Source: Rosa chinensis (taxonomy: Eukaryota; Streptophyta; Magnoliopsida; Rosales; Rosaceae). Taken from it: a stretch of DNA of 64,000 nt. This document shows, piece after piece, positions 1-64,000 of this stretch (position 1 is the stretch's first letter; every line of letters starts with the position of its first letter). Both the position numbers and the translations under genes were made by a program. Below the pieces are notes generated by a model that ran no database searches, was not told where the DNA came from, and worked only from the letters and a program-made list of their open reading frames with translations. The stretch is from assembly GCF_002994745.2 (NCBI RefSeq), contig NC_037092.1:21105001-21169000 (forward strand), in the 5' to 3' direction.

Positions 1-54
1 GTGAGGTTCTTGGCCAATTTAGATATCTGAAGCTTAGTTGCAGCTGAAAAAATG

Positions 55-390
55 GTGGAATCAAAGCTATTGAGTTGGCTTGGGTTCGCGATTGGAAGCA
101 TGTTTTGTTAGAAGTTGATTTATCTCTTGTTCTTACATTCCTTTGCTCTTCTCATACGGTGCCCTAACAACTTCGAGTGGAGTGAGGCAATTGTCTTCAT
201 TGGATTTCTCAAATTCACTTGCTTTCTTCACACATTTATAGAGAGAGTAATCAAGTTGCTAATGCTTTAACTAATTTTGGTGCTTTATTGTCTGATATGA
301 TTGGTGGGATTCGATTCCACAATTTACAATTTCTTTTTGTTCTCGTAACCGTTTAGGTTTTCCTAATTTGCGATTTAGCTAGTTTGTAGT
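55..390 (+). pseudogene. LINE reverse transcriptase, RNase H-domain remnant
   Basis: Read in changing frames, this stretch gives pieces typical of the C-terminal RNase H domain of plant non-LTR retrotransposons: AIELAWVRDWKHVLLEVD near the start and HIYRESNQVANALTNFGALL at about 228-287, the usual RE-NQVA-AL-NFG signature. Frameshifts between the blocks rule out a working protein. The AT-rich DNA to about 500, which contains AATAAA-like text, may be the LINE 3' tail. The rest of the LINE lies outside the window to the left. Confidence 0.7.
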
Positions 391-1484
391 TGTTCTTGAA
401 GAGGTGCATCTCTTTAATTTTTCGAGGGGTAAGATTTTTGTCTTCCCCTTACCTGTTTTTATGTACTCTTTTTTTTCTTTTTCTTTCAATAAATTAACCT
501 TGTTCTGTGGGGGCGGAGGCAGGAAGGTATATAAATGGGGGCAAAAAAAATTCCAGGCTTTCGGTTCCTGGCAGTAGCAGCAAAGCTGTAAATAGTACCA
601 TTCTGCAATCTGCAGTAGCCACAAGACTACTATTTGGATGTTGATCCTTAGCCACATGAAACAAGAGGAAACCTCCAAAAAAAAGGGGCCTAAAGCTCTC
701 TCTTGGGAATTAAGTCGAACAGGTGGTGTGCTTTTTCATCCTTAGCTATATTCCATGCCAAAACCAAGCTTGCGAAACCCAATGTTAACAGAATAGTAAG
801 AGAAGCAGCAAATACATAAACATTAAACATGATAGTAACCCACCCAACAATTTTCCATTGGGTAGAGTGATTGAAAACTGTGAAAGATCCACCAAACAAG
901 TCTCAAGCTTGGGTTTCCGATTAACCAAGATGGAGGACCGTCTAGAGACAGCTTAAGCTTTGAGCTTTTAGAGGGAATTAGATTGGAGGAAGGAAGAGGA
1001 AGAAGAAGAACAAGTATTTGGATATTGATTGTGGAGGCAAAAAGGAGACTGGCTCAACAAAATCTAAAATAACTGGGGGCCACTGCCCCCACTCATCCCA
1101 ATGTGGCTCCTACCCTGTTCTGTCAAAAAACAAAAAAATGAAGTCTCTAGCTACCTGCATTACGTTAGTTTTCTCTGCAAGGAGCCAAGGAAACTTATAT
1201 CAGTTCATGTTGATGTGCAGCACATGAATCTATTCTTATTGTTTACAGTTGGTGGTGGAAGCCTAGCAATTATTTGCATGATAGATACTTTTTGTCATCA
1301 TGTAGCTTTGTCCAAAAGAAATTAGTGTGAAGCAAATGTGCTAGCTTTGAAAAACATTAACCTAACTATCTGGAGTTGCTTTTGATTCTGTTGCTCGAGC
1401 TGTGGTCATCAGCTCTTTCGTAATCTAATATAGCTTCACAACACAAATTCAATCGTATTCTAACAGCACCAAGGAGTCCCCGTT

Positions 1485-1600
1485 GTTCTTTGCAACTTGC
1501 AAGGGTTTTTCCAACATTGCAATCGAACCCTAGACCTGAAATGTAGGAAAAAGGTGTCAGACCACTACACTATGCAAGCCGCTTATATTATTGGGTAACT
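1485..1600 (-). mobile_element. tRNA-derived SINE fragment
   Basis: On the minus strand there is a pol III A-box-like stretch (GCATAGTGTAGTGG) followed about 30 bases later by a B-box (GGTCTAGGGTTCGATTGC). This spacing is that of plant tRNA-related SINE heads. No clean tail or target-site duplication was found, so the ends are approximate. Confidence 0.6.
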
Positions 1601-1814
1601 CTAACTGCTTATAAAATAAAAAGTTTACTGCGTCACCGGACCCAATGTGCCCCTATGTGGCTCCGCCACTGAGCATGTGTATGTGTGTGTGCGTGTGTGC
1701 ACACGTCTGTGTGTCCGCCGAATCAGAAGCGAACGTCTGCATAGACGCAAAAGTGTGGACGTCCCTCCTCCAGCCTCGATCAGGCGGTGATGGTGGCGCT
1801 GTGGTTGCCGGAAG

Positions 1815-2014
1815 AACCCTTTGGACATCCCGGACGGCGTCACCATCAAGGCGAATGCTCAACTTATCGGAATCGAAAGGGTGAGCGGCGAGCTCGCCTG
1901 AAGCCATGGAAGCCCATCGAGGTCGACTTCGAACTCTTCATCAACTACTCCAATAGCAAGCAAATGCTCGACATCGAGACCTGGTTCACCACCAGCAACC
2001 GCAGTGCTGCCTGA
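1815..2014 (+). pseudogene. Ribosomal protein L9 (uL6)-like relic
   Basis: In one frame, 1815-1899 reads LDIPDGVTIKANAQLIGIE, close to the N terminus of eukaryotic 60S L9 (the family usually has MDIPDGV-IKV-AK-IEVEGPRG). After a stop and a frame change, about 1898-2014 reads KPIEVDFELFI and then KQMLDIETWF---NRSAA, matching the following family block (LNLDFQLI, then K-K-WFG-RK-SAA). The stretch is more GC-rich than its surroundings. No introns are visible, so it may be an old retroposed copy. The match is by eye and diverged; a captured fragment is an alternative. Confidence 0.5.
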
Positions 2015-2070
2015 AGTGCGGACGTCCTCTTCTGAACAGCTGTGTGTGTGTGTGTGTGTCTATATATATA

Positions 2071-2476
2071 CAGGGTCCTTCTAGTGAGAGATCCTTTTTT
2101 TTTGTTGTCTTTTTTAGGGATAGGGCATCAAACTAACTTTTCAATAATATTTTGTCATCTTAACAGTTCAATTTTTAAGTCCTAATGTGTAGATCACTTC
2201 TGCAAATTTTTAGCTAAATAGATTATCGTTAAGGCATTCAAAACGGCGACTTAAGAATATAAGTATGAACGGTTCAAGTTTGATAGATTTGGTTCGTCCA
2301 TTGATTTAATCTAGTTTAATACATAAACGATCACCGATTTGGCTAAAAATTTGCAGAAATGATCTACACATTAGGACCTAAAAATTGAACGGTTGAGATG
2401 TCAAATTGTGATTGAAAAGTTGGTCTGATGCCTTATCCCTAGGAAAGACCCAAAAAAAAGAATTAGTGGAAGGACC

Positions 2477-2480
<4 letters not shown>
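2071..2480. mobile_element. Foldback MITE with about 150-bp arms, inserted at TA
   Basis: The left arm (about 2071-2235) and right arm (about 2315-2480) are imperfect inverted copies. Tips are CAGGGTCCTTC on the left and, reverse-complemented, TGAGGGTCCTTC on the right. Inside the arms a shared block reads GTCCTAATGTGTAGATCA. Both ends abut (TA)n tracts, so a TA or longer TSD cannot be resolved. There is no coding capacity. It could be Stowaway/Tc1-like if the TSD is TA. Confidence 0.75.
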
Positions 2481-2559
<79 letters not shown>

Positions 2560-2600
2560 AACCAATTGTCACTCTGTGCATAATGCTTGGCATTTATATA
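2481..2600. repeat. (TA)n(GA)n microsatellite with about 45-bp flank, copy 1
   Basis: A (TA)n run passes into (GA)n and then unique text beginning AATTAACCAATTGTCACTC and ending CTTGGCATTT. The same order recurs at 3227-3348, on the other side of the MITE at 2603-3226. The repeated unit is far longer than any transposon TSD, so a local duplication of the microsatellite plus flank is likely. Confidence 0.8.
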
Positions 2601-2602
2601 TA

Positions 2603-3221
2603 TAGGGCTGCCACTTGGTTTGGTAATTACCAAACCGACCGAATACCAACCAATGTTTTAAGTTTGGTAAACTGACTTTTTGGTAACCGAGACAGATAAA
2701 ACCGAAATCGAAAATTACCAAAAAAGTTGGTTTGGTTTTGGTAAATAGCTAATCTACCGATTATCTAAATATTAGCTTTATATATTATGGTTTTCAATAC
2801 ACATACATGTATATTAAGAAATAAACATAAAATTTTTAATAATAGTATGAACATTACTACATATACTACATTAATGGTACATGTATTTTAAGTAACCTAG
2901 TCAAAGATGGTTAAATAACCTAGTTTTATTGAAAATGACTCAAACTTGATGTCATATATACAAAAGAAAGCTATAATTAAGAGATGAATACTAAGTTTAC
3001 GACTATAAAATTGAAGAACCTAGTTTTGTTCGTTCTAATTTTAATTACAAAGAATTAGTTGTTCTAAAGTTGGTAATACCGAAAACTGAAATACCGAATT
3101 TGGTAGTTATGATTAAATACCGAAAATTTTGGTTGGTAATTAGTAGCTCAATTTTGAAACCGAAAGCTTTGGTTTTGAAGTTGGTAATACCTATAACTGA
3201 TTCAAACCAACCGAGTGACAG

Positions 3222-3226
<5 letters not shown>
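2603..3226. mobile_element. hAT-like MITE (TAGGGCTGYCACT termini)
   Basis: Left end TAGGGCTGCCACTTGGTTTG and right end, reverse-complemented, TAGGGCTGTCACTCGGTTGG form a terminal inverted repeat. The flanks are TATATATA on both sides, consistent with the 8-bp TSD of hAT elements but ambiguous because the site is a (TA)n tract. The interior is AT-rich with scattered ACCGAAA motifs and no ORF that looks real. Confidence 0.7.
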
Positions 3227-3311
<85 letters not shown>

Positions 3312-3348
3312 AACCAATTGTCACTCTCTGCATAATGCTTGGCATTTC
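3227..3348. repeat. (TA)n(GA)n microsatellite with flank, copy 2
   Basis: Second copy of the arrangement at 2481-2600. It has a longer (GA)n run and the same following text with one visible change (CTCTCTGCAT against CTCTGTGCAT). The two copies bracket the MITE at 2603-3226. Confidence 0.8.
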
Positions 3349-3459
3349 TCTTCTTGATCGTTTACTCAAATGAAATAGATAGTGAGTAGTGGCTCCTTAA
3401 TTATATAATTGTTTAATTTAGCATTTTAATTTTCCTTCAGATATTGTAAGTATGAAATG

Positions 3460-4073
3460 TAGGGATGGCAAAAATCTCCATCGGGTAGGGTACCCATCGG
3501 GTATTCGACCCTAACGGGGAGAAATTCGGGGGAAATTGGGTAACGGGCATGGGGATCCCCAGTATTCGAATTCTGAAATCGGGTACGGGGCAGGGATAGT
3601 ATTTTGATCTCCATCCCCATACCCACCCAATAAGAATTATCTGAAATATATATATATATATATTATTTATTATATATATTTTTTTGATATTATTTATAAA
3701 TAAATATTTATGTAAACTTCATCTTTTGTGAATATTTAAATTCTGTTAATAAATATGTTATTTTAATAAAAGATCTTTATCAACATATCAATTTTCCTTG
3801 ATTGAAATAAGAAATTTATTTTATTTTGATATTTGATTTTAACTTAATATTTTACAATCCATAATTATTTGTATAAATTTTTATATAATAAATTAGTAAT
3901 ATTGTTAACGGGGATTGAAGCGGGTACGGGGACTTAATCCCCAATGGGGACGGGGACGGGGATTTCCGGGTATCTTATTACAAGGATTGGGGCGGGTAAG
4001 GGTATAAAGAATAAAGTCAGGTATGTGGATGGTAATTTAATCCCCTTACCCCCCCTCCCAATTGCCATCCCTA
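3460..4073. mobile_element. hAT-like MITE with perfect 8-bp TSD
   Basis: Terminal inverted repeats TAGGGATGGCAA (left) and the same read inward from the right end. The 8-bp direct repeat ATGAAATG lies at 3452-3459 and 4074-4081. Both ends carry GGGTA/GGGGACGGGG-rich subterminal text and the centre is very AT-rich. Tip sequence and TSD length fit non-autonomous hAT elements. No transposase is encoded. Confidence 0.88.
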
Positions 4074-4383
4074 ATGAAATGTATGAGGTGTAACTTTTTC
4101 CTTTCAAATATTACATGTTTGAGATTGGCTAGAGTTTCAAATCGTTGGAGCAACATTATAAAATTAAGGGGAAATTACAAGTCACACCCTGTACTTTGGG
4201 TGCGTCGACAATTCAGTCTCTCACATTTTAATTTTAACAAATAACTCACCGGACATTCAAATTTCACACAATTTGGTCCAAATTTCACATTTTACCTCTC
4301 ACTTGCTCTTTTTTTTTTTTTTTTTTTTTTTAATTCTTCTATCTCTCTTTTTTTTTTTTTGGTTATTTTTTCTGCCTCTCTCT

Positions 4384-5427
4384 TAGGGGTGGGCATAAAT
4401 GACCGAAAGACCGAAAAATCCGGAGGAACCGATCCGGACCGGCCGGTTCGGGTCGGGTTTTAGACTGAAAATAGTTGCTTTCGGGCCGGTTCGGTCCCAA
4501 ACTCATTCTTGCCGGTCCGGTCCCGGTCTCTGACTTTTGCTGACCTTTTGGACCGAAGAACCCGAACTTCACTACACAAGTAATATATTTTTTTATCTTT
4601 TGTACTTATCCTCTCCCTCTTTTGACGCATCCTTCTACTTTTCACTCTTCTCAAGACTACCTATCACTATCATTCTTCTTTATTCTTCTTTATTCTCTCT
4701 CCTCTGCGTCTTCTTTATTCTTTCTCCTTCTTCTTTTTTTATATTTCTTTTATTCTTCTTCATTCTCTCTCCTCTGCGTCTTCTTTCTTCTTTCTCCTTC
4801 TTCTTCTTTTTTTATATTTCTTTTATCATTCTTATCTCTCCTTCTTCTTCTTTCTTTCATGATTCCCCTCCTCTCATCTGCTTCTTTCTTCTTCTCTCTT
4901 CTTCAGTTCTTCTTCTTCTTCTTCTTCCTCAGCCAGTCAACCCCAAGCCCCCAACTTTGCTCCTCTTCCAAAAACTAGAGATCAGCCAGTCCATTATTTC
5001 TCATTTCCTCTACCTCTCGCTCTTCAAGTTCAACTCCGGCGCCGTCATCGTGCTCGTTCTCTTCGTCCTCCTCCGCTGCCGTCGCCACAGTCGCCGCAAG
5101 TCGTGCACGACATCAGGAACTAAAAGAACCCACGACCTTTCTTCTCTTTTTCCAGCAATCCAAATCTCTTCTCCCTTCAATTTTTCAAAGCCAAAAACCT
5201 TTCTGGCTTTTTTTTCTTATCAATTTTTTTTTTCAAAGACGGGTTAGGCCCGAAAGCCCAAAAAAGGGCCCACTTGTCCCGGTCCGAGTTTAGCCCAGTC
5301 CCCATTCTCTAGAACTGCAAGCCCGGCCCGAAAAAAAATAGCCGGTCCCGGTCCCAATCCCAGCAAATCCAGTGCCGGTCCCGGTCCCAGCAAATCCAGT
5401 GCCGGTCTGGGACCGTGCCCAGCCCTA
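4384..5427. mobile_element. Non-autonomous hAT element inside the MULE 1 arm
   Basis: Termini TAGGGGTGGGCA (left) and TAGGGCTGGGCA (right, reverse-complemented), with CTCTCTCT on both sides (4376-4383 and 5428-5435). The TSD is real in length but lies in a CT-rich tract. GC-rich subterminal blocks with GGACCGG/CCGGTCC repeats enclose a T- and CT-rich middle. The long 236-codon reading frame across 4537-5247 is low-complexity Phe/Leu/Ser and is not a gene. Confidence 0.85.
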
Positions 5428-5440
5428 CTCTCTCTCTCTG

Positions 5441-5761
5441 CAACCATCTTACCAAGATGCATTCCGACATGCCCCTCATGATACCTCACCAATGTACCCA
5501 TCAAACCTAATGCATTCCTTTCTAACAACACTTTTTTGTTCCGAATCTGTATCCAAAATACTCGACAGAAATGGAGCAATCTCATCTGGGTTCAAGCATT
5601 CTGCCATTTTCTCAAGCAGCACGACACCTATTTGGTAAGTATCCCGATCAGCAAGCTTGTTCTGCACAACAACCACCTTTTTGTTTGAGCTCGAAAACCA
5701 CTTGTTGCACAGTGACTCTCCCATTTCCTCTCCCCTTCGCGTGCGTCTTCATCTTGATCAT
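5441..5761 (-). pseudogene. Captured TORTIFOLIA1/SPIRAL2-like fragment
   Basis: From an ATG at 5761 the minus strand reads a basic start (KTHAKGRGNGRV), then QQVVFELKQK, NKLADRDTYQIGV, ECLNPDEIAPFLSSILDTD, SEQKSVVRKECIR and LMGTLVRYHEG. This is the first HEAT-repeat region of plant TORTIFOLIA1/SPIRAL2 microtubule-associated proteins, which steer cortical microtubules and helical growth. Two single-base insertions break the frame, one after KQK and one after ECIR. Nothing beyond the first HEAT block is present (the family has several hundred residues). It lies inside a MULE, minus strand, next to a (CT)n tract, so it is a captured piece rather than a gene. Family match is by memory of the motif pattern; confidence is good. 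Confidence 0.78.
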
Positions 5762-5919
5762 CGAATCCTAACTCAATAGCCCCAAATTCCACCTATATAT
5801 TCCCTCCACAATCAAGAACCCCACTTCCTAACTATAGGAATCAAATCACTAAAATCCTGCAAAAATTGAAAGTAAAACAAGATTTCAACAACCCAAACCA
5901 ACATTATTGATTCCCACAC

Positions 5920-6385
5920 TGTACCTACATGTACGTTTGCAAGCATAATTAGCTATAATGAGCCACGCTCATTGTACCGCCAGAGGTACCGACTCTCACC
6001 AAGGGGGTGACCTGCGGAGACACGGCCAGGCGGGCTACCGCCCGAGCCCGGGATCTCCCCTAGATCACTGCTGACGCGCCTCCACGGGCCGCGCCAAGGT
6101 AGCAACAGAAGCTCCAGACGCTGGGAATCGAAGCACATCAGTCCCACATCGAAAACAAGAAGAAGATCAACCTTCTCTTCACCTATAAAAGGTTCTCTCC
6201 TCTCTCCTCATTAATTACGCATTTACTACTCATTTATTGTTATGCTACCTATATGCATTGACTGACTTAGGTATCGGAGAAGTGAAGATCGCCCAACGCG
6301 GTCTCCCTCTGACGGTCTCTCATGTGACAGCTAGCGGAGGCCATTAAACGAAAGATCGGCTACCGCCGGACTTTGAGCATTAACA
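5920..6385 (+). repeat. 5' LTR of the Tat element
   Basis: 466 bp, TG...CA ended, near-identical to 20690-21203. It lacks about 43 bp present in the 3' LTR (the GC-rich stretch around 21125-21168). A CTATAAAAGG box at about 6182-6191 is a plausible TATA signal for the genomic RNA. Confidence 0.93.
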
Positions 6386-6404
6386 TTGGCGCCGTCTGTG
6401 GGAA
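6386..6404 (+). other. Primer-binding site of the Tat element
   Basis: Immediately after the 5' LTR comes TTGGCGCCGTCTGTGGGA, a PBS type widely seen in plant Ty3/gypsy elements. Which tRNA primes it was not checked. Confidence 0.8.
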
Positions 6405-6438
6405 GTCTTGAACAAAAGATCGTCTTGCCACAATCACC

Positions 6439-8145
6439 ATGACTAACGATAACAGGGGAAACGCTGAAGAGCAGGCAGACCAGTCAGCCATTCCCCAACA
6501 TACCCACCCGGCGGTAAACTCAACCGCGCACTATTCAGCACCCCGGTAAACCCTGGCGGTGAGACAAACCCAGGTAGCAGTCGCCCACCAGGCCAAGACC
6601 TCACCTATCTATATGAGCTGGCACTGGCGGATCTTCATACGGCAAACAGAGAATGTGAACAAGAGTGCAAAGAAAAGGCCGAGGCCCAAAAGCAGGTGGC
6701 CACGTTGGTATCACGTTTTGATGAACTAAGAAGAACACTAGAGGCAACCGCCAACCCGGCACGGATTGAACAGTCACGGAGCACCAGGCACAGCCGACCT
6801 AGTACAGGTGCATTGGTACCAACACCAGTCGTACATATGCATGTCCCGCTGAACCCACCAGAGCTATTGGGAATGGGGCCGCCTCCCGCGCCCCAGTTAA
6901 TGTTAGAGCAGGAGGCAGAATCATCGCTGCAACCCCACCGCTCGAGACTAAGGGCAAGAATCGAGGGAAACTCACCGGTCCCGAGGCGAGGATCAGTCCA
7001 GCGGAGTGCCCGGCCGGACCCCGCTGGCGATACAACCGCTCAAATACTGGAAAGGATGTAGCAGTTGGAGCAAAGGTTAATCCGAGCGAAGTCAGGCACC
7101 CCAGCGCCAATTTCAAATCCACTTTTCGCGTCCAGACCAGGACCATTCACTGCTGCAATTCTGCAGGCTGTCAGACCGGCGTACCCAAAGACTCCAAAAA
7201 TGTCACATTACAGCGGTAAGACTGACCCCTTCGTCCATATGGACACCTTCAAGAAGGTCACCAACAATAAAGGATTCGATGACGCCACCCTATGCCACTT
7301 GTTCAGCGAAACGTTGGACAATGAGGCAATGAATTGGTTCTTCGAATGCCCGCCGGGATCCATTGACTCATTCCAGGCATTGTCACACGCTTTCCTTTCT
7401 CGGTTCATCCTACTGTTCGCCGGGCACCACAATACAAGCCAACTATTCAACGTCAAGCAGGGTACGGAGGAAACACTAAAGGCATTCGTCACAAGGTGGC
7501 GGGCGGCAGCATCTCAATGCCGTGATCTTGATAAAACAATGGCTTCGGAGGCTTTTAAGCAGGGACTCCTCACAGGGCCATTCCTCTATCACCTCAACTA
7601 CAATCACCCAAATGCAGTATACGACCACCTCATGAGTGAGGCGGTCATTCATGCCCAAGCAGAATTCATCACATAAGGAGAAACCCCACCGCCACCAGCA
7701 GCACTAGCAAAGTCAACACAACCCTCCTCCAGTCAGCAGGGGACTGCTAACAAAACCTCCAACACACCGCCAACTGACAAAAAGAGGGAGTGGCAGCAGG
7801 GCCAGTACCAGAACAAGCGAAGCGACAGAAGGACCAACACTACAAGGGAAACCGCCCATCCCATAGGGACAACCGCAACAAACATACGGAGTCCTCTCAG
7901 CAGTATGCAGTATTTAAAGTCCTCACAGCCTCGTATAAGGAAATATACAATCAGTGCAAAGATCAGATCCCACCGCCGCCCCCGGGAAGATACCCAAAGG
8001 CGGGCAAACCAAGGAACACAGGCAGGTGGTGCAAATACCACGAGGACAGCGGTCACAACACCAACAGCTGTAATGGTCTCAAAACGACCATTGAGACCTT
8101 GTACCGTGATGGCAAGATGGAGCAATTCAAGGTGCGCCAACCACC
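6439..8145 (+). pseudogene. Gag region of the Tat element (broken)
   Basis: The first ATG after the PBS is at 6439. The frame shifts near 6540, then runs to a TAG at 7059-7061, a TAA at 7674-7676 and another frame change near 7835. A capsid-like part (about 7200-7670) has TFKKVTNNKGFDDATLCHLF and AFVTRWRAAASQC. The zinc-knuckle-like motif CKYHEDSGHNTNSC with following LK-T-IE-L lies at about 8030-8100, the form seen in Tat-type gag. It would form the particle core and bind RNA if intact. The breaks show it cannot be made as one protein. Confidence 0.85.
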
Positions 8146-10495
8146 ACCTGTGATCGCCGACATTGAACCCTTAGGCCGCATAAACACCATCGACGGGGGT
8201 GCTCCAATTACCAACATGTCTCACAGGGCAAGAAAGCGTTATGCTCGAGCTAATCACCCAAAGGAAGTCTGCAACATCCGCTACGAAAGGTCCGCAAAAC
8301 TCCCAAAGTCTGGTTGGGAGCCCATTACCTTCTCAAAGGAGGAGGAACGCGGAGTGCATCTGCCACATGACGACCCATTCTTGATCGACGCCATTCTCGG
8401 CAAAATGTCAGTCGGTAGGATTCTGGTAGATAGCGGATCCGCTGTCAACGTCATATTCAGCGGTTGTTACAACGACCTTAAGCGAAACAGAAAACTACTC
8501 CAAGACCATGAACTGCTGCTCAGTTTCTCTGGTGACGTCACGCAACCGCTGGGTTCTGACTATATGCGGCTAGTTATCGGTACTAGTCCATGTATGGCGG
8601 AGATACATACGGAGTTCATAATTGTCGATTGTTTCAGCTCATATAACGCCATCATTGGTCGGCCAGCACTCAACAAACTCAAGTGCATCATCGCCGGATA
8701 CATGCTGCTCATGAAGTTCCCCACACCCAACAGTACAGGCTGCGTCAGGAGAAGTCAGCAGTTGGCACGCGAATGTTATTCGACTACTATAGCACGATCA
8801 ACCCGCTGCCATGAGATCCTAGCGGTAGGGAGTCTGGTACAGCCACCAAATATCTTTGAGGACCCCAGGGATGACGAAAAGAAGTATGTAAAGAAGGAGC
8901 CGGTCAACCCAGAAACATCATTGAAGGTTGTCAGCATCTCTGACGAGCACCCTGAGCGGACAGTCCGCATAGGCGCTTAATTAGACCCAGAGCTGGTGGC
9001 GGAACTAACTTAGTTCTTACGTGACAACGCTACGGTCTTCGCCTGGTCATATGCAGACATGCCAAGTATCTCCCCTGAAATCATCACGCACAAGTTGAGC
9101 AGCAAAGCATCCTTCTACCCTATCAAGCAGAAGCGCAGAGCCTTCGACGAAGAGAAATACCGTGCTATAGGAGAAGAGGTTGCCAAGCTGCGAAGCATTG
9201 GATTCATCCGCCAAGTCATCTATCCCCAATGGATTTCCAACCTGGTTATGGTCAAAAAGGCTAGCGGCAGGTGGCGGATGTGTGTCGACTTCAAAAATAT
9301 TAACAAGGCATGCCCCAAAGATAGTTTCCCGCTACCCTGCATTGATCAACTAGTTGATGCGACCGCTGGACATGAGCTCCTCAGCATGATGGATACTTTC
9401 TCCGGCTATAATCAGATCAGGATGCATCCCGACGACCGGGAATGCACCACCTTCACCACCGACAAAGGCCTGTATTGTTATAATGTTATGCCTTTCGGTC
9501 TGAAGAACGCAGAAGCAACTTATCAGCGACTGATGAACGCCATGTTCGCGGAACATCTGGGCAAGATAATCTAGGTCTACGTAGACGACATGTTGGTCAA
9601 GAGCATAAAAGCCAGCGGACATGTGGCAAACCTAAAAATCATAGTAACCATCCTCTTGGCATACGGTATGCGCCTCAACCCAGAAAAATGTTTCTTTGGC
9701 GTCACCGCCAGCAAATTTCTGGCTTATATTGTCAGTGAACGGGGCATCGAGGCCAACCCTGACAAAGTGCAAGCCATCCTCGACTTGAAGGACCCAGAAT
9801 GGAAAGTGCACGTCCAATGCCTTCAAGGCAAGCTAACCGCCCTGTCTCGATTCATCTCCAGACTGACCGACAGGTGCGCCCCATTTTTCAAAGTCCTTAA
9901 AACAACCCATAAGAAAGTCATCGATTGGAACCCAGAGTGCCAGACGGCGTTCCAGGGCCTGAAGGAGTACCTGGCGGCAGTTCCACTATCCATTCGTGTG
10001 CAAGGCGAGACACTATACATATACCTAGCGGTATCGCAATCAGCGGTAAGCTGCGCCATCGTCCGGCGGGAGAACCAGGATGAACTCCCAGTATTCTATG
10101 CTGGCCGAGGCATGAACGGAGCGGAAACACAGTATCCTCCCTTGGAGCAACTTGCTCTCGCACTCATCGTTGGCGCCAGACGCCTTCGCCAGTACTTCCA
10201 AGCCCACACAATCCATGTCCTAACCAATCAACCACTGAGACAAGTAATGCAGAACCCTGAACATTCGGGGCGCCTCAGCAAGTGGGCCATTGAGCTCAGC
10301 GAGTTTGACATTGATTACAAACCAAGAACCGCCATGAAGGGCCAGGCGGTGGCAGACTTCATTGCTGAGCTTACCGAGCGTCAATCCAAAACTGATGCAC
10401 AACCCGCAACAGAAATGATGACCACTGAAAATCCAGCTCCCCAGCAGTCAGACTGGAACCTAACTTTAAGGCCAGCAGCGTCGGGGTCATCTTGA
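8146..10495 (+). pseudogene. Pol of the Tat element: protease, RT, RNase H (broken)
   Basis: A retroviral-type aspartic protease has ILVDSGSAVNVIF at about 8420-8455. It is followed by TAA at 8978-8980 and TAG at 9011-9013. The reverse transcriptase runs from about 9059 with MPFGLKNAEATYQRLM; a TAG at 9572-9574 sits just before the catalytic YVDD at 9578-9589. RNase H follows, with typical PPLEQLALALI and FDIDYKPRTAMKGQAVADF text up to about 10370. The frame then changes near 10460-10495. Four separate lesions make the polyprotein non-functional. Confidence 0.92.
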
Positions 10496-11479
10496 CAGGT
10501 CCTGGGGGGCTAAAAGCGGAGTACGCGTTGAAATTCAACTTCAAGGCTTCCAACAATATGGCGGAGTACGAAGCACTCATTGCCGGCCTACTCTTGGCCA
10601 TCGATTTAGGGGCCGACAGTGTCAACATATTCAGCGACTCTCAGTTAGTCGTTAACCAGGTCAACGACAGCTTTCAGGCCAAGGACAGGCAGTTGGCAGC
10701 ATACTTTGGGTACGTCAGGACACTGCTTAAAAAATTTAAATTTCACACCATCACACAAATCCCCAGGGAAAAGAACGCCAAGGCTGATTCACTAGCAAGA
10801 CTGGCAATCGCCCAGCCACACAAAAGTCCAGCGGACACAAGAGTAGAGTGTCTCGACAGGCCAAGTATCATGAAAACCCTGGCGGAGATCTTCAACATTG
10901 AGGTCAATCCTAGCTGGATGGACGAGATTATCAAATACAAGCGCAACGGGACATTGCCAGAGGACAAGGTCGATGCACGACAACTCAAGCGGAGAGCAAC
11001 CCGCTACAACATCCAAAACGATAAACTTTACCGCCAGGGATTCACTCACCCCAACCTCCGCTGTCTAACCCCAGAGGAAGGCAAGGTTGTGCTGGCAACA
11101 ATACACGGCGGAGAATGTGGAAACCACTCGGGCGCCAGATCCTTGGCCAATCGCACAATGCGACAGGGCTACTTATGGCCTACACTTGGTGATGACGCCC
11201 GGAAAATATCGAAATCTTGTCACAAATGCCAACAATATGCTGATCTTCCACACGCCCCGGCGGAACCACTATCAATCATCATCGGTCCGTGGATTCACTC
11301 CACGTGGGGCCTTGACCTGATGGGAAAATTCCAAACCGCAAAGGGCCAGTTCAAATACATCATTGTTGCTATCGACTACAACAGCAAATGGATAGAAGCG
11401 GAGCCCCTGACGGCAATAACTACCGCCAAAGTAATTCACTTCCTCTGGAAGAACATCTATTGTCGCTACTGTGTCCCGC
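10496..11479 (+). pseudogene. Tat element: second (archaeal-type) RNase H and integrase N-half
   Basis: LKAEYALKFNFKASNNMAEY, EALIAGLLLAIDLGA and FSDSQLVVNQV are the block of the extra RNase H found in Tat-lineage elements. Integrase begins after about 11000 with the HHCC region (GNHSG...CHKCQ at about 11120-11235) and the first catalytic Asp in GLDLMG at about 11308-11325. Reading stops at the solo-LTR insertion, after the Val-Pro codons at 11473-11478. Confidence 0.9.
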
Positions 11480-12015
11480 TGATTACAGGCATTTCTATGC
11501 GAGTAATTGCATCCTAAATACTAGAATTAAGCTATTTTTCAAGACAATTATTATGTATTTAATCTATTTTTATTTATTTTGTAGTAAATAAAAAGAGTTG
11601 TGGATTTTGGAAGAAGTTGTGCCAAATTAGAGCAAAATGGAGTTAATTGGAGTTATCGACAAAAAGACGAAAAGTCAACAATGGTCAACGCGTCAATGCA
11701 AGCAAATATGTGAAAAAAACATTGGTTTGAGTTTGGGGAAAGCAATAGAAGAAAAAGAAAATTGAAGCAAAGAAAAGGGTGTATTAATTAATTAATCCTT
11801 GTATTAATTAATTAAATGATTAATTAATCAACCTCAGCCAAAATTTCACGTGTAGCAATTAAACCATAATTGCTTAATTAGCTTGAGTCAATTGAAGGCT
11901 AGCTAGCACGTGCCAGACCATCCTTCATTTCTCCTTGTCCACTCCTATGCTGCCACGTGGCAGCCCCATTCTATCCTTCCCTCTTCCTGACAAACAGCCA
12001 GCCATATATATATTA

Positions 12016-13781
12016 GGATTAATTCCTGTTTACCTACTTGAACTTTCACTCATTCTTCATGTTAGTCCCTGAACTTCTAATTTCATCAAGACTACCCCTG
12101 AACTCTCAATTTTCATCAGCCGTGTCCAATTCTCGAAGCTCCGTCCAATTTGGACGTTAAATCATGACGTGGCAGGAGATGAAATTGCTAAATTCCTATA
12201 CTACCCCTTGTCAAACCTAAATGAGCAAAAAAAAAAAAAATCTTCACTGTTTCACCAACCATGTCCAACCCCTCACTTTGGTTTGATTACCCCATATCCT
12301 TGATGAAGCTCCTGGGTTGTCAGCATCCGAAGCATCTAGGATCTTGAGAGCATTCCACACCTATTTCCCTAAACCATCGATTTATCCTCTAAATACTCCA
12401 TATTGGCATAGTAATTGTTAACATCTTCACAAGCATAAACAGAAGAAGAAAGAGATGGGTAATCATAGGCCTGAGTATCAGCAACAATATTGAGAAAGAA
12501 CGAGTAAAATGAGACAATTTGAGAAACCCATCTCCATGAGATATTGATGCACATTGTAAAATCCCATATGCCCCTGTAAACAATGTATCAATTAATCCAG
12601 TACAATTTTGAGTGCATTTGGAAGAAGGTGAAGGTGTTATATACAGTGACTGACGGACCTTGTAGAAATGGTGGAGGTGATTGGAATGACCAAATTATGA
12701 TCTAGGTATCAATTAAAAGGCTTGAATGACCAAATCACAAACATTCTTGACGACCCGCCGAACGGCACCGGCCTCTCCCACCACACTCTTTCTCAGGGCA
12801 CCCTCCTCATCCTCTCTCCCCACCCCTCCTTCAAATCAACTCCTCCAACCACGTACTTCCCCCACTTCTATCCCTGAAATCACTGTCGATCTCCACCAAC
12901 ACCCACATCCCTGTCGTCGATCTCTTCACCTCCCGAATCCCAACCTTCCAAATCGCCGGCCTCGCCATCCCCATCACAAGCGGTGACTCTAAGAAACTCA
13001 AGGGCTGCTCTCTGTCGCCGGCCATGTCAGTGGAGGAGGAGCTTGGTCGCAGCAAAAATAGAGTCCTCCAGCTGATGGCGCCGGTTGGTCCTGTCGTCTC
13101 ATCGATCGCCGGCTCCCGCTCCAGCTGAGAAGCATTAGTAGGTTGGGTTTCCGGCGAGGGAGCTGGATCGCATAAAAGTCATCAAATTTCCTCAATTCAA
13201 CACATGCAAACCTATCACAGAGAGTTTCAAAGATCCAATTCATGAATCTCAGAAATCAAAATCAGAAATCCACTTAATGTCCAAAGGCCTCTTACTTATC
13301 AAGGATCACTGTCTGAGTCGCCTGAAAATACCCAGAACCCGTCGGACCCCGGAAGACTTCTTTCCTTCGATTCTCCTTAGCAAAGCTCGTCTTCGGATAA
13401 CTAACACCACAGAAACCTCGGGAATGTCGAGAGGAAGACTCTCCCCATCGGTGCAACACCAAGATGTGACCGGAATCGAAAGAATAAAGAAGATGAAGAA
13501 AAAAAGAAGAAGAACAGAGAAGAACAGAGAAAGAATAAGAAAGGAGGGCTGCGGAATTTAGTTATGTTTTTTTTTTTCCTTTTTTTTTTCACGAAATGAC
13601 CATTTTACCCCTGATAGTGGGCCCCGAACGTAAGATTTAACGTCCAAATTGGACGGAGCTTCGAGAATTGGACACGGCTGATGAAAATTGAGAGTTCAGG
13701 GGTAGTCTTGATGAAATTGGAAGTTCAGGGACTAATATGAAGAATGAGTGAAAGTTCAAGTAGGTAAACAGGAATTAATCC
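12016..13781. mobile_element. Pack-MULE 2, nested in the solo LTR
   Basis: Arms of about 150 bp: GGATTAATTCCTGTTTACCT on the left and the inverse at the right end. A perfect 9-bp TSD, TATATATTA, lies at 12007-12015 and 13782-13790. Shared inner text includes GTCCAATTCTCGAAGCTCCG. The interior has GC-rich, coding-like sequence unlike the AT-rich LTR around it, but no transposase. Nearly identical arms indicate a young insertion. Confidence 0.9.
12886..13128 (+). pseudogene. Possible captured gene fragment in Pack-MULE 2 (unrecognised)
   Basis: An open frame of 80 codons without its own ATG reads protein-like text (HIPVVDLFTSRIPTFQIAGL, then AIPITSGDSKKLKGCSLSP). Composition is GC-rich against an AT-rich host. 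I do not recognise the family. A second, minus-strand piece at about 12369-12554 (ending YYANMEYLEDKSMV) may be another exon from a different gene. Both could also be chance open frames. Confidence 0.35.
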
Positions 13782-15061
13782 TATATATTAATTCCCTTCT
13801 CTAACCAAGGGAGAACCCTGGAGACCAACAGCCGCAGCACACCCCATTATTCATTATCCTCTCTCTTCTGCTACAGTAGCCACAACTCCATAACTCTCTC
13901 ACCCACTCTCCCATTTTCACTCACTCTTGCACATTAAAGTATTGGGCTCTTCTCATTCATCAAGGAAGATCATCAAGACCTTAATTTCATCTTGGGTAGT
14001 TACGAGGATTCAAGCTAGCTTAGTTTTCTTTGCTTTTTAGCATTGTTGAAATTAAGCAAAGCTTATCCTCTCTCTTCTCATCTATTTTAGTTGCACATGG
14101 TTTTGATGTTAAATCTTGTTTTAATTATGAGTGAGTAGTTTAATTTTGGGAGTTAGGGTTGTGAAGCCCTAACTCATCTTGTATAAATATTGATGCTTTA
14201 ATTTTAATAAATGCAATTTTCATTGTGTATGCTTTAAATCCGAATTTATTGGTCCTTAGAAGCATGTTTCTAGGCTTTGTCACCCTTTGAAATTATGTTG
14301 TGGGCAATTGTGATGAATAGATTGATAAATTGACAACTTATTGGTCTTGTTGCATCTAGGATTTAAGAGTGGTAACCATTAGCTAGCTTAATTGTAGCTA
14401 AGCTTGCTTGGGTCTCTATTATCTTGCACTCTAGGCCTCTAATTTTAGATATTACGGCCTTAACCGGCGTAATGCCTAAATTAGAGAGTTGATTGTGGCT
14501 CTAACCGGCATAATCGATACACCGAAAGGATAATTGGTTCAGTAGCCTTAACCGGTACTAGATAAGGGACTTGACACATCTAGGAAATGCATGCATTTGT
14601 GAAATTGGCGTCGATATTTGCAAGATAGTTAGTGTGAATCACCCGACACTCCCATGTTCTCATTAATTTGAAATCCGAATTTTAATTTCTTTCTTGATAA
14701 TTAGTTGTTTGCTTTTATTTTAGTTTGCATTTAATTTAGTTAATTCCCAATTCAAAACTCCCAAACAAAATTCTACCTTCCATTGTGCATAACTCATTTG
14801 GGCTACAAGTTAGTGGCTTTGATTAGGCTTAGTGTGAGCTAAGCCGAGCATTGCCGAGGCTTGGTGCCTTGTGAATATTATTTTATTTTATTTTTATTTT
14901 ATTTTTATTTTTCATTGAATGCATTTGAGTTACTCTACCGCCAATTACCTCGGTTAGGTCCAACACCTAATCCCCGAGGTACGATAATCAAGGTTTTAAT
15001 ACTTCCCTTACTTGACAACGATTCGTACGCTTGCGAGAGTTTTATGAGCCAAGTCACCCGC

Positions 15062-15717
15062 ATACAATCATCACAGACAACGGCACACAGTTCAATAACA
15101 AGGAACTCATATCTTTCGCCGCCAACCTGGGTACCAAGATGCGTTTTGTATCTGTCGCTCACCCCCAAACCAACGGCCAGGTCGAAGCGGCAAATAAGAT
15201 AATCAAGAAGCTGTTACAGAAGAAACTCAACGAGGCCAAGGGTTTGTGGGCGGAGAAACTCCCGGAAGTTCTATGGGCCATCAGAACGACCCCAACTTCC
15301 GCTACTGGTGAAACCCCCTTTTGTATGATGTTCGGAACTGAGGCTGTCCTGCCCATCGAGGTAACTCAACCAACCGCTAGGGTCGAAGGCTACTGCCCCG
15401 AAACCAACAGCGACGGCGTCAACCTTGACAGGGATCTCTTAGAGGAAAAACGACATAAAGCCCATCTGCACAACTTCCAGAACAAGCAACGGGTATCGTG
15501 TTTCTACAACGCCAGGGTCAAAGTCCGCAACCTTCAACTGGGGGACTGGGTAATGAAGGAAGTCATACCACCGCCAACGAAACTCCGCCCAACTTGGGAA
15601 GGTCCATACAAAATTGTAGAAGTCGTTAGCCCAGGCACCTTCTACTTAATGGATAAGGATGGCGTCACAACGACACACCCTTGGAATACCGAACACCTTC
15701 GGTATTACTACAAATAG
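15062..15717 (+). pseudogene. Tat element integrase, C-half
   Basis: Continues the integrase after the solo LTR: HTIITDNGTQFNNKEL holds the second catalytic Asp, and HPQTNGQVEAANKIIKKLLQ holds the catalytic Glu. The C-terminal DNA-binding region follows (KVRNLQLGDWV, LRPTWEGPYKIVEV), ending TEHLRYYYK and TAG at 15715. This segment has no internal stop, but it is cut off from the N-half. Confidence 0.93.
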
Positions 15718-16104
15718 TCATGCCGCTACCCAAGAGCATCTTGACTTAGCTAAATTTTTGTTCAATATTTAGCTAAGGGAAGTTACCCAACGGGTACGAC
15801 CCCGCTTTTGTAAATGCTGTTCAGGCAACTATCAATGAAACGAGGAATTATTCAAACCATTGTTACCAAGTCTAGCACTAAGGGCAACTGGCAACGCCAG
15901 TCAGCGGACCACGTCCGCTACATTGTGCACTTGGACCAATTTTAATTCCTTTAATCTTTCATTCGTTGGAAAAAGCAAAACTGTCAAAAAACTCTTGCGG
16001 TACAGACATCATCACAAAAAAAAAAAAAAGGAGCCTAAATTCTGAAACTTCATATATTTAGGGCTGGGCTCCCCCACCTAAAGAGAGTTAATTACATCAA
16101 AAAA

Positions 16105-18805
16105 TTACGCCTCAGCGGCTACAAATTTTTTTCCAACTTCTATTTCAGGGATTGGCGGGGTTGGCTCCATTACCTTCGGCATCTCCACCTGCGGCCTGCG
16201 GCGGATGTGAACGACTTGTTTGGTCGGACCCTCGGGCTGTAGGACTGGGGGTCTCCATTGTACTATCTGCCCGGGTGTGGGCCGCCAAGAACCCAGCACT
16301 GGACACCTCAGACTGGGTAGGAGTCCGCTGAGAGTCGCCCTCCGGGAGTCCACCACTCTCCCCACTACCCGAGCAGGCACCTTCAACCTGACCAGGGGCG
16401 GTAGCAGGGGCAGTAGTTGTCGGCGGAGCTTCCTTCGCTGGCGGCACGACCGGCATCGACGCCTTCACCCAGTCAATGGCGCCCTTCTGCTGTAGCATTT
16501 CCACATTGGCTAGGGCACCGGCCTTCGCCGCTTCGGTCAGCACCTTCTTATATTCCACCGACTGCTTGTATGACTCCACAGCTGCGGCCGCAGCGCAGTT
16601 CCCCTCAGCTCCCAGCCGAGCGACTTCACCCTCCAGCCTTTTAAACCTCGGCCAGCCTAGCGACAGACTCCCGCTAAAGGATCTCAACCTTTTTATCTTT
16701 GGCGGCCACTTGATCTTGCAGCAAGGATATATCTTGCCCCAATTGGGCGAATTGTTCGTTCCGTGCCATGTCCCGCTCAATGGCAACAGCCAACTTGCCA
16801 CGAGCATCTGCTGCGTCACAGTCGACCTTCGTCAAGCGTCGCTCCACATCAGCCAACCTTTCCTGGGCCTCCCCCAAGTCCCTCTGCAGGCCCGCCACCT
16901 CCTCCCTGAGCTCCCGCTCAACCAGGGGCTGTTTCGACGCCGCCAGGAACATCTCATGCAGCCCAACGGAGATGTGCCCAAATGCCGTGCTGAAGGGCGA
17001 TTGGTTAACGGCAGTCGACCGTACAATCCCCTCCAAGCCGCCTAACCCCAGCCGCTCGCAGAGGTGATAAAGGAACTCCCGCTCACCGTCATTTAGGAAC
17101 TCGGCGTACGCGGCAAATGAGTCCAGGTCGCTCGTGGCCACCACTTTCGCCACGTCTACAGGAGCCTCGGGCGGAGCCTGCCTTTCCTTCTTCTGCTGCT
17201 CGCGGGCCCCGGTAATCTCCACGGCATCCTCCTCTTCCCCGCCGGAGTCAGGTTGACGGCGTTTTCGCTGAAGCACCCGCGTGCTTCCAGCGAGGGCAGG
17301 CCTCGAACCCCTCGTCGGCGGCTCCAACCCCGCTATAGTGACACCCTCCGCTGGGCGCACTACTTTCTTCTGCACCCCGTGTCGTGTGGCAGAAGCTCTC
17401 TCTTTCTGCGGCATCGCCTCGTTTACCGCGCCGGTCCCCGCCTGAACGGCAGGCAGCCCGTCACCGCCAAGATGGGAGTAGTGCGGCATTGACAGCACCA
17501 CGGGAACCTCGGACGGGCTCAGCGCTAGCGTCTCTGGGTTCACCACCGTATTCTGAGCCGCCAGCCCGGAAGCGTACATGGTCTCCAAGAAGTTGTCGAT
17601 CTCAGCGCGGTCCATGGCTTTCGCAAAGGCGTCACGGCTCGCTTTGTTCCCCGGCGGAGTTTCTACAAAAGCAACAAACCAGTCAGCATGGAACAATCTC
17701 TTTAAAGGTGCGGTATGGCAGAGAGTGCTTACCAACGGCACGAGTCAATTGTTGATCGACCAACAACTCCCAGCCTGTAAGGAGATGAAAATCCAGCAAG
17801 TTGAGATTCTGCCAGCAACCTCTTATACGTGCCACGCTGCACTCTTCTTCGCGAGTCAGGTTATACCGCAACCCCGCTGCACAAAAAAGGTCATTATCAG
17901 TACAGAATACAAGGCTGTGAAAAAAAAAAAAAAAACCGCCAGTCATGTTCGGCGGAGACCGACAAACAACCTCGGATAGGCTGAAACTCCGACTTAATCC
18001 TAAACGTCGGCTCCCCCTCGTTGGACCCCGCCTGGTATTCCCACCCCGTCGTGGCAACACAGAAGGTCCCTCACCAATATGATATTGAATCCCTCAGGTT
18101 CTCGATCAGCTTTGGCTCTCCCTGGCGGCGACTCAGGTTTACCTGCCCTCTGCAACCTTGGCGCTTCACATACACCAGTTCGTAGAAGTGCAGCACCTCC
18201 GCTACAGTCGGTCCCTCGCAACCCGACAACCACCATAGCGAGTTCAGCGCCAGCATCAATCTCCACATGTTGGGGCAGATCTGCCCAAAGGCAACGCCAA
18301 ACTCGCACACCAAAATTTGAAGGTTGGGCACCAGCGGGAAGGTCACTCCCTGGCGGAAAATCGCCTCTTGCACCGTGGCAAAGCCCGCTGGCAGGATTGA
18401 GGCCTTCTCCTCCACCGTTGGGGGGCGTAACTTCACCACGCCGGGCAACCAGAACATCCGCTTCAGCCGGTTGACGGCAATAACAGTCATCCTACCTCCC
18501 GCCTCGTCGACGGGGGTGCCGTCCTGGAGGACCCACGCCGACTTAGCATCCTCTCCCGCTACATGTCCCCCGTCTGCAGAACCACTGACGGCACTATTGC
18601 TTGCTAACCGCTCTTCAAGCATATTGTGGGCAGCGGCAGCCTCCCCTGCCCTAGAACTCTCTGGACGCGAGGCACTCCCCATAATTACTTCCCACAGTAT
18701 GGTTTGTAGCGGCTCAACCTCTAGCGGTTCCGGCAGTGAGGTTCCTGCACGGGCAGACGGACGCAACGAGTCAATAAAAATTCTATCCGCCGCGCCGAAT
18801 GACAC
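16105..18805 (-). pseudogene. Antisense extra gene of the Tat element (aORF), spliced, broken
   Basis: This gene runs opposite to gag-pol. Exon 1 (18805-17971) has LVPNLQILVCEFGV and FGQICPNMWRLMLALNSLW, typical of the 'putative gypsy type transposon' domain (PF04195 family), then TGWEYQAGSNEGEP. Exon 2 is 17876-17733 and exon 3 starts at 17662. Both introns (17970-17877 and 17732-17663) have GT-AG ends, and joining keeps the frame (IRAGLRYNLT; RAVETPPGNK). The C-terminal part is a coiled coil (about 16990-16560) followed by Pro/Ala/Thr-rich sequence. Lesions: a TGA at about 18070 in exon 1, two stops and a frameshift at about 16640-16676. Function of aORFs in this lineage is unknown. Confidence 0.75.
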
Positions 18806-19639
18806 TTCAGATCCGGAATCCTCACTGCTTCAAATCTCTAGACGTCGGCCATCCCAAAACCCTAAAACCCAAATCAGTTAGCTCACACAAGATCTAACCT
18901 ATCCCTATATCAGTTGGTGCCCAAGAACATCAAGAACAATCACCCAGAAAATACCAAAACAAGAACAAACACACTTAACCCAGATGCGACCATCTAGCAA
19001 ATCCCTAAAAGCCCCAACTCTCTCAAACACAGTAACCCATCCCCAAACCTACTCTCACACCCTCACAACATGTCAACGAAGAACATATCAACAGGATAAC
19101 CCAAAACCCAGAAACTGGCCATGCCAGACAACCAATGAAACAGGGATACAGAGTGCTAACCTTGGTGATGAAATCTTTGGTGAGATCGTGAGCGCTTTAT
19201 CCTCGAGGCAGGAGATCATCGTCCCTCCGGGTATGATAACTCCACCAGATAGCCGCGGTTTTTTCCTCTCGAATATCAGACGAACAGAGCTTGAAAACGA
19301 AGAACGCAATTTGAAGCTTTAGTAGAATGTCACATCTCGCTAACTTCCCCCCCCCCTTTTATGTCAACGTCAAACAGTTCTACGCCGTCCACTGAAAAAC
19401 GACATCACATACCACCCGTACACGTGTCCCACGATTCAACTTACTCTCCGGATTAACCGAGGCGTCGCCTCGATTACGAGATCCATCATTAGTTAGCATT
19501 AATGGCAGGGAGACGGCTAGGCGGAGGAGACACGCCTCCGCACGCTAACCCTCTAGGGGTTCGCCACGTGTCAACCACCATCAGACGAAGCGTCTAATGG
19601 AAGCCACCACTTTTGGGAAGAAAGCACCAATCGTCGGCA
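18806..19639. other. Tat element spacer upstream of the antisense gene
   Basis: No coding domain recognised. The first part is CA-rich and would be the 5' leader and promoter side of the minus-strand gene. The rest becomes GC-rich toward the tandem array. Confidence 0.5.
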
Positions 19640-20110
19640 GTATCCACTGAGCGAAACCCCGCTAGCGGAACTTTTCATTTGTCACCTTCCAAGTGTCGAA
19701 GTCCGCTGAGCGAAACCCCGCTAGCGGAACTTCTCACTTGTCGCCTTCCAAGTGTCGAAGTCCGCTGAGCGAAACCCCGCTAGCGAAACTTCTCACTTGT
19801 CGCCTTCCAAGTGTCTAAGTCCTCTGAGCGAAACCCCGCTAGCAGAACTTCTCACTTGTCACCTTCCAAGTGTCGAAGTGTCCACTGAGTGAAACTCCGC
19901 TAGCGGAACTTCTCACTTGTCGCCTTCCAAGTGTCTAAGTCCACTGAGCGAAACCCCGCTAGCGGAACTTTTCACTTGTCACCTTCCAAGTGTCGAAGTC
20001 CGCTGTGCGAAACCCCGCTAGCGGAACTTCTCACTTGTCACCTTCCAAGTGTCGAAGTCTCCGCTGAGCGAATCCCCGTTAGCAGAACTTCCACTCATCA
20101 ACTTGCAACA
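19640..20110 (+). repeat. 59-60 bp tandem array, about 8 units
   Basis: The unit core GAGCGAAACCCCGCTAGCGG followed by AACTTCTCACTTGTC and CCTTCCAAGTGTC recurs about eight times at 59-60 base spacing, with a few substitutions per unit. CCGCTAGCGG is a palindrome, so each unit can form a short hairpin. It lies between the antisense gene and the 3' LTR. Tandem arrays in this position are known in Tat-type elements and can seed satellites. Confidence 0.9.
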
Positions 20111-20689
20111 GGCAGCCTCTGCTACACGCAACACTGCCGGCAGAGCTCCCTCCATCTTGCAAACCCAGTGCTTTGCTGAGCGCAACACCGCTCAATAAAA
20201 TACCGCCAAACACGTCTACGCGACTCTGTTTCCTGCTACAACCAGCGGGGGGTATCTGCTAGCGGCGAATCCCGAGGCTACGCCTCACTCTGACAACGAC
20301 CGCCACGCGGTGTTACGGTCAGATCGTCCCTACGGGACACGGGGACTTGTCAACAGTCTACAACGGCCCTGATCAGGTACGTTGACCGCCGTCACTTTGG
20401 ATATTAAGATTGGGCTTGCTACCCAACACCCTCTGCTCCGTGCAGCTCCCCCTCAACAAACAATTTGCCGACCATCCGGAGGTCCGTCTTGGCTAGGGAG
20501 TGGGGGACTCTCTGGCGGGCCTAGCAGAGGCCCACCTGAAAGGGTATAAAGCGTTCGCTCAGTAAATCCATAGTTGACAACGCACTGACACTAATTATGC
20601 TTTTGCAAGCCTAAGCGAAGATAACGCTTCACACCGCCGATCAACTCCCCAACCAAGATTGCCCTCCTTGACTGGGGACTTGGGGGACT
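20111..20689 (+). other. Tat element 3' untranslated region and polypurine tract
   Basis: No ORF recognised. The stretch just before the 3' LTR (GGGGACTTGGGGGACT, about 20674-20689) is purine-rich and is the likely plus-strand primer. Confidence 0.6.
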
Positions 20690-21203
20690 TGTACCTACAT
20701 GTACGTTTGCAAGCATAATTAACTATAATGAGCCACGCTCATTGTACCGCCAGAGGTACCGACTCTCACCAAGGGGGTGACCTGCAGAGACACGGCCAGG
20801 CGGGCTACCGCCCGAGCCCGGGATCGCCCCCAGATCACTGCTGACGCACCGCCACGCACCGCGCCGCGCCAAGGTAGCATCAGAAGCTCCAGACGCTGGG
20901 AATCGAAGAACATCAGTCCCACATCGAAAACAAGAAGAAGATCAACCTTCTCCTCACCTATAAAAGGTTCTCTCCTCTCTCCTCATTAATTACGCATTTA
21001 CTACTCATTTATTGTTATGCTGCCTATATGGATTGACTGACTTAGGCATCGGAGAAGTGAAGACCGCCCAATGCGATCTCCCTCTGACGCCCTGTCTCTT
21101 GTGTGACAGCTAGCAGAGGCCATCAAATCCTCAGAGTAGCGGTCCGCCCACCGGACCCGCGTTAAACGAAAGATCGGCAACCGCTGGACTTTGAGCATTA
21201 ACA
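20690..21203 (+). repeat. 3' LTR of the Tat element
   Basis: 514 bp, TG...CA, followed by the TSD CACAC. It holds an extra block of about 43 bp near 21125-21168 that is missing in the 5' LTR; elsewhere the two differ by scattered substitutions. Confidence 0.93.
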
Positions 21204-21403
21204 CACACCATATTAATGAACCTAACATAAGCTATGTTTTCATTCAATTTTTGAATAAAAGATTTGGGTAAGAAGCCAAAACATTCCAACTAGATAAAGA
21301 TCAAAACTTTCTTTCTCTAACTCTACAAAAACCACGCAAATTTAAGTTATTGAATTCATTAAACCCTAAATGCTATCAAAAACAGCAAACAAAGACTTAA
21401 ATC

Positions 21404-21598
21404 CTAAATTTTGAACCAAGCCCACTTACACATATTGACATTTAACTCGAGTGGAAACTTGCCCAGATGAACAGGAAACTTCAGTGTGGTGGAATCAGAG
21501 CAAAGTATGGGAGCTTCGTCTTGTTCTTCCGCCATTTTCTCAAGCTCCACGATGGAAGCGATGTCGAAATTGGACTCGCCGGCGGCTAATCGGATCAA
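21404..21598 (-). pseudogene. Possible captured fragment in Pack-MULE 1 (unrecognised)
   Basis: The minus strand gives a 64-residue open frame with protein-like text (FDIASIVELEKMAEEQDEAP, FPVHLGKFPLELNVN). It lies in the right interior of Pack-MULE 1, with GC-rich DNA to its right (21780-22150). I cannot name the family, and it may be chance. Confidence 0.3.
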
Positions 21599-21663
21599 GG
21601 GGACTTCGGCTTGGCTAATCGGCTAATCGTATCCTCTAAATCTTCTGGCGTCGTCTTTCTGAG

Positions 21664-21665
21664 TC

Positions 21666-21746
<81 letters not shown>
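21664..21746. repeat. (GA)n(GACA)n microsatellite
   Basis: (GA)n flanks about eight tandem GACA units, inside the right interior of Pack-MULE 1. Confidence 0.95.
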
Positions 21747-21748
<2 letters not shown>

Positions 21749-22157
21749 AGTGTTGGACAATGAGGAGTCTAGTCGAAGAAGAGGATGCGGGGCGATGACG
21801 AGGCTTTCTAATTCGTTTGAAGATTCCAACGACGAAGGGCAATGGTGGCTGGAGAGCAGGCAAGCAAGATTGGAGTCATCTTATGCTCGAATGGGTCACA
21901 GACAACCCGTGATTGGTTCGAGTTAGGGTCGTAGGATCGGACGGCGACTTCGCTGGGATCTAGTGGTCTTGTTTGGATCAGGTCGGTTTTTGCTCTGATC
22001 AAATCGTTCCGATTGAGATTGGGATGTCTAGCTCCGATCTAGGGAGGAGTGGCGTGTCTTTACCGAAATAGGGGCCCAATGGAAGGTGGAACGGTCGGAT
22101 CGCGCAATCGCGCTTCCACGGCGTCAAGTTTGCGGCGGGACGACCAGGGAGGCTCAG

Positions 22158-22158
<1 letters not shown>

Positions 22159-22224
<66 letters not shown>
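22159..22224. repeat. (GA)n microsatellite in the MULE 1 right arm
   Basis: Uninterrupted GA run of about 65 bases. The left arm carries the matching CT tract, in which the hAT element at 4384 inserted. Confidence 0.95.
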
Positions 22225-22225
<1 letters not shown>

Positions 22226-22479
22226 CAGAAAAAATAACAAACAAAAAAAGAGAAATTTTTTTTTAAATGCGGGGTAAAATGGTCATTTTGGACTAAATGG
22301 TGTGAAATTTGAATGTCTGGAGAGTAATTTGTTAAAATTAGAATGTTAGAGACTGAACTGTTGGCGCACCCAAAATACAGCGTGTGACCAATAATTTCCC
22401 CTAAAGTTAATATTCCTAATTTAGGTTTTAATTAATTTTTCCATAAATGTGACAAACAAAAAACAAGTGCTATTGTCCA

Positions 22480-22600
22480 GTACCATTTGGTCGATCTAGT
22501 GGCATAGTGTCCTCTTTGTAAGTGGGAGGTTGTGAGTTCAACTCAAAAAAACTAGTTGTCACATTTGAGTTGTTTATTTGATAAAAAAAAAAAGATAAAA
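22480..22600 (+). mobile_element. SINE-like fragment
   Basis: GATCTAGTGGCATAGTG resembles a pol III A box, and GGTTGTGAGTTCAACTC about 30 bases on resembles a B box. An A-rich tail follows at about 22580. No target-site duplication was found. Confidence 0.5.
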
Positions 22601-22759
22601 AAAATTGGAGATGGATGCTCCAATCTCCATGTTGTATTGTTTAAAGTCACCTCGACTCAATTCAGCCCGACATCACCTGAAAATACGTTTCATTCGAAAA
22701 TTATAAATTCATCACTGTCCAAATTATTAATCAATGTATACTCCAACAAATTAAATTTC

Positions 22760-23253
22760 AATAATATGCCTGGGATTGTGGTGATTATGGTGTCCAAATA
22801 TCCTTATAAAATCAAAGAAGCTGATTCTTTGGTTTGGACATCCCTACACTACGCAGCATTTAGAGGGAATGTTGAAGCAACTCGATTAATGATGATGCAC
22901 TGTTATGGTTCTAATAGTACTCCTTACATCTTGGACAAATCTGGAATGTCAGATCTTCATATTGCAGCATTTGTAGGCCACATCGAAGTAATGAAAGAGT
23001 TGATTGGATGTCGACCATAACTTGCGAGTGTCTCACTGCCAACGACCAAACAATTCTTCATGTTGCAGTTTTAGGTGCACAAAGTATAGCTGTTGAATAC
23101 ATTGTGAAGATACCTGAACTTAGGAGACTAAGAGATCAAGTAGATAAAAGAGGAAGAGGAAACAACCCTTTGCATGTAGCTGTCAGTGCTACTATTGATA
23201 AGGAATTTTTGCTGCTTTTCAACAATTTTCGTGGCGATAATATTGAAGTGCAG
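22760..23253 (+). pseudogene. Ankyrin-repeat protein relic (ACD6/ITN1-like)
   Basis: Ankyrin repeats are visible: TSLHYAAFRGNVEATRLMM, then SDLHIAAFVGHIEVMKELI, then, after a frame change near 23010, TILHVAVLGAQSIAVEYIV and NNPLHVAVSATIDKEFLLL. A possible splice donor follows at 23254. The repeat spacing (about 33 residues) fits plant membrane ankyrin proteins such as ACD6, but the C-terminal transmembrane (PGG) domain was not found downstream. The frameshift and missing parts mark a pseudogene. Weak coding-like text at about 23380-23480 and 23640-23760 may be more of it. Confidence 0.7.
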
Positions 23254-24055
23254 GTTAGACTCCTTATTCACACACACACACACATATTATCTTTTAAACA
23301 GAAGTGAGGACATCATCACTCCGACTCATTGTGCAATGCAATTAAATCATCGGAGCCACACACCTTTTTGGTTTATTTACAAAACTTGCACTCAAAATTT
23401 CAGCTTCATGGGAAACTATTCGATCATCTAATTAAATTTGATAGCTTGAGTAAGTTGTTAAATATAGGTTATTACACAAAACGGAAATGATGATTACTTA
23501 AGAACATATATAGTTTGGCGGGGAAGGCTTCCTAGCTCACTGAGTGAACTTAAGATATGTCTACAACTGATTTTTATTTAGTTTTCTGTAATTGATTTTC
23601 ATATGTTCATTTATTTCCTCTACATTACATTTGTAGGAAATCATTGATATGGCCCCAAGTTTATTTCAAGCCTGCTTGAAGGCCAGGGATGCACTTGGTG
23701 AAAAAAGATCCGACTTCGGAGGCGCGAGCTGTTCTCTCTTTTTGGTCAAAGTAATTATTGCTGTCAGTATTGAAGTTTCAGTTTTGCATCTGAAAGTAGC
23801 TTCCCATTAATTTCAGCTTTGGTATTGTATCTCTGATTGCCATGCCAACTCCAGCTTTGGTTTGGTCTATAATTTTGTTCATAAAATGGATCAAATAAAA
23901 CTCGGAAAATTCACCGAGTTCAGTTCAGTTATTCACCACGTTCTCAGGAATTCATTCTGATGTAAGGTCTGTCCCAAATTAATATAATCACAACGAAAAG
24001 CCGCCAAGATTTAGGATCTCATCTACAAATTCGTTCAACTGGCATAAAAAAATGT

Positions 24056-24057
<2 letters not shown>

Positions 24058-24090
<33 letters not shown>
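24058..24090. repeat. (TA)n microsatellite
   Basis: Pure TA run between the ankyrin relic and the ERO1 3' end. The surrounding 23.8-24.36 kb holds no gene I can support. Confidence 0.95.
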
Positions 24091-24093
<3 letters not shown>

Positions 24094-24365
24094 GCCGGCT
24101 GCTTGACATTATTCCAGCATTTTGTGCAATTATGGGTCCCAAAAATACATTCAGGGATTTACCAGTGTATGGTTGAAGCTTATTATCTGTAATTCTCAAA
24201 ACTTGGTTCATGATTTCATCTGATATTAAATGATCGATCATAGACATACTCCAGTCAGTGACTCAGTGTATGCTTTACATCTGCTCTAGAATTGTGATAT
24301 CCAATAGTTACAGTGCTAACATCCCTAACCTGCAAAAATATACCATTCATTATTAAGCAACAGTG

Positions 24366-27300
24366 TTACATGCCTATAACCAGAATCCAGAAGACCAACG
24401 ATTGGTGGCAATGTAAAATACCAATAGTGATATACCTAAGCCTGATTGGGATCACCGCCTCCCATATTCTTTGCAATGTACTGATTGTTTGTATAGAATA
24501 AGGTTCAACAACTCGTCCTCCTTCCGCTACTTTCTTGATTGAATGTCCGCTTTGACAAGCATATTTGACGGATTCAGAGAGTCGATTTAGCAGATTTACG
24601 AGAGCTATAACTTCATTTCGTTGCAGCTGCAGCTGCATATGCAAAGAAAAATGAGAGAGAAAGAGATGGTTCAAGTTCACCTACTCTAAAGAACTTGTTA
24701 AAGAAGGCAACTCAAACAAAGTCTAGATATTCAGCTGGAAAGCTATTGGAAAACCTCAAGCATAACCTGATCAATTGGTTCGGTATCTTTGCAAGTCAAA
24801 ACTGACAAATGGGTATTTAGATGAATAAGAAAACCTATGTTGCGAGATGAGTTTGATAAGAGAGCTGCAAGAACTTACAGGTTGATCTTGATGATTTTTA
24901 CCATCAACAGAAAAGAGGATCTTCAATGCAGTACCAATACCGAGAACTTGAAGCTTTCCCCAGAGCCGACATTTCTCACATCCCACACAATCCATTAATG
25001 CACTGAAATTTGAGGATGAAATTTTTAGAACACCGAATGACAAGAAGGTGATCAATGTTTAGTTCAACACAAAATATTAATTACTGAAGCAACTTCTCAC
25101 AGACAAACCTAATGTTTCTGAATTTCTTTTGAATTTGTTGCTTCAATTGTGGTCCGCTCCGACCTTTCCAGAGCTTTGCTTCATCAAACGGTAGGGGACA
25201 TGCAGCTTGGAGTTTAGGATTGTAAAGTAGCTGCCTCATCAAAGACTCTGTTCTCAGGTCTTCCTCATGATTACCTGTATCATACTCAGCCTGCTCCAAG
25301 TAATCTGCAGCCTACAAGATGTTAAGCCCATCATGTGGGACAATAAGAAAATTGATTACGCGGTACCAATACAGAAAAGATAGCAGAAAATGCTTACTTT
25401 TGTCACTGCCCGGAGAACAAAGAGGAATGCGAAGTACAAATTCTGAACACGATCTGGATATTTTAGAACGCGATCATGCATCAATTCCATGTTTTGACCC
25501 CACTGAAATTTATATGTGCAAAGGTCATATACAGCTCATATTGACTAAAGACAGTGACATAAATTCTTTTAGTTGTTATACCTTTACTAAAGTACTTTTT
25601 ATTCTCATTGTAGAAAATTTTCTGAAATCCTATGAATTTTCAATTTTGAAACTGCAGAAGATTATAGAAGAATGAACAATGCATGTGTTATGGGTAACAA
25701 ATAAGTTGATAGTTATGCTGATAACCCCTCAACTGGACAAATGAGATGAAAATGAGCAGGGAAAAGAAAAATAGTCACATGATATGAGGCAGAAGGAGAA
25801 CCAGATTGGTAATCTTGTCTAGAAGATAATCAGCAGCTATGTGGATTGAAATTGACGAGTGAAGACCCGATATTAATTTGTACAATACTCTTTGCTCCTG
25901 GCAAATGTCCTGAGATGAATCTGCAGAAGAGCAAAAGAAACAACACTGATACAGTTTTCAAGCAGGGCATATGTCATTTTGATATACTCAACCTAGCCTT
26001 CCCTCCATAAAGTTGTATCATGTCACCTTCACTGGAGTTGATTGGCTATACAAATATGAAAGCAATATCCAACATTTTAATGATAGAATATAGCAAGCAG
26101 AATAAGGATCCAATTTTTCCAAATAGATATACCAAAAGTTTCAACTCACATTTTGGGCAATTTTCAGAATAAACAGCATCCCATATCCTTCTTGCTGATG
26201 GACCAGTATAGCCAGTGTAACGTTCAGGGTTCAGTAGAAGGTTCACATATGTCATCTCATCTGCAGATCAGAAGTTAACAGAGTCAATCTCTGAACAACA
26301 TGATTAAAAATCAGTTATTTACTCCAACAAGAAATTTTTCATCGAGAGAAATGAACACAGAATAAAGACCGAGGCAGTTTTACATTCAGAATTTGTTTGC
26401 TACATATACCATAAACCATGATCTACATTCAATAAATGTGAAGATGCAAAATATTTAGTTCTGTCATTTAAAATGCGAGCCTATTGTCTTCATTGGTTTC
26501 TGATGTCTCTCATAATATAGCATATGCATTCCACACTAAATTATAAATAATGACTTTCACGTCTAAAATTCCAGTGTGTCAGTGTGTGTACTCCAGCTTC
26601 CAACAAATAAAATCTTTACTAAGGATGTTAATACTAGGAAGCATAAGATCAAAGATAATATTCAGTGAATTACCATTATCAGTCTCGTCATCATTTGTCC
26701 AAGGATTATCTGTCTCAATCCAGCCTCTGAATGCTCTACCGTCTAGAGTGCGGTCAACAGACCCCTGCAGCTTATCATCTTGACATACCAAAGTGTCGGA
26801 TGGAAGGCCACCGTGAAAGGGCCTCTTGAAAGGTTCCGGAAATTCATTTTCTGGGCATTCGCAGACGCTGCAGTCACGCAGGAGGCACATACCATCTTCA
26901 GTCCAGAAGGGACAGTCACACCACAGCTTGGCCTATCAAATGAACCAAGTACATAAGCTCCCACAAGGTAAACACAGAGACTGACAATATTACTAAAGCA
27001 GTACTATAATATGAGGAAGCACAACGTCAATAGAAAGTTCACATATTCACATATCAATTCTGAATTTCTTTTTTGTTACTGACGGCTAGAAATGTATGAT
27101 TATACCAGAACACCATGTAAAAATCTGGGATAAGTAAGGCAAATCACAGGAAATGTAGAAAGTTTGGTGCTTGCCTATTTCGGACACGCAAGTCTACAAC
27201 TTTTATGCAAAAAAGTCATACCACTTTACACAATGCTGTCAAGAATTACAATGAATCCAATTACGACTACCGTCTACTGAGCCCTCTCTAACCAGTGTAT

Positions 27301-27909
27301 TCCATTCAAACAAGTTCTGGGTATACGAGGTCATTAATCATTATGTGGCCCTCAAATCTCTAATGCAAGCACACATACACATAAGAACGAGTCAAAGTTA
27401 AAGAATTCATGTGACTAGTATCATTAACCCCTTGAAATGCTCAAAATAGCTCTTCACCTTGTGAATTAGATAGCCAAATGTGAATCAAACACAGTAATAG
27501 CAAAAACATCAAGAGGGCTGCTCAAGCAGCACACCTTAAAATATCGAAAAAACGGAGTTTTAACAATCTCTTGTAGCAGAGGATGCAACACCTCTGCATT
27601 AACACTGTCCACCGTTTCATAATCACAACAGCAGTCCTCATCAATGCCACTGTATTTCTTTGAATCCTACACACACACAAAAATAACTCAAAAATCAACA
27701 AAAGAAACCATGACAATGAACTCAACTACATGCACATCCGCACATCCAAGTCTTACCTGAGGACATTGGCAGGAACTGGGATTCTTGAAAAACAGAGAAA
27801 GGTTGAGTTTAGAATTAAAATCTCTGGTAGAGGTGAGAGCTATGGCTAATAAGACCACAACCACAGCACCCACTAAAACCCATCTCTTCACATTCTTCTC
27901 CTTCACCAT
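24366..27909 (-). CDS. ERO1: ERO1 endoplasmic reticulum oxidoreductin, 9 exons
   Basis: FAD-dependent thiol oxidase of the ER membrane/lumen that reoxidises protein disulfide isomerase and passes electrons to oxygen. Exons: 27909-27757, 27666-27535, 26926-26674, 26260-26150, 25920-25802, 25502-25398, 25311-25109, 25002-24879 and 24632 to the stop at 24366. All introns are GT-AG and the sum (1467 bases) gives 488 residues, near the usual plant length. A membrane anchor lies at about residues 9-27 ([16 protein letters not shown]). The shuttle cysteines are in [10 protein letters not shown] (CX4C) and the active site is CVGCEKC near residue 390. ATG 27909 is the first in frame. The C-terminal tail after the last conserved block is less certain; the last exon may splice again near 24450. 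No lesions were seen. Copy B lies upstream at 30309-33999. Confidence 0.92.
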
Positions 27910-28300
27910 CTCCAATTCCAGCAAATCCTCCTAAAATCAAGCATCAAAGATATCAATGTCTGCAACTACATTTGTATATATAAGACTTTTGAGTTCAACG
28001 TTAGGCTTTGATTTCGAAAGTCGAATTCAATTTAATAGCCAAACCCCCCATACAGAGCTAGAAACACAACTTACGCGCCAATGCTGTAGCGAAGGACTAA
28101 GAGATATAGTGACCGAGGCGAGAGGTAGAGACACGGAAGAAATGAATTGGGTAACTGACACGTGGTCGGAAGGGATTGGACGGTGTGACAGAAATTTCTT
28201 TTGTGCGAGTGGGTTTTGATAGTCTTGATTTGTCAACGTCCGGTAGTTAAGTCTGTCAACGGTGACGTGCTCGGGCCAATGGGAAAGCAGTAGCACCGTT
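27910..28300 (-). promoter_or_regulatory. ERO1 copy A promoter region
   Basis: A TATATATA-type box lies at about 27975-27983, about 65 bases before the ATG. A G-box (TGACACGTGG, 28156-28165) and a TGACGTG core (28263-28269) are bZIP-type sites; ER-stress bZIPs bind such cores, and ERO1 is known to respond to ER stress. In copy B the TATA box and the TGACGTG core are both changed, while the G-box is kept. The regulatory role is inferred, not shown. Confidence 0.45.
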
Positions 28301-28346
28301 TTACTATAAAGGCAACCGTTGCGTACTTGCTAGTTATGGAATGGAC

Positions 28347-28909
28347 TAGGGGTCGTCAATGCGGCCCTGCCCAAAATTAATGGGCTCGGGCCGGGCCAAA
28401 ACATTTTTTTTTTATTTTTCGGGCCGGGCAGGGTCGGGCTTCTCTTAAAAATCAAGGCCCAGGGCCGCCCATGGGCCCAGGGCCTTACGGGCTTTTTAGG
28501 GCCGGGCCGGGCCGGGCTTTTTTGGATGGGCAGGGCCGAGTCCATTATATTTATATGTCATATTATTTTGTTAAAAAAATACAAAAACCTATGAAAAAAT
28601 GATGATATGTTAATTATTGAACAAAATAAAATACAAAATTAAAAAAACATATGGCCTAATGCAATAATTAGTTCAATATAACTACATAAAAATATATTAA
28701 TACAAAAATTGAATGGGCTTTCGGGCGGGCCTATAAGGCCGGGCCAGGCGGGCTTTAATGGGCATATAACGGGCCGGGCCTGGGCTTTGAACCCTCCGCC
28801 CTAGCCCTGCCTCGTGCCCAATGGGCAGGGCCGAAATGGGCTTTTCTGCGGGCCGGGCCGGGCGGGCGCCCATGGGCTTTTAGGCCCGCGGGCCAAATGA
28901 TGACCCCTA
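28347..28909. mobile_element. hAT-like MITE upstream of ERO1 copy A
   Basis: Termini TAGGGGTCGTCAA and, reverse-complemented, TAGGGGTCATCA. A perfect 8-bp TSD, GAATGGAC, lies at 28339-28346 and 28910-28917. The subterminal regions are rich in GGGCCGGGC and the middle is AT-rich. Copy B keeps the empty site near 43030, so this insertion postdates the duplication. Confidence 0.92.
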
Positions 28910-29380
28910 GAATGGACCTAGCTTTCTATAACTAGCCTTCCCATTTCAGAAAATTTTAATTTTATTTTATTTGTAATCCAATTTAATTCTCTAAATTTAG
29001 CCATTTTATCAAATTTGATTTTTTTTTCTTTTCTGTCCACGATCAAGAACACCAAAATGAGCTAAAATTATCTTCAGCAACAGATTTTTGTTCTCACTTA
29101 ACACCAAATAACTATTTTGCCCTCAACACAATTAAAGAATTACAATTACTACCGCTCCCTATCTCTCTCCTCCTTCCAATCCAGTTTCTCTCTCTCCACG
29201 ATCTGCACAAACCGACTCTCTCTCTCTCATCTCTGTCAAGTCTCTGGCGAGGTTTACCTGTATTTTCCGCGCGAGGTCCTTTTATATTCTGTCCTCCTCC
29301 TCTTTCGAGCCCAACTTCGAAAATGGATCCTCCAGGCCGCGCCAGCAGCAACCTCTGCTCACTGTTCCTCCCAGCCACAT

Positions 29381-29500
29381 CGCCTTCGCAAGTCCGGTAG
29401 CGTCACCGAGCAGCTCCGACATGCAACTGGTGCAAAGATCCGAATCAAGGAGCCGCCTCAACTCTACTCGCCGGACCGGGTCGTCGTCGTCATCACCGTC
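29381..29500 (+). pseudogene. KH RNA-binding domain fragment
   Basis: One frame reads RKSGSVTEQLRHATGAKIRI, then KEPPQLYSPDRVVVVI. This is the core of a KH domain of the plant HEN4/RCF3-like group (family pattern IGK-G--I--L---TGAKI-I). The first Gly-Lys of the GxxG loop is not intact (R-K-S-G). Only one half-domain is present, with no clear start or continuation; an ATG at 29323 is in another frame. It lies between the two ERO1 segments, in GC-rich DNA next to a repeat array, so capture by a transposon is likely. Confidence 0.6.
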
Positions 29501-29829
29501 GACTCTCTCTCTCTCTTACGCCGACGACATCTTTCTTGCCCCAAAACAGCAACTCTCCGGTCCCTTCTCTGTTTTTGTCCCAAAACCGCAACTGGCAAAA
29601 CCATTCGAAGAGGGAAAAAAAAAAAAGGAGCAAGCGGCAAAGAAAGGTGAAAAGGTGGGTGCCCAAATCAATTTTTTTTTTTTTAAGTAATGGGGCAAAA
29701 GGAAAGAAAAAAAATTGAATGTCTATTGAGGAGCAATAGACGTTTTAAAATTGATATAATCTTTTTTTTTCTTTAATCTAAATATTTTTAGGAATATTAG
29801 TTTCCATTCCGGCTACCGAAAGTTTTATA

Positions 29830-29955
29830 AGGGGGCAATAGACGTCTACTGGAGGACAATAGACGTCTAGTAGGGGCAATAGAAGTTTATTAGGAGGTAA
29901 TAGACGTCTATTGCCCTTCCATTGGGGGCAATAAATGTCTATTGGGGGAAATAAA
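29830..29955. repeat. Degenerate CAATAGACGTCTATTG array
   Basis: GGGGCAATAGACGTCTATTG-like units recur about six times at irregular 20-25 base spacing, with related copies near 29720. The core is palindromic. The following 30000-30120 is full of short TGACCGG/CCGAAATC repeats. It fits the subterminal region of an unidentified DNA transposon that may include the KH fragment. Confidence 0.6.
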
Positions 29956-30308
29956 CATTTTCGGTGAGATTTTCAGAAAAGTTCGGTGAGCGGTGACCAG
30001 TGACAGGAATTCGGAGGCTAGTGACTGAAATCCGAAATCCGAAATCCGACGGCCGAAATCAGGCGAAAGTTGGCCTGAATCTAGCGACCGATGATCGGAT
30101 TTTGGCGGCCAGTGACCGGGCTCCTGCGAAGTCTCCTATGCTCTCAGTAACAAAAGGGTAAAATGGTATTAGCTTCCATAATGCCTACTAATTGATAATT
30201 CGTTAGCAATTCATACTCCCTAGCTATCTCCACCTTGTTACATGCATGTAACCACAATACATAAGGGAAACTTATTGCTTGCAATGTACAACAGGAATAG
30301 TCACATAC

Positions 30309-33300
30309 CTAAGCCTGATCGGGATGACAGCCTCCCATAATCTTTGTAACGTGCTGATTGTTCGTATGGAAGGCAATAACACATCCTCCTTCCGCTACTT
30401 TCCTGATTGAATCACCACTTTGACGAACAGTTTCGACAGATTCAGAAAGTCGATTTAGCAGATTTACAAGAGCAATCACTTCATTTCGTTGCAGCTGCAA
30501 CTGCATATGCAAAGAAAAATGAGAGAACGAGACAGTTCATGTTCACATATACTAACCAACTTGTTAAAGAAAAACATTTTGACCGGATCAATTGGTTCAC
30601 TAGTTTTCCAAGTTAAGCGAACAAATGGATCTTGGAACAACCAATCATGTCTGGTTTTTAGAGCAATAAGAAAACCTATGTTGGGAAATGAGTTTCATAA
30701 TAGAGCTGCAAGAACTCACAGGTTGATCTTGATTATTTTTACCATCAACAGAAAAGAGGATCTTCAATGCAGTACCAAGACCAAGAACTTGAAGCTTTCC
30801 CCAGAGCCAACACTTTTCACATCCCACACAATCCATTAATGCTCTGAAATTTGTCAATGAATTCATTACGTTATGACTCCTTAAAGCAAGGTGGTAAATG
30901 ATTTCCTTCAGTATAAAATAGTAATCGGTGGAGAAAATTCTCAGATGCAAACCTAATGTTTCTGAATTGCTTTTGAATTTGCTGCTTCAACTGTGGCCCA
31001 CTTTGACCTTTCCAGAGCTTTGCTTCATCAAACGGTAGAGGACATGCAGCTTGGAGTTTAGGATTATAGAGTAGCTGCCTCATCAAAGACTGTGTTTGCA
31101 GGTCTTCCTCATGATTATCAGTATCATACTCAAGCCTGCTCTAAGTTATCTGCAGCCTATAATATGTAACAATAAGTTCAACGTGGACAAATTGAACATG
31201 CAAGTATGGGAAGCAGAAAAGAAACGCTTGCTTTTGTCACTGCTCAGAGAACAAAGAGGAATGAGAAGTACCATACGATCTGGATATTTTAAAACACGAC
31301 CATGCATGACCTTCAGATTTTGACCCCACTGAAAGTTATATGCTCAAAGGTTAAATACTTTCTCAACTTACCTAAAATCAGGAAACTGCATTCATCTTTT
31401 CTTTCTACCAAAATGCAAGTTTTTCTTCATAATAGAAAGAGTTCTAACTTCTAATCCGAAGAAGTGTCATCATCCAACCAAGTCATTACTGAAGAATGAA
31501 CAATGCCTATATTATGGATTATTAATTTGGCAGAAATCTTCAAAAACTTTATAGTTGCCACTCAACTGGACTTAAAAAAACAAAATGAAATGGACAAAGA
31601 AAAATAGTCACATGATATGAGGCAGAAGGAGAACCAGATTTGTGATCTTGTCCAGAAGATAATCAGCAGCTATATGAATTGAAATGGAGGAGTGAAGACC
31701 AGATATTAGTTTGTATAATACTCCTTGCTCCTGGCAAATGTCCTGAGTTGCATGTGCAGAAGAGCAAACAAACAACAATGAATTAAAAATTTGGCATAAC
31801 AAAATTATAAACATCATTGATACACATTCGAGCTTTGAAGCAGGTATACTCAATATGAAACAAAGATATAGCATTTTAATGATAAAAGGCTACAAGCAGT
31901 CAAATTGTCACAAATAGTGATCTAACAGAATATTAAACACACATTTTGGGCAATTTTCAGAGTAAACAGCATCCCATATCCTTCTAGCCGATGGACCTGT
32001 GTAGCCAGTGTAACGTTCAGGGTTTAGTAGAAGGTTCACATATGTCATCTCACCTGCAGAAAAGAACTTAAGAGTCAATCTCCATTCAATATTAGTACAA
32101 ATATTCATTTTCCTACAACAAGAAAGAGCATGTATCAAAATTGAAATAAATGAACAAGAAACAATGGCTGAGGAGAATTTCTACATTCAAGATTCATCTA
32201 CTATATATATATGCCATAAATCATGAACCTAATTTCAACCAAATTGTGGGATGAACTCATGAAAGCGATGAATAAACAATTTGGTTGAAATTGTAAGCCT
32301 ATTATGAACTCATGACTTCTATAGATTTGGATGTAAGCCAATTTATCTTCATTACTTTCTGATATCTCTTAAAATGTAGCATGCAATTTCCAAAATATAT
32401 CATAAATAACGACTTTTTGAATTCTGATCCAAAATGCCAATGCACATACTCCAGATTCCAACAAACAACAATAAAAGACTAAATTACAGAACTTCAGACT
32501 GCGGAGCACAAAATGCAAGAGTTATATTAAGTAACTACCATTATCATTCTCATCATCAATTATCCAAGGGTTATCTGTATCAATCCAGCCTCTGAAAACT
32601 CTACTGTCTAACGTGCGGTCAACAGAACCCTGAAGCTTTTCCTCTTGACAAACCAAACTGTCAGATGTAAGGCCACGGTGCAAGCGCCTTTTAAAAGGTT
32701 CTGGAAATTCGTTTTCTGGGCATTCACATATGCTGCAATCCCGCAATAGGAACATGCCATCTTCAGTCCAAAAGGGACAGTCACACCACATCTGCAAGGG
32801 CCTTTTAAAAGGTTCTGGAAATTCGTTTTCTGGGCATTCACATATGCTGCAATCCCGCAATAAGAACATGCCATCTTCAGTCCAAAAGGGATAGTCACAC
32901 CACAGCTGGCCTATCATATTTACCAAGTATTTGAGCTCCCAAAAGGTAAACAGAAAGAAGAGACAAAATTACTAAATCACTTCTAATTAAATCACTACTA
33001 TAGCATGAGGAAGCACGATGTCAATGCCATATTCATATTTCAATGCTGAGCTTTTTCCTTGCAGACAGCTAGAAGTGTAAGATCATACAAGAATGCATGT
33101 CAAAACATTGCAAACCACAAATTTGTTGTTTTTTTTTTTCCTATTTCTAGTACATAGGTCTACAGCTTATATCCACAAAAGGGCATGTCCATACCACTCC
33201 ATAGGAAAGTATCGAGAATTGTAGATCAATATCAAAAAATTTGTCCAAAAAAAGAAGAAGAAGGAAACTATGGAGAACTATTGATCAAACTACCACTAAA

Positions 33301-33999
33301 TCACTAATGTCTGCAGAGGCCTTGCTAGCAATTGCATCCCATTCAATAATCAAACCACTTCAGAAAAGTCTTGAGCTTTTAATAACTAATTAAAAGAACA
33401 TATCTAATTTGGACTGTAAGATCAAAAATTAATATTCTTAATCTTTCTTTTATATCCTTTCTACCTTTCAATTTCTTAAACCTTAGAGTTGTGTGGCCCT
33501 CAACTTCCTCTAATGTCAGCTTAGACTTTCAGCCCACAGACACATAAAAATGCTGGAAATTAGCTATTCACCAAAATGCGACAGCCAAATGTAAAATAAA
33601 AATTCTTCTAATAGCAAAAAAATTAAGCGGGCTCAAGCAGCACACCTTAAAATATCTCGGAAAAACTGAGTTTTTAACAATCTCTTGTAGCATTAACACT
33701 GTCCACCGTTTCGTAATCACAACAGCGCGCAGTCCTCAACAATGCCGCTGTATTTCTTTGAATCCTACACTCACGCAAGAATAAATCAAAAAGCAACAAA
33801 AGAAACCATGATAATGAACTCAATTACATGCCCATCCAAATCTTAGCTGAGGACATTGGCAGGAACTGGGGTTCTTGCAAAACAGAGAGAGGTTGAGTTT
33901 AGAATTAAAATCTCTGGTAGAGGTGAGAGCTATGGCTAATAACACCACAACCACAGCACCCACTAAAACCCATCTCTTCACATTCTTCTCCTTTACCAT
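30309..33999 (-). pseudogene. ERO1 copy B, broken duplicate
   Basis: All nine exon equivalents are present, from an ATG at 33999 to about 30309. Lesions compared with copy A: the first donor GT became CT (after CQCPQ, about 33845). Exon 2 lost about 20 bases and gained small insertions. Exon 3 (about 32903-32541) carries an in-frame 114-base tandem duplication. The first shuttle Cys is Phe in both units (GMFLLRDC). Exon 6 lost about 8 bases and its donor is GC. Exon 7 has a 1-base insertion. Exon 8 has R to W after the CVGCEKC motif. The last exon is frameshifted. The TATA box is also lost and a virus sits about 240 bases upstream. A functional oxidase is very unlikely. Confidence 0.92.
32681..32908 (-). 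repeat. 114-bp tandem duplication inside ERO1-B exon 3
   Basis: Two direct copies, 38 codons each, running from [19 protein letters not shown] through [12 protein letters not shown]. The copies differ by only a few bases, so the duplication is younger than the A/B split. It repeats the shuttle-cysteine segment. Confidence 0.93.
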
Positions 34000-34443
34000 C
34001 CCCAATTCCACCAAATCTTCCTAAAATCAAGCATCAAAGATATCAATGTCTGCAACTACAGTTGCACATAGAAGACTTATGAGTTCAACGTTAGGCTTTG
34101 ATTTGGAAAAGTCCAATTCAATTTAATAGCCAGACCCCCCATACAGAGCTAGAAACACAACTTACGCGCCAATGCTGAAGGAAGGACTGAGAGAACTAGT
34201 GACCGAGGCGAGAGGTAGAGACACGGAAGAAATAAGGGTTAACTACAAAGCACTTACTTGGGCAAACAGCTAGAAGCTGTTTTAGCTACTCATAACTGAT
34301 TTACAAACACTTACTTGTAATAGAAAGCACACTGTGTCCACAGACGGACTGCTACTGCTACTGAGATATGCTGATCTTAGAGATTTTCGAATATAGAACT
34401 AATGCCTTTTTCTTCGAATGCCTTCTAAGGGAAGCTAAAGCTC

Positions 34444-34452
34444 CTTATATAG
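34444..34452 (-). promoter_or_regulatory. 35S-like TATA box of the pararetrovirus
   Basis: CTATATAAG, embedded in CTCCCTATATAAGGAGC on the minus strand, resembles caulimovirid pregenomic RNA promoters. It lies about 210 bases after the polyprotein stop. In the integrated copy a transcript from here would leave the viral DNA after about 180 bases and run toward ERO1-B, which is on the same strand. Confidence 0.65.
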
Positions 34453-34662
34453 GGAGCGGAACTCAAATTACAATTCAAAACAACAAAATGTACAGAACGA
34501 CTCCGTGATTTCCTGCTTTCCTTAGTGCTCCTGCTGGTGGAGGTCGACCGGGGAAAAAGCAGATTCCTTTAGGTGAAATGTTTTTCACCTGCTTTTTGAA
34601 AAGCAAAAGTCACTTTTAGGAAAAATCCAAAAGGACTTTCGGTGTTTTCTACACCTGCTGCT

Positions 34663-37600
34663 TCACATGTTCTCGTCGGTTTCTGAATTGTGACCAAGGA
34701 CAAACAAGTCGTTATCTGCCTGGGCCATCCTTACTGTTGTTGCATTGTCTTCGACATCTGTATCAACATACATCTTGTAGTGGTTGTCAGTTTCAAGTTT
34801 TTCCACCCATCGTAAGCATGCCAGTGTCGAATCTATCTCTTTTCTGGTAAGAGATAGAAACAAGTCACTGCTGACTACGTCAGGATGATCGTAAGCAGTG
34901 ATGATAGTTTTCTCTCCTGCTGCCAGGAAGGTATTGTAGGTATCCTCAGAGATGATCTTTTTGATATATTCTAGAGTCATGGCTTTCATCCAAGGGATGC
35001 TTGAGTTTGGTTGGCCATTGTACCCTACACAGGCTGGTTGAAGATATTTCCTTTGAATAATTCTTACATAATGATAAGGAGGAATATATTCAACTTCACC
35101 GTTTGCCTTCTGGATCCATTCTGGAGGAGTGGATCTGAACTTCAGTCTAAGCATACAGTCATTTTTTCTTACATTTTTGACTGTATTAACAATGATAGGC
35201 GGCAAACCTTTTAGATCATCATTTGTTTTAGTCCACAGATTATGGACAAAACCATTTTCAACAAGCCAGAGCTTGTGTTCTTGAGGATGTTCACTCTGAA
35301 CATTAACCAGGTATCTTCCAACATAAGGACCTGAAACAATAAAGAGAGTTGGAGGAACTAGGTCTTCTGGATTATGTCTTCCTATCAGACTGTGGAATTC
35401 ATGCCAGTCTGATTCATTAAGTGCCATGACAGGAACTCTAGCACTTTCTGGACTTTCAAGGAAGAGAATTTTTTCTTTTCTTACAGCACTCTGCTGTATA
35501 TGACTTTCTTCAAATTGTGGTCTGGCGTTCTCATATAGTTCTTCAGCTAGTGCAAAGAGTGCCGGGAACACTAGACCACTGCTTCTTTCTTGGAAAGCAA
35601 ATAAGAGATTATCTAAGATTGCCTTCTGGTGATAAGCTAGTCTCCTGCCAGTTCTGAACACAGGAGTGTCAAAAGTTCTTAATTCATAATTAAAAACATT
35701 TATGACTCCAGTTGGAGTTGGTCTGCTTTTTGGCAAAGCAGCAGCCGTCAACGGTCTTGATGAGCCTTTACCGTCTGCCGTTTGAGACGGGCTAGCCAAT
35801 CCTTTACCCTGGGATTGATCAGTTGAGGCTAGTCCTTTAGGACTTAGCAGAAACCTTTTAAGAACTTTTTCTTTGGTTTCCATAGGATCTTCTTGATGCT
35901 CATGTTCTTTCCCAGTCCTTCTGCTTCTGGGATTACGACCTTCGTCGTCTTCTCTTTGGCTAAACATTGCCATTTCCCTGGTCAATGCGTCTGGAAGATA
36001 ATTCTTGTTTCCTGCAATTAATTCAACATTATAATCATATTGGTTAAGAAATAATTGCCAGTTTGCTAATCTTCCTCTATCAGCAGCTTTATCAAGTTTA
36101 AAATTTTTGAAATTCTTTACTCTGGCACAATCGGTGCGGACAGTAAAGGTTTTTCCAAGAAAAGCTGGTGAATTTAAAATCGTTTTCTTGACAGCCAAAA
36201 TTTCTTTTTCCCCTGTGGGATAATTCAGTTCTGCAGGGCTGAACTTGCCACTACAAAATTTGCAGATCTTTTCAATGTTAGTTCCAGGCGCTCTTGCCAG
36301 AACAACACCGGACCAGTAATTATCGCTCGCATCTGTCTGGAGGATAATTTCATCATTCTCTTCTGATTGTTGGAGAGGAGGGAGGTTTTTGCAGAGATTT
36401 TTTATCTGCTTCACAATCTTTTCATCATCTTCTGTGAAGTTCCATTTTCTTTTGGAACTTGTCTTAGGAGATAACATCGCTGTTAACCCTGAGATTTTAG
36501 GGATGAAATCTCTCCCATAATTTATGACACCAAGGAATCTCTCTAGACTCTTAGCATCAGGAATTTTGTCTGGGAACTTCCAGATCTTTTCAAGAATATG
36601 AGGTTGGAGTTTTATTACTCCATTTTTGATGTTTATCCCTAGGAAATCAACTTCATCAAGGATAAAGAAGATTTTCTTTTCACCTAGGATGATTCCATGC
36701 TGAACTATCAGCTTTACTACCTCATGGAGGTGTTTCATGTGTTCTTCTTTGTTTTTGGAGAAGACTAGGATGTCATCTATGTAGACGACGCAAAACTCTG
36801 CCACATGCTTGAAGATGTTGTCCATCTTTCTTTGGAAGATTGAGGGAGCTTGCTTTAGACCAAAAGGCATTACTAACCATTCATAATGGCCTTGTGGTGT
36901 TCCAAATGCAGTGAGAGGTATGCTCTCAGGATGCATCTTGACTTGCCAGAAACCCGACTTTGCATCGAATTTCGAAAAGACTTTGACTCCTCTGAGCTGG
37001 TTGATCAGTACTCTTACTTGAGCAATTTGATAACCATCTTTGACAGTCTTCTTGTTGACATCTCTGTAGTCAATCACCATTCTAGCTTTTCCTCTTAGAG
37101 TTTCTGCATGATTTCTCACGTAGAATGCTGGAGCATGATGAGGGCTAGTGGAAGGTTGAATCAATCTCTTGTTCAGGAGATCTTCAATATCTTTTCTGAA
37201 TTCCTTTTGATCTTCCTCTTTGTAATGAGGAATGGCTTTGACATGGCAGATAGCATTCATGTCATGCAATTTCAATTCACAGACCACTGGGTCTTTTTCC
37301 CAAAACTTTTGAGGATTTGTATCCACATTCTGCTCGAGTAGTTTCTTGATTTTTTCAAGAGTGGGAATTTGCTGAGACTCAAGCTTATTCTGAAAGTGCT
37401 TGAGGTTGTGTTCATGGATGAAACTAGCTTCTTCATCTTCACTGGCTTCTTCTTCTTCTTCTTCTGAAGATTCTTCAACAAGCAATTCTTCTTGTTGTTT
37501 GATTTGGAGTATGGGCTCGAATTTGGGTTTGTAGGGGGGAAGATCACCACTATTCTGTTGCGATCTCTGATAGTGAGTAGTAAAACCGGGACCTACCACA

Positions 37601-40600
37601 CTGAATGCATGTGTGAGTCGGTCTGCCCAGAACACCCGTCCTCCTTTCCTGAAGCCTATCGCTTCTTCATCCTGAATAAATCTTTGTTGGAGAATAAAAT
37701 CATTTCCTAACAGGAAATCAGATCCTTGGCCTTCTGACTGCCAAACATTCTGGATGATAAATGTTCCTCCACCAATGGTGATATGAACATTTTTTGCTAC
37801 TTTCTTCATGGTGAGATGGCTTCCATCAAATGTAACACCAGTAGCTGACTTTTTCTTATCTTCTTTCCAGAGTTCATCTGGAATTGCAAATCTCTTTGCA
37901 ACAGTAAAACCTGATCCATTATCTACAAAGGCATGTAGATGATATTTCCTGTGATCAGGGAATTTGAGTCCGATCTCTATGTAGTTGCTGTATCTACTTG
38001 TAGAGACGACTTTCGATTGGTGAGGCTCATTTTCTTGAGTTTGCTCTTTTGGAATGAATGGTTTACATTCTTCTGAAACATTTTCCTGCATGGGTGATTT
38101 ATCTTCACTATCATCCCAGTTTGTAGGAATTATCTCTTTGATGTCTGGATCACTGAACCAGGACGGAGGATCATATCTGACTTTATAATCATACTTGCCA
38201 GAAGGTTGGCCAAGTAGATCCCATGTGTCAGTAGCCTCTTGTCTTTCTAAGAGATGTACCGTTTCTGGTGGTTTTACCAGTTCTACATTTTCTGGTATTT
38301 CAACCAGTTCAATATCTTCATCGACTTTTTCTTTATCGACGATTTCTTCCTTTTTCGAGGAAGACGGTTCCATGGTTTCCTGGAAAAGAGTTTCAATTTC
38401 TTTTGCCTTTTGCTCGGCAAAATACTCTTCATATTCTTGCTTAACCAATTGGCTGACAAGACCATTCTTGGTTTTTCTTCTCGCTTCAGCTATGAAGCAT
38501 TCTTTGTGATAAGTCTTCTTAGACTCTTCACAAAACATTGGGAGACCATTCTTTTCGTGACAAAAGCAGTAGTCACAAACGAATGTACCAGGGTTCACCT
38601 GATAAGAAGACATGAAGGATTCTGTCTTGCTTTCTTCCCAGTTTTTTATTCTCAAAACATTCAGTTGTCTAGATTCGAAGTACTCTACTTCAGAATCAAT
38701 CTCAGACTCTTCTGATGAACTTTCTTCTTCTCCAGACCAGGCAGAGTAGACTGACCTGTCGTCATCTTCATCATCAGAATAGGCTATTTCGTAGCCTTTC
38801 ATGTTTGCTACCTCTACTATTTGCTCATATTCTTCAAAGAGAGCCTTAGTAGATCTTTTACCCTTTTCCGGACATTCATTTGCATAGTGTCCTTCAGCTT
38901 TACACAACCAACATCTGCAAGCTTTCTTGCTAGGCTGTTTATGCTGATGAGTATTCTTCTTTTTGAAGAATTTCTTTTTAGGATCTTCATCCTGTTGCTT
39001 TTTGTAATTGGAACTTCTCTTGAATTTCCAATTCTTCTTCTGATTACTCTTTTTAAATTTTTTAGAGTAATATTTTTCTTTTTTCTTCTTTCTGTGGAAT
39101 TTGGAGTCATGGCATCCCCAGTTTGTGGGCATATCTAATATTCCATAACAGAAATTTTCAACTCCTTTGAGTTGTTTCTTGGCCATCTTAGCTCTAAGAT
39201 TGGCTTTGCATTGCTCTTTCAGTAATTGCCGGATTCTGTCGGCAATCCCTCCAACTGAAAATCTTTCAATTGGTTTTTCAGCTATGCTTTCTCTCACAGC
39301 TGTTCTCCATGGTTCAGGGAGTTTTCTGTGCAACAGATTAACTAGATCAGTATTTTCTAGTTCACCAATTGTACAGTAGTACTCTTGAAACTCATTCAAG
39401 TATTCTTCGAAATATCTCATGTCACAGATTTTAAGAGCATAGATATTCGATTTTGCCGTTTCTTTGGCTTTTTCACTCAGATTTGAAAGATCTCCACAGA
39501 ACTGATCATACAGTGGTACTGCAAAATCATACGGAGATTTTGAATTTTTGATTTCTTCCAGCCAGTCTTTTCCTCTGGCAGTTTCTTTGAAAGATAGGTA
39601 GTACTTTTTTGCTACTCCAGTGAGAGTAGTTTCATAGTACACCTGCAGATCTGGTGCTTCAAATTTGCCAAGGGTGAGTGCAGAAGCCATCATCAGGCTA
39701 TCTACCCATTGGTCAATGGTTTTTCTTTTGTCTAGACTCTTGTCTAGATTTAACCATATGCCATAGTTCGTGATCGGAACTCTAGGCAGATTGTCCTCTG
39801 GGACAAATCTTTGAGAATTTCTTTCTCCTTTTTTACCCGTGGGGGCTTTCTGAAATGGGAGTTTTATTTCTTTTTTTTCTCTGCTAATGAAAGTTCTAGA
39901 GCTTTCTCCTTCTTCCATTTCAATATCTTGATAAGGAAAGACTTTTCTTGTCTTTCTGAATTTGTATTCTTTCATTTCTTCGATTAGTTTTTCTAATCGT
40001 TCAGGATTTTCGCAATTCCCAGCTTCTTCATAAAGATCATAGAGCTTCTTAGTTCTGAACATATGGACTGGTCTGTTCAGATCAGCTTCCAATTCTTCTT
40101 CAGAAATTGGCTCTTCAATAGTGGGTTTTATACCACTGACACTAGCTTCTCTAGTGCTGTAGCTTCTTCTTAGAAGATTGTTCTTGTTTATCCTGAGATT
40201 CTCAGGACTGACATCACTTCTTCTGTGATTGTCAAAATTAAGACTAATTTCTCCAGTCTTTCTACTCTCGTAGATCTTTGCTTTTGCTCTTTCCGGCTGC
40301 TTCTTTGGACCGGATAATTTCCATTCAAGAGGAAAAGTTACTTCATTCCGAGTAACTTTGTGGATTTGTTGTGAATGGTTCTTCTGATTGGTGAGGAATC
40401 CAGTAGTAAGACCTGGGATATTTGTTATCCTTGTCTTAGGGGCTACTGTAGTACTCATCAATTTATAGTATATTCTATATACTATAGCAAGTTCTTGCAT
40501 ATCTTCTTTCATGGATATACCATCTGTCTTGACTCTCAGTCTGAGACAATGAGCTGCATCTTTCAAGCTGGTGGTGAAGTTGGGGAAGCAGTTGAAATAT

Positions 40601-41445
40601 GCTACTTGGTCGCATAAGGATGCTTCGAGTGTTCCCAACAGACTAGCTTGGAAGTCTATTAACCTGTTGTCCTGTAGGACACATAGGACCGAACAGTTTA
40701 TGCCTTCACGTGCAAGCAGATTTATGCCTACTTGGACTGCTCCAATATGCATAAATTGATATTTTTTTGCTTGAGCTCTAGCAACTTCTGAAGGAGTGAT
40801 TAATAGAAGATCAGTCTCTCCTCCTGCTGTAGCTGGAGTTGTAATTTCCAGAAGTTTAAAATAATGGCTATCCATTAAATCAAACTTTCCCCTTTTGTAG
40901 ATTTGTTTAAAATCTAACTTTGGGATTGAGGAATTTTTTACCTCTTGTTCGATTTCGTTGAATTCGAATTCTTCAGCATTTAGGAGCTGTACTCCCTTCT
41001 TTTTCCCAAAGATGCTTAACATCTTCATTTCTCTATTTTCCGGATTTTCATACCGGATACTAGTCTGACTAGTAGATGGTTCCAGAAAAATCATATTTGG
41101 AATACGATTTGTGTCTGGTTTTTCTAACGGTTTGAATCCATTAGTTTTCTTTTTTACTGTAGGCACTTTCTTGTCCTTCAGTATATTTTTCATGATATCC
41201 AGCGTTTTTTGCTGTTCATTGACTTTTCTACTGACAACTGTCAGCTTTTCTTCTTCCACTTTTGGAAGTTCTTTGATATAATCCAGTTTGTTTTCCAATC
41301 TTTCTAATTGGTGGATTATAGCAGGTAATTTTTCTAGATGAGTTTGACATCTAGATATTTCTAGTAACAACTTCTGATATTTCTCATCAGAAGATTTCAA
41401 TAGAGAATTTATTTTTTCTAATAACAATTCTGACATTGTCCCCAT
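34663..41445 (-). CDS. Petuvirus-like polyprotein (MP-CP-PR-RT-RH), 2260 aa
   Basis: The ATG at 41445 is 33 bases after the primer site. Domains in order (approximate residues): N-terminal coiled coil 5-110; 30K-type movement protein 185-350 (GAVQVGINLLAREG, then LIDFQASLLGT); coat protein 540-860 with a Lys-rich stretch and zinc knuckle CWLCKAEGHYANEC near 842; a second Cys/His cluster 956-985 (CDYC...C...HKEC); aspartic protease near 1172 with VDNGS; reverse transcriptase 1400-1650 with YIDD near 1553; RNase H 1705-1825 (TDASD); then a tail of about 430 residues whose last 340 look like a folded domain I cannot name. The length is close to the petuvirus single ORF. No stops or frameshifts. 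Whether it is expressed is unknown. The protease has Asp-Asn-Gly where Asp-Thr/Ser-Gly is usual. Confidence 0.93.
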   Translation of the reverse strand: MGTMSELLLEKINSLLKSSDEKYQKLLLEISRCQTHLEKLPAIIHQLERLENKLDYIKELPKVEEEKLTVVSRKVNEQQKTLDIMKNILKDKKVPTVKKKTNGFKPLEKPDTNRIPNMIFLEPSTSQTSIRYENPENREMKMLSIFGKKKGVQLLNAEEFEFNEIEQEVKNSSIPKLDFKQIYKRGKFDLMDSHYFKLLEITTPATAGGETDLLLITPSEVARAQAKKYQFMHIGAVQVGINLLAREGINCSVLCVLQDNRLIDFQASLLGTLEASLCDQVAYFNCFPNFTTSLKDAAHCLRLRVKTDGISMKEDMQELAIVYRIYYKLMSTTVAPKTRITNIPGLTTGFLTNQKNHSQQIHKVTRNEVTFPLEWKLSGPKKQPERAKAKIYESRKTGEISLNFDNHRRSDVSPENLRINKNNLLRRSYSTREASVSGIKPTIEEPISEEELEADLNRPVHMFRTKKLYDLYEEAGNCENPERLEKLIEEMKEYKFRKTRKVFPYQDIEMEEGESSRTFISREKKEIKLPFQKAPTGKKGERNSQRFVPEDNLPRVPITNYGIWLNLDKSLDKRKTIDQWVDSLMMASALTLGKFEAPDLQVYYETTLTGVAKKYYLSFKETARGKDWLEEIKNSKSPYDFAVPLYDQFCGDLSNLSEKAKETAKSNIYALKICDMRYFEEYLNEFQEYYCTIGELENTDLVNLLHRKLPEPWRTAVRESIAEKPIERFSVGGIADRIRQLLKEQCKANLRAKMAKKQLKGVENFCYGILDMPTNWGCHDSKFHRKKKKEKYYSKKFKKSNQKKNWKFKRSSNYKKQQDEDPKKKFFKKKNTHQHKQPSKKACRCWLCKAEGHYANECPEKGKRSTKALFEEYEQIVEVANMKGYEIAYSDDEDDDRSVYSAWSGEEESSSEESEIDSEVEYFESRQLNVLRIKNWEESKTESFMSSYQVNPGTFVCDYCFCHEKNGLPMFCEESKKTYHKECFIAEARRKTKNGLVSQLVKQEYEEYFAEQKAKEIETLFQETMEPSSSKKEEIVDKEKVDEDIELVEIPENVELVKPPETVHLLERQEATDTWDLLGQPSGKYDYKVRYDPPSWFSDPDIKEIIPTNWDDSEDKSPMQENVSEECKPFIPKEQTQENEPHQSKVVSTSRYSNYIEIGLKFPDHRKYHLHAFVDNGSGFTVAKRFAIPDELWKEDKKKSATGVTFDGSHLTMKKVAKNVHITIGGGTFIIQNVWQSEGQGSDFLLGNDFILQQRFIQDEEAIGFRKGGRVFWADRLTHAFSVVGPGFTTHYQRSQQNSGDLPPYKPKFEPILQIKQQEELLVEESSEEEEEEASEDEEASFIHEHNLKHFQNKLESQQIPTLEKIKKLLEQNVDTNPQKFWEKDPVVCELKLHDMNAICHVKAIPHYKEEDQKEFRKDIEDLLNKRLIQPSTSPHHAPAFYVRNHAETLRGKARMVIDYRDVNKKTVKDGYQIAQVRVLINQLRGVKVFSKFDAKSGFWQVKMHPESIPLTAFGTPQGHYEWLVMPFGLKQAPSIFQRKMDNIFKHVAEFCVVYIDDILVFSKNKEEHMKHLHEVVKLIVQHGIILGEKKIFFILDEVDFLGINIKNGVIKLQPHILEKIWKFPDKIPDAKSLERFLGVINYGRDFIPKISGLTAMLSPKTSSKRKWNFTEDDEKIVKQIKNLCKNLPPLQQSEENDEIILQTDASDNYWSGVVLARAPGTNIEKICKFCSGKFSPAELNYPTGEKEILAVKKTILNSPAFLGKTFTVRTDCARVKNFKNFKLDKAADRGRLANWQLFLNQYDYNVELIAGNKNYLPDALTREMAMFSQREDDEGRNPRSRRTGKEHEHQEDPMETKEKVLKRFLLSPKGLASTDQSQGKGLASPSQTADGKGSSRPLTAAALPKSRPTPTGVINVFNYELRTFDTPVFRTGRRLAYHQKAILDNLLFAFQERSSGLVFPALFALAEELYENARPQFEESHIQQSAVRKEKILFLESPESARVPVMALNESDWHEFHSLIGRHNPEDLVPPTLFIVSGPYVGRYLVNVQSEHPQEHKLWLVENGFVHNLWTKTNDDLKGLPPIIVNTVKNVRKNDCMLRLKFRSTPPEWIQKANGEVEYIPPYHYVRIIQRKYLQPACVGYNGQPNSSIPWMKAMTLEYIKKIISEDTYNTFLAAGEKTIITAYDHPDVVSSDLFLSLTRKEIDSTLACLRWVEKLETDNHYKMYVDTDVEDNATTVRMAQADNDLFVLGHNSETDENM

Positions 41446-41477
41446 TAAGGAGGGGTTCTCCTTGAGCTATTTTACAA

Positions 41478-41489
41478 GCTCTGATACCA
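41478..41489 (-). other. Met-tRNA primer-binding site of the pararetrovirus
   Basis: TGGTATCAGAGC on the minus strand complements the 3' end of plant initiator tRNA-Met, the primer used by all caulimovirids. It sits between the 106-codon ORF and the polyprotein, roughly 700 bases after the TATA region when the genome is viewed as a circle. Confidence 0.88.
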
Positions 41490-41502
41490 GTGATGTGCGG
41501 AT

Positions 41503-41823
41503 CTAACCAATGCTCAAATAATCAAGAGGTTTTTGTTCCTCTTCCAGAACTTCTAAGAGATTATCTATCTCCTCTTCTATTCTATATATTCTAGTCTGTA
41601 GTCTATAGATAATATCCCAGTAATTGGGAGAATCTCTACTAAGATTATCTCTATAGGTTTTTAATTTTCTCAATTTCTCTCTCTCCTTTTGCAGTTCCTT
41701 AGTAGTAATTTTACAAATAGCAATCAACTCAAGTCTATCAATAATCGAAATTATGAATGGTGAAAATAACCGTTTACCTTCGAGTATAGAGGATGGATTT
41801 ATACCTGCAATATGGTTAAACAA
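41503..41823 (-). CDS. Small coiled-coil ORF in the pararetroviral leader, 106 aa
   Basis: Open from an ATG at 41823 to a stop at 41503, ahead of the primer site. The middle is strongly charged and heptad-like (KELQKEREKLRKLKTYRDN, YRLQTRIYRIEEEIDNLLEV), suggesting a coiled coil. I do not recognise the family. Some caulimovirids have small coiled-coil virion-associated or aphid-factor proteins, but position and length alone do not prove kinship. It could also be a long regulatory upstream ORF. Its intact state matches that of the polyprotein. Confidence 0.6.
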   Translation of the reverse strand: MFNHIAGINPSSILEGKRLFSPFIISIIDRLELIAICKITTKELQKEREKLRKLKTYRDNLSRDSPNYWDIIYRLQTRIYRIEEEIDNLLEVLEEEQKPLDYLSIG

Positions 41824-42170
41824 ACAAATTCAAAAGCATGGGCCCACTACGCTCCGTCAATTTTATTTTTACCCAAGGAAGAGATAACTATTAAGGAAAG
41901 TAAAAGACTTACTAAAGACAAAATGTCCTTAAGTGTAAACTTTTGTCCTTAGATGTATAAAATCAAAAGTGGAGGAGTTATTTGTGTTTTGGACTTCTAC
42001 TAGGGGGGTCTTTGTAGTTTGCTAAAGAAATAAATAGGCTAACTGACACGTGGTTGGAAGGGATTGGACAGATGCGAGTGGGCTTTGATAGTCTTGATTT
42101 GTCAACGTCCGTTAAGTCTGTCAACGATGACGTACTCGCGCTAATGGGAAAGCAATAGCACTGTTTTACT

Positions 42171-43000
42171 TGGACCTCATTTGATTCAAGGAAATGAAAG
42201 TTATTCCTTTATTATTATTTTTTTTTCTATGAGAAGTTCATTTTCCAATAACTTTTCATTCAATTTTTTGGTAATATTAGAAGAGATATTAGGAAAGTTG
42301 TTAAAAAGTTTGTAATTAATAAAATAAAATAATGTGTTGTGAGTAATAAAGACAAGGAAAGAATGAGAAAATGATTTCTTTTGGCCTGGTTTGGTTCATG
42401 GAAAGGAAATCAATTCCTTAGAAAATCTCATGGTAAAGGAAAACAAATTTCCCACTAGCTTTTCTTTCCACTGCTTGGGAACTTTGGGAAAGCAATGGGA
42501 AAAGATATGTTTGTTTCCATTTTAGTATTTGGCTTGTGTAAGGAAAGGAAACTAAATTATACTGATATTTCATTTATATCCTCATATATTAAAACACAAA
42601 TCATAAATTTTTCAAACAAAATTGTCAATAACAATTTTTAACAAGGATATGAAAGTATTTTTGATATAATTAATGCACATTTAATGCTAGAAAAGTGGGA
42701 GGAAAATGAATCATTTGGAGGATGAGTGTATTCACTTTCCCCCATATTTTCCCTTCTCAAAGGAAAATTGTTCCTTTCCTTGTGCACACCAAACATATGA
42801 AAGGAATATATTTCCTTTCCCAAACCCTCAATTCCGTGAATCAAACGAGGCCTCGGTGTTTGAAAGGAACCACTTTCCTCCTTATTTTCCCTTCCTTCAG
42901 GAAATTTAGGAAAATATTTCCTTTCCTTTTATATCTCAAACGCAAGAAAGAAACAAGTTTTGTTTTCTGGTGCTTACTTTCCGCGAACCAAATGCGGTCT
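42171..43000. mobile_element. Foldback MITE-like element upstream of ERO1-B
   Basis: Left end TGGACCTCATTTGATTCAAGG and right end, reverse-complemented, AGACCGCATTTGGTTCGCGG are imperfect inverted repeats. Copy A (around 28310) lacks the block, so it is an insertion. No clear TSD. It contains a second element of the same kind at 42383-42852. Many GGAAAGGAAA stretches are repeated inverted. Confidence 0.65.
42383..42852. mobile_element. Inner MITE nested in 42171-43000
   Basis: Ends GGCCTGGTTTGGTTCATGG and, reverse-complemented, GGCCTCGTTTGATTCACGG. Both tips resemble the outer element, so the two belong to one family. TSD not resolved. Confidence 0.6.
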
Positions 43001-43224
43001 AAAGGGAATTGTTGCTTGCTTACTAGTTATGAAATTGACCTAGCCTTCCCATGCCAGACAATTTTAATTTTATTTAAATCTTTAAATTTAGTCATTTTTT
43101 CAAAATTTTATTTTATTTTAGCAATTACAAATAGGAGTGATTTTAAAACTAGGGTAGATATTGCCGAAAGGAAAACACAAAAAATAGCTATTGAACTCGG
43201 TGAGTTGAAAGGTTATATTTTCTA

Positions 43225-43730
43225 GGGAAAATTTTGCAAACAGTACACCAAGTAAAGGACACTAATAATTTTTATACGCAAAGTTTCAAACCAAACATTT
43301 CGGTACACGAAATCTGAAACCCGACCCACTATCAGTACACGACGTCATTTTTTGACACCAAAATGTCCATTATGCCCTCAGTTCTTCTTTTTTTTAAATA
43401 ATTTTTTTTCTGTTATTTTTTTTTCCTTCGTTTATAAATGACTCGAGTCATTTTTTTCCTGTTATGCAAGGTGAGGAAGGCGGCGTTGGAAGCGAGGGAG
43501 TGAGCCCGGAAGAAGAAAGAGATAAAACGAAGGAAAAAAAAATAACAGAAAAAAATATTAAAAAAAAAAAGAACTGAAGGCATAATGGACATTTTGGTAT
43601 CAAAAATTGACGTCTTGTACTGATAGTGGGTCGAGTTTCAGATTTCGTGTACCGAAATGTTTGGTTTGAAACTTTGTGTATAAGAATTATTAGTGGTCTT
43701 TACTTGGTGCACTGTTTGCGAAATTTACCC
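43225..43730. mobile_element. Foldback MULE-type MITE with 9-bp TSD
   Basis: Arms of about 215 bp, left GGGAAAATTTTGCAAACAG and right, reverse-complemented, GGGTAAATTTCGCAAACAG. A perfect 9-bp TSD, TATTTTCTA, lies at 43216-43224 and 43731-43739. The arms share CATAATGGACATTTTGGT text. The loop of about 80 bp (43440-43520) is GC-richer and non-coding. Confidence 0.92.
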
Positions 43731-44385
43731 TATTTTCTAGTTCCAAAATAGCTACTATTATAGATATTGTGGTTTTTCTTATCTCCATTGTTTGAATGAG
43801 GTGCATATTTCCAATGTTTTAAGTTTCTCCGAAACTGCAGAAATTTCCGTCAAAATTTTCTTAAATTTGAAGTACCGAAACGAAATTCATATGCTATATT
43901 ATTTCCGTCAGGAGTTTTCCGAAATTTTCTGTACATTTCCGCGAAATTCTTAGTTTCAGAAATATCTACACACAAAAAATATATTAAAAAATTCACACCG
44001 AAATTTTGTTTGAAATTTCTCTGAAATTTCTGTGAAATTTGTTTGTCACTGACAAAATAGGGAAAGTCGTCCAAACAGTGTCTGAACTTTTCCAGACTAT
44101 TAATTTTCATACTTATACTTTGAAAATATCGAAATGGTACCTGAAAATTTAAGCCAGATCCAATTTTCATACCTGGCAATAGTAATATCGTCAACGGCGT
44201 TAACTTTTAAGGGGTAAATCCGGTACTTCCGAAACAAAAAACTTTTTTTTTTGGGAGTTAACCTTCTTCTTCCAGCTGCTTTCGAATTCTTTTCTTTCTT
44301 TCTCACAATTGATTCACTTCACTTATTCTTTCTTTCTTCTTCTTCTTCGAATTGCTACTTCATCAAACCAAGGACAAAGTTCTCT

Positions 44386-44760
44386 CTATCTCTCTCGACT
44401 TCGTGCCCCATTTTCGCGCCACCGGTGAACCCGCACCCAGCCCACAACCCGCTTCAGATTCACCCGCCCACAGACGTTCGATTCGCGCGGTGGAACAACT
44501 CCAACGCCCATAAATTCAACCAACGTCGCCGCCCCCAGTAAGAAATCGAGGATGACGTCAAATCCATAGGCACACCTTCGTTTCCCTCAAGCCCTTCAAT
44601 TCTAGGCAGAAAATCCAAGTACTCCAAGAACCTTATTCGCATCCGGCGTTTTGACGAGTCATCAGACCCATGAAGCTCTCGAGTATCTCCAAAGAGAAGC
44701 CAGAAATTGACCGGAAAGCCAAAATCTCTGTCAGCGATGACGGGCTCTCTTTGTGAAATG
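44386..44760 (+). pseudogene. Captured CRS2-associated factor (CAF) N-terminal fragment
   Basis: The plus strand reads CPIFAPPVNPHP, PPTDVRFARWNNSNAHKFNQ, RRR, then after a stop and deletion EIEDDVKSIGTPSFPSSPS and ILGRKSKYSKN. This order matches the N terminus of chloroplast CRM-domain proteins of the CAF1/CAF2 type, which act with CRS2 in group II intron splicing. The CRM domains themselves are missing. Breaks near 44540 and later (frame changes, stops) show it is not functional. It lies just inside the left arm of Pack-MULE 3. Confidence 0.7.
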
Positions 44761-45639
44761 GGCATCATCAGTTCACTTTTCTTGGTTGATCTAATTTGGG
44801 TTTTCTTTTTTGACTTGTTTCTATGGTTGCTTTTTTTCTTTCTCAAGAGCCATTAGGTTCTTGTTAACTTTGCATCGCGTGCAGACACCCATTTAAGGGT
44901 TTAGGCTGCTACATCAAGATGTTGAGGAACAGGGTCTTCCCTACCAGTTGTACGTTTCCATTTTTGACCAAGGCTTGTGCCTTGATTTCCATCCATTTTA
45001 GTGGGTTTGATTCACACATGTTTGTTTAGACTGCTTTGATTGATTTGTATTTGAAGCTGGGATGAATGGGTTCTTCTTCAGTTGTGGAATTGCTGCCTAA
45101 AGGTTCTGGTGGATGTCATCTAGTTCGAGGTGTTTTTTTGGTTTGTAAAGCAGAGAGTTGGGTTTGAGGTAGATGAACTGAGGCTTCATAGGGAGTGGGT
45201 CAGAGGGGCTTGGGTTCACTACTAGAAATCTGTTCATTTACATCACCTTATTTAAATCAGTCAAACTTGCACACGATGTAAAAAATCAAGCTAACATCAT
45301 TTTCGAAAGAAACCAATTTAAACGTGTATCATTAACATCGGTTCCTAAAATGACCGGTGTTAAAAGTTTCGTTTGAAAATTTGCGGGAACCTCATTTTCC
45401 TGAAAGCGCCAAGTGTTTAAGTGAATTATATAAAGCAGGTACTTAAACTTAAAACTTCCACACTTGGAGAAAAAAAAGTGCCCTCGACTCTCGACCAAAA
45501 CTGAACTAGAAGCCCTGACCTCAGTCTCCACTCTCAACCTCTATTCTGATTTCTAAACCCAGACCCGAGCTCCTCCTCCTCCTCCCAAGCTCGAGCTCAT
45601 CCTCCTCCTCTTCCTCACTCGAACTCATCACCTCCTTGG

Positions 45640-45850
45640 CTTCTTCGGCATCGACTTCGTCCAGTCCTTCATCTCACTTGCTTCACCAAATTCATAGACT
45701 ACGACCTCGCATTTTGCTCCGAGGAGGACGAGGACATCATCCAGATAGTTCTAAACGGCACCGTTCCGTCTTACTCTCTCGAATCGAACCTTGGAGTTTG
45801 GGAGGAAGGATTCAATTACGACGCCGGTCGGAGACGAAGTCCAGCTTGGG
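45640..45850 (+). pseudogene. Captured exon-like fragment in CACTA (unrecognised)
   Basis: GC-rich stretch with an open frame reading FIDYDLAFCSEEDEDIIQIV and LNGTVPSYSLESNLGVWEEG, ending at a possible donor near 45848. The text looks like real protein, but I cannot name the family. It precedes the HISN3 exons and is not part of HISN3 as I know it. Confidence 0.4.
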
Positions 45851-46219
45851 TACGCCATTCTTTGTACGTATGATTGTTTTTGTGGGCTATTGTTGAAGTA
45901 TGATTGTTTCTCTTTAGAGTTTAAGAAGCGCAAGTTTGTGGGTGGCTTCAATATTAACTAATTTGTCAAGTCTAGCTTGGGTATGTTCTCTCTTGCTTCC
46001 TTCCAATCTTTGTTCCAATTGAAATTGTGATCTATGAAATTGTATGGTCACCTTGAGTTTGAACTATTGATTTTGTTATGATTTTGAGATTGGACGGTCT
46101 CGGTAAAAAGAAGTTTGATGGGTCTAGGCCATATGCAACGTTCAGTAAGTTTCTGCTTCCGTTTTTGGTCTGTAACTTTTTGTATGCAATAATAACATAG
46201 AACCTATTTTTGTTGTTAT

Positions 46220-47829
46220 TTAGTTATCGGGTTAAGGCGAGTACCCATAAGCTGTGCTGTTCGTTTTCGTCTTTCCGACCCTGTATTGATATACACAAGG
46301 TATTGGAGATTCAAAGTTCAAATCTTTTGGGACTTAAAACTCTGTTTGTGTATTGTTGCATTTGTGTGATTGTTTTGTGGGTTTTTGTTTGTAGGGGCAA
46401 GTAAAACAGATTGTTGGGTCGACGCTTTGGGATCCGAGGGAATATGGGCCTTCTTTGGATACCAATTTCAAGTCGGATAAGTCGGTGGGGGAGTATGCAA
46501 AGATGTATAAGGAAAATGGGCTTACAGGTGGCCATGTGATAATGCTGGGGGTAGATCCTTTGAGTAGAGCTGTGGTCATTGAAAATCTGCATGCCTGTCC
46601 TGGTGGGTCAATAGCTAGGTGCCTTCTTGTTATTGTGATTCTTTTGGTCTTTTATACTTTTTAAAATTGATTCTCGGATTCCATTGATGTAATAGTCTTT
46701 GTAATAAGTATTCCTTTAGTAAGCAGAGATAGTCATTCTTGTATACGAAAATACACTTTTGTCTTTGGTTGGTAGTAATATGGCTGGATACAATAGTTGA
46801 ATTAGATTAAAGATTCTAACTTGCATCAGTTAGGATTGCGAGGTTTAAGGAAACTGATATCAAAGAGGTGCCAACCTTTGCAAAAGTATCAGATTTCTCA
46901 TTATTCATTGCACATGCTGAGATTAGTATAAACCATCTGAATGTGCTATTTCACTTTGTTCTCTATGATTGATGATATGTTTAAACTTACAGATTTTCCT
47001 CTACTGAACTTGCTGCGAGGACTGGTATAATCTAGGTGGTTTGCAGGTAGGAGGTGGGATCAATTCAGATAATTCTTTGCAATACATAGAAGAAGGGGCT
47101 AGCCACGTCATTGTCACTTCTGTTAGTTCTGTTTTTCTCCTCTTCTAAAATTGTAAAACCATGTATATTTGTTAGAACAATTGATATCAGGAAAACATTT
47201 TCTAAAACTTGTCTTGGTTTTCTTGCAGTATGTATTTAATAATGGGCAAATGGACCTTGAAAGGCTTAAAGATCTTGTTCGTATTGTTGGAAAAGAAAGG
47301 CTTGTTTTAGACCTTAGCTGTAGAAAGAGGGTATGAAGTATCCAGAATTATACCTCATATGTCCTTCATTTGTTCACTTTCTTTACAAGGCTAAGCAGTC
47401 TCATTAGACTACATATTCTTGAGCAGTTTTAATTATTGCCTTTGAAATATCAGTTTATTAAAACTCAGATCATATTATGAGTGCTAGAACACAGTGGACG
47501 AGTTTTGCAGCAAGCTACTGGAACTATTGTATTTTTTTTTTCTTTAAGCATTTTCAAGTACCATGTTTAATATATAATAGGCTTTTGTGCTTTAGCCTAA
47601 TAAGCTACTGTCACACATTCGCCATCTCATTAATTTATTCAAGCCCCTCTTTTATTTGTTGGCCTTAATGTGTATCTGGTCTTTTATGTGCAAGAAGGTA
47701 AATATGCAATTGTCACAGATAGATGGCAACAGTTCAGTGACGTGTATCTTGACAAGGAAATATTAGACTTCCTTGCCAAGTATGCAGGCGAGTTTCTGGT
47801 ACATGGTCGATGTGGAAGGAAAAAGTAAG
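46220..47829 (+). pseudogene. HISN3: Captured HISN3 (BBMII isomerase) exons, truncated
   Basis: HISN3 (HisA-type) isomerises ProFAR to PRFAR in plastid histidine synthesis. Exons with splice-like ends: to 46299 (SSFRPCIDIHK), 46395-46602 ([26 protein letters not shown]), 47036-47121 ([28 protein letters not shown]), 47229-47330 ([28 protein letters not shown]) and about 47695-47826 ([20 protein letters not shown]). Introns are kept, so DNA was copied, not mRNA. The last exon has lost about 2 bases in the LVHGVDVEG block. The C-terminal third of the barrel (the second phosphate-binding region) is absent. It sits inside a CACTA element. Confidence 0.88.
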
Positions 47830-48165
47830 TCATTTTTATTGCCATACATGTTTCTTTACACAATACATACACTTACATAAGTGTGGCAGAATTATAGATA
47901 TTTAAATAAATGCTCATGAAAACCATTTCCTTGTGCGAGGCTTTTTTTTATTTTGTCTGTTTCTTTGTATGGTCACTCTTTTTGCTGTTATCAAGAAAAC
48001 ATATTTTACCAATAAATTAGAATAGTTGAGGAAATTTGGTGGATTCCCGAATTATAAATTAGTACTGATTTTACTACTGTTCAAAACATAGGGTATATGT
48101 TCTTTGGTTTACCAAGAGTCGAAGTAGTTTAGATTGAAAAGATTTGGTTCATTGCTGCTTTTTCC

Positions 48166-48399
48166 GTTAGTTTTAGGCAGTGTTTGGTGAGACTTCTTCT
48201 GATAATCAACAAGCAGAAGAACATATGTATAGCTGGTTTGACTTTGAAGATGATCCAGTCGATAAAAGTGAAAAGCTGGAACGAGATGGGAAACAATGGG
48301 TTGATATGTGCTCTTCAAGGTGTTATGTACCCAGAGTGCATGATAATGTCCTGTTGCAAAAGTGGCTATGTGAGAATAATGCAAAACGTTTTCTTTAGC
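48166..48399 (+). pseudogene. Second captured fragment in CACTA (unrecognised)
   Basis: An open frame preceded by a TTTTAG acceptor-like site reads EEHMYSWFDFEDDPVDKSEK, then LERDGKQWVDMC and LLQKWLCENNAKRF, ending in TAG at 48397-48399. The acidic, exon-like text is unlike HISN3. Family unknown. The remaining CACTA interior (48400-49980) shows only weak, unplaced coding-like text near 49460. Confidence 0.4.
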
Positions 48400-50440
48400 A
48401 TAATTTACCCCAACCTAAACCAAGCTGACCTGAATAAAGAACTGTTCAGTAATTGGTGCTAGGGTGGGTATTCACAATTTGGTCAATTCAAGTGTGTTTA
48501 TTATACAAATAAATAAATAAAATAAAAAAAACACATTTATGCAGATTGTGTTAAATTTCTACTTGTTTCTGACCATATCAGGAGCACAGTTAAGGGGAAG
48601 TCTCTATTTTGCTAGTTACTGATGTCACTGAAAACATGTGCATATAAGTATACCATTTTTCTTCTGCTCCTTGAATCCTGTTTTCTTTTTCTTTTTCTTT
48701 TTTTGGAGAAGAGTGCTCCTTGAATCCTTAAGCCTGATACTCTTAACTTTCATTTTATCTTGTGCTTTACAGATTATGAAAATAATGTTTCTGAATACAG
48801 GGTCTGTGCATCTGGCTTCTGTTATCCTTAGTCTTATCTTTTCCGATCAAGTTCTTTATATGGGCAGTTTTATTATACTGTTTTCCTATGATACATCATA
48901 ACTGCTTCTTGGAGTTGTTGTGATAGTTTTTTTTTTTCTTTCTCTTTTTTCTTTTCTCTGTGATAGCTTCTTTGAGCGTTTGTATAATTCGCTAGTATGT
49001 GATGTTTCATTGTTATATCAAGAATCAGTTCAAATTGGAGCTAGTCTTATGGTTGCTTAGAATTATACTGAAATGTTCAACCAATGATACTTAAATTCAA
49101 ATAATAAGTGATGCATTTTAAAATCCACAATCAGAAATTACGCAAGCATATATATTTGGCTGATTGTAAAGTTGTTCAAATGACATGGCATGTTAGCATT
49201 CTTCTAGTAGTTTGTCCCCTAAGTAGTGGTAAAATTAACAATAGCATCCTGCTGCCTATCAATGTTACTGCAGATCACTATCTTCTCTTTGATTTTCCAA
49301 CACTAGGAATATTATCATGAAACTCATAAAGAAGTTAAACCTCAGGTTATGATTATATATATTCTTCTTTTGTGATATTGTTGCTTTGACCATTCACCAT
49401 GACCATGAATGATTGATGTGCCTTCTGCTCTTCATTTGGTTGGCTTCCTGATTTTCTGCAGTTGGCTGCAACGCATTTAGTTGATGCCCATATATGCAGT
49501 GACGTTGCAAAGTATGTTACTTCATTTCTTCTTTTTTATCAACCATGATACATATGGAGCTCCCACACATAAATGTCTTCTCTAAAATTGATTTGATACA
49601 TAACTATGGAAGCCAGGTAATGGCTGCAGCTGTCTTCCCTTTTTTTTTCTCTTTCCCTTTGCTTACACGACTTGAAATGTAACTGTGTGGAAAGGTGATA
49701 TGGGATTATGGGGTTTTGCTGCATTTGGAAATGAGTTTGCTTGCAATTTCATGTCTTTGCTTTTGATACAGGTACTTGCATGAACTAATGAATTTGACAC
49801 CATTGCTTTGTTGATCCGGCATCTACATATAATTGTCAAAGACCAGATTTTGTACGTATTGAAGTGGCTGATTATATGCAGAGTTTGGCTACCAACATGA
49901 TTTTGAGTAAGACTAGTTTTTGCTTTGAAGCAAAGTTTGGTGTTGAACTTGTGTAGTTGGTTTATACTGATGTCTCAATCTTTTACATCAGCCACTAAGA
50001 GATCGGTCAGAATTTAGTTTTACATCGGTTCTAGACTGATGTAAATGAACAGAATTCTAGTAGTGGTTCCTCATATGAGAGAAGAAGAGAGGGTAAGTGG
50101 AGTAACTTTTGGGGCTTTTTGTTAGTTTGATTTGATTTTATTGTGGGTGAATTGATTTTTAGGGATGTGATTTTGGTTTAAAGGTTGAAACTTTAAGGTT
50201 GGTTTTGGGGGAAGGATGAAGATAATGAGGGAATTGATTATTGTTGGGATGTGATTATTTATGGGTTTATAGAGCAGGTTAGTATTCCACCTAGAGTTAA
50301 GGTTTCTGAGGTTGAGGAAAGAGTAAAAGATGGGTCCTTTAGGACGAACCACATATCATCCACAACCTTCAGGAAATCTCAAAATGCATAAACTCTAGGC
50401 CTCTTAAAATCGAGACGAAACCAATTTTCTTTTTAAGGTG

Positions 50441-51510
50441 TGTTGATGCCCAAAAATCCAGCTATCAGACCCAATTTATATCTCGAGCCCAATAAGAAAA
50501 TTATACCTGTAAAACCGCAAACATCATGCCATGCATGTGGATCCCATCCACGTTCACGCATTTAGGGCTTGCAAGAATGGGTGTGGCATGGAAGGTAATG
50601 GAAATGCATGAGGCCCATTATTAGTTTTAGGTTTGTTGGTAATTTCGGACTTGGGGACCAAAAGTCAAGCCCAACAGCCCAATTCTAATTATGGGCAAGT
50701 GAAGAAGAAAGAAGCAAAAAATCACTCAATTACAACAACATTTCTCTTTACCCAACATATTCAATTATTTTCCCTAAAACTAGAATCTCAAGTACTATAT
50801 CACATTCTTTCACACAAAGCCAATTCTCTACGTCTGACTTCCCTTTTTCCAGCAGCAAATCTTGGAACCACGATACTTAGGATAACAGCAGCGGGAATCC
50901 TGGGATCACAACAGCAGGATTCATGGAATCATAGAAACAGCAACAACCCTAAACTTAAGCCACCGCCACTCTATAAATTAAGAGTTATAGTTGCTGTGAA
51001 AGTGTCACAGAAACTAACCACTAAATAACCCAAGCAATTCCCTCATTCAGAAGCTAACCAGAAACCATTTCCAAGTCCAGAAACTCTTCTACCCCCATGT
51101 AGATTCAAACTTATCATGCTTGATCGTATAATGATCTTCTCTGCCATGCTTCTTCTCTCCCAAATCCATCCTTAGTCCTCTACCTTCCCAACTCCTATCC
51201 CTTATGCCAAATACCTCAACCAATCCACCAATCACTACTGGGATCTCTTCTTCCGAAACTCATGCTTTTTTAGCTTCCACGCCACGCACATCTTGCCAAG
51301 CCCTTCATTGTAAATAACATACAACCAGGTCACTGCTATGAATGAGGAAGGAGCTGCCGGGAGTAATACAATAGCAAGCTTCCTAGGCTTCTCGTGTCAT
51401 TCGAAGTTTGATGAGCCTCGTCTTCGCTAACTAAGACAAAGGGGACAAGATTTTTGGTTCGACCATGGTGATTTCGTTGTCGTACAACCCTGATCAAAAG
51501 TGCCTCTACA
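50441..51510 (+). repeat. 5' LTR of the LARD
   Basis: 1070 bp, collinear with 58223-59303. TG and CA ended. Confidence 0.92.
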
Positions 51511-53312
51511 TTGTGGGGACTCCACTGGGGACTAGGCTGTGACTCTAGCTGGTGGTTTCTTCTTCACTGCAATGTATCTCAAGCTACAATATTTTAACAG
51601 CAGTAGATCCCAATCTATCTCTCAGGCTCTATTCATGGGATCAAGAACCATTGCCGGAAACAATTTTACAAACACACACCCCTCAGTCATTGCAAACATC
51701 AATGCACTACACATTCTAACCCAATTCTTTACCAAGCTTGTTTACAAAACTTACTCCTTTAGTAAACCCTACCTGCAACATTGAAAAATCTCAATTTTTG
51801 TTTGCTAACACCCGCAATATATCTTACATTCTAGAAATCATTTACCTTTTACAGCTTCTCATCACTACAAACACATTTGCTTTTTAAATAAAGGCTTATG
51901 TCAGCTCAGCATACTCATTCTTAGGTCATCCACCTCTGTGAAAGTAATTGAAATCCTAGAATAAAAGAGCATATATTCAAGCATCATGCAAACTTGGGGG
52001 CTTTGCTTAATAAAGTTCAAAAACATGCTGTGATTTCACCACGGCTTCCTCAATTTCACAGCAATGCTCCATGATGCAAACAAACAAAATTCATGCTATT
52101 ATTCCATGATAAGATGAGAGTTTGCTTCAAACATCCAAGCTTTTGATGTCACAACACTGCCAGCTATACACCAAGCAGAATATCAATTTAGTTAAAAGTG
52201 ATGCAAACAAGTTTAGTCAGGAAATACTTTATTTTATTCTCATTTTAAAAACTTGGATTTAATTTTCTGCTGTTTTACGCTCTTATCAGCTCTGATTTAC
52301 ACTAGGAAAGGATATCACTAAAAGGATGTTTTGTATATCATTGAAAAAAATAAAATAAAGAAATCACATTTTCCCTCTTCTTCTCATAGTCTGTACTATT
52401 TCTTTCCTAAAAATATGCATCTTTTTATCTCAAATCATGTCCTTACAACGTTGAACCTTTACCTGAGGACTAGGCCTTTATTCCAGCAGCTAATTTCTTC
52501 ATTGCTGAACATATATCAAGCTGATGTTTATCTTGATAATCATTGCTGGGAGCAATTTATAAACACTTGGCAAACATCAGAACCATTAGCGCCACAAAAC
52601 TCCTTCAATTTCACAACAGTGTTCTATGCTTTTTGAAAAAAAAATAAAATAAAATCATGCTCTCGTTGCATAGCAGGATGATAACTAGCTTCAAATGATC
52701 CAAATCATACAACATTGTCAATACACATGCAGTCGAGCATAAAAGCAAAATAGTCAAGCTTAATAAAAAACATTATTTTGTTTTCTTCACTTTTGAAAAA
52801 TTCATATGCAAGAACCCTACTCTCTTACCTCTTGTGAGCCTTTGATATACACCAGAAAAATATATTAGTACAAGAGTGGTTTATTTTCTCCAAGAGCCAA
52901 GATTTGGGTTTTGAAAAAAAAAATCACATCTTTTCATGTTCCTTTCATGGAACTAGGCTGTGATTCATGCAAACTCCATCTTCCAATTGCAACCTCCCTA
53001 TCAAATTCACAATGTTCAGAAGTTGTGACTTTGATTAAGAAGCAAAACTTCTATTTAAACTATACACAAAAGACAAGCAGATCGAGTCCTCTTGGTGTCA
53101 AATGGAGAGAACATCCAATCATGCTAAGATGCCATGCTAAACCCCCATTCATGTCAATATGCCTGGGACAGATAGTTCTTAATGTAACTTGTATTCACTA
53201 ATGAAGTTGACGTTTCATCTTCAATGGAATACTGATCCAATCTGAGGCAAGATCATGAACCAGTTACAAAGGAGATTTTGAAAAGTTGGAAAAGGCATTC
53301 ATGGTGTAGTAA

Positions 53313-53343
<31 letters not shown>

Positions 53344-56300
53344 TATATATTTATATATTGACAAACAATCATTCAAGTATGCCCCAAGCCTTCAGATGTT
53401 GTAGTTTAATTACTCAAGCAAACATGCACATTCCTAAGATCAATCTTCAAGCCATCATTGTTACAACAAAAGGAAGTCGCAAGCCTTTTTTGTAATCGAG
53501 TACTCAGCACCATTAGCTTCATTAGGTAAAGAGCTTCTCAGTACAAAAATCAAAACGCACTAAACTAAATTCCAAAATTTCCATCATTAGGAACTATTTA
53601 CCCTCATTTGTTATATAGCAAACGTTAACATAAAATCTCCTCAATAATCATGGTGACATAGTCATCCCTATTTTTACCTATCCGTGCTTATCTTTTCTTC
53701 CTTTGAGCATCAAAGATCCATATGCTAGACATCTTGATAACCACTACTGAGATCTTGCCAGCCTTAGTATTAGAATCTTTTATTATTGTGCATATGTTAA
53801 TAGAAGGCTACATATTGAGCACAGAGAAAAACGAGCACAGCAACAAACCAACATGCAAGGAAATTAATATATCATTTTAAACTAGGTCTTCATTCCATAT
53901 AAATACACTTTCTAAAGCCATACCCTTAACTAGGCATTATTTTACAGATGAGTTAGAACTAAGTTTCATCTTTATTATCACTGTTTTCCTAAATCAGCTA
54001 AAAGCTCATAATTAGAAGTATCCTTTTCAAGCAAGCTAACAAGCCAACAAGCAAAGCCTCATGCTATTGTTAAAGGTGGTTGTGTTCCATTCAAGTCAAT
54101 AGTCATGCTTAAGAATTTAAAAGAGCCGTCATTACCAAATCACATGCATATCCAAGGCTGAAGATTCTCAAATTCTCCAAGCTTACAATTATATCATTCT
54201 CATGCCAATTCGAATGACTTGATAATGACAAAGCAAGCAAGCTTCTTTTGGGGGGATTAATACGAATAGAAGAAAGTTAGCATTTGCACTATACATTCTT
54301 ACCTGGGGACTGAGCTGCTGGAATTTACTGCCGGGATGAAGCTTTGTTTTCCAGTTTTCAATTATAGATGCTCCTATAAAAGAAAACCAAAAAAAGTGTG
54401 TCATGGTCATTCAATCAACAATTTAGCCGCTATAGAAACAAAGTGATCGAGATGTGAAATTAAATGCTCTTCTTCAAAGTGATGCCAAGCCAAGTTAGTT
54501 AAGACCCCATGCCAAAGATTGGATCAAACTTCATAAGAATCATAAGGGTATGCAAAGAATATTCAATCATGCCAAAGCCAAGCAAAGAAAGGGGTCATCG
54601 GTAGACACAAAGAAAAAGTTACCAAGAGCTAATCAAACACCTGAGTCATCTATGCATGCTTTTTCCTAAGATTTACTGTCTCAGCAACCCATGCCTATGC
54701 CAAATATCAAGTTAGCTTACAGAATTATAAGCTGCTATATAAACTTTCTTTAAACCCAAAACCATAGTCAAACACACAAATCTCAGCAAACCTACTCTAA
54801 CACCCGATCTCCTAGCCATGTTATTGCACCACCATTCGTTCAAACTAGTAGATTTTATAGCCAAAAGTTGAGATACTGTTAACATTCCCTTAGCTTGCTA
54901 GTAATTCAGTACTATACATGGCACCAAGGTACTCCATTCAAGCCTGAAAATAAGTACCAAGAGCTAGTTTAGCACTTAAGTTTTTATTCACACTCTTTCT
55001 TAAGGTATATTGTCTCAAGTCAGGCCTACGCCAAATATCAACCAGCTTGTAGAGTTATGAGCTGCTGTAAACTTTTCCTAAACAATTATCAGTTATTCGA
55101 TATTATAACACTAAGATTTTCCATTAAGCCTAAAACCATGCACCAAGAGTTAATCAATCTATTCATGCTCTTTTAGGAGAGTTCCTCTCTCAAGCCATTT
55201 CAATCTCTGCCAAATATGAAACCAACTTATAGAGTTATAGTGGAATAATCATGTATATAATAAGCAATGAAGCCGAGCAACATGCAAAGTAGCAGCTATG
55301 AAATTTCAAGACTTTATTGCTCATATCACAGCATGCTTTTTCCAACTGCCAATTGAGTGCCACAACTATCTTCCTCGTTGTTGAAGAACCTATACCAATT
55401 TGAACTTATCTCATTCCTAAGTCTCCCTATTTCAAAATATCATCTCAAATCTTATGCAAAGACACTTGGGGGCTGAGTGATCAAGACCTTGCTCATTATG
55501 GTTACTATAGTAACTGCTGTGATTGAGGCCGTTACATGGCGTTTTCTATCTCCTTCATTGCCAAAGTGAAGCTGCTATCAGCAAATGCACATCCATATTT
55601 AGATCAAGGCATGGAATCTCATCCAAAAAAAGGAGAAAATTCTCATAGGAAAGTTCAAAGAAAATTTCAAGAAGTCATAATAAATGTAGACCTCATCACT
55701 CTAAAATACCTTCAAGCCTCACTTCTATACCACAGTGATCAAGGTCCTCATTGGCCAAGCAAAGCTGGTCTTTACAAATGCAATCAAGGTATTAAAAAAT
55801 GAAAAACAATCAAAGATAATACTTGCATATATAAATTTGGGACCCAAGCCTTCACATGTTGTAATTTCAATATCAAGCTTATACTTAATTTTAACTCAAA
55901 TTCATGCCAACTCCATGCTAATGCCAAGCTTGTGCTCATGCCACCCAAACATCATGCCAAGCTCATGCTCAAGCCAAGTAGATCCACGACCAAGAGGAAC
56001 ACGCCAAGCCTTTAAAGAGGTTTATGCTAGGCTAAAAAAAACAAAAAAAAATCCAAGCAAGCGTGATACTATGCATACAAGCATCAAACATACATGCAAA
56101 GCCATGCCAAGCTCCTTCCTAAGGTCGTGCATCTCCCACAGAACATATGAGGGTCATGCCAAGCAATTATGCTCATTCTTTTCAATATCAAATCACTCTC
56201 AATTGATCACTCAAAATACTTAAGGTAGCGTTCAAGCTACCAAAACACATGCCCAAGAAAAGCTACTACATGCGTAAATAACTCTAAGCAAGAAAAATAA

Positions 56301-58222
56301 AGAAATCAAAACCAAGGAAAGAAGACTTTACATGCCAAGCTACATGCATTTTAATTTGTAGATTACAACATGCATGCGAGCCTCATCGAGCAAACTGTGA
56401 CTTGCATTAACAAACATACCAAATTTATCTAGTAAAAACACATTCCCCCAAGCAAAATCAGCATTTCTCTCTATTTTATTATAAGCAATAGCAAGTTTAG
56501 AGCTCTCATCATCATCCAAATCCTTTTACTAAATATCTCTTCATTGTCTTGTGGTATTTGTTTGCATCTAGTTATTCTTTCTGATTTTAGCCTGAGCTCT
56601 TGTACCCAACACACTTCGATCTTAATTCACTAGCTTTTCACAACTTGTTTTTTTTATTTCCCATTCTCCCAGTTGACAACCCTTGATCTACAAGGACTCT
56701 TGCCCAAGCCTCAGTTACTTATCCACAACTGGTAGGATAAAAAAAAAGTCAAAATATACCAAAACAAAGCCATGGAAATCAAGCAAAACAGTTCAAGCAA
56801 AGCTATGACATATATTAGCTAAGCAGATAATACCACATGCTTCAGCAGTTATTCCCAGATCTTATTTTGTGCAAGCAAGGTTTCCAAGCAGTCTTTGTGA
56901 ACTTTCAAGAAATAATTATCAAAATCGTCAACTGAAGCCAAGCAAGAAGATCAATCTCAAGAAATTAGAAGCTTGTATAGTAAGGTACATGCCAAAATCA
57001 AGCCATAAGCTAATTTCAGTGATATTAAGCTAAAGACAACTACCACATGCAGTCAATGGTTTTCTGAAAGATAAAACTATATATTGCCCAGGTATTCCTC
57101 TTGATGAAAATTTGGCATAGCCTATAACTATGACCCCAAAAGGGGTCAACGCTGTGTAAAAGTTGAGTCTGCTACTATGAAAACTTTGTTCATATCAAAC
57201 AAAAAGTTGCAATGGGCCAAAACAACCTATGGTTATCAAACAAAACACAAAAATGCACCAAGCATATGGTCAAAGTGGAATTGTGACATGCCACATACAG
57301 TAATTATATTGAAGGCACACTTTATGCAAGCTTCGTAAATCTCAAGGTAGATGAGCACAAAGCTACAAAACTAGAAGAGATCAATACTAGAATGGTTCAA
57401 ATACCAGAAATCTTGCTCTACTTTGACTACTACCATGCTAAGATTAAGACTGCTACTTTGCCAAACAAAACAAAACAAGAACATATAAGTTTGAAATGGG
57501 TGGGGCTTGATGATGAGCAATTCGATTGCAATATCAAGAGTCATTCACATTCAATCAGTTGATAAAATTGTTGAGCACATTCAAATCCCAGCAATAAACA
57601 AAAAAAACTTATTGGTAGCTTCAGACATAAGAAACGGTCAATTTGAAGACAAATGGGAATTTTGACGGATTCAAATATCACGCCAAGCAAAATACTATAG
57701 ATCGCATATGCTGATGTCTGACATGAATATCATGATGCATTATGCTGCTAAAATAATAAGAAGACTACGAAAAGAAGACGTGCTTACAGATTGTGAGACT
57801 TCAAATTCAATCACAGTAGCTAACAAGACAGGAAGCAATCACGACAGCAAACCAATATACGTTAAAATAAATACGAGCAGTCGATGAATTTGAAGGGATA
57901 TGGCGACAACAGCTACAACACAGAAAATCCTAATCTGACCTCCTGAAGCAACCATGTTAATCCATACTCCAATGTTAACTTAAGAAAAAGGAGATTTTGA
58001 CGATGAAAACTCGCACCAGCAAAAATCCAAAATTCTCAAAAATGGAAGAGTTTAACCACTAACAGCAAAGGAAAGAGCTATACTAATGTTTCAATTTGGA
58101 AAAGAAGCCAAGCTAAGCAAATTCTGTTAAACTTTAAGCTTAGCTATTGGGCCTCAATTTCAGAATTTGATTATATGGCCCATTACAATGTTCTTCATGG
58201 CTCATATAATCAAGGGGGCTAA
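51511..58222. other. LARD interior, non-coding
   Basis: No open frame with recognisable domains; the longest runs are short and low in complexity. The motif ATGCCAAGC and close variants recur dozens of times, densest at about 54060-56350, together with GGGGACT-type and CTTGGGGGCT text (for example near 51995 and 55470). Such CCAAGC-rich leader-like DNA may hold packaging signals, which is only a guess. Confidence 0.7.
53316..53360. repeat. (TA)n(CA)n microsatellite
   Basis: TA, CA and TA runs inside the LARD interior. Confidence 0.9.
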
Positions 58223-59303
58223 TGTTGATGCCCAAAAATCCAGCTATCTGGCCCAATTTATATCTCGAGCCCAATAAGCAAATTATACCGTTAAAACCGC
58301 AAACATCATGCCATGCATTGGGCCCCAGCCACGTTCACGCATTTTGGGCTTGCAAGAATGGGTGTGGCATGGAAGGTAACAGAAATGCATGAGGCCTATT
58401 ATTAGTTTCAGGTTTGTTGGTAATTTCGGACTTGGGGACCGAAATTGAAGCCCAATAGCCCAATTCTAATTATAGGCAAGTGAAGAAGAAAGAACCAAAA
58501 AACCACTCAATTACAAAAACACTTCTCTTTACCCAACATATTTAATTATTTTCCTTAAAACTAGACATCTCAAGTACTATATCACATTCTTTCACACAAA
58601 ACCAATTTTCTACCTTTGACTTCCCTTTTTCCATCAGTAAATCTTGGAACCACATACTTAGGATCACAGCAGCGGGAATCCTGGGATCACAGTAGCAGGA
58701 TTCATGGAATCATAGAAACAGCAACAACCCTAAACTTAAGCCACCGTCATTCTATAAATTAAGAGTTGTAGTGCCGTGAAAGTTGGGGAGGGGGGGGGGG
58801 GAGAATACAGAAGCTAACCACTAAACAGCCCAAGTAATTCCCTCATTCTCCCAGAAACCATTTCCAAGTCCAGAAAATCTTCTACCCCCATGTAGATTCA
58901 AACTTATCATACTTGATTGTATAATGATCTTCTCTGCCATGCTTCTTCTCTCCCAAATCCATCCTTAGTCCTCTACCTTCCCAACTCATATCCCTTATGC
59001 CAAATACCTCAACCAATCCACCAATCACTACCGGGATCTCTTCTTCCGAAACTCATGCTTTTATAGCTCCCACGCCACGCACATCTTGCCAAGCCCTTCA
59101 TTGTAAATAACACACAACCAGTTCACTGCTGTGAATGAGGAAGGAGCTGTTGGGAGTAATACAACAACAAGCTTCCTAGGCTTCTCGTGTCATTTGAAGT
59201 TTGGTGGGCCTAGTCTTCGCTAACTAAGACAAAGGGGACAAGATTTTTGGTTCAACTATGGTGATTACGTTGCCGTACAATCCTAATCAAAAGTGCCTCT
59301 ACA
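58223..59303 (+). repeat. 3' LTR of the LARD
   Basis: 1081 bp. It differs from the 5' LTR by substitutions and by an insertion containing a run of G at about 58786-58801 where the 5' copy has TGTCACAGA-like text. Confidence 0.92.
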
Positions 59304-59412
59304 AGGTGTTTTCAATGTAACCATAATGCCTATCTTCCAATAATTTGTGCTCAGAAAAAAGTCAACACCAGGTACAGTAGAAACTATGAACTTTAATTAC
59401 AGGCAGAAGTAG

Positions 59413-59590
59413 AAATGGAAGTAGAAGAGCCAGTAAGATTTGTACTTGAGAAGCAGACAATGATTTTTTCATTGATGAAGAAGAAGATGATCTGGAGGAT
59501 GGTGAGGCCGGTGGTGAGGGTGGACCAGCGTACTTCATCGGCGTCCCCTTCTTCTTCTTCTAATCACAGTTGTAGAAATTTGGAATACAT
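59413..59590 (+). pseudogene. Possible captured acidic fragment, right side of Pack-MULE 3
   Basis: One frame reads NDFFIDEEEDDLEDGEAGGE, then GGPAYFIGVPF. Acidic, protein-like, unrecognised, with no start. It lies directly inside the right arm, as the CAF fragment does on the left. Confidence 0.3.
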
Positions 59591-60804
59591 GAAGTACCGA
59601 ATTTACCCCTCAAAAGTTAACGTTGTTGACGATATTACTATTGCTAGGTATGAAAATTGGGTCGGGCTTAAATTTTCAGGTACCATTTTGATATTTTTCA
59701 AAGTATAGTTATGAAAATTAATAGTCTGGAAAAGTTCAGACACTGTTTGAATGATTTTCCTAACAAAATATGCAATTTTTATTTTTTAATTAATTTTTTT
59801 CAATCGAGTTGAAATTGGATATAATTTTTTTTTTTAATCAAGTTGAAATTGGATGCAACAAAACCCTCTTTGGTTTATCTGCTACCAAAGTTCTACATCA
59901 GAAAGTACTTACATAATTGAATCAAGCTCACAAGGTGGAAGCACATATGACCTTTTTTTCGTTTTTTTATCATTTTTCGTTCCTAATGCCGCGTGCTTCA
60001 TACAATGAAACACCATATTGGGCAATTCCACAATATCCGATTTATGGATTGCATGTGGGAAGAGATCAACACACATACATTACCTATGTAATGAAGTACC
60101 AAAATCATTTCCAAAATTCATGTACTTGGGAGCAGTATTGTATGATACTAAATGGGAGCAGTTCAACCACATGGATCGAACCACATTGCAGTAGTTCTTA
60201 TTACTAATCCTTTATCTTGATTTTGTTGTACTTGTTCATTTTCATTCACTGGGTTTTAGTATTACGTCTTTCCCATTGTATTTTTCTAATTATTAGTGAA
60301 AAAGGCTTGATGGTCAAGCCTCCCACTGGGTTCCAGCCATAAAAAAAAAAAAAAAAAGTAAATCACATTCTTATTGTCAATATACAGAACATTTATAATT
60401 ACATATAGATAAAAACATAAGTTTAACAACTTACTACAGTTTAGTTAATTACCCGTCTATATTAAATATAACAATTCTATTATTTATGTATAATTTTAGA
60501 GAGGTTATATTGTAAATAGGTTTATTATAGGTTAGTTTAGTCTATATAAAATTTTCATTCAAAACATTTTATAAATGCAACTAATGTGATTTCTTTATTT
60601 TTAACCGAAATTTCCATCGAAATCGAAACTTTCTCCTAAATTTCCTTAAATTTGAAGTACCGAAATCAAAACCGAAACCGAAATTTGAAACCTTGCATAT
60701 TTCAAATTTCTTTGTTAATTAAGAAGAGTAACTGAGGGTTAATGAAGACTTTATTATTTTTGTTTATGGATGTAGGGTGGGGCGGGTAGCTTTAAAACAC
60801 CTCA

Positions 60805-61000
60805 CACTACTAGAAAAAGCACCCAGCACACACAGATGAGAATCCATGTGAAATCATAGAATTCCACACGGAAATTCGTGTGAATATGTCAATACATACA
60901 GATACAACGACGGATTATATGTCTGTACGTATTACTGGCGTTGCTAATACTACTACACACGAAATTGTCTATCCGTGTGAATGCATTGGGTGGGTCCTAC
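60805..61000. mobile_element. CACTA element end (second, incomplete)
   Basis: CACTACTAGAAAAAGCACCC begins at 60805 after TCA. Subterminal repeats follow: CACACGGAAATTCGTGTG at about 60874-60891 and related ACACACGAAATTG and CCGTGTGAA pieces to about 60985. No matching right end (inverse TIR plus TCA) was found before 64000, so the element is truncated or runs out of the window. Confidence 0.7.
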
Positions 61001-61399
61001 CACTTTAATCAACTCCAGCAATTATGTCCCATCACCAAAAAAATCTGTGTGTACCAAATACATTTATTGAATTTTATTATATTATTCACATATTTATTTT
61101 TTGGTCCCTCAAATTATTGTTATTGTAAGTATTCAATTACCATCTTTGCATCTGTTTCCAGCATTATCCTCTTCCATCCTCCCATGATATGCACCTTTCT
61201 AATGCTTCACAAACCGCCAATGCCTCCACCATAAGCACATATTCACCCCTTAAGCACCCACACCAGCCACCACGAAAGAAGTGGCCTTTTAATTCTCAAT
61301 ACGACCAAATCGAGACCACCAATCCATGGGGAAGTATGAGTCCCATTACAACTAGTGCTGCTAGATGCCTTATCTTTAGAAATGTGACCCAATCCATTT

Positions 61400-64000
61400 A
61401 TCTTTAGGCAGCCACTGTGGTGACCCGGGAGAAGGGTTCCACATCGCTGCGACCCCAAGCCAATGAGAAACCGACATGTCACGAATGACATCCCAATAAC
61501 TCATCAACCTGAAATCGCAAGGCCTTTTGGGTTCAAACTGTTGGTTTACAAAACACTTGCTTGGACAAGTCATTCTAGCAACCAAACAACACATTTTCAA
61601 AAGCGAAATTCGAAATGGCCTAAGAGTTTTGGGCTTGCAATCGGACCCCAATTTGGAAAAATAAAACAAATCACTAAGTAACTACAAGTATGGGAGACGC
61701 GCCCTAGGGTTACGGGCCTCCCGAAATTTTAGTAAACGAGTAGGAAATAAATAAAAAGTAAATAAACAAGCTACCTCGAAATCTGAAAAGGACCAAAATC
61801 TTCTTTTGATAAAATTAAAGAAGAATATGTCAAGCCGAGCCATGTGCCTCCCCTGTACGCTTTCCGACCACATACTAGAACCTGCACACTGTAGTAGGAG
61901 TGAGCTTTCATCCTCGCATGCCCAGTAAGGGCCGACCCAACCATGCTAGGTTTGAAAATAATAATATACTTGAAAATATTTACTACATAATATTATGCAC
62001 ATTTATCGAAAATACTTTAAAAAGAGGTAACCACAAACATTTATTTCTTTTATAAAGCATATGCAGTATGCTTCACACAATTTGGAGCTCCGAGATACTT
62101 AACTGCTGGCTAAACTCAAACAAATCGGTGACCGACCTGGTTCGTCATTCTTCGAGAACCGGCCAACTACGATGTAGTCCTTGCGACTACAAGTAGCAAA
62201 AGTGTCTATTTCTTGGCCCTGAGTCTCCTATGACTGGTTCACTGTCTGTACTCACTCTTCCTTGACAAATATAGGAGCACGGCTCCTTCCGAAGGTTCAC
62301 GGTTATCGACACCGTGGGATCCCTAGGAATCTACACGTCTATGTCCCATTCACTTTCAGGTCGCAAGTACAAACATACGATAGGTACAGTATCTCAACAT
62401 GCAAGTCTAGCCTCGATTTTCATAATAAACAATTATCAGTTATGGAAACACGGATATCATGAGGCATCGACTAATGAATAACCAAAAACGTACTTGCAGG
62501 CAACATATTATTATACTAGAGCATTCCACATATAGAAAAGCCTCTAACAAGGAAGGGACAACTCACCTTACATGGAATTGGAGTGCTCGTCCACATTCGG
62601 GTTTGTTCCCGACTTTCGATCATTTGTCCAAATCCATGTGCACACTCTCGAGTCCTTTGAAATAAAATTAAATCAATGAGTACGTTGACTACACTATAAC
62701 TCAATTAACCGAGCAACCAAAGTATTTATTTAACTTCCCTGAAGTCCATCGAATTTTCTTTTAGTCGTTAAAACCTATTATCCATTCCCAAATAATCCAA
62801 ATGATGTAGCATTTGAACCATTTAGGATATGGTGATTATACTTAGCACTTTGACCCAAAAATTGTTTAGCATTACTACTATAAGAAAACAAATGACGATT
62901 ACCATTCCCAAACGATTCACTTAACGTAGTAACGCTCATTCGGGATATGGTGATCACACTTCTTTCCATGTTTAAAGTTTCGGTCAACCGGTTTGACCTC
63001 ATTTCATTTAGCTTTTAAACCTTAAGCAAATTAAATAGCAACAACCACCATTCCCAAATGATTTCATCCTTCGGTAATTCCGGGATATGGTAGGTTTAGA
63101 ATACTTCAAGTGTTTCACTAACTTTAAATTGAATTCCCAACAAATTAATTCACTTGTCAAAACCAGTCCTTTCTTATTTATAATTTTTCTCATGCATTTA
63201 ACCAAATCACCGCTTTCATTCCTAAGTCACACTTCAACATTGGATCAAGCTTACTAATAAATTTCACAAGACCAATTTTCTACACAAATGACCAAACCAA
63301 ACTTGTCCGATTAACACCATCTATAACTCGAGCAACAAATACCAATTTCATTATCATTTTCTCAAACAATTGTGATTACTTAATCTCCTTGACTTCATTC
63401 AACACATCGAGGTTTAGTTCCCAATTACCACCAAATTAGACTCGTCTGCAAAATGACATTTCCAAACCAGATACTTCTTAATTTACAAAACCAACTCTGT
63501 CCATACATTCAATCAATTTCATCTCAAGTATTCAATCAATTTCATCTCTAGTAATCCACAAAGCCATAAATTCACTATGTACAAACATTTCACTGCATAA
63601 CAAATTTCCAAGTACCAAGACCCTTACCATCATTCTTTTCCAACTTAGAAGCCAAATTGTCGAAGCTGCGCCCTACCACCATTAATCCTCCAGATTCCCT
63701 AGTAAACAAAATAGGATCAAAATTAACCTTCAACCAATTTCTTATTCCACACAGAATCTGCACATGGTCCTTACCTCTTCCAGTTTCAATTGAAACTCAC
63801 CCAGCAGTCTCCTCCTTCTCTGAAACTCCAAAAACGCAGATTCCACAAACCTCATACCCCAAATCAAACAATAGGTTATTAGGGTTCACTCCACTCAAAC
63901 TAGAAGCTGCAGCTAAAGGGAATCACGAAATTACCTAATCGAGAAGTCCTGACAATTTTCGGCGACCGTAAGCGATTGAGCTACGGTGGTCCACACGCTA
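61400..64000. other. Uncharacterised repetitive-looking DNA
   Basis: No gene is supported. A stretch from about 61398 (TGGTGACCCGGGAGAAG) has the look of an LTR or DNA-element end, but neither a partner repeat nor a TSD was found. Open frames up to 97 codons have unremarkable composition. The last 40 bases are GC-richer and might be the edge of another feature. Confidence 0.35.
62784..63115. repeat. Degenerate tandem repeat, three units of about 116-147 bp
   Basis: CCATTCCCAAA-GATTC followed about 45-50 bases later by GGGATATGGTGAT recurs from 62784, 62900 and 63047. Units are diverged and unequal in length. It lies within the otherwise unplaced right end of the window. Confidence 0.65.

What the first reader, a model, noticed from the sequence alone, without database searches (positions are those of the whole stretch)
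34235..42024. Nearly genome-length endogenous petuvirus-like pararetrovirus with an unbroken polyprotein
The insert holds one permuted viral genome equivalent with a 2260-codon frame free of stops, a Met-tRNA primer site and a TATA region. Most endogenous caulimovirids are broken and rearranged, so an intact frame suggests recent integration or selection. The link to petuviruses rests on the single-polyprotein layout and domain order (established); recent age is inference.
Basis: partly seen in the sequence, partly recalled or inferred. Interest (0 to 1): 0.92.

Follow-up and report, generated by a model that had tools for sequence, protein, structure and literature searches.

The report
Rose virus that inserts like transposon
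This stretch of the rose genome is one of many copies of a plant DNA virus; the copies examined begin and end at the same two places and are nearly always flanked by a nine-base repeat of the target site, so this virus likely enters chromosomes through a DNA-transposon-type enzyme rather than by accidental DNA repair.

Summary
The 2260-codon frame, primer site and TATA box are real. The element (window 34236-42024, minus strand) is a caulimovirid, but not a petuvirus: its RT-RNase H groups with strawberry relatives, fitting the published Zendovirus group, and grouping with petuvirus-side sequences is rejected. It is probably not a single-ORF virus either: a conserved, mostly AUG-free 108-codon frame precedes the polyprotein.

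The main result came from the window's own genome (Rosa chinensis). It is not a randomly permuted viral genome. All 26 copies read at both ends begin and end at the same two places (the left end in two diverged versions), with short inverted termini; 24 of 26 have an exact 9-bp target-site duplication (0 of 650 mismatched pairings). That is the signature of Mutator-type DNA transposition. In sampled copies MP, CP, RT-RNase H, C-terminal domain and upstream frame are under purifying selection (dN/dS 0.04-0.15), and copies are mosaics, so a replicating, moving virus probably seeded them, not dead transposon cargo.

The window copy sits in the promoter of a decayed ERO1 gene, has lost about 0.41 kb near its right end, and is recent. 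Unsettled: which enzyme inserts it. Genome-wide searches for a partner transposon did not complete.

The parts
34236..42024 (-). the element: zendovirus-type caulimovirid with fixed ends (window copy 7789 bp, internally deleted near its right end)
   Evidence: ends and flanks compared with 25 other genome copies
42025..42033 (-). 9-bp target-site duplication, left copy (TTATTTCTT)
   Evidence: the tandem ERO1 paralogue gives the empty site
34227..34235 (-). 9-bp target-site duplication, right copy (TTATTTCTT)
42010..42024 (-). left terminal repeat TAGCA-AACTACAAAG
   Evidence: 11 of 15 positions match the right end (inverted)
34236..34250 (-). right terminal repeat, inverted (GGGTT-AACTACAAAG on the + strand)
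34256..34257 (-). scar of a ~0.41 kb non-coding deletion in the window copy
   Evidence: 417-436 bp in 20 of 20 other right ends against 21 bp here
41506..41829 (-). upstream AUG-free frame, 108 codons
   Evidence: 0 ATG against mean 6.04 in shuffles; 0 of 5000 shuffles match both features; dN/dS 0.145
41478..41489 (-). Met-tRNA primer binding site TGGTATCAGAGC
   Evidence: match to initiator tRNA recalled
34663..41445 (-). polyprotein ORF, 2260 aa
40450..40821 (-). movement protein domain PF01107
   Evidence: E 1.5e-20; dN/dS 0.038
39142..39465 (-). caulimovirus coat protein domain PF22909
   Evidence: E 1.4e-9; dN/dS 0.057 over CP+zinc knuckle
37555..37989 (-). A3 aspartic protease PF02160
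   Evidence: E 3.5e-18
36628..37095 (-). reverse transcriptase PF00078
   Evidence: E 7.3e-38; dN/dS 0.049 over RT-RNase H
36037..36438 (-). RNase H PF17917/PF17919
34666..35958 (-). lineage-specific C-terminal domain, about 430 aa, function unknown
   Evidence: 15 of 15 database hits are Rosaceae proteins or unnamed records (a length-limited search); no Pfam or PDB match for the window sequence; dN/dS 0.079
34444..34451 (-). viral TATA box (TATATAAG)
42049..42067 (-). ERSE-type promoter motif of the host ERO1 copy, cut off from its gene by the insert
   Evidence: motif name recalled
30300..34226 (-). decayed host ERO1 copy downstream of the insert
   Evidence: Pfam ERO1 in 4 of 5 exon pieces; lesions against the paralogue
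24369..28179 (-). tandem ERO1 paralogue without insert (empty-site control)

Best explanation
This is one rose copy of a zendovirus-type pararetrovirus whose DNA sits in the chromosomes with two fixed ends and 9-bp target-site duplications, so it was likely inserted by a Mutator-type DNA transposase acting on the virus's short inverted ends, and not by accidental repair. Shown: fixed ends, inverted termini, 9-bp duplications in 24 of 26 copies, AT-rich targets, many loci, purifying selection on MP, CP, RT-RNase H, the C-terminal domain and the upstream frame, and mosaic copies. Inferred: a moving, reverse-transcribing virus seeded the copies. Inferred: in its circular DNA the two ends meet in the leader, and a transposase (most likely a host Mutator-like enzyme in trans, possibly the lineage's own C-terminal domain) joins them to AT-rich DNA with a 9-bp stagger. 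Inferred for this copy: it is recent, landed in the promoter of an already decaying ERO1 gene and lost about 0.41 kb of non-coding sequence.
For: Left ends: 37 of 41 non-self matches listed start at query 115-130, the element's left end (40 of 763 candidates were scored). 19 of 19 fetched left ends hold the same terminal sequence beside flanks that differ by eye. Right ends: 20 of 20 stop at the same sequence, and 6 more do. Duplications: exact 9 bp in 22 of 26 copies by a fixed script, 24 of 26 when the left end may shift by one base (13 of 13 in subfamily A, 11 of 13 in B); 0 of 650 cross-pairs match; the 22 are 95% A+T against 65% in the flank. The 26 are the window and 25 of 39 non-self right-end matches listed. 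MULEs are distinguished by 9-11 bp duplications (PMC3310237, passages). Selection: dN/dS MP 0.038, CP 0.057, RT-RNase H 0.049, C-terminal 0.079, upstream frame 0.145. RT-RNase H is gap-free and stop-free in 18 of 20 copies. Mosaicism: one copy is 82% identical to the window in the leader frame, 99.8% in MP and 96.9% in RT-RNase H.
Against: No transposase was seen in the element, and no partner transposon could be sought genome-wide (pattern searches unanswered, last). The inverted termini are short (11 of 15 and 9 of 15 positions), while MULE TIRs are typically 100-500 bp. 2 of 26 copies lack an exact duplication (7 of 9 by eye, and none); two others are pure T or A runs. Ends were not tested in other Rosaceae. 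Pieces of single copies are broken: frame-shifting indels in MP 1, CP 2, C-terminal 1 and RT-RNase H 1 of 10, stops in MP 1, CP 1, C-terminal 2 of 10. The circular intermediate is inferred.
Confidence: 0.75

Rival explanations
1. Pack-MULE: a non-autonomous Mutator element once captured a dead viral genome, and the copies are pure DNA-transposition products.
For: Fixed ends, inverted termini and 9-bp duplications; nearly identical copies at unlinked loci.
Against: dN/dS of 0.04-0.08 across MP, CP, RT-RNase H and the C-terminal domain, and segment-wise mosaics. Dead cargo would drift to dN/dS near 1.
Confidence: 0.12
2. The virus carries its own integration enzyme, the lineage-specific C-terminal domain, which cuts with a 9-bp stagger.
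For: The domain is fused to the polymerase, found only in Rosaceae hits and unnamed records and under selection.
Against: No similarity of the window sequence to a Pfam or PDB family; the structure prediction failed (pLDDT 37.7); no transposase motif recognised.
Confidence: 0.2
3. Accidental end-joining of a permuted circular genome, as assumed for caulimovirids.
For: The general view in print (PMC9794742 and PMC10377300, passages).
Against: Same two end points in 26 of 26 copies read and exact 9-bp duplications in 24; no left end within 400 bp after 20 of 20 right ends.
Confidence: 0.02
4. The insert drives or is driven by ERO1: a promoter swap co-opted by the host.
For: The ERO1 ERSE motif now precedes the viral leader and ORF; the viral TATA box points into the ERO1 5' exon.
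Against: This ERO1 copy looks like a pseudogene: a lost splice donor, three frameshifts and a 114-bp exon duplication. If insert and gene had decayed together, no hit in the five-times larger viral ORF would have P about 8e-4, so the gene was probably dead first.
Confidence: 0.04

Closest known systems
Zendovirus (proposed Caulimoviridae genus; PMC5766536, PMC9794742, passages)
   Same: Host range in Potentilleae and Roseae, clade A side of the RT tree, 10 identical RT copies in Rosa chinensis in print; strawberry relatives share the polyprotein layout.
   Different: In the passages seen, counts rest on the RT and integration is described as illegitimate recombination; fixed ends, duplications and the upstream frame are not mentioned there.
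Petuvirus (PVCV, Citrus endogenous pararetrovirus)
   Same: One large MP-CP-AP-RT-RH polyprotein.
   Different: RT grouping rejected; conserved upstream frame here; PVCV copies form tandem arrays (PMC10377300, passage), none seen here. An integrase-like core was once reported for PVCV (title cited in PMC10741241).
Vaccinivirus (recalled: blueberry fruit drop-associated virus)
   Same: Best named viral match by RT-RNase H, 52% identity.
   Different: Exogenous virus; no fixed-end insertions known to me (recalled).
Mutator-like elements and Pack-MULEs (PMC3310237, passages)
   Same: 9-bp duplications, A+T-rich targets; one printed tomato duplication, TTTTAAATT, equals one found here.
   Different: Short inverted termini; no transposase seen; a selected viral genome as content.
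Teratorn (piggyBac-herpesvirus fusion; PMC10175614, passages)
   Same: A whole virus moving as a DNA transposon.
   Different: Herpesvirus with its own transposase; here a reverse-transcribing virus and no transposase seen.
Geminivirus-like transposon (PMC3198968, passages)
   Same: A plant-virus-like sequence amplified with terminal inverted repeats.
   Different: Only a Rep-like gene with transposase genes, 37-bp TIRs and no obvious duplication.

Membership tests
Caulimoviridae | MP, CP, aspartic protease, RT and RNase H; Met-tRNA primer site; no LTR, no integrase | tested here: met
Caulimoviridae | no proviral stage (descriptive trait, PMC10377300) | tested here: inconclusive
   fixed ends and 9-bp duplications suggest regular integration, but a life-cycle stage is not shown
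Zendovirus | RT at least 60% identical to the Fragaria/Rubus/Rosa cluster | tested here: met
   73-75% to Fragaria polyproteins over RT-RNase H; up to 93% to a partial Rubus protein
Zendovirus | groups with the published reference sequence | not testable with these tools
   the reference sequence is in supplements that were not available
Petuvirus | RT-RNase H groups with petuviruses | tested here: not met
   AU p 0.0107 with Citrus endogenous pararetrovirus and 12 unnamed plant proteins; PVCV not held
Petuvirus | single large ORF (PMC5902531, passage) | tested here: inconclusive
   a conserved upstream frame argues against; its translation is not shown
Ty3/gypsy (Metaviridae) | LTRs, integrase, RT among Ty3 | tested here: not met
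   best solved match 8r0s (recalled as CaMV) E 5.8e-109 against Ty3-G 2.2e-59
Mutator superfamily | 9-11 bp target-site duplication | tested here: met
   24 of 26 exact 9 bp
Mutator superfamily | long TIRs, typically 100-500 bp | tested here: not met
   about 15-bp imperfect ends
Mutator superfamily | MULE transposase in the element, or a partner with the same ends | not tested
   none in the Pfam scan of the ORF or in 104 kb scanned for the ends; genome-wide searches unanswered
Pack-MULE | unselected captured cargo | tested here: not met
   dN/dS 0.04-0.15

The most novel reading that the evidence does not exclude
The zendovirus lineage is a virus-transposon hybrid: a plant pararetrovirus that moves and reverse-transcribes as a virus and, as a regular part of its life, inserts its genome by Mutator-type DNA transposition through inverted ends in its leader. 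It would be the first reverse-transcribing virus to do so and the first caulimovirid with a true proviral stage.
Probability: 0.55. Interest if true: 0.95.

Novelty: new variant of a known kind. Interest (0 to 1): 0.88.

Why it matters
How integrase-less caulimovirids come to fill plant genomes is an open question: papers read here call integration illegitimate or unknown, and say that boundaries of endogenous copies are hard to define. A lineage with fixed ends and 9-bp duplications makes the mechanism directly testable. It would also add a second class of virus-DNA transposon merger beside Teratorn, and could explain why one caulimovirid group is so abundant and intact in roses and strawberries.

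Tried and rejected
Petuvirus placement: rejected by tree and AU test. Ty3/gypsy: rejected. Random permutation opened at a leader hairpin: my first reading of the terminal inverted repeat, dropped once other copies showed the same ends. A long-range fold joining the two leader parts: not significant, 12 of 60 shuffles as strong. ERO1 promoter co-option: weakened by the pseudogene lesions. C-terminal domain fold: prediction unusable, so not searched; profile comparison of this domain with the C-terminal pieces of five other polyproteins gave nothing. IMG/VR relatives: none confirmed in two scans. Non-viral elements with the same ends: none beside the element itself in 104 kb scanned; the genome-wide search did not complete.

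Rows dropped: four short rows from the RT set; the Ty3 outgroup and four long rows, among them a Cryptomeria protein that had joined the window's clade (99/96); copies with net frame-shifting indels from dN/dS; only pairs with dS above 0.05 were summed. Of the 20 right ends, one (L068) was not paired with a left end; 8 of the 19 left ends were not paired with a right end.
Full report
What is there. The minus strand holds a 2260-codon ORF at 34663-41445, which composition alone would leave stop-free with a chance near 10^-70.6. Searched in pieces, it carries MP, caulimovirus coat domain, a sub-threshold zinc knuckle, A3 protease, RT and RNase H, in that order. A Met-tRNA primer site and a TATA box flank it. 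No LTRs and no integrase were seen. The last ~430 residues match no Pfam or PDB family; all 15 hits of a length-limited database search are Rosaceae proteins or unnamed records.

Host and kin. The best C-terminal hit is a Rosa chinensis protein on a 70,290,800-bp contig. That is the exact length of contig C7 in the window's own assembly, so the host is R. chinensis. Strawberry polyproteins of 2186 and 2130 aa share the layout from MP to the C-terminal domain (in the former MP matches only in part). In the RT-RNase H tree the window and seven strawberry-type rows form one clade (100/100). The clade A split is 100/97, and grouping with 13 petuvirus-side rows is rejected, p 0.0107; only one of these 13 is a named virus, and PVCV was not held. 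With Pinus nigra virus 1 added, the unrooted tree puts the clade next to clade B (94/83), so its depth within clade A is not settled. In an earlier tree a Cryptomeria protein joined the clade at 99/96. The best named viral match is Vaccinivirus, 52%; the best solved structure is 8r0s, which I recall as CaMV RT. Host range and RT identity fit the published Zendovirus group, for which 10 identical RT copies in R. chinensis are in print (PMC9794742, passages).

A second frame. Upstream of the primer site lies a 108-codon frame; from its start to the polyprotein there is no ATG, against a mean of 6.04 in shuffles, and 0 of 5000 shuffles match both openness and ATG loss. Across ten genome copies it has no frame-shifting indel, nine of ten have no stop, six have no ATG and four have one, and dN/dS is 0.145. 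AUG-cleared upstream ORFs serve leaky scanning in badna- and tungroviruses (PMC5902531, passages); that it works so here is inference.

Fixed ends. The window's own genome was searched with the left end and the right end; the tool scored only the best 40 candidates each time. Of 41 non-self left matches, 37 start at the window copy's left end. That alone could reflect the query, so flanks were fetched. They differ from locus to locus by eye, yet 19 of 19 left ends hold the same terminal sequence. 20 of 20 right ends run 417-436 bp beyond the window copy's deletion point and stop at the same terminus. Twenty-six copies have both ends read: the window and 25 of the 39 other right-end matches. 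22 of 26 show an exact 9-bp direct repeat at the scripted boundary. Two more show it when the left end is shifted by one base; of the last two, one matches 7 of 9 by eye and one shows none. Two of the exact ones are pure T or A runs. Pairing left and right flanks of different copies gave 0 of 650 matches. The duplications are 95% A+T against 65% upstream. Subfamily A (13 copies with the window) is exact in 13 of 13. Subfamily B, whose first ~70-90 bases are diverged, is exact in 11 of 13. The termini pair as inverted repeats at 11 of 15 (A) or 9 of 15 (B) positions. No right end is followed by a left end within 400 bp (0 of 20).

Meaning. A 9-bp duplication with fixed inverted ends points to a transposase-type reaction. 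MULEs make 9-11 bp duplications (PMC3310237, passages), LTR elements 4-6 bp (PMC12440569, passages). If this were dead cargo in a MULE, its genes should drift. Instead dN/dS is 0.038 for MP, 0.057 for CP, 0.049 for RT-RNase H and 0.079 for the C-terminal domain. RT-RNase H is gap-free and stop-free in 18 of 20 copies. Some pieces are broken: frame-shifting indels in MP 1, CP 2, C-terminal 1 and RT-RNase H 1 of 10, stops in MP 1, CP 1 and C-terminal 2 of 10, as expected of copies decaying after insertion. Copies are mosaics of lineages (and C1:17.66M has a subfamily-B left end with an A-type RT). So a moving, reverse-transcribing virus most likely seeded them. Whether a host Mutator-like enzyme or the lineage's own unknown domain does the joining is open.

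This locus. The insert separates an ERSE-type promoter motif (name recalled) from its ERO1 copy; a tandem ERO1 paralogue shows the empty site. The occupied ERO1 copy has lost a splice donor and has +4, -8 and +1 frameshifts and a 114-bp exon duplication. Equal exposure would make an unhit viral ORF unlikely (P about 8e-4, with an assumed 1350-nt gene target), so the gene was probably dying before a recent insertion. A promoter exchange is drawn in the sequence, but its effect is untested.

Literature. Searches for pararetrovirus or Caulimoviridae with target-site duplication, terminal inverted repeat, Pack-MULE or transposase showed no report of this. These were listings; one search listed 15 of 263. 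Of the papers listed I read passages of PMC10175614, PMC12440569, PMC3310237, PMC10741241 (one section whole), PMC5718144 and PMC3198968. Papers read in passages state illegitimate recombination (PMC9794742), NHEJ or a possible hijacked integrase (PMC10377300), or unknown mechanism (PMC10175614). Most subscription papers, and bioRxiv preprints, were not searchable.

Noticed in passing
window 24369-28179 and 30300-34226: Tandem ERO1 genes on the minus strand: one open at the exons checked, one decayed and split from its promoter by the virus.
   Followed up: partly
window 34235-34420: Two GTAAGT splice-donor-like sites and a 3-codon AUG ORF lie in the viral leader just upstream of the host ERO1 5' exon; a chimeric transcript is possible.
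   Followed up: no
protein P0012 (Rosa rugosa): An annotated B3-domain protein begins with a fragment of the zendovirus C-terminal domain, possibly a virus-host fusion gene or an annotation artefact.
   Followed up: no
window 6468-15714: A broken Ty3/gypsy-type retrotransposon (gag, RT, RNase H, integrase pieces).
   Followed up: partly
window 43223-43732: Inverted repeat with 199-nt arms, 89% complementary, 112 nt apart: a MITE-like hairpin close to the insert.
   Followed up: no
G000 C1:17660303-17660706 and its left window: A copy with a subfamily-B left end but A-type RT (99.7%), a likely recombinant.
   Followed up: partly
protein P0148: A caulimovirid-like RT protein carrying dUTPase and viroplasmin domains by precomputed Pfam.
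   Followed up: no
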